From a virus, in IMG/VR virus record IMGVR_UViG_3300014962_000012, positions 1 to 32,142 of that record: a stretch of 32,142 bases of DNA; one strand, given 5' to 3'. The notes under the pieces are model-generated. The model had not been told where the DNA came from, made no database searches, and was given only the letters and a program-made list of their open reading frames with translations. This document shows, piece by piece, positions 1 to 32,142 of this stretch (its first letter is position 1; each line of letters starts with the position of its first letter). Position numbers and translations under genes: made by a program.

Positions 1-367
1 TGTCTATACCGTTCTCATAGTCACGGTAACGCATGATAACTCTGCCACCGCTAAACTCTCCATCGGTAAACTCAAGCTGAACATTCCCACGATACTTGAC
101 AGCATCAGCTTTGATAGTAGCCCAGAACTTTGCAAGAACCTTACCGTTCACAACAAAAGTTTCCCCCACATCAGCAGTCGTACCCTCATTGCGTGGAACA
201 ATCACCCGAGCAATCCGGTAACGGTCAGTGCAAGACGACGTAACAGAATCAGAACCAATACTAATACGAACATTCCACAACACCGATGTCACATCGTCTG
301 TCGCACAAGCAACAGTGATACTAGCCAGCGAACGAAACTCCGACCACGTAAACTCTACAACACTCAT
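1..367 (-). CDS. DnaN-like DNA polymerase sliding clamp, N-terminal part (cut by window edge)
   Basis: Leftward reading frame open from an ATG at 367 to the left edge, giving the first 122 residues. The segment IGSDSVTSSCTDRYRIARV, followed by PRNEG, resembles domain 1 of bacterial beta clamps, where a strand ends in a TDRYRLA-type motif. The later GETFVVNGKVLAKFWATIK fits the next helix of that domain. Clamps encircle DNA and tether the replicative polymerase. Full clamps are about 370 residues, so about two thirds should lie outside the window. An AGAAAGGA ribosome site (377-384) precedes the ATG at normal spacing. It is the last gene visible in the early operon, 14 bases after the 44-residue gene. 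The family call rests on motif memory only; a diverged clamp-fold protein of other function is possible. Confidence 0.6.
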   Translation of the reverse strand, partial: MSVVEFTWSEFRSLASITVACATDDVTSVLWNVRISIGSDSVTSSCTDRYRIARVIVPRNEGTTADVGETFVVNGKVLAKFWATIKADAVKYRGNVQLEFTDGEFSGGRVIMRYRDYENGID

Positions 368-381
368 ACAACTAATCCTTT

Positions 382-516
382 CTAAAGAAACTCAAACGGG
401 TCACGGTCTTCAAAAATATCCTCCCAATCTTGGAACGAATACTCTTGAGGATTCTTCTCCCAATCAGCTAACGCTTCCTGAATACGCTCGCCCTGCTCAT
501 CCACAATCTCATCCAT
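382..516 (-). CDS. small acidic hypothetical protein (44 aa)
   Basis: A 44-residue leftward gene beginning MDEIVDEQGERIQEAL and ending DPFEFL. It is strongly acidic with Trp and Phe in the second half and looks helical. GGAGAAAG lies just upstream of the ATG. Its start overlaps the stop of the upstream gene by 8 bases (ATGGATGA), the same overlap as its neighbours, which supports it being a real operon member. No family recognised. Acidic mini-proteins next to replication genes can be binding partners of host or phage enzymes, but nothing here shows that. Confidence 0.7.
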   Translation of the reverse strand: MDEIVDEQGERIQEALADWEKNPQEYSFQDWEDIFEDRDPFEFL

Positions 517-841
517 TTACTTTCTCCAATACTTCCTTCAGTCCAGCAACAATATCCAATGCTTCATCATAGTTACGACGGGCTTCGTCGGTAACATGAT
601 AAGTTTCCACCCAATCGTGGGCATAAAACTTTTCATTATCAACGATTCGCCCAAACCAAAACTCGTTACGCTCTACAGTCTGCACACGATGAAACTGCAT
701 ACAATGACCGGCAAGCCAACGAGCTTCAGCCAACGTCTCCCTTGACTCTTGCAAGATACGCTCCGACAAATACTCGTCAAAGTTTTCCACAATGTCAGCC
801 AAAGTATCAACAACTTTATCCACAGTAACCTCCTTATCCAT
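509..841 (-). CDS. charged helical hypothetical protein (110 aa)
   Basis: Predicted product starts MDKEVTVDKVVDTLADIVEN and ends LKEVLEKVNG. It looks mostly helical and charged, with an aromatic middle (RNEFWFGRIVDNEKFYAHDW). The chosen ATG at 841 has GGGGAG seven bases upstream and overlaps the preceding stop by 8 bases (ATGGATAA). A longer frame extends to 907 but would lie deep inside the upstream gene. No signal peptide, membrane segment or known motif seen. Function unknown; operon position suggests an early accessory role. Confidence 0.75.
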   Translation of the reverse strand: MDKEVTVDKVVDTLADIVENFDEYLSERILQESRETLAEARWLAGHCMQFHRVQTVERNEFWFGRIVDNEKFYAHDWVETYHVTDEARRNYDEALDIVAGLKEVLEKVNG

Positions 842-1238
842 AAACCAACTCCCCGAATATAGCAGTCTGCAACAGTGCATCTTCCGTACAAGAATCAGGG
901 TCATCAAACAACGGGTGACCCCAACAATGTGTAGCGCCCTCAGCTTTCAGTTTCGCATAAGCATTAGCCAACATTCCCACCGTAACCAGCTTCCACGCAT
1001 CTTCATAGTTATCAAGAACCGCAAAGTCGTGAGGGTCAGGAATCCAACTACCATTCACCTCAAGAATCTTGCCATCATCTCCACGCTTCCACGCATGAAA
1101 ACTATCTTGACGTTCACCATCAACAACATCACGAACCCCATAGCACCAGTAGGCAATACCGTTACCATCGTTACCCCACATATGCTCCCACACTTCGTTG
1201 ATATCAACATCAACCGTAGTTGTAACCTCAATCTTCAC
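834..1238 (-). CDS. conserved phage hypothetical protein with C-terminal FGELVYG motif (134 aa)
   Basis: The start is taken as GTG at 1238 because GGAG sits five bases before it. A TTG at 1253 would give a TTGA overlap with the upstream stop but has no ribosome site. The product begins VKIEVTTTVDVDINEVWEHM and ends DPDSCTEDALLQTAIFGELVYG. That ending (acidic stretch, then LLQxAxFGElVYG) is one I recall from many uncharacterised phage proteins, which is a memory-based family link and not a functional assignment. Trp-rich, no membrane segment. Eight-base overlap with the next gene downstream. Confidence 0.75.
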   Translation of the reverse strand: MKIEVTTTVDVDINEVWEHMWGNDGNGIAYWCYGVRDVVDGERQDSFHAWKRGDDGKILEVNGSWIPDPHDFAVLDNYEDAWKLVTVGMLANAYAKLKAEGATHCWGHPLFDDPDSCTEDALLQTAIFGELVYG

Positions 1239-1249
1239 AACAACTCCAA

Positions 1250-1603
1250 TCAAATAGTTTCAGACTTGAGCAAGTATCCGTCACCAAAAAGTTGGATACT
1301 CAGCGAATGAACAAAATCGAAAGCCATATCCATCCCCCCACCGTGACGACGAACAACCCAACGACCGTTACGCTCGTGTGGCTCAGTACGTAAAGCCCGA
1401 GCCATGTGCCACGTAATGTTTGTAAGCCGCCCGTCTTTCGCATGAAAGAAACTAATGTCTCGTGAGTCACCCATGTTGTTTACCCAACGAACGATTGAGT
1501 AAATGTTGTCGCCTTCACTAATCATGTCACGAAGAATCATTGTAGATTCCCCCACAAGGCGAGCCTCTGTACCCTTGATAGTTGTACGTTCAGTCATTGT
1601 CAT
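1250..1603 (-). CDS. conserved phage hypothetical protein with GGGMDMxFxxVxxLS motif (117 aa)
   Basis: The core segment ISFFHAKDGRLTNIT, followed by GGGMDMAFDFVHSLS and then LFGDGYLLK, matches a recurrent uncharacterised phage protein family I remember for its SRSGMxRxIsfy and GGMDMGFhlVyxLS motifs. Here the first motif is weakened to NNMGDSRDISFF. The ATG at 1603 has GGAG seven bases upstream; a second in-frame ATG at 1597 and a TTG at 1609 are less well spaced. It is the first gene after the internal promoter at 1633-1660, so it probably heads a sub-operon that includes the clamp gene. Function unknown. Confidence 0.8.
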   Translation of the reverse strand: MTMTERTTIKGTEARLVGESTMILRDMISEGDNIYSIVRWVNNMGDSRDISFFHAKDGRLTNITWHMARALRTEPHERNGRWVVRRHGGGMDMAFDFVHSLSIQLFGDGYLLKSETI

Positions 1604-1632
1604 TTCCAATCTCCAATCGGTTCAGCCCAACC

Positions 1633-1660
1633 ATTTTAGTTCGGCTCGTAAAGCTGTCAA
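1633..1660 (-). promoter_or_regulatory. leftward sigma70-type promoter P1
   Basis: Reading leftward: TTGACA (1660-1655), a 16-base spacer, then TAAAAT (1638-1633). It lies in the only gap of the early operon, about 30 bases before the gene starting at 1603. The sequence before and over the -35 (ACGTGAGAAATTTGACAG) is nearly identical to that of P2 at 2927-2954, with the same spacer length and the same -10. Confidence 0.7.
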
Positions 1661-1687
1661 ATTTCTCACGTTACTTACGAGAACCAG

Positions 1688-1894
1688 CTACCAACCCCTA
1701 GCTCGCGCTTCCGCAAAACTGTAAGTAGCCATGTCGTGTTCGTCACACGCCCATCTTGCGGCATCCATGTATGCAGTCTCACCAAACCAACGCTTCAGGA
1801 TAATCCCCCCACGTCGCACATTGGCGCGCATTCCATCTGGTGTAGCCCACACCTGAAACTCACCATATGATTCTTCGAACCTTGCTTCACTCAT
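1688..1894 (-). CDS. small hypothetical protein (68 aa)
   Basis: The product begins MSEARFEESYGEFQVWATPD and ends with Arg/Ala-rich FAEARARGW. The start is ambiguous. ATG 1894 gives the same 8-base overlap with the upstream stop (ATGAGTGA) seen at other junctions and has GGA seven bases before it; ATG 1900 adds two residues. It is the last gene before the P1 promoter gap. It has an alternating beta-like N-terminal half with WFGETAYMDAARWACDEHD after it. No known motif recognised. Confidence 0.7.
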   Translation of the reverse strand: MSEARFEESYGEFQVWATPDGMRANVRRGGIILKRWFGETAYMDAARWACDEHDMATYSFAEARARGW

Positions 1895-2135
1895 CTTCAT
1901 ATCCAATCTCGATACCGTGACCGGCAAGAATACTCTCACATTCCGCCCAATCCAAAGTCAATGTCTGCCACAACGCATAAGCAATCCCCTCACCCATGCC
2001 ATAGCCAGACTGTCGCTCATCATACAACGTCACCCAATCGTCACCGTCATACTGCCAGACAGCCACACGATTAGTCTCAATCCCCGACTCGAAGATAACC
2101 TGCACATCTTCCGTAATACGAATCGTCTTACTCAT
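1887..2135 (-). CDS. acidic hypothetical protein (82 aa)
   Basis: The product begins MSKTIRITEDVQVIFESGIE and ends HGIEIGYEDE. The first half looks like beta strands with aromatic residues (WQYDGDDWVTLYDE), then a Gly-rich turn (SGYGMGEG), then a helix. The ATG at 2135 overlaps the preceding stop by 8 bases (ATGAGTAA), with GAGG four bases upstream. The frame stays open further right, but those codons lie inside the upstream gene. No family recognised. Confidence 0.72.
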   Translation of the reverse strand: MSKTIRITEDVQVIFESGIETNRVAVWQYDGDDWVTLYDERQSGYGMGEGIAYALWQTLTLDWAECESILAGHGIEIGYEDE

Positions 2136-2337
2136 TACCCCTCGCATCCCAACACGGCTCACATATCGCCACATCTTCACCGTCGTAATCTTCCGTATAG
2201 AAATCACCGTCAATCATGTAGTCACATGAGAAACACCACAACGAAACTTCCACGAATCCTGTACCGTCACACCGACGGCACAATACCGCAGGGAATTGTT
2301 CCCCAGTTCCCCCACATTGTGAGCAATCCGTTTTCAT
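2128..2337 (-). CDS. DnaJ-type zinc-finger-like small protein (69 aa)
   Basis: The product begins MKTDCSQCGGTGEQFP. It carries two CxxCxGxG units (CSQCGGTG and CRRCDGTG) like the zinc-binding module of DnaJ, then two more Cys pairs (CFSC and CEPC). Eight spaced cysteines can hold two zinc ions. There is no J domain, so this is a free-standing zinc module. Such small phage proteins may bind nucleic acid or protein; the partner is unknown. The ATG at 2337 overlaps the upstream stop by ATGA, and the gene sits mid-operon. Confidence 0.78.
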   Translation of the reverse strand: MKTDCSQCGGTGEQFPAVLCRRCDGTGFVEVSLWCFSCDYMIDGDFYTEDYDGEDVAICEPCWDARGNE

Positions 2338-2588
2338 ACAACCACCAACCTTTCTGTCCAATCGTTTACGAGAACAATCTTTCCCGTGTTGCAATCAAGC
2401 ACCCAATCCCCCAGCCAAACCTGTCTAGCCGCATTTCTGATACGAGGATTCTCAAAGTATTCGTTCAGAATCTTCACAGGATTTAGCTTCGCAAACCGTA
2501 GCTCCCCCACATCGTCACGTTCATCGTAAGAAAAACCGGAATCCATCTTCACGACATCCCCCTCACGTAATACAACACACAACTGCAT
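2334..2588 (-). CDS. hypothetical protein (84 aa)
   Basis: The product begins MQLCVVLREGDVVKMDSGFS and ends with WTERLVVV. The second half (NPRIRNAARQVWLGDWVLDC) suggests a helix followed by strands. GGAG lies five bases before the ATG at 2588, and that ATG shares one base with the upstream stop (TAATG). No motif recognised; a mid-operon early gene. Confidence 0.72.
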   Translation of the reverse strand: MQLCVVLREGDVVKMDSGFSYDERDDVGELRFAKLNPVKILNEYFENPRIRNAARQVWLGDWVLDCNTGKIVLVNDWTERLVVV

Positions 2589-2734
2589 TACAACTCCAAA
2601 TCCTCTATCTCGTATCCCGAATCTTCCGCAGTCATAGCGCACTCATCGCACAAGTAAATCTCGCTACCCTCACCATCGAGTGCCACGAAATACGTTGCAG
2701 TTTCGAAATCGTAATCGCATTTATTTGCAGCCAT
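2588..2734 (-). CDS. small Cys-containing (zinc-ribbon-like) protein (48 aa)
   Basis: A 48-residue gene: MAANKCDYDFETATYFVALD, a Gly/Ser turn, then IYLCDECAMTAEDSGYEIED and a short acidic tail. A lone CD near the N-terminus and a C-terminal LCDEC pair resemble the frame of small phage treble-clef or zinc-ribbon proteins, though one of the usual four cysteines is missing. GGGGAAG precedes the ATG at good spacing and overlaps the stop of the gene before it. The stop shares one base with the next start. Confidence 0.68.
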   Translation of the reverse strand: MAANKCDYDFETATYFVALDGEGSEIYLCDECAMTAEDSGYEIEDLEL

Positions 2735-2746
2735 TGTGAACTTCCC

Positions 2747-2896
2747 CTAACCGCAGACGTGCTGTTGTTCAGAAAGAACAATCAAGAAACAACCAGAACA
2801 AATGTGTTCGTTATTTGCAACAAAGAAACGAACGTTGTCCAAACCTCGAACAACAGTAGCAATCGGAACAGAACGAGAAACAGTCAAACTAGACAA
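2747..2896 (-). CDS. small Cys/His protein, first gene of the early operon (49 aa)
   Basis: A short gene with a TTG start at 2896, preceded by GGAG at five bases. The product begins MSSLTVSRSVPIATVVRGLD and ends in a segment with HICSGCF and a later HVCG, a CxxC plus HxC arrangement that could bind zinc. It lies directly behind promoter P2 (predicted transcript start about 25 bases upstream) and ends inside the ribosome site of the next gene. Placement, ribosome site and shared Cys pattern with the neighbours support it; the TTG start and small size are the weak points. Confidence 0.6.
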   Translation of the reverse strand: MSSLTVSRSVPIATVVRGLDNVRFFVANNEHICSGCFLIVLSEQQHVCG

Positions 2897-2926
2897 ACCA
2901 ACTCCAATCGGCTTCGAACAGCAACA

Positions 2927-2954
2927 ATTTTACTGCCCTCACAAGACTGTCAAA
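2927..2954 (-). promoter_or_regulatory. leftward sigma70-type promoter P2 of the early operon
   Basis: Reading leftward: perfect TTGACA (2954-2949), a 16-base spacer, then TAAAAT (2932-2927). The preceding bases, ACGTGAGAAG, repeat those at P1 (1633-1660). The first gene's TTG start follows about 30 bases downstream, with CCGATTGGAG between, a string that also appears downstream of P1. Confidence 0.72.
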
Positions 2955-3196
2955 CTTCTCACGTAACACGCAAGAAAGCCGAGCTAAGCCCAGCCTCATG
3001 ACGCGAAATGTGTAGGTAAAAGTATCCCGAAACCTAACATAAAACCTACAACGTAACACATAAAAAACCTCCACAAAAACGTGAAAAGCCCAACAAACGA
3101 AACTGCCAGTATAGCAAAAACCCCAGAAAACAAAGGAAGTTACGTCGCATGTTCACCGTGTTACTATAAACAAATTACATATTTATATATACATAT

Positions 3197-3214
3197 ATAC
3201 TATTCTAATAGTAT
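3197..3214. repeat. perfect 8-base inverted repeat, operator-like
   Basis: ATACTATT, two bases CT, then AATAGTAT. The arms are exactly complementary. The outer half-site ATACT/AGTAT recurs in the shorter dyad at 4672-4682 next to the rightward promoter. No T-run follows, so a terminator is unlikely; a binding site for a dimeric regulator is the simpler reading. Confidence 0.5.
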
Positions 3215-3366
3215 GTTTCTAAAAGTCCCCCGAGAAAATCAAAAAATCCGCACCTGAGAGTATATAAAAAACCCCCCAGAATACAAAAAAATCTTCACCT
3301 ATATATATGTCTAAAAAAATATAGGTATCCCCCGTATACACATATATATAAAATATATACGCGGTA

Positions 3367-3430
3367 TTCGAATAAATCTTCGAAAAAAAAGCTCGGCCAT
3401 TCAGATCCGTTTTTCGAAAATATCTTCGAA
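3367..3430. repeat. four TTCGAA palindromes in two 12-base-spaced pairs
   Basis: TTCGAA occurs at 3367, 3379, 3413 and 3425. Each pair is 12 bases apart start to start, and the inner bases are alike (TAAATC and AATATC), so the unit is a degenerate direct repeat of TTCGAA-six-TTCGAA. It sits just before the terminator in gene-free DNA. Confidence 0.5.
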
Positions 3431-3441
3431 CAAAAAAGCAC

Positions 3442-3479
3442 AAAAAAAGGGGGACACCCGTGAAGATGTCCCCCTTTTT
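3442..3479. terminator. bidirectional rho-independent terminator
   Basis: Stem GGGGGACA (3449-3456) and TGTCCCCC (3467-3474), loop of ten bases, flanked by seven As on the left and five Ts on the right. It therefore works for leftward transcripts of the 3480-4317 operon, whose last stop is at 3480, and also for any rightward read-out of the intergenic region. Confidence 0.9.
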
Positions 3480-3650
3480 CTAATTGCAGACTACGTGTCC
3501 CGAATGTGTCTCGCACGATTCGACGACGCGGCTAGCGCGCGTACCCTCGACGACATAGACAGCAGACAGGATGCCAACAACTAGGCATCCAATCACGAAC
3601 ACGACAAACAACACACCCGCGACTAATTGCGGGATGTTCTCGCGCGTCAT
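3480..3650 (-). CDS. small single-pass membrane protein (56 aa)
   Basis: A 56-residue product beginning MTRENIPQLVAGVLFVVFVI. A hydrophobic segment from about residue 8 to 29 is followed by a charged tail with two cysteines (SCETHSGHVVCN). With a positive residue before and a mixed tail after the membrane span, orientation cannot be told. The ATG at 3650 forms an ATGA overlap with the upstream stop, which fixes the start despite a poor ribosome site. It is the last gene before the terminator. Function unknown; superinfection-related membrane proteins are one class of this size, but nothing here is specific. Confidence 0.65.
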   Translation of the reverse strand: MTRENIPQLVAGVLFVVFVIGCLVVGILSAVYVVEGTRASRVVESCETHSGHVVCN

Positions 3651-4003
3651 GCGTGACACCCAATCACGGTGCAAGCGGTGTCGTTGTAGGCGTGATGTCC
3701 CCAACGTGCAACCGTCAAGCAATGCGCTAGACGTGTCTCGACGCTTGCCCAATCGGTACGCAACCCCATGCCGGTGGATATCTCGATACCGGCGAGGATG
3801 TCCGCTAGTTCGTCAATCACTAAATGAGTGAAAGGGAATTGGCGAACATTGCCTACATCACGAAAAGCGCGAATGACGAAACGCGGAACACCGCGAACTC
3901 CACCCTTGCCATTCGAGAGATGCGCCGTGACGGGTTTACCGTTACCGGCGACTGTCACACTCCACCAATAGGGGGACGTGCTTACCGATACGCGGCGCGC
4001 CAT
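3647..4003 (-). CDS. hypothetical protein (118 aa)
   Basis: The product begins MARRVSVSTSPYWWSVTVAG and ends with three cysteines and histidines (HHAYNDTACTVIGCHA). The middle, HLVIDELADILAGIEI, looks helical. GGAGG lies six bases before the ATG at 4003, which shares one base with the upstream stop. The C-terminal Cys/His group might bind metal. No family recognised. The gene is more GC-rich than the left operon. Confidence 0.72.
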   Translation of the reverse strand: MARRVSVSTSPYWWSVTVAGNGKPVTAHLSNGKGGVRGVPRFVIRAFRDVGNVRQFPFTHLVIDELADILAGIEISTGMGLRTDWASVETRLAHCLTVARWGHHAYNDTACTVIGCHA

Positions 4004-4317
4004 TAGTTGCCTCCACGCTTTGCAGGGAGAGCAACCCACGCGACACGCGCACCCTCTGACTTCCATTCCTCAACGGTTGCACCCTTGCGCCACATTCTGG
4101 CGATAGTAAGTGCCTGTGACTCTGTGACTTCACCCGTGAGGGATAGCCACTTGTTGTCACGCGACACAACCGCATTACCGGTCGTCCACTTCGCCCAAGT
4201 CACACCCTGCCGATACTCGTTTTCAGTATCGGGGAATAAAGGCGTGTTACGGACGCAACCGTTACCGGCCTTCAGAATGCGGAACTTTTCGGGCGTGTTT
4301 ACTTTGTTCTCAGTCAT
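4003..4317 (-). CDS. hypothetical protein, first gene of the second leftward operon (104 aa)
   Basis: The product begins MTENKVNTPEKFRILKAGNG. The middle, QGVTWAKWTTGNAVVSRDNK, is followed by EVTESQALTIARMWRKGATV, which reads as a helix-rich small domain. The ATG at 4317 has GGA seven bases upstream. It opens a three-gene unit (1-base, then 4-base overlaps) that ends at the 3442-3479 terminator. I see no clear promoter hexamers; the inverted repeats at 4336-4365 lie directly upstream and could be its control site. Confidence 0.72.
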   Translation of the reverse strand: MTENKVNTPEKFRILKAGNGCVRNTPLFPDTENEYRQGVTWAKWTTGNAVVSRDNKWLSLTGEVTESQALTIARMWRKGATVEEWKSEGARVAWVALPAKRGGN

Positions 4318-4335
4318 GAGATTCCAATCTAGTTT

Positions 4336-4365
4336 TAGGCATGGCTAAAGCCACGCCTAGGCGTG
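4336..4365. repeat. overlapping inverted repeats upstream of the leftward operon
   Basis: TAGGCATGGC, loop TAAA, GCCACGCCTA forms a hairpin with one mismatch (4336-4359). CACGCCTAGGCGTG (4352-4365) is a perfect 14-base palindrome. The two share bases, so they cannot form together. There is no T-run on either side, so it does not look like a terminator. Confidence 0.5.
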
Positions 4366-4463
4366 TAATTCGATAACTCTGTGGAATTGTCAAAATGCGA
4401 GCGCCAGTCATGCCACGCGAGAGCGAGTCAATCAGTCACACATGCACGATAACACAGGTCAGA

Positions 4464-4682
4464 CAATCCACAGGTTTATGCACAGGCTTATCCACAGTTT
4501 GCGGCGTGTCGTCCACAGATTCTGGAAGATATCCACAGCTTATCCACAGTTTGCCCAAAGTTATCCCCAGAAACGCGCCACTTATCCACAAACATTTCGC
4601 ATCTTGTGGATAACTTCGCTGGGGGCCTTGGGTGCTTATCCACGAATTATTTTTTTCATTTTCAAATTTGCATACTGAGTAT
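4464..4682. other. oriC-like cluster of DnaA-box sequences with adjacent AT-rich tract
   Basis: TTATCCACA is present exactly at 4488-4496, 4540-4548 and 4582-4590, and inverted at 4605-4613. One-mismatch copies are at 4476 (TTATGCACA), 4529 (ATATCCACA), 4561 (TTATCCCCA) and 4636 (TTATCCACG); weaker copies are at 4464 and 4509. Immediately right is an AT-rich stretch (4645-4672) that could melt. This is the layout of a bacterial chromosomal origin: initiator boxes beside an unwinding element. Position between divergent arms is consistent with a phage replication origin or a DnaA-binding control region. Apparent reading frames over it are repeat artefacts. Confidence 0.75.
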
Positions 4683-4692
4683 ATGATATGGT
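4659..4692 (+). promoter_or_regulatory. rightward promoter of the structural arm
   Basis: TTTTCA (4659-4664), 17 bases, TATGAT (4682-4687), 11 bases before the first rightward ATG. An alternative -10, TGA-TATGGT (hexamer 4687-4692), lies exactly six bases before that ATG and matches the geometry seen at other late genes. A dyad, ATACT-G-AGTAT (4672-4682), overlaps the spacer and could be an operator. Confidence 0.5.
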
Positions 4693-4698
4693 GTGTTT

Positions 4699-4842
4699 AT
4701 GAATGCTATTGAGACTGAGTTGCGTAATGTTGAGTGGGAGCTTTATCTGCTTTATCGCGCGGGTGTTGTTGATGTTGAGCGTTTAGAGTTTTTGTGGTCT
4801 GAGGTGGACCGTTTGGATGCGGCGCTTGCGCTTGAGGAATGA
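4699..4842 (+). CDS. small helical hypothetical protein, first gene of the rightward arm (47 aa)
   Basis: The product begins MNAIETELRNVEWELYLLYR and ends LDAALALEE. It is leucine- and glutamate-rich and probably one or two helices, possibly a coiled coil. No ribosome site is seen before the ATG, in contrast to the genes behind it, fitting a leaderless or near-leaderless transcript. Its stop overlaps the next start by four bases. Position just before terminase is common for small packaging-associated or unknown proteins. Confidence 0.68.
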   Translation: MNAIETELRNVEWELYLLYRAGVVDVERLEFLWSEVDRLDAALALEE

Positions 4843-5039
4843 TGGCTTCGGGTATTTTTTTTAATTATTGGGGGGTTACCCACACGCTCGAGTTGGAGTT
4901 GTTTGAGGGTGGCTCTGTTTGGCGTGCGATTGTTGATGGTTCGCAGGTTGTGTTTTTTGAGGTGGAGGATGAGCTTGGCGCGAAGGAGTTGATGAATCGC
5001 GCTATTGATGCTTGGCTTGCGGAGGGTTTCAATGTCTGA
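4839..5039 (+). CDS. small hypothetical protein upstream of terminase (66 aa)
   Basis: The product begins MMASGIFFNYWGVTHTLELE and ends DAWLAEGFNV. A strand-rich first part leads into a C-terminal helix (DELGAKELMNRAIDAWLAEG). Either ATG 4839 (ATGA overlap with the preceding stop) or ATG 4842 (better spacing from GAGG at 4834-4837) could be the start. The stop overlaps the small-terminase start by 8 bases (ATGTCTGA). Family not recognised. Confidence 0.72.
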   Translation: MMASGIFFNYWGVTHTLELELFEGGSVWRAIVDGSQVVFFEVEDELGAKELMNRAIDAWLAEGFNV

Positions 5040-5553
5040 TGTTGAGCGGTCGCGTAGTGCGATGGATGCGAAGTTGTTGTCGTTGGCTCGTAAATCTCCG
5101 GCGGAGATTGCTGATGCGACGGGGTTGGATGCGCGGTTTGTTGCTGCACGGATTAGTGAGTTGCTTGAGTCTCGGGATTGGTTGTCGGATAGGCAGCAGG
5201 AGCGTCTTCTTTTGGAGGAAGTTGGGGAGTTGAAGGATTTGGTGATGGATGCTGTGCGTGCGTCGGGGGATGTGAAGGATTTTGCGGCGACGGCTTCGGT
5301 TGCTTTGCGTACGTTGAAGCTTGTGGGGGAGCGCCTGGATTCGCGTAGGAAACTTGTTGATGCGGATATTAATGAGATTACGGCGGCGCAGGCGAGGTTG
5401 TTTGGTAAGGCTTTTGATAAGGCGTTGACGCATGTGGTGGGGATGATGAAGGCTGTGGATGAGCTGCCGGATGATGCGGATGTTGATGCGTGGGTGGCTG
5501 ACGGTTTGAGGTTGGCGGCCAGGGAGCTGGATGCGCATGTCTCATCTGAGTGA
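5032..5553 (+). CDS. terS: terminase small subunit (DNA recognition for packaging)
   Basis: 173 residues from ATG 5032, with GGAGG upstream at good spacing. An N-terminal helix-turn-helix-like segment (KSPAEIADATGLDARFVAAR, about residues 21-40) is followed by a long helical region (EVGELKDLVMDAVRASGDVK, then LRTLKLVGERLDSRRKL) suited to ring oligomerisation, and an acidic C-terminus. Length, DNA-binding N-terminus and position directly before the large terminase agree with a small terminase, which selects the packaging start on phage DNA and recruits the motor. Sequence alone does not tell cos from pac packaging. The stop overlaps the start of the large subunit. Confidence 0.75.
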   Translation: MSDVERSRSAMDAKLLSLARKSPAEIADATGLDARFVAARISELLESRDWLSDRQQERLLLEEVGELKDLVMDAVRASGDVKDFAATASVALRTLKLVGERLDSRRKLVDADINEITAAQARLFGKAFDKALTHVVGMMKAVDELPDDADVDAWVADGLRLAARELDAHVSSE

Positions 5554-7093
5554 TGTTGTTGAGGGTGCGCTCGGTGATTTGCGGGAGCGTAGCCGTAGGC
5601 GTGTGTATGAGTCTGACCCGCAGGCGTGGCTGTCGGATGTTTTGGGGAAGCGTTGGTATTCGAGGCAGGAGGAGATTGTTGATGCTTTTTTGCGTAATCC
5701 TCGTATTGCTGTTAAGTCTGCGAATGGTTGTGGGAAGTCGGCTGTTGTTGCTGATTTGATTACGTGGCAGGTTGCGGTGTCGGACCCGCGTGAGACGTTG
5801 TGTATTGTTTCGGCTCCTACGTTGTCTCAGATTGAGAAAGTTATTTTCGCTTATTTGAAGGTGAATAAGTCTGCGGCTGCGTTGGCTGGGTTGGATTTGC
5901 CGGGGCGTATTACGGAGACTCTGGCGTGGAAGTTGGATGGCGACCAGGGCAGCGAGTTTCTTGTGTTTGGTAAACGCCCGTCGGATAGGGATATTGTTTC
6001 GAGCTTTCAGGGTACGAGGAAGTTGCGTACGATGGTGTTTCTTGATGAGGCTGGTGGTTTGCCTGCGGAAATGTTTACGGCTGCGGAGGCTGTGGCGACG
6101 GGTGCTGATTCGAGGATTCTTGCTATTGGAAACCCTGACCGTCGTGGTACGGAGTTTCATAAGATTTTTACGGACCCGAAGATTGCGCAGGATTGGGACT
6201 TGCATACGATTTCTGCTTTTGATTTGCCGACGTTTACGGGCGAGCAGGTTTATGAGGATGAGGTTAAGCAGGCTAACTTGTTGGGCGGGTTGACGAGTGT
6301 TGACTGGGTGGAACATAAGCAGCGCGCTTGGGGTGTAGATTCTGCACGTTATAAGGCTAAGGTGTTGGGTGAGTTTCCTGACGAAGCGGATAATACTTTC
6401 TTTTCACAAGAGATTATTGACCGTGCTATTGAATGTGAGATTGAGGAAGATGACTCTATACGACCTATTCTTGGGGTTGACATCGCTCGCTTTGGTTCTG
6501 ACGAGAACCGGATGTATATCAATCGGGGCGGTAGAGTTCGTTTGTATGATGATGGCTCTGATGATTCTGGGGCTTGGAGCAAAACGGATTTGATTACGAC
6601 GGCACGTAAGGTTCATGCGGCTGCGCAGCGTGTCGGCGCTAGGCTTGTGAATGTTGACGTTAACGGTGTCGGTGGTGGTGTTGTTGATGCTCTTGTTACG
6701 TTGGAGGAGTTCCGTGATTCGGTATATGATATTGGCGCTATTGCTGGTAGCAACGCTTCTCCCGATAATCTTCGCTGGTTTAATGCTCGCGCTTGGCATT
6801 ACGATACGTTGAGGGAGTTAATGGCTGAAGGTAAACTTGACCTTGACTATGATGATGCTGGGCTGAGGGAACAACTTGTTACACAGACATATAAGTTTAG
6901 TGCAAAGGGTGCTATTCAGATTACGTCTAAGGATGATATGAAGAAGATGGGTTTATCTTCACCTGACTCGTTGGATGCTGCGATTCTTTCTGTCATCGAT
7001 TTCAAAGATGCTGATGGACCGCAGCCTGGTGACGTTATTGAGTATCAGTTTGACGAATTAAATCATCCTTTCTATTCTGAATCTTTTTGGTAA
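5531..7093 (+). CDS. terL: terminase large subunit (packaging ATPase and nuclease)
   Basis: 520 residues. The ATPase domain has Walker A SANGCGKS (about 63-70), preceded by SRQEEIVDAFLRNP, and Walker B MVFLDEA (about 168-174). APTLSQIEKV and ILAIGNPDRRGTEF fit the coupling region. The C-terminal RNase-H-like nuclease shows ILGVDIARFGSDENRMYI (about 313-330), VNVDVNGVGGGVVDAL (about 373-388) and a late SPDSLDAAILS, supplying the metal-binding aspartates. The enzyme pumps DNA through the portal and cuts it. Two in-frame ATGs (5531, 5537) are possible; 5531 is four bases and 5537 ten bases after GGAG. It overlaps the small subunit gene and is followed by a T-rich gap. Confidence 0.96.
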   Translation: MRMSHLSDVVEGALGDLRERSRRRVYESDPQAWLSDVLGKRWYSRQEEIVDAFLRNPRIAVKSANGCGKSAVVADLITWQVAVSDPRETLCIVSAPTLSQIEKVIFAYLKVNKSAAALAGLDLPGRITETLAWKLDGDQGSEFLVFGKRPSDRDIVSSFQGTRKLRTMVFLDEAGGLPAEMFTAAEAVATGADSRILAIGNPDRRGTEFHKIFTDPKIAQDWDLHTISAFDLPTFTGEQVYEDEVKQANLLGGLTSVDWVEHKQRAWGVDSARYKAKVLGEFPDEADNTFFSQEIIDRAIECEIEEDDSIRPILGVDIARFGSDENRMYINRGGRVRLYDDGSDDSGAWSKTDLITTARKVHAAAQRVGARLVNVDVNGVGGGVVDALVTLEEFRDSVYDIGAIAGSNASPDNLRWFNARAWHYDTLRELMAEGKLDLDYDDAGLREQLVTQTYKFSAKGAIQITSKDDMKKMGLSSPDSLDAAILSVIDFKDADGPQPGDVIEYQFDELNHPFYSESFW

Positions 7094-7171
7094 TTCTTTT
7101 TTTATTTTTATTTATTTATTTATTTTAAAATTTTTTTAATTATTTTTTTCTTTTCCTGCTAAACTTTTAAT
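7094..7171 (+). promoter_or_regulatory. T-rich tract and extended -10 promoter before portal
   Basis: A pyrimidine and A/T tract of about 60 bases, almost without G, follows the TerL stop. It ends in TGC-TAAACT (hexamer 7160-7165), six bases before the portal ATG. There is no ribosome site. The tract could act as an UP-type upstream element; it has no hairpin, so it is not an intrinsic terminator. Confidence 0.55.
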
Positions 7172-8665
7172 ATGGCTAAACAGATTGCAGGACAGACTTC
7201 ACGTATGCGCTCACTCAGTGAGGAGGTGCAGCGTCTTGGCGCAGAGAATGAACGTCTCGCCGAGAACTATGCTGCGGTTGCGCGGGCCACTCTCGAGTTC
7301 GATGAGGTGGGTTGGTCTCCTGTTAACCAGCTGAAGGAGCAGGGTGTTTCGCTGGAGAATGCGAAACTTATTTCTAGTAATGCGCGCACGCAGATGAACA
7401 ATAATGCGTTGCTGAAGCGTGGTGCTGCACTGCGGGCCAGCTACGTTTTTGGGCGTGGCTTCAAGATGGCTTCTGCCGGTAAGCCGCTGCCACCACGTTT
7501 CCAAGATATTATTGACAACCCGATTAATCAGCAGGTGTTGTTTGGTGAGGCCGCATGTAAGAAGAACGAGAAAACCCTGTTCGCTACAGGTAACTTCTTC
7601 GTGCGCTATGACAAGGCGAATAAGACGTGGGGCCGCATCCCCTTGGATGAGATTGTCGGCTGGTCTGTAGATAAAGATGACCCGGAGATTGTGAAATATA
7701 TTCTCCGCGAATATGAGCGTGTTGTTTCCGTTGATGCTTCAGGTAACCAGAAGACAGAGACGGTTAAGGTTTGGTATCCGATGGATTACACGACCAGCCC
7801 GAATACTTCTATTGCTGGTGTGCGCGTTGACCGTAACTTTGTTGTCGTTGACCACCGCGAGAATGATGACACTGGTTCCATCTGGGGTTTGCCTGACTGT
7901 CTTCCAGCGCTGCCGTGGGCGTGGGCTTACAGCGAGTACCTGAAGGATGGTACGAAAATGTTGAAAGCTTTGTCGAGTATTGCTTGGCAGGTTAAGTCGA
8001 AAACTTCTAAGGGCGCTAATAATGCGAGCGCAAAGCTGGTTAACAACCGCCAGGTTGCGGCTACCGCTGTTACGGGTACTGATGTTGAGCTTGCAGCTAT
8101 GCCACGCAATAATGCTGTCGACTTGGGTACTGGTCGCCCGCTTGCCGCTATGGCTGCGAGCGCGATGGAGGTTAGCGTTGATGCGCTTCTTTCGGGTACC
8201 GGCACGACAGCTGCTGGTTCGCAGATTCTTGACCAGTCAACCTTGAATGCTGCTTATGGTCGCCAAGGCAACTGGGAGGCTTTTTATACTCGCGTGTTGC
8301 GTGTGATGGGTGTACAGAATCCTAGCGTCAAGTTTAATGCCATTACTGTTGACCCGACGTATCGCAACGTTCAGTCACTTGGTCAGGCATGGCAGACTGG
8401 TCTGTTTGACCCGAGTGTTATTCAGGCTGCTTATGCTGAACAAATTGGTATTGAAGCTCCGGGCATGATTCCCGATGGTGTGCTTCTTCCCAACAATGAA
8501 AACAGCATTAAAGGTCAGGGTGCTAATGTTACAGCGACACCGGGCAATGATATGAATGCGCAACAGACTAACGTTGCAACTTCGCAGGGTAATTCTGGCG
8601 CTGGTGTCGGTGATTTGACGAACAGCGATAATACTCTGCGCGATATTCAAAATTTGCCCCAATAG
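7172..8665 (+). CDS. portal protein
   Basis: 497 residues beginning MAKQIAGQTSRMRSLSEEVQ. ALLKRGAALRASYVFGRGFK (about residues 79-98) is typical of phage portals near the start of the core, followed by ATGNFFVRYD and strand-rich stem sequence. VSVDALLSGTGTTAAGSQIL (about 333-352) and YGRQGNWEAFYTRVLRVMG fit the wing and long helices lining the channel. Twelve copies form the vertex channel that docks the terminase and later the connectors. No Shine-Dalgarno site precedes the ATG, and a -10-like hexamer is six bases upstream. A Gln/Asn-rich tail ends the protein. Confidence 0.87.
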   Translation: MAKQIAGQTSRMRSLSEEVQRLGAENERLAENYAAVARATLEFDEVGWSPVNQLKEQGVSLENAKLISSNARTQMNNNALLKRGAALRASYVFGRGFKMASAGKPLPPRFQDIIDNPINQQVLFGEAACKKNEKTLFATGNFFVRYDKANKTWGRIPLDEIVGWSVDKDDPEIVKYILREYERVVSVDASGNQKTETVKVWYPMDYTTSPNTSIAGVRVDRNFVVVDHRENDDTGSIWGLPDCLPALPWAWAYSEYLKDGTKMLKALSSIAWQVKSKTSKGANNASAKLVNNRQVAATAVTGTDVELAAMPRNNAVDLGTGRPLAAMAASAMEVSVDALLSGTGTTAAGSQILDQSTLNAAYGRQGNWEAFYTRVLRVMGVQNPSVKFNAITVDPTYRNVQSLGQAWQTGLFDPSVIQAAYAEQIGIEAPGMIPDGVLLPNNENSIKGQGANVTATPGNDMNAQQTNVATSQGNSGAGVGDLTNSDNTLRDIQNLPQ

Positions 8666-8684
8666 TATAACACCGTTTTTTCTC

Positions 8685-8693
8685 TGGTATTAT
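8685..8693 (+). promoter_or_regulatory. extended -10 promoter before the protease gene
   Basis: TGG-TATTAT, with the hexamer at 8688-8693, ends seven bases before ATG 8701. The gap after the portal stop is only 35 bases, with no ribosome site. This is one of six similar sites. Confidence 0.5.
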
Positions 8694-8700
8694 TATTTAT

Positions 8701-9636
8701 ATGTCTACTGTATTTACTGAGGCTGCTGTCGCGCCTACAAAAACAGATAAAGGCACTTGGCGCGCAATCCTAATCACGCCAGGTAAGGGTTCCTCTGGAA
8801 TCTATTCCGAGTCTATGCTTAAAGAGTTTGGTCCGGTCGCCTTCCCGAAGGGTACACATTCTTATGTTGACCATCCGGTCACCGAGGGTGAGATTCGTAG
8901 CCCGAAGAATCTTATGGGTGTTCTCGCTGAGGATGCGCACTATGAGGATGGTCTTGGCCTTGTTGCCGAGCTTCAGGTTATGCCTCACTGGAAAGAGTTC
9001 GTAGAGGCCGTTGCACCGCATACTGGTCTCTCGATTTACGCGATGGGCGAAGGGTCGCGTAATGACGATGGTGACATCGTTGTAGAATCCCTCGTGCCGA
9101 ACACGCAGAACTCTGTTGACCTTGTATCTTATGCCGGTCGACCTGGTTCTGGTTTGGCTGAAAAACTGTACGAATCTGCGCTTGCCGCTCAGATGTCGGA
9201 CAATGGTACTGCTGTGGAAACAGCCGCAGCAACCATCCACAATGAAGAAGAAGGAAACTCTAACATGGATGAAATCAAGGCCATGCTTGAGGCAATGAAC
9301 GAGGCTATTGAGGCTAAGTTTGCTGCTCTTGCTGAAACCCTTTCGCCTGCCGAGGAGCCTGAAGAGAAGGAAGAAGTTGACGTTGCGGCTGTTGCTGAGG
9401 CGCTTGTCAATGCCGACCTTCCCGAGGTTTCGCGTAAGGCTGTCTACGAGTCGCTTCGTAATGGTGGAGACCTTGCTGAGGCCATCGAGAGCCAGAAGGC
9501 TTTCGTTGAGTCCATCAAGACTCACCTGCAGGAGACTGCAGTTGCACCCGCCGCTGCTGAAGAGACCGTTGTTACCCACACCACAGAGGCTAAGCCTAGC
9601 CTTGCCGGTATTCTCAACGTTAAGGTTGGTAAATAA
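8701..9636 (+). CDS. capsid maturation protease with C-terminal scaffold domain
   Basis: 311 residues. The N-terminal half has THSYVDHPVTEGEIRS (about 52-67), then PHTGLSIYAMGEG (serine about 111) and NSVDLVSYAGRPGSG. This His, GLS and SVDxV order is that of herpes-assemblin-like prohead proteases. Residues about 160 to 311 are acidic, Ala/Glu-rich and helical (NMDEIKAMLEAMNEAIEAKF), like a scaffolding protein, and end in a basic VKVGK patch that could bind the capsid protein. It cleaves scaffold and capsid precursors during shell maturation. An in-frame internal start at 9265 may produce the scaffold alone. It lies between portal and decoration protein, as expected. Confidence 0.82.
   Translation: MSTVFTEAAVAPTKTDKGTWRAILITPGKGSSGIYSESMLKEFGPVAFPKGTHSYVDHPVTEGEIRSPKNLMGVLAEDAHYEDGLGLVAELQVMPHWKEFVEAVAPHTGLSIYAMGEGSRNDDGDIVVESLVPNTQNSVDLVSYAGRPGSGLAEKLYESALAAQMSDNGTAVETAAATIHNEEEGNSNMDEIKAMLEAMNEAIEAKFAALAETLSPAEEPEEKEEVDVAAVAEALVNADLPEVSRKAVYESLRNGGDLAEAIESQKAFVESIKTHLQETAVAPAAAEETVVTHTTEAKPSLAGILNVKVGK
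9265..9636 (+). CDS. possible internal-start scaffolding protein (in frame within protease gene)
   Basis: ATG 9265 begins MDEIKAMLEAMNEAIEAKFA and is preceded by AAGAAGGAAAC, a purine-rich site ending about eight bases before it. The product (123 residues) would be exactly the acidic coiled-coil scaffold half of the protease-scaffold gene. Nested scaffold genes in this position are known from lambda (C and Nu3). The ribosome site lies in codons for Glu-Glu-Gly-Asn, so it could be chance in acidic coding sequence. Confidence 0.45.
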   Translation: MDEIKAMLEAMNEAIEAKFAALAETLSPAEEPEEKEEVDVAAVAEALVNADLPEVSRKAVYESLRNGGDLAEAIESQKAFVESIKTHLQETAVAPAAAEETVVTHTTEAKPSLAGILNVKVGK

Positions 9637-9638
9637 TA

Positions 9639-9983
9639 ATGGCTATTAATGAAGTTTTCAAAGAGGCTGACAGCCTTGACTACGCCGTTAACTCGGCTGT
9701 AGTTGCTGGCAACTTCGTTGTCATCGGCGGCATCGTTGGTGTTGCTGAGACAAGCGCAAAGGTCGCTACCGATGGTAGCTACTATGCTACACTCCGTCAC
9801 AAGGGTGTCTTCACAGGAACCACCTCGGAAGCTGTTTCCGTTGGTGACGCAATCTACCTCGCATCTGCCGCTACCTACGGTACTGCTCTTACGAAGACTA
9901 GCTCGGGCAACAAGCTCGTTGGCTACGCTGTTCGTGCCAAGGGCGCTACTGCTGGTGCTGTGCATGTTCGCATCAACAACTAG
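9639..9983 (+). CDS. capsid decoration/cement protein, DUF2190-like
   Basis: 114 residues beginning MAINEVFKEADSLDYAVNSA. It is beta-rich with NFVVIGGIVGVAETSA (about 26-41), GVFTGTTSEAVSVGDAIYLA (about 57-76) and KLVGYAVRAKGATAGAVHVR at the end. The pattern (Val-rich start, GVF, SVGDxxY, G-A-xHV end) is that of DUF2190-type head proteins, which trimerise on capsid surfaces and stabilise them. It starts two bases after the protease stop and precedes the major capsid gene. The ribosome site is weak (GGTTGG), so coupling to the preceding gene is likely. Confidence 0.75.
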   Translation: MAINEVFKEADSLDYAVNSAVVAGNFVVIGGIVGVAETSAKVATDGSYYATLRHKGVFTGTTSEAVSVGDAIYLASAATYGTALTKTSSGNKLVGYAVRAKGATAGAVHVRINN

Positions 9984-10001
9984 GAATAGGTGAGTTCAAT
10001 A

Positions 10002-11120
10002 ATGGACAAGATTCAACTTGTAGAGCGTGAAATCGCTCGCATCGAGGAGAACGCCACCAAGCGTCAGATTGAGGCCGCTAAGCTTCTGTCCGAGGCTCTT
10101 GCTGGTGATATTCGCGCTAGGGTTATGCTTCAGGAAGGCATCTCTTCGAGCGACATTCCTACACTCCTCCAGCCTGCAATCAACGTTACGTTCCTCGCCC
10201 AGTATGCTGCACAGCCTACCGTGTGGAACCAGATTGCTCAGGAATACACTGTCAACGACTTCGGTACAATCAAGTTCGGTGACTTCCAGATTGACCCCAG
10301 CTCGCTCACCGCTGCTAATGGCGAAGAGTACATTGCTGGTGGCCTTCCGGTTGTTGGCGAATACGACGAGTACCCCGCAGTCAAGTTCAGCACTTCGGAG
10401 ACAGACAAGTCCATCGACAAGAAGCGCGGTGTTCGCGCTCGCCTGTCGTGGGAGTCGCTGCGTCGCACGGGTGACTTCGACATCCTGGGTCGCTTCACTG
10501 AGGCTTTCGCTCAGTACGCTGCTCAGCAGGAAGACATCGCTCTTGCTTCGCTGTTCGTAACATCCGCTGGTGCTGTTGGTTCTGCCTTCAGTGGCAAGCA
10601 GCTCACATCGAACGACCCCATCTCGCTCACCACACTTGACGAGGCTCTTGCCCAGTCGCGTGAGGCTCGCGTTAACGGTCGCCCGATTGGTGCTTCTAGC
10701 TACAAGCTTGTTTACGGTTCGGGCCTTGCCACAACCGTCAACAACCTGATGAGCATCCAGACCATCCGCAAGACTGACGGTAACGGTACATACGACATCA
10801 ACGCCAACGTGACAACTGGTCCGTTCCGCCCGATTGAGTTCCCGACACTGGACACAGTTTCTGGTTCAACAACCGACGCATGGTGGTTCGTTATTCCCGA
10901 GACCACGGTTCGCCCGCAGTTCCTCGAGGTGTTCCTTAACGGTGAGCGTAGCCCGCTTATCTCCATCAAGGACTCGGGTCACATGTCGCTTGCTGGTGGC
11001 GAGGTTCCCGTACGCGAAGGTTCGTTCGACGAGGATGACATTCAGACTCGCGTTCGTCACATCGTTGAGGCTGTTAACGTCACAAACGATGGCTTCGTTT
11101 ACTCGACAGCTGCTGGCTAA
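10002..11120 (+). CDS. major capsid protein, HK97 fold
   Basis: 372 residues from ATG 10002, with AGGTGAG seven bases upstream; a GTG at 9990 is less well spaced. An N-terminal charged helical region (KIQLVEREIARIEENATKRQ, about 3-22) resembles a delta domain that is usually cleaved. The body includes YDEYPAVKFSTSETDKSIDK, RARLSWESLRRTGDFDILGR and QYAAQQEDIALASLFVTSAG, typical of the spine-helix region of actinobacteriophage capsid proteins. The C-terminal half has RSPLISIKDSGHMSLAGGEV. Codon use is richer in C than in the tail genes, consistent with high expression. A terminator follows 23 bases after the stop. Confidence 0.88.
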   Translation: MDKIQLVEREIARIEENATKRQIEAAKLLSEALAGDIRARVMLQEGISSSDIPTLLQPAINVTFLAQYAAQPTVWNQIAQEYTVNDFGTIKFGDFQIDPSSLTAANGEEYIAGGLPVVGEYDEYPAVKFSTSETDKSIDKKRGVRARLSWESLRRTGDFDILGRFTEAFAQYAAQQEDIALASLFVTSAGAVGSAFSGKQLTSNDPISLTTLDEALAQSREARVNGRPIGASSYKLVYGSGLATTVNNLMSIQTIRKTDGNGTYDINANVTTGPFRPIEFPTLDTVSGSTTDAWWFVIPETTVRPQFLEVFLNGERSPLISIKDSGHMSLAGGEVPVREGSFDEDDIQTRVRHIVEAVNVTNDGFVYSTAAG

Positions 11121-11143
11121 TAAGCTAGATTCAAATAGGAAGG

Positions 11144-11168
11144 CCCCCTCTTTGGAGGGGGTTTTCTT
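11144..11168 (+). terminator. rho-independent terminator after the capsid gene
   Basis: CCCCCTC (11144-11150), loop TTTG, GAGGGGG (11155-11161), then TTTTCTT. It ends the head-gene unit. The -10-like TGT-TAGGAT of the next gene begins immediately after it. Confidence 0.88.
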
Positions 11169-11169
11169 A

Positions 11170-11178
11170 TGTTAGGAT
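11170..11178 (+). promoter_or_regulatory. extended -10 promoter of the small CH-motif gene
   Basis: TGT-TAGGAT, with the hexamer at 11173-11178, ends six bases before ATG 11185 and lies just behind the T-run of the capsid terminator. No ribosome site is present between, so a transcript from it would begin at or near the start codon. Confidence 0.55.
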
Positions 11179-11184
11179 AAATAT

Positions 11185-11385
11185 ATGGAAATCAAGCTTC
11201 AAGAGTTTTATATCCGCAAGGATGCTCCAGGCTGCAAGGGCGGCTGGGCTACCGTTGATGATAAAGGTAAAGTTATTACCTGTCATGAGACTAAGGACCA
11301 AGCAATCAAGCATATGGTTGCCGCATCTATTGGAGCAGGAGAGCAGCCCGGTGGAGACTGGGCGCATCGTAAGCGTAAGAAATAA
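11185..11385 (+). CDS. small basic protein with GWxxVdxxGkvxxCHxTkxqA motif (66 aa)
   Basis: The product begins MEIKLQEFYIRKDAPGCKGG; the core GWATVDDKGKVITCHETKDQ is followed by AIKHMVAASIGAGEQPGG, and the end is HRKRKK. I recall short domains of the type Gly-Trp-xVV-Gly-CH-T-A near head genes of several phages, sometimes fused to proteases or portals. Their role is not established. The basic tail could touch DNA or the acidic capsid interior. It stands alone between a terminator and a structured intergenic RNA region, with its own -10 site, so it may be a one-gene transcript. Confidence 0.75.
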   Translation: MEIKLQEFYIRKDAPGCKGGWATVDDKGKVITCHETKDQAIKHMVAASIGAGEQPGGDWAHRKRKK

Positions 11386-11389
11386 CCTG

Positions 11390-11395
11390 TAAAAT
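11390..11395 (+). promoter_or_regulatory. -10-like hexamer for a possible small RNA
   Basis: TAAAAT ends six bases before the first base of the double hairpin at 11402. An overlapping TAGAAT (11395-11400) is an alternative. The geometry equals that of the leaderless genes, here pointing at a hairpin instead of an ATG. Confidence 0.4.
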
Positions 11396-11401
11396 AGAAT
11401 T

Positions 11402-11473
11402 GCGTGGTCCTCCTCCAATCCCGCCACGCTGCCCCCGTGTTGTTGAGATGTTTTATTCCTCCGGCACGGGGGC
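11402..11473 (+). ncRNA. candidate structured small RNA: two tandem hairpins with CCUCC loops
   Basis: Hairpin 1: GCGTGG (11402-11407) and CCACGC (11424-11429), 16-base loop containing TCCTCCTCC. Hairpin 2: GCCCCCGTG (11431-11439) and CACGGGGGC (11465-11473), 25-base loop containing ATTCCTCCGG. The stems are perfect and separated by one base. Both loops expose CCUCC, complementary to Shine-Dalgarno sequences. No reading frame of note covers the segment. There is no U-run after hairpin 2, so the RNA may instead be the 5' part of a longer connector-gene message or a processed leader. Alternatively the second stem is a weak terminator. Confidence 0.45.
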
Positions 11474-11487
11474 TTCACTATGTGCGG

Positions 11488-11493
11488 TAGAAT
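11488..11493 (+). promoter_or_regulatory. -10 promoter of the connector operon
   Basis: TAGAAT ends six bases before ATG 11500. The intervening AGGATT contains an AGGA only two bases from the ATG, too close for a normal ribosome site. No convincing -35 is visible. Confidence 0.5.
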
Positions 11494-11499
11494 AGGATT

Positions 11500-11895
11500 A
11501 TGGCAAATTTAGGCGTTGTACCAGTAGACCTCGGTAGTAACATTGGTCGTGTTCGTGTATTGATTAATGATACGAATGCATCTAATGTCACTGGAACAAC
11601 TGGTGAGTATCTTTATTTTAGTGACCAGGAAATTGAATCAATCCTCACTATGTATAGCAACAATCCTAAAGCAGCCGCCGCTCAGGCATTAGAAACTATT
11701 GCAAGTTCACAGGTTCTTCTTTTAAAATCTTGGTCATCTGATGACCTTACGGTTCGTGGTGACGCTATTGCTGAAGCTCTGCGCAAGCTTGCAGACCAAT
11801 TGCGCAAAGAGGCAATTTCTGATGACTCTAATGATTTCTATGATTTGATTCAAACAATTGATGCTGATGACCCCGCGGAGACATGGTGGAATTAG
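11500..11895 (+). CDS. head-tail connector (adaptor) protein
   Basis: 131 residues beginning MANLGVVPVDLGSNIGRVRV. RVRVLINDTNASN leads into YLYFSDQEIESILTMYSNNP and KAAAAQALETIASSQVLLLK, then LRKLADQLRKEA and a C-terminal WWN. This order (short N-terminal arm, FSDxEIxxxL, helical bundle with AxALExIA) is characteristic of gp6/gp15-type adaptors that dock under the portal in siphophages. It is the first gene of the connector group, and its product likely forms a dodecameric ring. Family call from pattern and position. Confidence 0.7.
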   Translation: MANLGVVPVDLGSNIGRVRVLINDTNASNVTGTTGEYLYFSDQEIESILTMYSNNPKAAAAQALETIASSQVLLLKSWSSDDLTVRGDAIAEALRKLADQLRKEAISDDSNDFYDLIQTIDADDPAETWWN

Positions 11896-11896
11896 C

Positions 11897-12637
11897 GTGG
11901 GAATTTCTAATCAGCCGATAGACTTTGTAGCCATTGGTGCAGAGATGGCTAAAACGGCACTGCCGTGGATGAATGCTTCTATTCAAATTGTTGACCCAAA
12001 TACTGGTGACGCTGTTTGGGATGAATGGACAAATACAGAAACCGGTGGGGAGCCAACTGTTATATGGTCTGGTCCTGCTCGTATTCAACATCTTGGTGGC
12101 GAGTCTATTGCCGGTGCTGGCTTTACCGAGGTTGGTATTCGTAGCATTCGTGTTCAGATTCCGCTTGACGAATCTGCTGGATTTATTCGCAAAGGATTAC
12201 AGATTATTGTAACCGATGGTGGTAATGATTATGAACTCGAGCAACTGCAGTTTATCATTACATCAGCAGTTAATTCAAGTTATGCCTGGGTGCGCACGAT
12301 AGAGGCTGAGGTTGATGTTAAGTCAATAGCCAACTCTACATGGTCTGGTATTGCTGGTAATGTTACAGATGCAACATCTCCGATTGTTAATGCAACGGTA
12401 CGCACCTTCCACCACGAAGACGATATTTGGATTATGGATTATGAAACAACAACAGATGCGCTCGGAAATTATGAACTTCCTGCAGACGCAGGTGTACCCA
12501 TCACTGTCGTTGTTGTTGCCAGCGGTTATGCCACTAGCTATTATGATGGTGCTGCTAGTTTTGAATTCGCATCAACTGTAACCCCAGTAAATCATATTGA
12601 AACACAAAACATTAATTTTGTTTTGGATGTAGCATAA
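11897..12637 (+). CDS. head closure-type protein with C-terminal carboxypeptidase-regulatory-like domain
   Basis: 246 residues from GTG 11897, with GGTGGA six bases upstream; a longer frame from 11858 overlaps the adaptor gene without a better site. Residues 1 to about 150 (IQIVDPNTGDAVWDEWTNTE, then TVIWSGPARIQHLGG, and QIPLDESAGFIRKGLQIIVT) look like a beta-barrel head-closure protein. From about 158 on, GIAGNVTDATSPIVNATVRT, a WIMDYETTTDALGNYELPAD stretch and VVASGYATSYYDG give the G-V-x-pI-x-A-TV, TTDxxGNYxL, xGY series of carboxypeptidase-D regulatory-like beta-sandwich domains. Such decorations often face outward and may bind sugars. The stop shares one base with the next start. Confidence 0.62.
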   Translation: MGISNQPIDFVAIGAEMAKTALPWMNASIQIVDPNTGDAVWDEWTNTETGGEPTVIWSGPARIQHLGGESIAGAGFTEVGIRSIRVQIPLDESAGFIRKGLQIIVTDGGNDYELEQLQFIITSAVNSSYAWVRTIEAEVDVKSIANSTWSGIAGNVTDATSPIVNATVRTFHHEDDIWIMDYETTTDALGNYELPADAGVPITVVVVASGYATSYYDGAASFEFASTVTPVNHIETQNINFVLDVA

Positions 12638-13197
12638 TGGCTAAGGCTCTAAAATGGCAGGCTGATTTTTCTGAGTTTAATAAAAAAATTCAGAAACTTC
12701 CAATTGCCGTAGACGATGGCGCATCATCTGGTATGGAGTATTCTGGTAAAGCTGCAGCAAATGAAATGCGTAGACTTATTGGAATCCGTGGTTCATTCGG
12801 TTCAAGTAAGCGCTATGCTGGAGAATATTTAGCTGCAGGATTTGGTCCGGGAAATAGTGCTGGTCGTGATAATACTGGAGCCATGATAAACTCAGTTGAT
12901 TTTAATATTATCAATGGCAAGAACGGATTCCGCCTACAGGTTGGATATCTTAATGGTGCTGAAAAATATTTCAAAGCACAAGAGTATGGTTTCGATAACC
13001 ACGGTATTTGGATTCCTCAATATGTAAATAAAAAAGGCGAGACGCATGGTGGATATTTTATTAATGCACCATATCCCGTAAGGTGGACTGAAGGTATTTT
13101 TGCGTTACGTGATTCACTTAGTCTGTTTGAGAAAGTTTCTCCAGGTCTTATTGCTGCGCAAATTTCTAATAACTTAAAGGTTAAAGGATTAGTATGA
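12637..13197 (+). CDS. HK97 gp10-like neck/tail-completion protein
   Basis: 186 residues beginning MAKALKWQADFSEFNKKIQK. The N-terminal helix is followed by EYSGKAAANEMRRLIGIRGS, a GNSAGRDNTGAMINSVDFNI turn and YFKAQEYGFDNHGIW, then a helical C-terminus. Many gp10-like proteins share the first helix, a T-G-x-L/M-xxSi strand and an aExG motif; here TGAMINSVD and AQEYG stand for these. Position between head closure and tail terminator agrees. The call is from pattern and gene order. Confidence 0.6.
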   Translation: MAKALKWQADFSEFNKKIQKLPIAVDDGASSGMEYSGKAAANEMRRLIGIRGSFGSSKRYAGEYLAAGFGPGNSAGRDNTGAMINSVDFNIINGKNGFRLQVGYLNGAEKYFKAQEYGFDNHGIWIPQYVNKKGETHGGYFINAPYPVRWTEGIFALRDSLSLFEKVSPGLIAAQISNNLKVKGLV

Positions 13198-13652
13198 GTG
13201 GTTTAAATCTTATTACAGTGCAAGAAATAATTGCAGCATATGTTCGTCAAGAGTTTCCAGCATATGAAGTTTATGAAGATGATATTTTAGATAATGAGTC
13301 ATTGCTACGTACTAACAATAAAGTTAAACCATATATTGTTTTGCGCTGGGGTGGACTCATGCGTGACGGTCGTGGCACTTCTTTTGCTGGTGTACGACTT
13401 GATGAATATGTATCAAATGTTGATGTCAATGTTGTTGCTCCAACCCCAACACAATGTCGCAAGGCAATGAATATTATTCTAGATAAACTTATTGGATGGA
13501 AGCCAACCGGTGGTGGGGCGCTAACACCAGAGGGCGGTGCTGGATTGTTTGTTGTCAATAATCGTGAAGATAAACCACACCTATATATTGCATCTGGTCG
13601 TTTAACTTTTGCAGTAAACTCTGAAGACCCAGGCGCGTATATTACACCATAA
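13194..13652 (+). CDS. tail terminator protein
   Basis: 152 residues beginning MSGLNLITVQEIIAAYVRQE. VKPYIVLRWGGLMRDG and VSNVDVNVVAPTPTQCRKAM, followed by NIILDKLIGW, form the alternating strand-helix pattern of gpU/gp17-type tail terminators, which cap the tail tube as a hexamer and join the neck. It starts with a four-base overlap (ATGA) and has AGGA five bases upstream. It is the last of the connector unit; the next gene has its own -10 site. Confidence 0.68.
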   Translation: MSGLNLITVQEIIAAYVRQEFPAYEVYEDDILDNESLLRTNNKVKPYIVLRWGGLMRDGRGTSFAGVRLDEYVSNVDVNVVAPTPTQCRKAMNIILDKLIGWKPTGGGALTPEGGAGLFVVNNREDKPHLYIASGRLTFAVNSEDPGAYITP

Positions 13653-13659
13653 ACTACGG

Positions 13660-13665
13660 TATACT
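13660..13665 (+). promoter_or_regulatory. -10 promoter of the tail-tube operon
   Basis: TATACT, six bases (TGAATC) before ATG 13672, in a 19-base gap without a ribosome site. It is the closest of the group to the TATAAT consensus. Confidence 0.55.
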
Positions 13666-13671
13666 TGAATC

Positions 13672-13938
13672 ATGGTACTTGCACGAAATACTATCTCCGG
13701 GCAGATTGCCGACGTTTCTCCCAAGCTTCTTGAACACCCAAAGTTCAAAGATGTTCTTGAGGTTGTAGACGAAGGCGCGAAGCCTTATGTTGCCGAACTG
13801 TATAAGTCGGGAACAGTCCAGGAAAAGGCTGCTGGCAAATCTAAGAAATCCAAAGCTAAGGCTGAGGTCATTATAGAGGAGCCTGTGGTTGAAGATGAAG
13901 TTACCGAAATCTACCCTGAAATTGAGGAAGAAAACTAA
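13672..13938 (+). CDS. small acidic-tailed protein before the tail-tube genes (88 aa)
   Basis: The product begins MVLARNTISGQIADVSPKLL, then EHPKFKDVLEVVDEGAKPYV, a Lys-rich linker (KAAGKSKKSKAK) and a very acidic end (EEPVVEDEVTEIYPEIEEEN). The basic-acidic layout suggests a flexible tail. I recall short proteins with an SPxLLxHPxFxxxLxxV start next to tail genes in other phages, with no known role. No ribosome site; its ATG follows a -10-like TATACT. The stop shares one base with the next start. Confidence 0.75.
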   Translation: MVLARNTISGQIADVSPKLLEHPKFKDVLEVVDEGAKPYVAELYKSGTVQEKAAGKSKKSKAKAEVIIEEPVVEDEVTEIYPEIEEEN

Positions 13939-14453
13939 TGGCAAACGTAAGACTCTACCGTGAGAATATTACGTTCCTCCTCGCACACCCGGAGGCTTTC
14001 GCTGACCGCACTGCCCCGACTGCTGCTGAGCTGAACAATACTGACCTTGTTCATAACATCACTTGTGCGCTCAATGAGGATGGAACTGAGTTCACACTTG
14101 GTGACTCGGACACAGATGACAGCCTGACATTCTGTTCAAAGGCTGGCGTTTCAACTCCGACGTTCTACAACCCCACCGTTGCTATGGAGGCGTTCCGTGA
14201 CGCAGACATTGCTGCAACAGGTGTTTTCAACGAGGCATTCGACTTGCTCGCATGGCCTGACGTTGAGTATATTGCAATTCTGCGCGTTGGCGAAAACAGC
14301 GACACAGCTTTTGCTGCTGGCGACCGCATCAAGATGGTTGGCGTTAAGACAGACTGGGGAACTGACGTTGTTGGTTCTGGCGAAAATATTCGCATCAACC
14401 AGGCATTCCTTAACAACGACTTTGTTAACTGGAACTACGAGGTGGCTGCATAA
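13938..14453 (+). CDS. major tail tube protein 1
   Basis: 171 residues beginning MANVRLYRENITFLLAHPEA. AFADRTAPTAAELNNTD (about 21-37) is followed by strand-rich sequence, a DIAATGVFNEAFDLLAWPDV helix-turn region and a YIAILRVGENSD strand. The next gene repeats this plan (NAFANWEAPTAAEINAS), so the two are paralogues. Tail tube subunits stack as hexamers around the tape measure. It has a good ribosome site (GAGGAAG) and sits between terminator and chaperone genes, as expected. Confidence 0.72.
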   Translation: MANVRLYRENITFLLAHPEAFADRTAPTAAELNNTDLVHNITCALNEDGTEFTLGDSDTDDSLTFCSKAGVSTPTFYNPTVAMEAFRDADIAATGVFNEAFDLLAWPDVEYIAILRVGENSDTAFAAGDRIKMVGVKTDWGTDVVGSGENIRINQAFLNNDFVNWNYEVAA

Positions 14454-15208
14454 TGACTGACGTTAAAGTTCCCGCATCGGGAAATATTCGCGTTTGGTGG
14501 GCGCTCTCAAATGCTTTCGCAAATTGGGAAGCACCTACAGCTGCTGAGATTAATGCTTCGCTTGACATCTCTGACGCTATCTCATGGAACGACTTTGACT
14601 TTGGTGTACAGGCATCTAACACAATTGATGACCCAGCAATTACAGCCATTGGTAAAGTTTCCGACCGCGGCGCTACGCAGTATGGTGGAGGAATTTCACT
14701 TTACTACCCGCGTAGCTTTGATGATGCAGGCAGCCTCTACTCGCAGGCATATGATGCTCTCGACCAGCCGCGCACTACTGGTTACCTTGTCATCCGCATC
14801 GATGGTGAAGAGTCTTCATCTACGGCACAGACTGGTGACTTTGTTCACGTAGCTAAAGTTATGACTGATGGTTATGCTGAAAGCATCACTGGTGAGGAAG
14901 CATTCCGCTACACAATCACATTCCTTTCGCAGGGTGACATTGCTATCCGCACTGTTGTTGGCGGCGGCTCTGTTGTCATCGTTGAGGGTGCTGGAGCTAG
15001 CATGACTGCTGGTGAGAAGCTTCCGCTTCACGCTACAGTTGGCGGTCGTAACTACACTAACGGTGTTAAGTGGACAACCGATAATCCTGCCGCTGCAACC
15101 GTTTCATCTGCTGGTGTTGTTACTTGTGTTAACGCCGCGCAGACTGCAACGATTACGGCTACGTTCGAGGCAACTGGTGGAACTGATACCTTCCTTGTGA
15201 ACGATTAA
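14453..15208 (+). CDS. major tail tube protein 2 with C-terminal bacterial Ig-like (Big_2) domain
   Basis: 251 residues beginning MTDVKVPASGNIRVWWALSN. Residues 1 to about 165 parallel the preceding protein (NAFANWEAPTAAEINAS, then YLVIRIDGEESSS, GDFVHVAKVMTDG). From about 175 a Big_2-type Ig domain follows: SMTAGEKLPLHATVGG, VKWTTDNPAAATVSSAGVVT and TATITATFEATGGTD. Such domains decorate tail surfaces and can aid adhesion to cells or polysaccharides. GAGGTGG lies upstream. A strong terminator follows 27 bases after the stop. Having two different tube subunits, one decorated, suggests a mixed or two-zone tube, which is inference. Confidence 0.75.
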   Translation: MTDVKVPASGNIRVWWALSNAFANWEAPTAAEINASLDISDAISWNDFDFGVQASNTIDDPAITAIGKVSDRGATQYGGGISLYYPRSFDDAGSLYSQAYDALDQPRTTGYLVIRIDGEESSSTAQTGDFVHVAKVMTDGYAESITGEEAFRYTITFLSQGDIAIRTVVGGGSVVIVEGAGASMTAGEKLPLHATVGGRNYTNGVKWTTDNPAAATVSSAGVVTCVNAAQTATITATFEATGGTDTFLVND

Positions 15209-15235
15209 TCATATCCCGACAAGGATGACGAGAGG

Positions 15236-15256
15236 CCCCGCTACGGCGGGGTTTTT
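15236..15256 (+). terminator. rho-independent terminator after the tail-tube genes
   Basis: CCCCGC (15236-15241), loop TACG, GCGGGG (15246-15251), then TTTTT and a further T-rich stretch. It separates the highly expressed tube genes from the chaperones. Confidence 0.9.
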
Positions 15257-15262
15257 CGTTTT

Positions 15263-15273
15263 TATGATAGGAT
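15263..15273 (+). promoter_or_regulatory. -10 site(s) of the tail-chaperone operon
   Basis: Overlapping hexamers TATGAT (15263-15268) and TAGGAT (15268-15273) directly follow the terminator. The ATG at 15300 lies 26-31 bases on and has GGAGGA, so this unit makes a normal leadered message, unlike the group with six-base spacing. Confidence 0.45.
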
Positions 15274-15299
15274 ATTGACGAACCCTAATGGAGGAATAA

Positions 15300-15920
15300 A
15301 TGTCTGATATTGAAAAAGAAGTTATGGATATTGTAGAGGAAGCCAAAGCCCCTGGAACGTTTAATATTCTTGACGTACTCAAAGGAACTGCAAGACCAAA
15401 AGATAATGTAGAAGTTTATCTTGACGAAGAGACGGCATATGAGGCAGCTAATCTAAAAATTAAACTTTCTCAAACAGATTCACAAGATTCAGAGTATGCT
15501 GTTATTGAAAAAAAACTTGATGCTCTTGTAAAAAAACTTAATGAGAGCAAATATACTTTTGTTATTTCTGGAATAACAGAAGGTCGTCGGGAAGAAATTT
15601 ATAGTCAAGTTGAAGAAAAATTTCCAATTGAATATGAAGAAATTGTAAATCCTTTTACAAACGAAAAAACTAAAGAAGAAAAAGAAAACAAAGAGCGCGA
15701 CCGTCTTTTTACTTCGCTTCTTTGGGTTGAGCAAATTTCTAAAATTATTTCTCCAGATGGAGCAGAACAAACTAATCTAACACTGAAAGATGTTAGTGCG
15801 CTTCGCGCCACGCTTCCGATTGCTGCTAGTGGTTTTATTAATCAAGCAATTGAAAAGGTCCGCGCAGCTACTGCAATGTTTATGATTTCGGTGGATGAAG
15901 ATTTTTTAGCCAAGTCCTAA
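15300..15920 (+). CDS. tail assembly chaperone (short, zero-frame product)
   Basis: 206 residues beginning MSDIEKEVMDIVEEAKAPGT. It is acidic and helical, with a Lys/Glu-rich stretch (TNEKTKEEKENKERDRLF) and a C-terminal helical half (LFTSLLWVEQISKIISPDGA). It is the gpG-like chaperone that coats the tape measure during tail assembly. Position directly before the tape measure and a slippery TTTTTTA twelve bases before its stop codon are diagnostic. It has GGAGGA upstream of the ATG. The gene is markedly A-rich compared with the tube genes. Confidence 0.82.
   Translation: MSDIEKEVMDIVEEAKAPGTFNILDVLKGTARPKDNVEVYLDEETAYEAANLKIKLSQTDSQDSEYAVIEKKLDALVKKLNESKYTFVISGITEGRREEIYSQVEEKFPIEYEEIVNPFTNEKTKEEKENKERDRLFTSLLWVEQISKIISPDGAEQTNLTLKDVSALRATLPIAASGFINQAIEKVRAATAMFMISVDEDFLAKS
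15902..15908 (+). promoter_or_regulatory. -1 ribosomal frameshift slippery site
   Basis: In the chaperone frame the codons read GAT TTT TTA GCC, so the heptamer is T TTT TTA, a perfect X XXY YYZ site. The zero-frame stop comes three sense codons later, while the -1 frame is open to 16369. Confidence 0.85.
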
Positions 15921-16369
15921 CATGGGATGACCATCAATGGTTTGCGACATTATTAAGGGCTGCTGTTAATTCAGGTCAGCCACCTGTCGCAGTAATTCTC
16001 AACGACGAGTCGCACAATAAGTGGACCGTGTGGGATTATAAACTTTTTAAGGCACATTATATTCTGCAGGACTGGTATCGAGATGGTATACCGGTTTGGT
16101 GGGATGAGTCAGAGCGCGTAACATTTGATGCTAAGGCGCGTATTTCTAAGTCGCGCGCAGCAATCGAACGCGCACAAGATGCTGCCAGTAAAAAGAAAAC
16201 CCCAACATACGGTCAATACTTTACGGCAGAACCAAGGGTTATGGATGGTGGTGAAATGCCAACCCGTGATGAATGGCTTGAGGAACAGTCACGCAAGTCT
16301 GGAAATAAATTTAATAAGTTTAACGGCGAAGAACCCAGGGCAAAGAATATAATCCAAGGTCGAAAATAG
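15908..16369 (+). CDS. tail assembly chaperone, -1 frame extension (made as a fusion with the upstream chaperone)
   Basis: After a -1 slip at 15902-15908 reading continues SQVLTWDDHQWFATLLRAAV, then VAVILNDESHNKWTVWDYKL and KAHYILQDWYRDGIP, ending in a basic Lys/Arg tail. The fusion (15300-15908 joined to 15908-16369) is 356 residues, like gpGT-type products. The WDDHQWFATLLRAAV and FKAHYIL-type sequence fits the T-domain that contacts tube and tape measure. The only candidate independent start, a GTG at 16028, lacks a ribosome site and would discard about 40 coding-like residues, so frameshifting is the better explanation. Confidence 0.8.
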   Translation, partial: SQVLTWDDHQWFATLLRAAVNSGQPPVAVILNDESHNKWTVWDYKLFKAHYILQDWYRDGIPVWWDESERVTFDAKARISKSRAAIERAQDAASKKKTPTYGQYFTAEPRVMDGGEMPTRDEWLEEQSRKSGNKFNKFNGEEPRAKNIIQGRK

Positions 16370-16379
16370 ACCTATAGGG

Positions 16380-16385
16380 TAGAAT
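16380..16385 (+). promoter_or_regulatory. -10-like site before the tape measure gene
   Basis: TAGAAT begins 11 bases after the chaperone stop and 35 bases before the GTG start. With a start about seven bases downstream it would give a leader of about 23 bases carrying TTGGAGC. Confidence 0.4.
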
Positions 16386-16414
16386 ATATTTAGTACCCTT
16401 TTATTGGAGCTTTT

Positions 16415-19400
16415 GTGGCGAACGAAGATATTAAATTTTCAGTATCACTTGATACATCACAGTTTATGCGTGGTGTTCAGAATGTTCAAGCTGAAGCTGG
16501 TCGTCTAGAAAAACTTATTAATTCAGGAAAGTTTAATCCTGAACTCAAATGGAACATATCTACCAAAGACGCACTTAGCCAACTTAATGCTTTAAAAAAG
16601 GCTAACAATGTCACAATGGCGGATATTGCCGCAGAAAATGTTGCGCAAGCAAAAAGAATTAACAACCGCTCTGCCGAGTTGTGGCTCGAAGGGGAGCAAC
16701 AAAAAACTGATTTTGCTTTAGGTGAAGCGCAGAAGCGTAATGCTGGCGAGATTAAATTCTCTGAGGATGCGCGCAAAAAAGAACTAGCTGGCATGCGCGC
16801 CTCAATGACGGAGACTGCGCGTATTGAAGATGAAAAACTTAAGTTCTATCAAGAACGTAATCTTAAAAGAAATCAACTTGATGAAACATTACGTCAAGCT
16901 GAACTTAAAGCAATGCGCGAAACAATGCAGGCGCAATGGGTTCCAGAACAAAAGTTAAATCTTCCATCACTTCGATACGCTCTTTATGATGTCGCAGAAT
17001 CTTTTCAACAAGTTTCAGCAGCAACGCTTGGCCTTGTTACTTCTGCTACACAAGTTGCTGCATCATATGAAACTGCGTTTACACAAATTGAACGCACCAC
17101 AATGGCACAAGGTCCAATGCTTGATTCTCTCAAGCGTCAATTTCTTGAGCTTGCCCGCACGATTCCGCTTGCATTTCAAGACCTAACACAGATTGGTTCG
17201 CTTGGCGCACAGATGGGTATTGCCGAGGGTGACCTTGCCGGTTTTACAAAAACTGTTGCTGAGTTCTCTGCAACAACAGACGTATCAATTCAGCGAGCAG
17301 CAGAAGATTTTGGTACTCTTGGTAATCTTCTTGACATTGTTCCATCTAAGTATGCAAATCTTGGTTCAGCCATTCTTTATGTTGGTTATAATTCTGCTGC
17401 CACTGAAACACAAATCCTTTCTGTAACAACAGCCATTTCAGCTATTGCCAAACAGGCTGGCCTTAGCGAAGATTATATTATTGGCCTATCTGGCGCACTT
17501 GCCTCGCTAAAGGTTCCAGCAGAACAATCACGCGGCGCGCTAACACGTACATTCCAGGAAATTAACCGCGCCGCTGCAACAGGTCAGAACATGAATAACT
17601 TTGCAGCTATTCTTGGCACAACAACAGAGGAAGCTCAGCGCCTTGCTTCTGTTGATATGGAAACTTTCTTTAATAAATTCATTGCTGGTCTTAGCGGGAT
17701 GGATACCCAGCAACTAACCCTAGCGCTTGATGCCCTTAATCTTTCTGATATCCGTGTAACGAACACGCTTACACGTCTTTCACAGAATCTTAATCTTACT
17801 AAAGATGCTATTGATAATGCTACGTATGCGTTTGATAATGCTGGAATTATTTCAGAAGTTTATGGCAAGAAGCTTGATGACATTGCTTCAAAATTCCAGA
17901 TTCTTCAAAACTCTGTGCAAGAATTTACGGCGCAGTTTGGTCAGGCAATGCTCCCAGTTCTTGGACCGGTACTTGATACGCTTTCTCAAATGGTTCAGCG
18001 ACTATCAGATGCGCTTTCAACTGATTCTGGAAAAATGTTTAGTGGCGTTCTGGCTGGGCTGCTTGCCGTTGTTGGTGCAGTGGCATCAACACTTTCCTCA
18101 ATTACGCTTCTTGGTGCTGCTTTTGCTGCTTTACAATTTGCTACAAAAACTCTCGGTATTGAATTAAGTACAACTGGATTCCGTGGTTTTATTGCTGGCC
18201 TAGTTGCAACAAAGGGAGCTACCGACGCGGCGGCTGGTTCCATGTCTAGGGCGGCTATTGCCGGAGCAAGACTTAATGCTGTTCTTAAGTTCTCTATGAT
18301 TGGTCTTGCTATTTCGGCAATTGCCACGCTTGATGCAGCGTTGAAAAGTTCTGCCGATAATACTGATATTGCGTTCCAGTCGTATGTTTCAAATACTTCT
18401 GGTCTTGCTGATGCTATTGCAGCGGATACAATTGCGCTTTCTGATGCTATGGCTTCTGGTAATCAGCAAATTATTGATAGTTCTTATACATTCCAGGCAG
18501 CGCAAGAATCAAATAAACAAGCTCTTAATGATATGGCGCGAGCTGCATTAAATGTTAATGAAGCATTTGGGGGAACTTCTCCAGAATTAGATAAGACGGC
18601 ATCATCATTTAATAATCTTACATACGCCATTGGTGATAATACTCTTGCATGGTTGCGTAACCAGCTTATTGCTAATGATGAATTTAAAAAATTGTTTATG
18701 GATAGTGATATATCTAATGCAATTTTAAATAATGCAATTGATATGAAGTATGCTCTTGCCATTGCCACGGCTGGTACTGAACAAGATGTAATGAATTATT
18801 TTTACAACCAAATGAGTGCTGTAAGGGAAGGCGGCGCACAAACTATTGGGACATGGGAATATGTACTTGAAGCCATTAGGGCCGTTATTATAAATATTCC
18901 TATTATTGGCCCAATGCTTGATGGTCTGATTCCAAAAACACTTATTGGCAAGTTGCGTGAAACTGCTCAAATGATTGAGGGTACTGCTTCACAAATGCAA
19001 CTTGTTGCTGGTAGTGCAGATGACGCGACGCAGGCAACTGAAGGATTTGGCGGCGCTATGGATGGCGCTGGAAAATCTGCTGGAAAGGCTGCAGATAAAC
19101 TTAGAACTCTTCTCGACTATGCACAAGACCTTGCATCTATTTGGGATAGGGCCTTGGATATTAGATTCTCTGGAATCCAAGGTTTAGATGCTATAACAAA
19201 ATCATTTAGTAGTATTGCTAAATCTACTGCTGATGCTCGTGAGGAAATTAATTCACTTAATGCTGATATCCAATCACTTACCTCTGACCGTGCGCTTCAA
19301 GAATATTTCTTACAAGTTGCGGAAGCTTATGGTGATACGCTTTCAGCATCTAAGGCTCGAGCAAATATTGCAAAGATTGATGCAGAACTTGCAAAGAAAA

Positions 19401-21130
19401 ATACAGCATTAGCCACGGCGCAAGATAAAACAAATAAAACACTTATTGGTAATAGTGATGCTGCTGTTGAGAATCGTTCAACAATCATTAAACTTGTTGG
19501 TGACTATCAATCATACATGAAGTCACTTGCTTCTTCCGGTATGTCACAAGAAGATTTGGCCAAGAAAGCTAAAGAACTTAAATCTGATTTTATTGCTCAG
19601 GCAACACAGCTTGGATATAACAGTGACGAACTTGGAACTTATGCTTCAGCATTTGACGATGTAAGTTTTGCTATTCAAAACATTAAGCGTGATATTAGTC
19701 CTGGTCTTGATATTGATGTTAATCCAGCGCTTACCGCCTTGCGTGAGCTTGAGGCTCAGGCTGCCCAGTCTGGCTCGACTGCTGGAGGTAATTTTGCCTC
19801 AGGCCTTGGTGGCGGTGTATCTTCTGGAGTTAATGGAATCCAGGATTGGCTTGACAAAAATAAGCTTAAACTTGACTTTGAACTTCCTGGGCTTGCTGGA
19901 TTCAAAAAGAAGTGGGATGAATGGTGGATGGGTCTAGCTAAAGGCATGTCTGAAATCGCTGGTGCAGTATGGTCTGGTTTATTTGGATGGATTGGTAGTC
20001 CAGCATTTCAAAAAGAAATGAAAAAAATTACAGAACTTTTTGGAGCAGCATTTACCCTTGCCCTTCAAACCGCAGTACGCTGGCTTGCTCCAGGAATTTT
20101 TGGAACACTTGGAATTGGTGCGCCAGAAAAATCATCAAAACCTTCTGCGGCAGCACCACCCAGTGGCGGTGGTGGCGTTGGTCTTGGTGGCGCAAAGACA
20201 TCGCGTGGAACTAGCCCGATTCCAAATAACTATTACACAGATATCAATAAAGCGACATCTGCATTCACTGTTTTCAAGAATGGTGTCAATGGTGGTTGGA
20301 CTTCAATTAAAACAAATTCAGAAACAAACATGTCAAATGTTAGTTCTGGTTTCAATACCAAAACAACTGGTATGGGTACAGCATGGGGTTCATTTGTTTC
20401 TGGAACAACAAATAAAGTAAACCAAAATAAGAGTCCACTTGATGTTGCTTTTAGTGCATGGAATACCATATTTGGTCAAAAGACATCATCAATGTCTTCA
20501 TCGTTCAATACATTTACAAGTGGCATCCCGGGTTCCATTAGCGCACAGAATAGTGCGGTCGGAACGAACTCATATGCGCTGGGTAAAACATCTGCATCAA
20601 ACGTTAACTCTGGCCTTAGCAATAATCTAGATATTCCGGGAAGGGTTTCTGGCAACGTTAACGCTGCCAAGAATCCTTCAGACATTAATGCCAATTATGT
20701 CGGTCGCTCTATTGGTGGAAATGTTACTGGTGGTATTTCTTATTGGCTTAATATTCTTTTGGGTTCAAATTCTGCTCCCCGTAGAATTATTAGGGCGCTA
20801 ACCGGATTTGCCGAGGGTGGTTATACTGGCCCCGGTGGTAAGTATGATATTGCCGGTATCGTTCACCGTGGTGAATATGTTGTACCAAAGAGCCAGGTTA
20901 ATCAGGTGACACAAACACCATACTTCATGGAGCAGCCGCGCACGTTTGCTACTGGTGGCTACACTGGTCAGGCTGGTCCGACTATGGTAATGCTTTCGCC
21001 TGAAGACCGCGCACTTCTGCGTAATGCCGGAGGCTCTGGTGAAATTGTGCTTTACGCTAATAATGAAGCTATCGCGCGTAGTGCTAACATTGGTAATCGT
21101 TCTATTGTTGCAGCTGGGGGTCGCCCATAA
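16415..21130 (+). CDS. tape measure protein
   Basis: 1,571 residues from GTG 16415, with GGAG five bases upstream. The first 190 residues are helical and charged. About 190-480 matches the TP901-type tape-measure core (TQIGSLGAQMGIAEGDLAGF, then QAGLSEDYIIGLSGALASLK and SRGALTRTFQEI). Two hydrophobic stretches lie near 545-585 and 615-645. A Ser/Asn/Gly-rich region follows, and the end has EGGYTGPGGKYDIAGIVHRG, a motif common at tape-measure C-termini. It sets tail length (this size implies roughly 235 nm by the usual 1.5 angstrom per residue rule) and probably enters the host envelope. No peptidase or lysozyme motif was recognised. The stop shares one base with the next start. Confidence 0.95.
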   Translation: MANEDIKFSVSLDTSQFMRGVQNVQAEAGRLEKLINSGKFNPELKWNISTKDALSQLNALKKANNVTMADIAAENVAQAKRINNRSAELWLEGEQQKTDFALGEAQKRNAGEIKFSEDARKKELAGMRASMTETARIEDEKLKFYQERNLKRNQLDETLRQAELKAMRETMQAQWVPEQKLNLPSLRYALYDVAESFQQVSAATLGLVTSATQVAASYETAFTQIERTTMAQGPMLDSLKRQFLELARTIPLAFQDLTQIGSLGAQMGIAEGDLAGFTKTVAEFSATTDVSIQRAAEDFGTLGNLLDIVPSKYANLGSAILYVGYNSAATETQILSVTTAISAIAKQAGLSEDYIIGLSGALASLKVPAEQSRGALTRTFQEINRAAATGQNMNNFAAILGTTTEEAQRLASVDMETFFNKFIAGLSGMDTQQLTLALDALNLSDIRVTNTLTRLSQNLNLTKDAIDNATYAFDNAGIISEVYGKKLDDIASKFQILQNSVQEFTAQFGQAMLPVLGPVLDTLSQMVQRLSDALSTDSGKMFSGVLAGLLAVVGAVASTLSSITLLGAAFAALQFATKTLGIELSTTGFRGFIAGLVATKGATDAAAGSMSRAAIAGARLNAVLKFSMIGLAISAIATLDAALKSSADNTDIAFQSYVSNTSGLADAIAADTIALSDAMASGNQQIIDSSYTFQAAQESNKQALNDMARAALNVNEAFGGTSPELDKTASSFNNLTYAIGDNTLAWLRNQLIANDEFKKLFMDSDISNAILNNAIDMKYALAIATAGTEQDVMNYFYNQMSAVREGGAQTIGTWEYVLEAIRAVIINIPIIGPMLDGLIPKTLIGKLRETAQMIEGTASQMQLVAGSADDATQATEGFGGAMDGAGKSAGKAADKLRTLLDYAQDLASIWDRALDIRFSGIQGLDAITKSFSSIAKSTADAREEINSLNADIQSLTSDRALQEYFLQVAEAYGDTLSASKARANIAKIDAELAKKNTALATAQDKTNKTLIGNSDAAVENRSTIIKLVGDYQSYMKSLASSGMSQEDLAKKAKELKSDFIAQATQLGYNSDELGTYASAFDDVSFAIQNIKRDISPGLDIDVNPALTALRELEAQAAQSGSTAGGNFASGLGGGVSSGVNGIQDWLDKNKLKLDFELPGLAGFKKKWDEWWMGLAKGMSEIAGAVWSGLFGWIGSPAFQKEMKKITELFGAAFTLALQTAVRWLAPGIFGTLGIGAPEKSSKPSAAAPPSGGGGVGLGGAKTSRGTSPIPNNYYTDINKATSAFTVFKNGVNGGWTSIKTNSETNMSNVSSGFNTKTTGMGTAWGSFVSGTTNKVNQNKSPLDVAFSAWNTIFGQKTSSMSSSFNTFTSGIPGSISAQNSAVGTNSYALGKTSASNVNSGLSNNLDIPGRVSGNVNAAKNPSDINANYVGRSIGGNVTGGISYWLNILLGSNSAPRRIIRALTGFAEGGYTGPGGKYDIAGIVHRGEYVVPKSQVNQVTQTPYFMEQPRTFATGGYTGQAGPTMVMLSPEDRALLRNAGGSGEIVLYANNEAIARSANIGNRSIVAAGGRP

Positions 21131-22008
21131 TGGCTAATAAAATGTGGATGGGTATACCTGGAGTTCATATGCAATGGGTTCCATGTCCGTTAATTGACTC
21201 TACGGTAACACGTACTAGGTTTGTTGAGTCTGTTAAATACCAATCTGGTGGCGGAGATGTGTCACGGTCTAAGCAATATCAGATGCAATATAATTTTAAC
21301 TTTAACGCTCCAGCCCATGAGCTTGATGGTATCGATGCGTTTAATCGTTTTGCTTCAGGCTTTTATGGGGATGGTTTAATTCATATTGCGCATCCTGCAG
21401 CGTTTGAGACAAACCTTTTCCCAGCAGCCTGGGCTTCACCTGGAATTATCGAAACTGGCTGGAAGAATATTTATTCGACTACTCCAACTTTTGATAATAC
21501 CGTATCTAATATTTATAATCAGCCTAAGCGTTCTGCAACATGGTCCGTTGCTGGTGATGCTGGAACAATGTATAAAAAGGCTACGATTGTTATTCCTCCG
21601 ACATACACCTTAAGTATTGGCGCATCTGGTGCAGCAACTGGGGCTGCTGTTGTTCGCGTGCAACCATATAATGCTGATGGAACAGAGGCCGCGACAACCG
21701 ACCTGACATTACTCAGCGCATCTAGTCCGACTCGCATGAATACTTCTTTTGATGGTTCAACATATCAGGCAGTTGATGTATATATTACGCGCACATCTTC
21801 GGCTGCATCTTCTATAACTATTACATCTATGATGGCCCAGCTTTATAAGACTGGAACAACACCATCTCTTCCAGCAAATCATTACCAGGGCGAGGGTTCT
21901 ACTGGACTCGAGTTTATGGATGATGCAATTGTCGAAACATATTCTTATATGTATCCTCCACGCAAGGGAATTAGTACAACCCTATGTGAGGTTGAAGCAT
22001 GGAGGTAA
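21130..22008 (+). CDS. distal tail/minor tail protein
   Basis: 292 residues beginning MANKMWMGIPGVHMQWVPCP. The N-terminal part (MQWVPCPLIDSTVTRTRFVE, then SRSKQYQMQYNFNF and FNRFASGFYGDGLIHIAHPA) has the look of the first baseplate protein after the tape measure, which joins the tube to the tip. About residues 110-250 (a Trp-Ser-Val segment, then MYKKATIVIPPTYTLSIG and VDVYITRTSSAASSITI) resemble an inserted jelly-roll carbohydrate-binding-like domain, before the closing GEGSTGLEFMDDAIVETYSY. The role is inferred from order and fold impression. Confidence 0.65.
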   Translation: MANKMWMGIPGVHMQWVPCPLIDSTVTRTRFVESVKYQSGGGDVSRSKQYQMQYNFNFNAPAHELDGIDAFNRFASGFYGDGLIHIAHPAAFETNLFPAAWASPGIIETGWKNIYSTTPTFDNTVSNIYNQPKRSATWSVAGDAGTMYKKATIVIPPTYTLSIGASGAATGAAVVRVQPYNADGTEAATTDLTLLSASSPTRMNTSFDGSTYQAVDVYITRTSSAASSITITSMMAQLYKTGTTPSLPANHYQGEGSTGLEFMDDAIVETYSYMYPPRKGISTTLCEVEAWR

Positions 22009-24362
22009 ATGTAAGCATGACCGGTTCCGGTTCAATTGGTGAAATAATTCCCGGTTGGACTGTTCAGGAAAATGCTTCTCCTGCCGTTATCGGAGATACT
22101 TCTGCCGGTGCCGGTGTTGTTTCTTTTAGTGCGCGCTCTACCAATAATTCAAGATTTATTGTAAATAATTCTATTACATCTGATTTTGGTTCCATTGGTC
22201 AGGTTACTGGATATGTTAAATCAAATAGCGAATCTGGTATGCAAGTTAATGTTACACACGATACTAAGCTTTCACGCTATGATGGTGTGCGTCAAATTCC
22301 TACAATCATTGAGGGTTCTGCGCATAGTGCTTTAGATATGATTAATCAGCTTATCGGTATAGATAAGCGTCTCGCCAGAACTCAGGGAAAGTTCTGGTCT
22401 TTGGCTGGTCATGTTTGTGGTTTTGACTATGACGGAAATATGACTCAGTTTAAAGAGTATATTTCTACTGTTAAATCTTGGGATAATCTTGGTAATTATA
22501 TTTTTGAAGATGTAATTACTAATCGTGATTCTGCTTATTCTTTACGATTTAGTTATTTAAATAATAAAATTTATGCAGACTATGTTTATGGCGATAGTTT
22601 CCCAATGGATGCAACTACGCCAACAAATAGGATTGCATATAAAACTCGCATTGCTGCTGGCGCTAAAAACTACGTTAGCCTTGATGGCTATCCAGATAGT
22701 AGCAACCTTGGTACCGGTTTCTGGGTTCAGATTGGCGTTGACCGTTCTACCGGAAATGCTTATATTGAGGGAAGCTATAGGCCTGGTGGAATTATAACAA
22801 GTATCTTCGAGGAGCAATCTCTAACAGGACTTGACCTATCTCAAGAACTGGCTATGTTCTTGACGGTAACAAATAATAATCTTGTTGGAACTTTAAGTTT
22901 TGTTTTTACATTAAAAGTATGCAACACATCTGATTACACAAATGTTAAAACATTAACATTTACGATGGGCGCAGATAGAATTGCATATTGGCAGCGCTGG
23001 AAAATTACTGGATATGCTCGCGCTCTTTGGACTCGTTATGATAACGATGCTGAATATATTGGTGAATGGGAAAATGAACCATCATATGTTGTTGAGCAAT
23101 CTGTTATAGACCAAGACTTGCCAACCCGTGGTGCTATTAGCGCTGAAATGAATATGTGGGAATATCTTCAAGATGTATGTTCTGCATATCACCAAGAGAT
23201 TGCTGTCGTTAATGATGTCGTTACCGTGCGCAGGATGGGTGAACGAACTATTGATGTAACTGAATATGTTGGCAACATTACGTTAACTCCAACGACTGTT
23301 CTTGGTGGTACATCTATTGATGTTGTTTATACTAATTCACAGGGGACAACGGCATCTCGCTCACTTACTTCTCGAGCCGAGATTTATGACGCATATGATG
23401 ACCAGAATCGCGTACTTAGTGTAAAAATTGGTGAAACAAATACAACAACTATAGACACTGGTCATTCTCTTTTATCTGTCCTGCAACCACAACCAATGGT
23501 TAGTACAACAACGATACCAAATACCACCGGTTATTACCATGTGTGTGGGAGCGATGGTGTTCCAATTGGCGCAGCATTGTGGGAAGCATATGGTGGCGGT
23601 ATTGAAGTATCGATTAATGCAGATAATGATAAAGCTATAGATGTTAAGCTTATCGGACCGCGTACACAGATTGCCGCATTGGGTGATACATACTCTATAG
23701 CTTATTCTTCTGGGGAAAAACGGTATGCAGCATTGTCCATCATGGGTACTGCGCTTAAGATTACCCCTAAAACCCTTCACTTACAAACTGGAGCCGACCC
23801 AGTTAAGACTGCTGGCTCGACCGTTAAAACAATTAATAATCCTTTTATTTCTAAATTAGAACAAGCATATGATGCTGGCATCTGGGCATCGTTAAGTACG
23901 TCTGGACCAAAGGTAACAATCAGTGGCACGATTCCAATTACATCCATAGATGGCTTGGGGCTTGTGGCCGGTTCCCTTGTGGCATTCCGTGATTCCATTT
24001 ACCGTATTGTTGATGCAACTATCGGAAATATGACAATCAATTTTACGGCTGAACGTCATGTTACCGTAGGAAATTTTGATTCATTTTGGACTGGTCGCTT
24101 AGTTGAGTTGCACGATAGTATGTGGGCTGGCTTTGATGTTCAAGACCAGGTTATTGCGCCGTTCTATTTCATTGGCGATACTGAGGGCATCGTTCTCATG
24201 CTCGATACTGATGGCAACCCATATTATACATTTGTTGGTGTTGACGAAATTGCTGCGCTATGGGATACAGACATGGTTCCTTACTATACCCTTGATGTCA
24301 ATGACCCGAATGCTATCCCGGTATACTTGGATACAGATAGCACACCATATGCGGAGGATTAA
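21999..24362 (+). CDS. minor tail protein (tail hub/tip)
   Basis: 787 residues. ATG 21999 has GAGG seven bases upstream and overlaps the previous gene by 10 bases; ATG 22017, eleven bases after GGAGG, is the alternative. The N-terminal part (VSMTGSGSIGEIIPGWTVQE, then HSALDMINQLIGIDKRLART) and a later hub-like part (MNMWEYLQDVCSAYHQEIAV, then TVRRMGERTIDVTEY) resemble siphophage tail-hub proteins. Between about residues 160 and 350 lies a beta-rich insert (GTGFWVQIGVDRSTGNAYIE) like a concanavalin-type lectin. The C-terminus holds three short similar units around LMLDTDGNPYYTF, ALWDTDMVPYYTLD and VYLDTDSTPYAED. No hydrolase motif recognised. Confidence 0.68.
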   Translation: MEVNVSMTGSGSIGEIIPGWTVQENASPAVIGDTSAGAGVVSFSARSTNNSRFIVNNSITSDFGSIGQVTGYVKSNSESGMQVNVTHDTKLSRYDGVRQIPTIIEGSAHSALDMINQLIGIDKRLARTQGKFWSLAGHVCGFDYDGNMTQFKEYISTVKSWDNLGNYIFEDVITNRDSAYSLRFSYLNNKIYADYVYGDSFPMDATTPTNRIAYKTRIAAGAKNYVSLDGYPDSSNLGTGFWVQIGVDRSTGNAYIEGSYRPGGIITSIFEEQSLTGLDLSQELAMFLTVTNNNLVGTLSFVFTLKVCNTSDYTNVKTLTFTMGADRIAYWQRWKITGYARALWTRYDNDAEYIGEWENEPSYVVEQSVIDQDLPTRGAISAEMNMWEYLQDVCSAYHQEIAVVNDVVTVRRMGERTIDVTEYVGNITLTPTTVLGGTSIDVVYTNSQGTTASRSLTSRAEIYDAYDDQNRVLSVKIGETNTTTIDTGHSLLSVLQPQPMVSTTTIPNTTGYYHVCGSDGVPIGAALWEAYGGGIEVSINADNDKAIDVKLIGPRTQIAALGDTYSIAYSSGEKRYAALSIMGTALKITPKTLHLQTGADPVKTAGSTVKTINNPFISKLEQAYDAGIWASLSTSGPKVTISGTIPITSIDGLGLVAGSLVAFRDSIYRIVDATIGNMTINFTAERHVTVGNFDSFWTGRLVELHDSMWAGFDVQDQVIAPFYFIGDTEGIVLMLDTDGNPYYTFVGVDEIAALWDTDMVPYYTLDVNDPNAIPVYLDTDSTPYAED

Positions 24363-24490
24363 TGCCTGTTAATAATATTCAACCAACTGGTGATGACCAG
24401 AAGTGGAAGCGCGAAGTAGAGCGCGCCATTGATGACCTTAGAAAAACTGTCGCAATTTTAAAAGCTCAATTGAATGCACGAGGTAAGTAA
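24362..24490 (+). CDS. small coiled-coil protein between tail genes (42 aa)
   Basis: The product begins MPVNNIQPTGDDQKWKREVE and ends with KAQLNARGK. Most of it is one amphipathic helix (REVERAIDDLRKTVAILKAQ) with heptad spacing, so it likely oligomerises. GGAGG lies four bases before the ATG. It shares one base with both neighbours (ATTAATG and TAATG), which makes a chance frame unlikely. Possibly a linker or stalk peptide of the tail tip. Confidence 0.72.
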   Translation: MPVNNIQPTGDDQKWKREVERAIDDLRKTVAILKAQLNARGK

Positions 24491-25185
24491 TGCCACTATA
24501 TAAAGGTATCTATTACGCTGATACAAGTACGCCCATGTCCATTGCAGACATTACTGCAGCTCAGGCTACGAGTATTGGTGATGCTATCCAAAGCCTCCCG
24601 ACGCAGGTTGCTAATGCTACTGAACGTGATGCAGCATTCCCTACGCCGGTTCAAGGTAACTCTGTATGGCGTATGGATAAAATGTGGGAGGAGCATTACT
24701 TCGGTGAATATAATGCAGTCTCCAATCCGCAAGGTGTTGTCGGCGCTGGCTGGTATCCCGTAAGTGGCAAACTTCCCAGCGTCAGTTTGACAACCCCAGG
24801 AACGTGGAGCATTAGCACAACGGTTGTTAACTTTTATACTCTTACTGCGCTATACAATTATGGGTGGAGTTATACTAGCGGCTCTGTTGGTACTGGCGTT
24901 TTTAGCCCACCGTTTAATGGTTTGTATTCCATTTCAATGTGGACTACTTTTGCCGCTAGTGCCAACTCTATGTGGCAGGGCATCTCAGTTAATGGTGTAA
25001 CCAAAGCTGAAGCTATTTCGCAAACACAAACCATTGGTAGCGCCAGCAATGTTACTGCGTTGAATACTGAAGTTGCTGTAGTAAAACTTCTCAGCACAGA
25101 CAGCGTGCGGTTCCTGGCGTGGGCCAGCGCGGCCACGAACTTTACTGGTGGTGGCATGTCTTTGCGCTACCTTGGCCCAGGATAG
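24490..25185 (+). CDS. minor tail protein with C1q/TNF-like C-terminal domain
   Basis: 231 residues beginning MPLYKGIYYADTSTPMSIAD. The N-terminal part (QATSIGDAIQSLPTQVANAT) is helical and may attach to the tail. From about residue 100 the sequence follows a C1q-like jelly roll: GVFSPPFNGLYSISMWTTFA, then MWQGISVNGVTKAEA, TEVAVVKLLSTDSVRFLAWA and SLRYLGPG. Such trimeric domains end many phage fibres and can bind the host surface. GAGG lies six bases before the ATG. The 44-base gap after it contains a promoter-like TATACT. Confidence 0.68.
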   Translation: MPLYKGIYYADTSTPMSIADITAAQATSIGDAIQSLPTQVANATERDAAFPTPVQGNSVWRMDKMWEEHYFGEYNAVSNPQGVVGAGWYPVSGKLPSVSLTTPGTWSISTTVVNFYTLTALYNYGWSYTSGSVGTGVFSPPFNGLYSISMWTTFAASANSMWQGISVNGVTKAEAISQTQTIGSASNVTALNTEVAVVKLLSTDSVRFLAWASAATNFTGGGMSLRYLGPG

Positions 25186-25193
25186 TCATCCGC

Positions 25194-25199
25194 TATACT
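25194..25199 (+). promoter_or_regulatory. -10-like site before the fibre cassette
   Basis: TATACT, followed by TAGAAT at 25205-25210, in the 44-base gap before GTG 25230. The gene has a good GGAG, so any transcript would have a leader of about 20 bases. Confidence 0.4.
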
Positions 25200-25229
25200 T
25201 GATATAGAATTATAATTTAGGAGTATACT

Positions 25230-27065
25230 GTGACGCAGCCAGCCAATCGGCGTTTCGTTATGGAAGACCGCGTGCCATTTGATGCGGCTGAAGTTCAGGG
25301 TACTCTCCCAACTGGCGGTACTGCAGGTCAAATTTTATCTAAGATTGACGGCACAAACTATAACACAACATGGATTGATAACTTTGCTCCGAACGTAGAA
25401 CTCTATGTAAAGAACCAGTCCGGTTCAGCTATGACTAAAGGTCAGGTTGTCTATGTTGCTGGTGTAGATAACGCTGGTGATACTCCGCGTGTTGCTTTGG
25501 CTGACGCTGATGCCGAGGCTACATCCTCGAAAACTATTGGTCGCTTGAAGCAGGACCTTGCCGATGGGGCTTTCGGTTATGTTGTAACCGAGGGTATCAT
25601 CGAGGGTTTGAATACTGCTGCCGCCACTGCCGGTCAATCTATCTGGCTTTCTGGTACTGCTGGTGGTGTTGTATATGGCGCTCCTCCTGCAAAGCCTGCG
25701 CACAGCGTATATCTTGGTGTTGTTATTCGTGCGCAAACGAATAACGGAAAAGTTTATGTTAAAGTTCAAAATGGTTTTGAAATCAATGAACTACATGATG
25801 TAAATATTGATTCTGGTACGCTTGCTGGTGGACAGGTTATTAAATATAATGCTAGTTCATCAATGTGGGTTAATGGTGCTGCCGCTGGTGGAGTTACCGC
25901 TAATGATACCGCACCAAGTTTGTCTACTGCAGCGGCTGGTGATGCATGGTTTGATACTAATGATGGAACGCTTTATGTTTGCTACGTTGATGTTGATAGC
26001 ACGAAACAGTGGGTTCAAGTTCAAGCCAATTCTGCGCTTGAGGGTTCTATCCTTTCGCGCCTTTCGTCACTCGAGGGTAGCGCGGCTGCGTTTGGTAATT
26101 TAAGTCCGAACTATTTTATTAATGCTGATATGTCTATTTGGCAGAGGGGAACTTCTGTCACGCTTGGAGCGTCACAGCCGTTTGGTGCCGACCGCTGGCG
26201 TTATACAACTAATCGCTATGGTCCAGCGGGTATGGTTATTTCTCAGCAGACATTTACGCCTGGTTCTTATCCCGTTCCTGGGGTTCAGTCTTATGCTAGA
26301 TTTTATCAATCATCATATAATTATGATGCAGGAGATTATTCTGAAATTGCTCAGCGCATTGAAGATGTAACTTTGTTTGCTGGTAAAACTATTACAGTTT
26401 CCTTTTGGGCAAATTATCCAGCAGCAAGTCGCAACATTAACGTTGTTATGTCTTATGGAAATGTTACTGGTGTTACCGGGACAACTAATACTCTAACTTC
26501 GTCTACTGGCTGGACAAAATATACAACCTCATTTACTGTCTCTAGTTTTTCTGGCGCTACTATTTCAGCAAATAATTATCTTGAAATTGGTATTCGCTAT
26601 TTTGCCCCAGCTGCGGCAACTGTGACCATAGATATGACTGCACTCCAACTTGAGGTTGGTAATACTGCAACAGCATTCCGTCGTAATCAGTCAAATAAGC
26701 AGGCCGAACTTGCTGCATGTCAGCGGTATTATTGGCGCACAACAGCAACGGCAGCAAATACTGTTCCAGTTATTGGTATGGGTACTGCATCTACAACAAC
26801 TACAATATCTTTCCAAATACCTTTTCCAGTTGAAATGCGTGATGTTCCAACATCATATGATTGGACTGGCACACTTTCTAATTATCAATGGGCGCAGGTT
26901 GGTTTAAGCTCTGGAGCATTGGCTACAACAAACCCAACTATCGGCACATCATCAACTAAAATGCTTGGCCTTAACTGTACCTCAACTGGATTAACAGCTT
27001 CATACGCATATCACTTTAGGCTCGGTGCGGCTGGTGTATATTTCGGAGTTAGTGCGGAGCTGTAA
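25230..27065 (+). CDS. tail fibre/minor tail protein with QRGTS-type carbohydrate-binding-like module
   Basis: 611 residues from GTG 25230, with GGAG six bases upstream. In order: a short N-terminal part with LPTGGTAGQILSKIDGTNYN; a beta domain (ELYVKNQSGSAMTKGQVVYV) seen in other fibre proteins; a linker unit (AGDAWFDTNDGTLYVCYVDV); and from about 290 the module LSPNYFINADMSIWQRGTSV, then FGADRWRYTT, SQQTFTPGSYPVPGV, a KTITVSFWANYP strand and QAELAACQRYYWRT. Module and linker recur in the gene at 27229. The QRGTS module is frequent in phage fibres and is thought to be a jelly-roll. Likely role: host recognition. Confidence 0.7.
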   Translation: MTQPANRRFVMEDRVPFDAAEVQGTLPTGGTAGQILSKIDGTNYNTTWIDNFAPNVELYVKNQSGSAMTKGQVVYVAGVDNAGDTPRVALADADAEATSSKTIGRLKQDLADGAFGYVVTEGIIEGLNTAAATAGQSIWLSGTAGGVVYGAPPAKPAHSVYLGVVIRAQTNNGKVYVKVQNGFEINELHDVNIDSGTLAGGQVIKYNASSSMWVNGAAAGGVTANDTAPSLSTAAAGDAWFDTNDGTLYVCYVDVDSTKQWVQVQANSALEGSILSRLSSLEGSAAAFGNLSPNYFINADMSIWQRGTSVTLGASQPFGADRWRYTTNRYGPAGMVISQQTFTPGSYPVPGVQSYARFYQSSYNYDAGDYSEIAQRIEDVTLFAGKTITVSFWANYPAASRNINVVMSYGNVTGVTGTTNTLTSSTGWTKYTTSFTVSSFSGATISANNYLEIGIRYFAPAAATVTIDMTALQLEVGNTATAFRRNQSNKQAELAACQRYYWRTTATAANTVPVIGMGTASTTTTISFQIPFPVEMRDVPTSYDWTGTLSNYQWAQVGLSSGALATTNPTIGTSSTKMLGLNCTSTGLTASYAYHFRLGAAGVYFGVSAEL

Positions 27066-27229
27066 TGAATTACGAAGTATTTGATGTTGAAACAGAGTTT
27101 GGTAAAGAAACTCATATAAATATAACTTTTGATGGTGGTGGGGCAATGTGCTTCCCGGCAATTGATGGTAACCCGCATTATGAGCAGTATCTCGAGTGGC
27201 TTGCTGAACAAGAAGAGGTGACTGAATAA
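27065..27229 (+). CDS. small acidic hypothetical protein between fibre genes (54 aa)
   Basis: The product begins MNYEVFDVETEFGKETHINI and ends LAEQEEVTE, with FDGGGAMCFPAIDGNPHYEQ in the middle. It has a short strand-turn-helix look. GGAG is five bases before the ATG, and one-base TAATG overlaps link it to both neighbours. Similar small genes between fibre modules may be assembly helpers; nothing identifies this one. Confidence 0.72.
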   Translation: MNYEVFDVETEFGKETHINITFDGGGAMCFPAIDGNPHYEQYLEWLAEQEEVTE

Positions 27230-28446
27230 TGGCAGCATTAGATTTTCCAGCCTCTCCGACAGACGGACAGGTATATGGCAATTGGATATACAACACGGCT
27301 AAGGGCGCATGGAAAGCCAAGCCACTAACTTCGTTACAAACACCAGCATCAACTACGCCACCGTTGAACCCCAATGCTGGTGATACATGGTTTAATTCCA
27401 CAGATGCCACACTATATATTTACTACAATGATGGGAATACATCACAGTGGGTTGAAGCCCGTGCGCCAATTACGAGTGACGGCTACTATTCACCAAACTA
27501 TATTATTAATGGTGGCTTTGATATTTGGCAACGGGGAACATCGTTCTCTGCTGCTGGCTACACTGCAGACCGCTGGAATGTTGTTGCAGCATCTGGTCAA
27601 ACGGTTGCCGTATCGCAGCAAACATTTACTCCTGGCGCTGCGCCAGTGGTTGGATATGAGGGAACATACTATTCACGAATTGTTTGGTCTGGAACGCCGT
27701 CTGGATATTTTTGGTATAACCAAAAAGTAGAAGATGTTAGAACACTTTCGGGACAAACAGTTACTCTAAGCTTTTGGGCAAAAGCATCAACCGCAACTTC
27801 TGCTCTTAATTCAACTATTGAATTTAACATGGGAACTGGTGGTTCTGGTGGAGTAACTTTGAATGGTTCTGCCCTATCTATCACTACATCATGGGCTAGA
27901 TATTCAACAACATTTACCCTTCCATCTATGAGTGGTAAGACTATTGGTACTAATTCGTATCTTGATGTTCGTTTACTTCAGGGTAACTCATCTGTTGCTG
28001 GTATTAATATTGATATTTGGGGCGCGCAACTTGAGTCTGGTGCTGTGGCTACTCCGTTCCGTCGTAATGCAAACTCGTTGCAGGGTGAACTTGCAGCATG
28101 TCAGCGGTATTATCAAGTTATTTCGACAAGCCCAGCTGATGTTAATATAATGGGAGTACGGGAAAGCGCAACACAATTTACTGCAACTTTTTGGCTACCA
28201 GTAACATTAAGGTCAATACCAACACTTACAAAAAGTACAACAAATTATGGGCGTATTGTTGGGCGCGACACATCATTTAATACAACAACAGTGACAGTTA
28301 GTGCAATCGCATTGAGCGGCGCACATCCGTCATTAAATGCAATAACTGTAATATTTACACATGGTTCTATGGTTGGAACATATCTTTTTTCAGAATGGGA
28401 TAATTATGTTTCAGCTCTTGTGCTTGGTCTAGAATCGGAACTGTAG
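27229..28446 (+). CDS. tail fibre protein, paralogue of the gene at 25230
   Basis: 405 residues. The N-terminal attachment unit (ALDFPASPTDGQVYGNWIYN) is shared with the next gene (28457). Then comes the linker NAGDTWFNSTDATLYIYYND, and the module SPNYIINGGFDIWQRGTSFS with YTADRWNVVA, SQQTFTPGAAPVVGY, QTVTLSFWAKAS and LQGELAACQRYYQV, all shared with the gene at 25230. The last 100 residues differ. The combination suggests module exchange among three fibre genes. AGAGGTG lies upstream of the ATG. Role: receptor recognition, inferred. Confidence 0.7.
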   Translation: MAALDFPASPTDGQVYGNWIYNTAKGAWKAKPLTSLQTPASTTPPLNPNAGDTWFNSTDATLYIYYNDGNTSQWVEARAPITSDGYYSPNYIINGGFDIWQRGTSFSAAGYTADRWNVVAASGQTVAVSQQTFTPGAAPVVGYEGTYYSRIVWSGTPSGYFWYNQKVEDVRTLSGQTVTLSFWAKASTATSALNSTIEFNMGTGGSGGVTLNGSALSITTSWARYSTTFTLPSMSGKTIGTNSYLDVRLLQGNSSVAGINIDIWGAQLESGAVATPFRRNANSLQGELAACQRYYQVISTSPADVNIMGVRESATQFTATFWLPVTLRSIPTLTKSTTNYGRIVGRDTSFNTTTVTVSAIALSGAHPSLNAITVIFTHGSMVGTYLFSEWDNYVSALVLGLESEL

Positions 28447-28456
28447 GATATAAATA

Positions 28457-29143
28457 ATGGCAGCAATTGATTTTCCATCAAGCCCGGTAAATGGGCAGGT
28501 TTATGGTGATTTTTATTACGATAGTAGTGTAACCGCCTGGCGCAATGCTGGAACCAAGAACGGAATTTCCCAGCGTGTAACAACTCTCGAGACATACCCG
28601 AGCGGGCTTGTACCAGTTGTTCCATCGAGTATAGCCACCGCTTCTGGAAGCGCATCATATACAACAAGCGGAGTTGTAACATTTTCAGGAACATCTAGCA
28701 TTTCACTGAACAATGTTTTTACAAGCACATATTCAAATTATAGAATTGTAATATCACAATTTTCAAATTCAACTGCAGCACAAAATCGTTTTGCTTGGAG
28801 AACCGGTGGGGCAAATGTTGCTGCAAGTGGATATGAGCAGGCCGGATATTATACACATGCATCTGCAACAGCAATGGCTGTATATAACCTAGCCGCTGGT
28901 GGAACATATTGCGCATTGTTTGATGGAACAACAACAAATTCTGAAGCAGCATTTGATGTTTTTGGACCACAACTAAATACAATGCCACGTATTTCCGGTG
29001 TTTCATTTGGCTATACTGCATCATCCGCTGTTTTTACAATTGGAGCGGTGCGCACAACTACTGGATATTTTGATGGATTTAGTATTTATCCAACAACCGG
29101 AACAATTTCTGGAACAATTCAAGTTTATGGATATAGGAACTAA
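28457..29143 (+). CDS. tail fibre protein with shared attachment unit and C-terminal beta-sandwich
   Basis: 228 residues. Residues 1 to about 30 (AAIDFPSSPVNGQVYGDFYY) match the start of the preceding fibre protein. A short coil (ISQRVTTLETYPSGL) follows, then a beta-rich tip: SISLNNVFTSTYSNYRIVIS, NRFAWRTGGANVAASGYEQA, then YFDGFSIYPTTGTISGTIQV. The NNVFTSTYxNYRIVI pattern is common in phage tail tips of Gram-positive phages. AGGA lies eight bases before the ATG. Probably an alternative host-binding tip using the same attachment unit. Confidence 0.68.
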   Translation: MAAIDFPSSPVNGQVYGDFYYDSSVTAWRNAGTKNGISQRVTTLETYPSGLVPVVPSSIATASGSASYTTSGVVTFSGTSSISLNNVFTSTYSNYRIVISQFSNSTAAQNRFAWRTGGANVAASGYEQAGYYTHASATAMAVYNLAAGGTYCALFDGTTTNSEAAFDVFGPQLNTMPRISGVSFGYTASSAVFTIGAVRTTTGYFDGFSIYPTTGTISGTIQVYGYRN

Positions 29144-29147
29144 GAAG

Positions 29148-29378
29148 ATGGCTAAAAAAACAGTAGAACCCATAGACATTACTCCAGAAGATTCTGCTGG
29201 TCCAGTTTATTTAATTCCATTAACTGAAGACCAAGAGGCTGAACGTAAACAATGGGAAAATGAACAACTTGAACGTGAAGTGGCAGAGCAGACTCTTATT
29301 AAAGCAAAAGAATCAGCTATCGCTAAACTCGTGAAACTTGGCCTCACCGAGGAAGAAGCAAACGCCTTCATCAGCTAA
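29148..29378 (+). CDS. small helical protein after the fibre genes (76 aa)
   Basis: The product begins MAKKTVEPIDITPEDSAGPV and continues YLIPLTEDQEAERKQWENEQ, ending LVKLGLTEEEANAFIS. The C-terminal AIAKLVKLGLTEEEANAFI resembles a short helix-turn-helix seen at the end of many phage fibre-linked proteins. AGGA lies about nine bases before the ATG, four bases after the previous stop. Possibly a fibre assembly chaperone; no proof in the sequence. Confidence 0.72.
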   Translation: MAKKTVEPIDITPEDSAGPVYLIPLTEDQEAERKQWENEQLEREVAEQTLIKAKESAIAKLVKLGLTEEEANAFIS

Positions 29379-29387
29379 TGCTAAAAT
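29379..29387 (+). promoter_or_regulatory. extended -10-like site in the gap before the membrane protein gene
   Basis: TGC-TAAAAT (hexamer 29382-29387) lies directly after the stop at 29378 and 38 bases before ATG 29426. Low information; listed because it matches the extended -10 form used elsewhere. Confidence 0.3.
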
Positions 29388-29425
29388 AGATATCAAGCAT
29401 ACTTTTATTACACCTGGATACTTTG

Positions 29426-29710
29426 ATGAGCGACGAAAACCCCACCAACATTATGGAAGTTGCTGTCGCTATTGGTCGTATCGAAGAAATGGTGAAGTCT
29501 CTTTTTGCTACTGTGAAGGAACAGGCGATATCTATGCGTGACCTCGATGCACGGGTCAGGGATTTGGAACAATCACTCGAACGCATTGAAGCTAAGCAGC
29601 AGCCGAAAACACCATGGTATGCAATCGTTGGTGGTGTTGTCGGCATCATTACCGGTGCTGGTTCGCTTATCGCGCTGCTTGCAATTCTTAACAATATTTC
29701 TACACCTTAA
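29426..29710 (+). CDS. coiled-coil protein with C-terminal membrane anchor, XhlA/holin-accessory-like
   Basis: 94 residues from ATG 29426 (weak GGA seven bases upstream). A coiled coil covers about residues 15-60 (IGRIEEMVKSLFATVKEQAI, then LDARVRDLEQSLERIEAKQQ), followed by a hydrophobic span (WYAIVGGVVGIITGAGSLIA, about 64-83, running on to ALLAILNN). This is the layout of XhlA-type proteins that assist holin and endolysin, though tail-anchored coils of other function look the same. No endolysin is in the window. Just upstream of the collagen-like fibre. Confidence 0.65.
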   Translation: MSDENPTNIMEVAVAIGRIEEMVKSLFATVKEQAISMRDLDARVRDLEQSLERIEAKQQPKTPWYAIVGGVVGIITGAGSLIALLAILNNISTP

Positions 29711-29722
29711 AGGACATAAACC

Positions 29723-32142
29723 ATGACTGAAGTTATCGTAGATATTCGTCGGGTAAATGTTGAAGGTGATTACGTCAACGTTTTTGGCGAGATAGAATTT
29801 AAACCCTCGCGTCGTCATATCAACAATGATGAAGTAATTTTGCCCGTAGGTTTTATTACAGCCATTGATGGTAAAGCAATTCAGGTAACACTGATTCCCA
29901 GCACGGAGGAGTGGTGCTGGGAGGTTATTGAACGCACGCTAGATGAGCATGGCGAACATGACCTGTATCGTCGCTATGTTACAGTTCCAGATACAAATGA
30001 AGTTATCAATTATGTTGACCTTCTTGACGTTGACCCAGCAACTTTTGACCCAGTAACAGCACCACAATCACCGCTTGATGCGATGGTTGTTTCCGGCATG
30101 GTCGAAGATAGTAATCTTATTCTTGTAACATATGGTGGAACACCAATTGATGCGGGTGTTGTGCGTGGTCCTCAGGGTATTCAGGGTATTCAGGGAGAAA
30201 CTGGACCCGCTGGTCCACAAGGAATTCAAGGCGAACGTGGCTGGCAGGGTGTTCAAGGCGAACGTGGCGAACAGGGTTCACAGGGACCCGTCGGACCACA
30301 GGGTGACCCAGGCCCAACTGGGGCTAACGGTCCACAGGGTTTAAAGGGTGATACTGGCGCGACTGGTGCTACTGGACCAACCGGCCCACAGGGCGCAACG
30401 GGTGCTACTGGACCCCAGGGTGAGCAGGGTATTCAGGGTGAGGTTGGCCCCCCCGGTCCACGTGGCTATACCGGTGATACTGGACCTCAAGGTATTCAGG
30501 GCATCCAGGGTGAACAGGGTATCCAAGGGGAAACGGGTCCACAGGGTTTACAGGGTGAGCAGGGTATCCAGGGTGAGCATGGGGTTCAAGGTCCACAAGG
30601 TGAGCCGGGCATTCAAGGCCCACAGGGAGACCAGGGTCCACAGGGACCACAGGGTGAGCAGGGTATCCAAGGTATCCAAGGTGTTGATGGCGATACTGGT
30701 CTCTCTGCATATGAGGTTGCCATATCTTCTGGTTTTAGCGGAACAGAAGCAGAATGGTTGGAAAGTCTTATTGGCCCGACCGGCCCGACCGGACCACAAG
30801 GTATCCAGGGTGAGCAAGGTATTCAAGGTATACAGGGGCCACAGGGCGACGTTGGACCTCAGGGTATCCAGGGTGAGCAAGGAGTCCAGGGGCCGCAGGG
30901 GGATGTTGGACTTCAAGGGCCGCAAGGTGAACAGGGACCGCAAGGCATTCAGGGTGAGACTGGATTGCAGGGTGACCAAGGGCCACAGGGTATACAGGGT
31001 ATTCAAGGTATCCAAGGAGAGACTGGGCCTCAAGGTATCCAAGGAGAGACTGGGCCTCAGGGTATCCAAGGTGAGACTGGTCCTCAAGGTATCCAAGGAA
31101 TTCAGGGTGAGACTGGTCCCCAGGGGGAGCAGGGTATTCAAGGTATCCAGGGTGAGACGGGTCCGATTGGTCCAACTGGTGCGACTGGAATTGCATGGCA
31201 GGGAACATGGTCCAACACTGCGGATTATGTAAATAATGATGCAGTATATTATGACAACTCTTCATGGTTTGCTTCTGGTAATCCTCCGGTTGGGGAAGTT
31301 CCATCACAAACATCAGCATATTGGTTCCCACTTTCATTGCAAGGCGCAACTGGTGCTACCGGTCCACAGGGTGAGCAAGGCATTCAGGGACCACAGGGTG
31401 ATACTGGGCCGCAGGGTATTCAGGGTATTCAGGGCGAGACCGGACCACAGGGACCACAGGGTGAGCAGGGGCCTCAGGGTATCCAGGGTGAGACTGGCCC
31501 TCAAGGCGAACAGGGTATTCAGGGTATTCAAGGTATCCAGGGGGAAACTGGACCCCAGGGTGAGCAAGGTATCCAGGGTATTCAAGGAGTTCAGGGAGAT
31601 ACTGGACCCCAAGGAATCCAGGGAGATACAGGCCCCACTGGACCGACAGGACCTCAAGGCGCGACTGGACCGCAAGGCCCGCAGGGTGACCAAGGGCCAC
31701 AGGGTATACAGGGTATTCAGGGAGATGCTGGTCCAACTGGAGCAACTGGAGCAACTGGGGCCACTGGGGCAACTGGCCCACAGGGTCCACAAGGGGACCA
31801 AGGACCGCAGGGTATTCAAGGTGAGACTGGTTTAACCGGACCGGCTGGAGCTAATGGCGCAGACGGCGCGGATGGTGCCGATGGTTTATCTGCATATGAA
31901 GTAGCTGTCTCTAATGGTTTTGTTGGTACTGAGGCGGCCTGGCTTGATTCATTGGTTGGCCCACAGGGATTACAGGGCATTCAAGGTATCCAGGGTGAAC
32001 AGGGAATTCAGGGTGCCACTGGACTTCAGGGACCACAGGGTGACACTGGCCCGACCGGAGCTACTGGTGCGACTGGTCCTCAAGGACCACAAGGCATTCA
32101 AGGACCCCAGGGTGATACTGGCCCTACTGGCCCTACTGGTCC
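29723..32142 (+). CDS. collagen-like tail fibre, N-terminal part (runs off the window)
   Basis: Open from ATG 29723 (AAAGGA eight bases upstream) to the right edge, at least 806 residues without a stop. Residues 1-148 ([20 protein letters not shown] onward) form a non-repetitive head, likely the attachment domain. From residue 149 Gly-X-Y triplets run to the edge, mostly [12 protein letters not shown] and GPT. Three breaks: [20 protein letters not shown] (about 326), a Trp-rich insert (about 489-540) with [28 protein letters not shown] and SAYWFPL, like a chitin-binding CBM5/12 module, and [20 protein letters not shown] (about 721). It probably forms a trimeric, rod-like fibre. The C-terminal tip is not visible. 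Confidence 0.85.
30167..32142 (+). repeat. collagen-coding tandem 9-base-type repeat tract
   Basis: About 2 kb of degenerate repeats built on GGT-CCA-CAG, GGT-ATT-CAG and GGT-GAG-CAG units. Several stretches are almost identical at DNA level (for example three copies of the GGTATCCAAGGAGAGACTGG type near 31000-31090), so the tract is prone to length change by recombination or slippage. The large frames on the opposite strand here, full of Pro, Leu and Thr, are mirror artefacts. Confidence 0.85.

Follow-up and report, generated by a model that had tools for sequence, protein, structure and literature searches.

Predicted leaderless promoters before structural-gene units in one group of actinobacterial phages

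Several rightward genes of this phage DNA begin with an ATG that lies 6 or 7 bases behind a hexamer resembling a bacterial -10 element, and the locus raises the question of whether their mRNAs start at the initiation codon itself and, if so, which polymerase makes them. The analyzed stretch, hereafter the window, is 32,142 nucleotides long and corresponds to positions 1-32142 of a virus record of 51,985 bases, the remainder of which was examined as locus L016. Its rightward region carries genes for terminase, portal, protease, decoration, major capsid, connector, tail tube, chaperone and tape measure proteins and therefore holds the structural genes of a siphovirus-like phage; the same gene content suggests that these units are expressed late. 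The window portal matches the portals of Microbacterium and Clavibacter phages. These matches to Microbacteriaceae phages, a WhiB domain and two portal relatives in a Microbacteriaceae MAG bin (a viral contig in a bin being weak host evidence) point to an actinobacterial host. A near-identical phage was not found in the isolate collection, and no RNA family was found in an Rfam search of the window.

Six motif sites in the window

The six TANNNT motifs listed in an earlier note on this DNA were all found, as were the TGn triplets (TGA, TGC, TGG and TGT) that it reported upstream of four of them; the remaining two have CGG.

4684-4701, + strand: TGA-TATGGT-N6-ATG (hexamer 4687-4692), start of gene 4699, the first rightward gene, with its predicted leaderless promoter
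7157-7174, + strand: TGC-TAAACT-N6-ATG (hexamer 7160-7165), predicted leaderless promoter of the portal gene (7172-8665)
8685-8703, + strand: TGG-TATTAT-N7-ATG (hexamer 8688-8693), predicted leaderless promoter of the head maturation protease gene (8701-9636)
11146-11187, + strand: terminator hairpin (11146-11161), then TGT-TAGGAT-N6-ATG (hexamer 11173-11178), a terminator-promoter-start cassette of gene 11185
11431-11502, + strand: GCCCCCGTG/CACGGGGGC hairpin (11431-11473), then TAGAAT-N6-ATG (hexamer 11488-11493), predicted leaderless promoter of gene 11500
13660-13674, + strand: TATACT-N6-ATG (hexamer 13660-13665), predicted leaderless promoter of gene 13672 (88 aa)

Comparison with related loci clarified individual sites. 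Before gene 4699, an overlapping TATGAT is also present 11 bases upstream of the ATG; TAGGGT-N6-ATG precedes the same gene in both L003 and L004, and L003 retains only this spacer-6 hexamer. In some relatives, L005 among them, the terminase stop and the portal hexamer overlap, the last Trp codon (TGG) and the stop codon (TAA) together forming TGGTAAGAT. In the window, a stretch of 95% A+T (7094-7155) lies between the terminase stop and the portal hexamer, and a new TGCTAAACT serves the portal gene. The cassette at 11185 is kept although the window gene is about 100 N-terminal residues shorter than its homologues, a loss in the window gene; a hairpin followed by TGTTAGGAT-N6/7-ATG heads the longer homologue in L004, L010 and L011, so that all six sites are conserved.

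Site anatomy, promoter classes and the polymerase

The consensus over 60 collected sites was TG(N)TA(G/A)(A/G)AT, with spacer bases that vary. The TGn triplet stood directly before the hexamer at 4/6 window sites and at 31/60 overall, so the term extended -10 does not apply universally. The earlier statement that a clear -35 is missing was borne out, as TTG was present 16-18 bases upstream at 0/60 sites compared to a shuffle mean of 4.0. The first codon was ATG or GTG at all 60 sites, a property that was not imposed for the 34 annotated or ORF-listed starts, while ATG was required for the relatives.

Pairing with the anti-Shine-Dalgarno sequence was weaker at motif starts, with a mean of -3.8 kcal/mol compared to -5.8 at other leading starts (P = 0.001) and -6.9 at internal starts. 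The contrast between motif genes and internal genes drawn in the earlier note thus holds by hybridization energy (P = 5e-9); a simple Shine-Dalgarno substring score failed to tell the two apart (P = 0.17). Gene 7172 had no pairing at all (+1.4 kcal/mol), and gene 4699 was the least clear case (-5.3). Upstream hairpins with a strong excess were modestly enriched, at 26% versus 3% of internal starts (P = 0.012). A generic terminator scan yielded 13 compared to 12.9 in shuffles; because it demonstrated no excess, terminators are cited here at individual sites only.

The data suggest that these genes are very probably expressed as leaderless mRNAs, made by a host sigma-70-type polymerase on -35-less, often extended -10 promoters with predicted start sites. 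The fixed spacing of 6-7 bases, the conservation, the missing -35, the weak or absent Shine-Dalgarno pairing and the ATG/GTG starts all support the probable leaderless promoters of the earlier note. Each of the six genes would head a transcription unit whose promoter has the -10 hexamer TANNNT (TAGAAT as consensus) and no -35, with a TGn frequently standing before the hexamer. Given the position of the hexamer, the first base transcribed would be the A of the ATG or lie about one base from it, and translation of the mRNAs would fall to ribosomes able to initiate on an AUG at the very 5' end, as commonly happens in actinobacteria. Genes further downstream in each unit would be translated via normal Shine-Dalgarno sites. 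At several places a terminator would close the preceding unit right before the promoter, giving a compact terminator-promoter-ATG cassette. Leadered copies of some genes could also arise by read-through from upstream units. The point at which transcription begins, translation without a leader, the use of a host sigma factor and late expression are predictions read here from the DNA.

Other promoters in the window are built differently, both among the rightward units and on the leftward strand.

15227-15302, + strand: terminator hairpin, TGA-TAGGAT (15265-15273) and a leader with GGAGG, before the tail assembly chaperone gene 15300
16380-16417, + strand: TAGAAT (16380-16385) and a leader with GGAG, before the tape measure gene 16415
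25205-25232, + strand: TAGAAT (25205-25210) and a short leader with GGAG, before gene 25230
2927-2953, - strand: leftward promoter TTGACA-N15-TAAAAT with a leader
1633-1660, - strand: leftward promoter TTGACA-N16-TAAAAT with a leader and a purine-rich site before the ATG

The leftward arrangement TTGACA-N15/16-TAAAAT has a chance mean of 0.06 in the window; nine TTGACA-N18 promoters with leaders were found in L003, and at least three TTGACA-N16 promoters in L004. Two promoter classes therefore coexist in one genome, a leftward class with TTGACA and a leader and a rightward class lacking the -35. The rightward units are themselves mixed. The proposal that a whole late program is leaderless is supported for several structural units and fails for 15300, 16415 and 25230, where the -10 lies further upstream and is followed by a leader with GGAG (the 15300 unit is leadered in the relatives too); "whole late program" is thus too strong.

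The earlier note had left two polymerases in play, a host sigma factor on extended -10 sites and a phage-modified enzyme. A search for Sigma70 region 2 and region 4 (Sigma70_r2, r4) gave no match over the cut-off in 26 records, a search that divergent sigma factors could escape. This result favors a host sigma factor on -10-only promoters, most likely as the host enzyme carrying its primary sigma factor. The protein annotated as "RNA polymerase sigma-H factor" in Jojan60 matched no Pfam or PHROG family and had only weak, unrelated NCBIfam matches.

It is also conceivable, if unlikely, that late in infection the host polymerase is redirected to promoters without a -35 by a phage factor, such as a WhiB-domain protein that binds sigma region 4. 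WhiB proteins bind sigma-A region 4, and the leftward arm has a gene (record 44800-45579) for a 259-aa WhiB-domain protein, with WhiB domains also in the relatives G002, G003 and G005 and in Anansi, LeeroyJenkins and Jojan60. The leftward promoters moreover have perfect -35 boxes, and the rightward leaderless ones have none. Against this stand five Microbacterium phages that carry the leaderless sites and gave no match to WhiB (Jacko, Lyell, ISF9, PhillyPhilly and Wolfstar), on whose account the WhiB model is kept as a rival only, and the fact that a weak -35 is often normal in actinobacterial primary-sigma promoters. An elaborated version, in which leftward TTGACA units are leadered and a later phage factor (with WhiB as candidate) frees the host polymerase from the -35, activates the leaderless structural promoters and favors their translation, is improbable.

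Position at gene starts and conservation among relatives

By chance alone, TANNNT-N6/7-ATG is expected about a dozen times on one strand of the region (an estimate from 1/4096 per position and spacer), so that only position at gene starts and conservation carry weight. In the window, the motif was found at 6/13 leading starts compared to 1.1 expected under a first-order model, and at 1/17 internal starts. The comparison of unit starts with internal genes in related phages, as proposed in the earlier note, was made on the late regions of the window and of 15 annotated phages with matching portals, chosen regardless of the motif. Across these 16 phages, TANNNT lay 6 or 7 bases upstream of 34/123 unit-leading starts versus 4/123 internal starts (P = 7e-8). 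Spacer 6 accounted for 22/123 leading starts and spacer 7 for 12/123 (2/123 and 2/123 among the internal ones), and all other spacings stayed at background, with counts of 0-6. The GC-rich Microbacterium phages were the clearest, with 3-5 sites found in each of five genomes where about 0.1-0.2 per genome were expected. Collection-wide scans of viral contigs for TGNTAGAAT-N6-ATGGCT and for an N9 control both gave match counts that are lower bounds, and the TAG within the motif biases the in-frame-stop check, so that the scans were unusable as an enrichment test.

These counts bear on the view that the motif is a feature of AT-rich start regions or a product of chance, with translation from read-through leadered mRNA without Shine-Dalgarno help. 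AT-rich DNA upstream of the window genes does lift chance matches, to the 1.1/13 given above, but the peak at 6-7 bases is equally sharp in phages of 60-65% GC, the fixed positions within the motif are TG, TA and the last T, and several sites have a terminator upstream; this view is very hard to sustain. Equally remote is the view that true translation starts lie downstream of these ATGs, on transcripts with ordinary leaders: some isolate annotations do put the starts elsewhere, but protein similarity extends to residue 1 in the g11500, g13672 and protease homologues, and the ATGs at a distance of 6-7 bases from the hexamer are the conserved ones. At most N6 sites, an in-frame TAA or TAG inside the hexamer rules out a start further upstream.

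Conservation was observed in two sets of relatives. In ten relatives found by terminase similarity, the hexamer lay 6-7 bases before the same genes, while flanking DNA and gap lengths varied. The out-of-sample set consisted of 23 dereplicated loci obtained from portal similarity alone, with starts set by homology and the nearest in-frame ATG and the motif ignored. Here TANNNT-N6/7 was present before the portal gene in 19/19 relatives, the protease gene in 20/21, the g11500 homologue in 12/12, the g13672 homologue in 8/9 (the ninth had spacer 5) and terS in 6/9. Seven internal genes (terL, decoration, capsid, g11897, g13194 and both tail tube genes) demonstrated the motif in 1/79 cases. The pooled comparison of 65/70 versus 1/79 gave a Fisher P of ~5e-35, a value that is overstated because the sequences are related; relatedness does not explain the contrast between gene classes inside the same genomes.

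Overall, the motif layout was conserved in more than 30 related contigs and several isolate phages, and Microbacterium and Clavibacter isolates with ~30-49% portal identity demonstrated the same sites. No such sites were found in the portal-related actinophages Kela, BV-113, LuckyBarnes, TripleJ and Yappy, so the trait belongs to one phage group and not to all actinophages.

Significance and comparison with known systems

In the usual picture, phage late genes form long leadered operons served by a single late promoter or a small number of them. In the present phages, each of several head and tail units would have its own predicted leaderless promoter, conserved at only ~30% portal identity. 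Such phages may lend themselves to experiments on the competition of leaderless mRNAs for ribosomes when expression in actinobacteria is high, and on the way early and late promoters are kept apart in a phage that has no sigma factor of its own. The hexamer at 6-7 bases also provides a simple rule for true starts in this phage group and corrects deposited genomes, in some of which the annotated start codon falls on the -10 itself.

In mycobacteria, leaderless ATG/GTG genes with a proximal -10 are common and efficiently translated, and CTG and TTG are not functional there (Shell et al., 2015, PMC4633059), which establishes for that group the earlier remark that leaderless messages are common in actinobacteria. 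Those genes likewise have a -10 near the start, an RTG first codon and no Shine-Dalgarno sequence, but they are host genes, whereas the present case concerns a conserved set of phage structural-gene units. Lambda and P2 of coliphages are cited as precedents for leaderless phage transcripts (PMC4633059); they have few leaderless genes, in a host inefficient at leaderless translation, unlike the conserved structural units described here.

Among mycobacteriophages, leaderless SigA promoters PL1, PR2 and PL2 were predicted in cluster O phages such as Corndog (PMC4351075). These are single promoters from a sigma-70 site search with -35 scoring, whereas about five structural units lacking a -35 are involved here, with conservation tested. 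P90 of Adephagia (PMC11373665) is likewise a predicted leaderless phage transcript, but of a toxin-antitoxin gene and not of a structural program. The start-associated sequences (SAS) of cluster K mycobacteriophages are likewise a short motif repeated just upstream of start codons. They are 13 bp long, lie 3-9 bp from the start, show conservation that includes and exceeds the ribosome site and are presumed to be translational; the window motif, unlike SAS, is a conserved -10 hexamer and TG region with variable flanks and no ribosome site.

A search of the open-access literature, with subscription journals mostly outside it, found no report of a conserved leaderless late program, which makes the novelty provisional. 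On that footing, leaderless actinobacterial genes and single predicted phage cases were already known, and the conserved set of predicted leaderless structural units appears to be new.

Gene boundaries at predicted leaderless sites

The window gene at 11185-11385, one of the six with a predicted leaderless site (a -10-like TANNNT hexamer 6-7 bases before the start codon), is missing about 100 N-terminal residues relative to its homologues in the related phages L004, L010 and L011, and its terminator-promoter-ATG cassette is retained despite this loss. In the relative L005 (1522-1539), the last Trp codon of the terminase and the stop codon make up TGGTAAGAT of the promoter of the portal gene that follows, and the same origin of TGGTAAGAT was observed in most other relatives. 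Among the annotated phages compared, the starts deposited at L018 18309 and 19958, L024 8839 and L017 9927 are probably wrong, because they were placed on the -10 hexamer or missed the leaderless ATG.

Leftward promoters and flanking regions

The leftward units carry promoters of another class, with a TTGACA -35 and a leader, for which the relative L003 provided a set:

L003 4100-8240, minus strand: TTGACA-N18-TATAAT-like promoters, nine copies

The spacer was near-identical in most copies, ending in GTGTGTC, and the leader in most contained TCGGCACCGAGTCGGC or a variant of it. The set looks like a repeated early regulon. Between the leftward units of the window, positions 3000-3480 are AT-rich; clear genes are scarce there, and the DNA contains both direct repeats and inverted ones.

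Immediately upstream of the first rightward gene (4699), DnaA-box-like TTATCCACA sites are clustered at 4476-4644, which looks like an oriC-type region within the phage. When L003, L004 and L006 were compared at the equivalent position, a comparable cluster was present in L004 and no such cluster was found in L003 or L006.

WhiB-domain proteins and recorded hosts

The leftward arm, beyond the window, encodes:

record 44800-45579 (L016:12658-13437), minus strand: WhiB-domain protein, 259 aa

Its C-terminal WhiB domain carries a GVWGG motif, and its N-terminal half contains cysteine clusters. Long collagen-like GxxGxxG repeats occupy window 30150-32142 and continue beyond it, in a gene that is a probable tail fibre.

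Leaderless sites and WhiB-like sequences were both present in Pan2 (L024) and Jojan60 (L025); the hosts recorded for them, a cyanobacterium and Stenotrophomonas, respectively, therefore merit checking.
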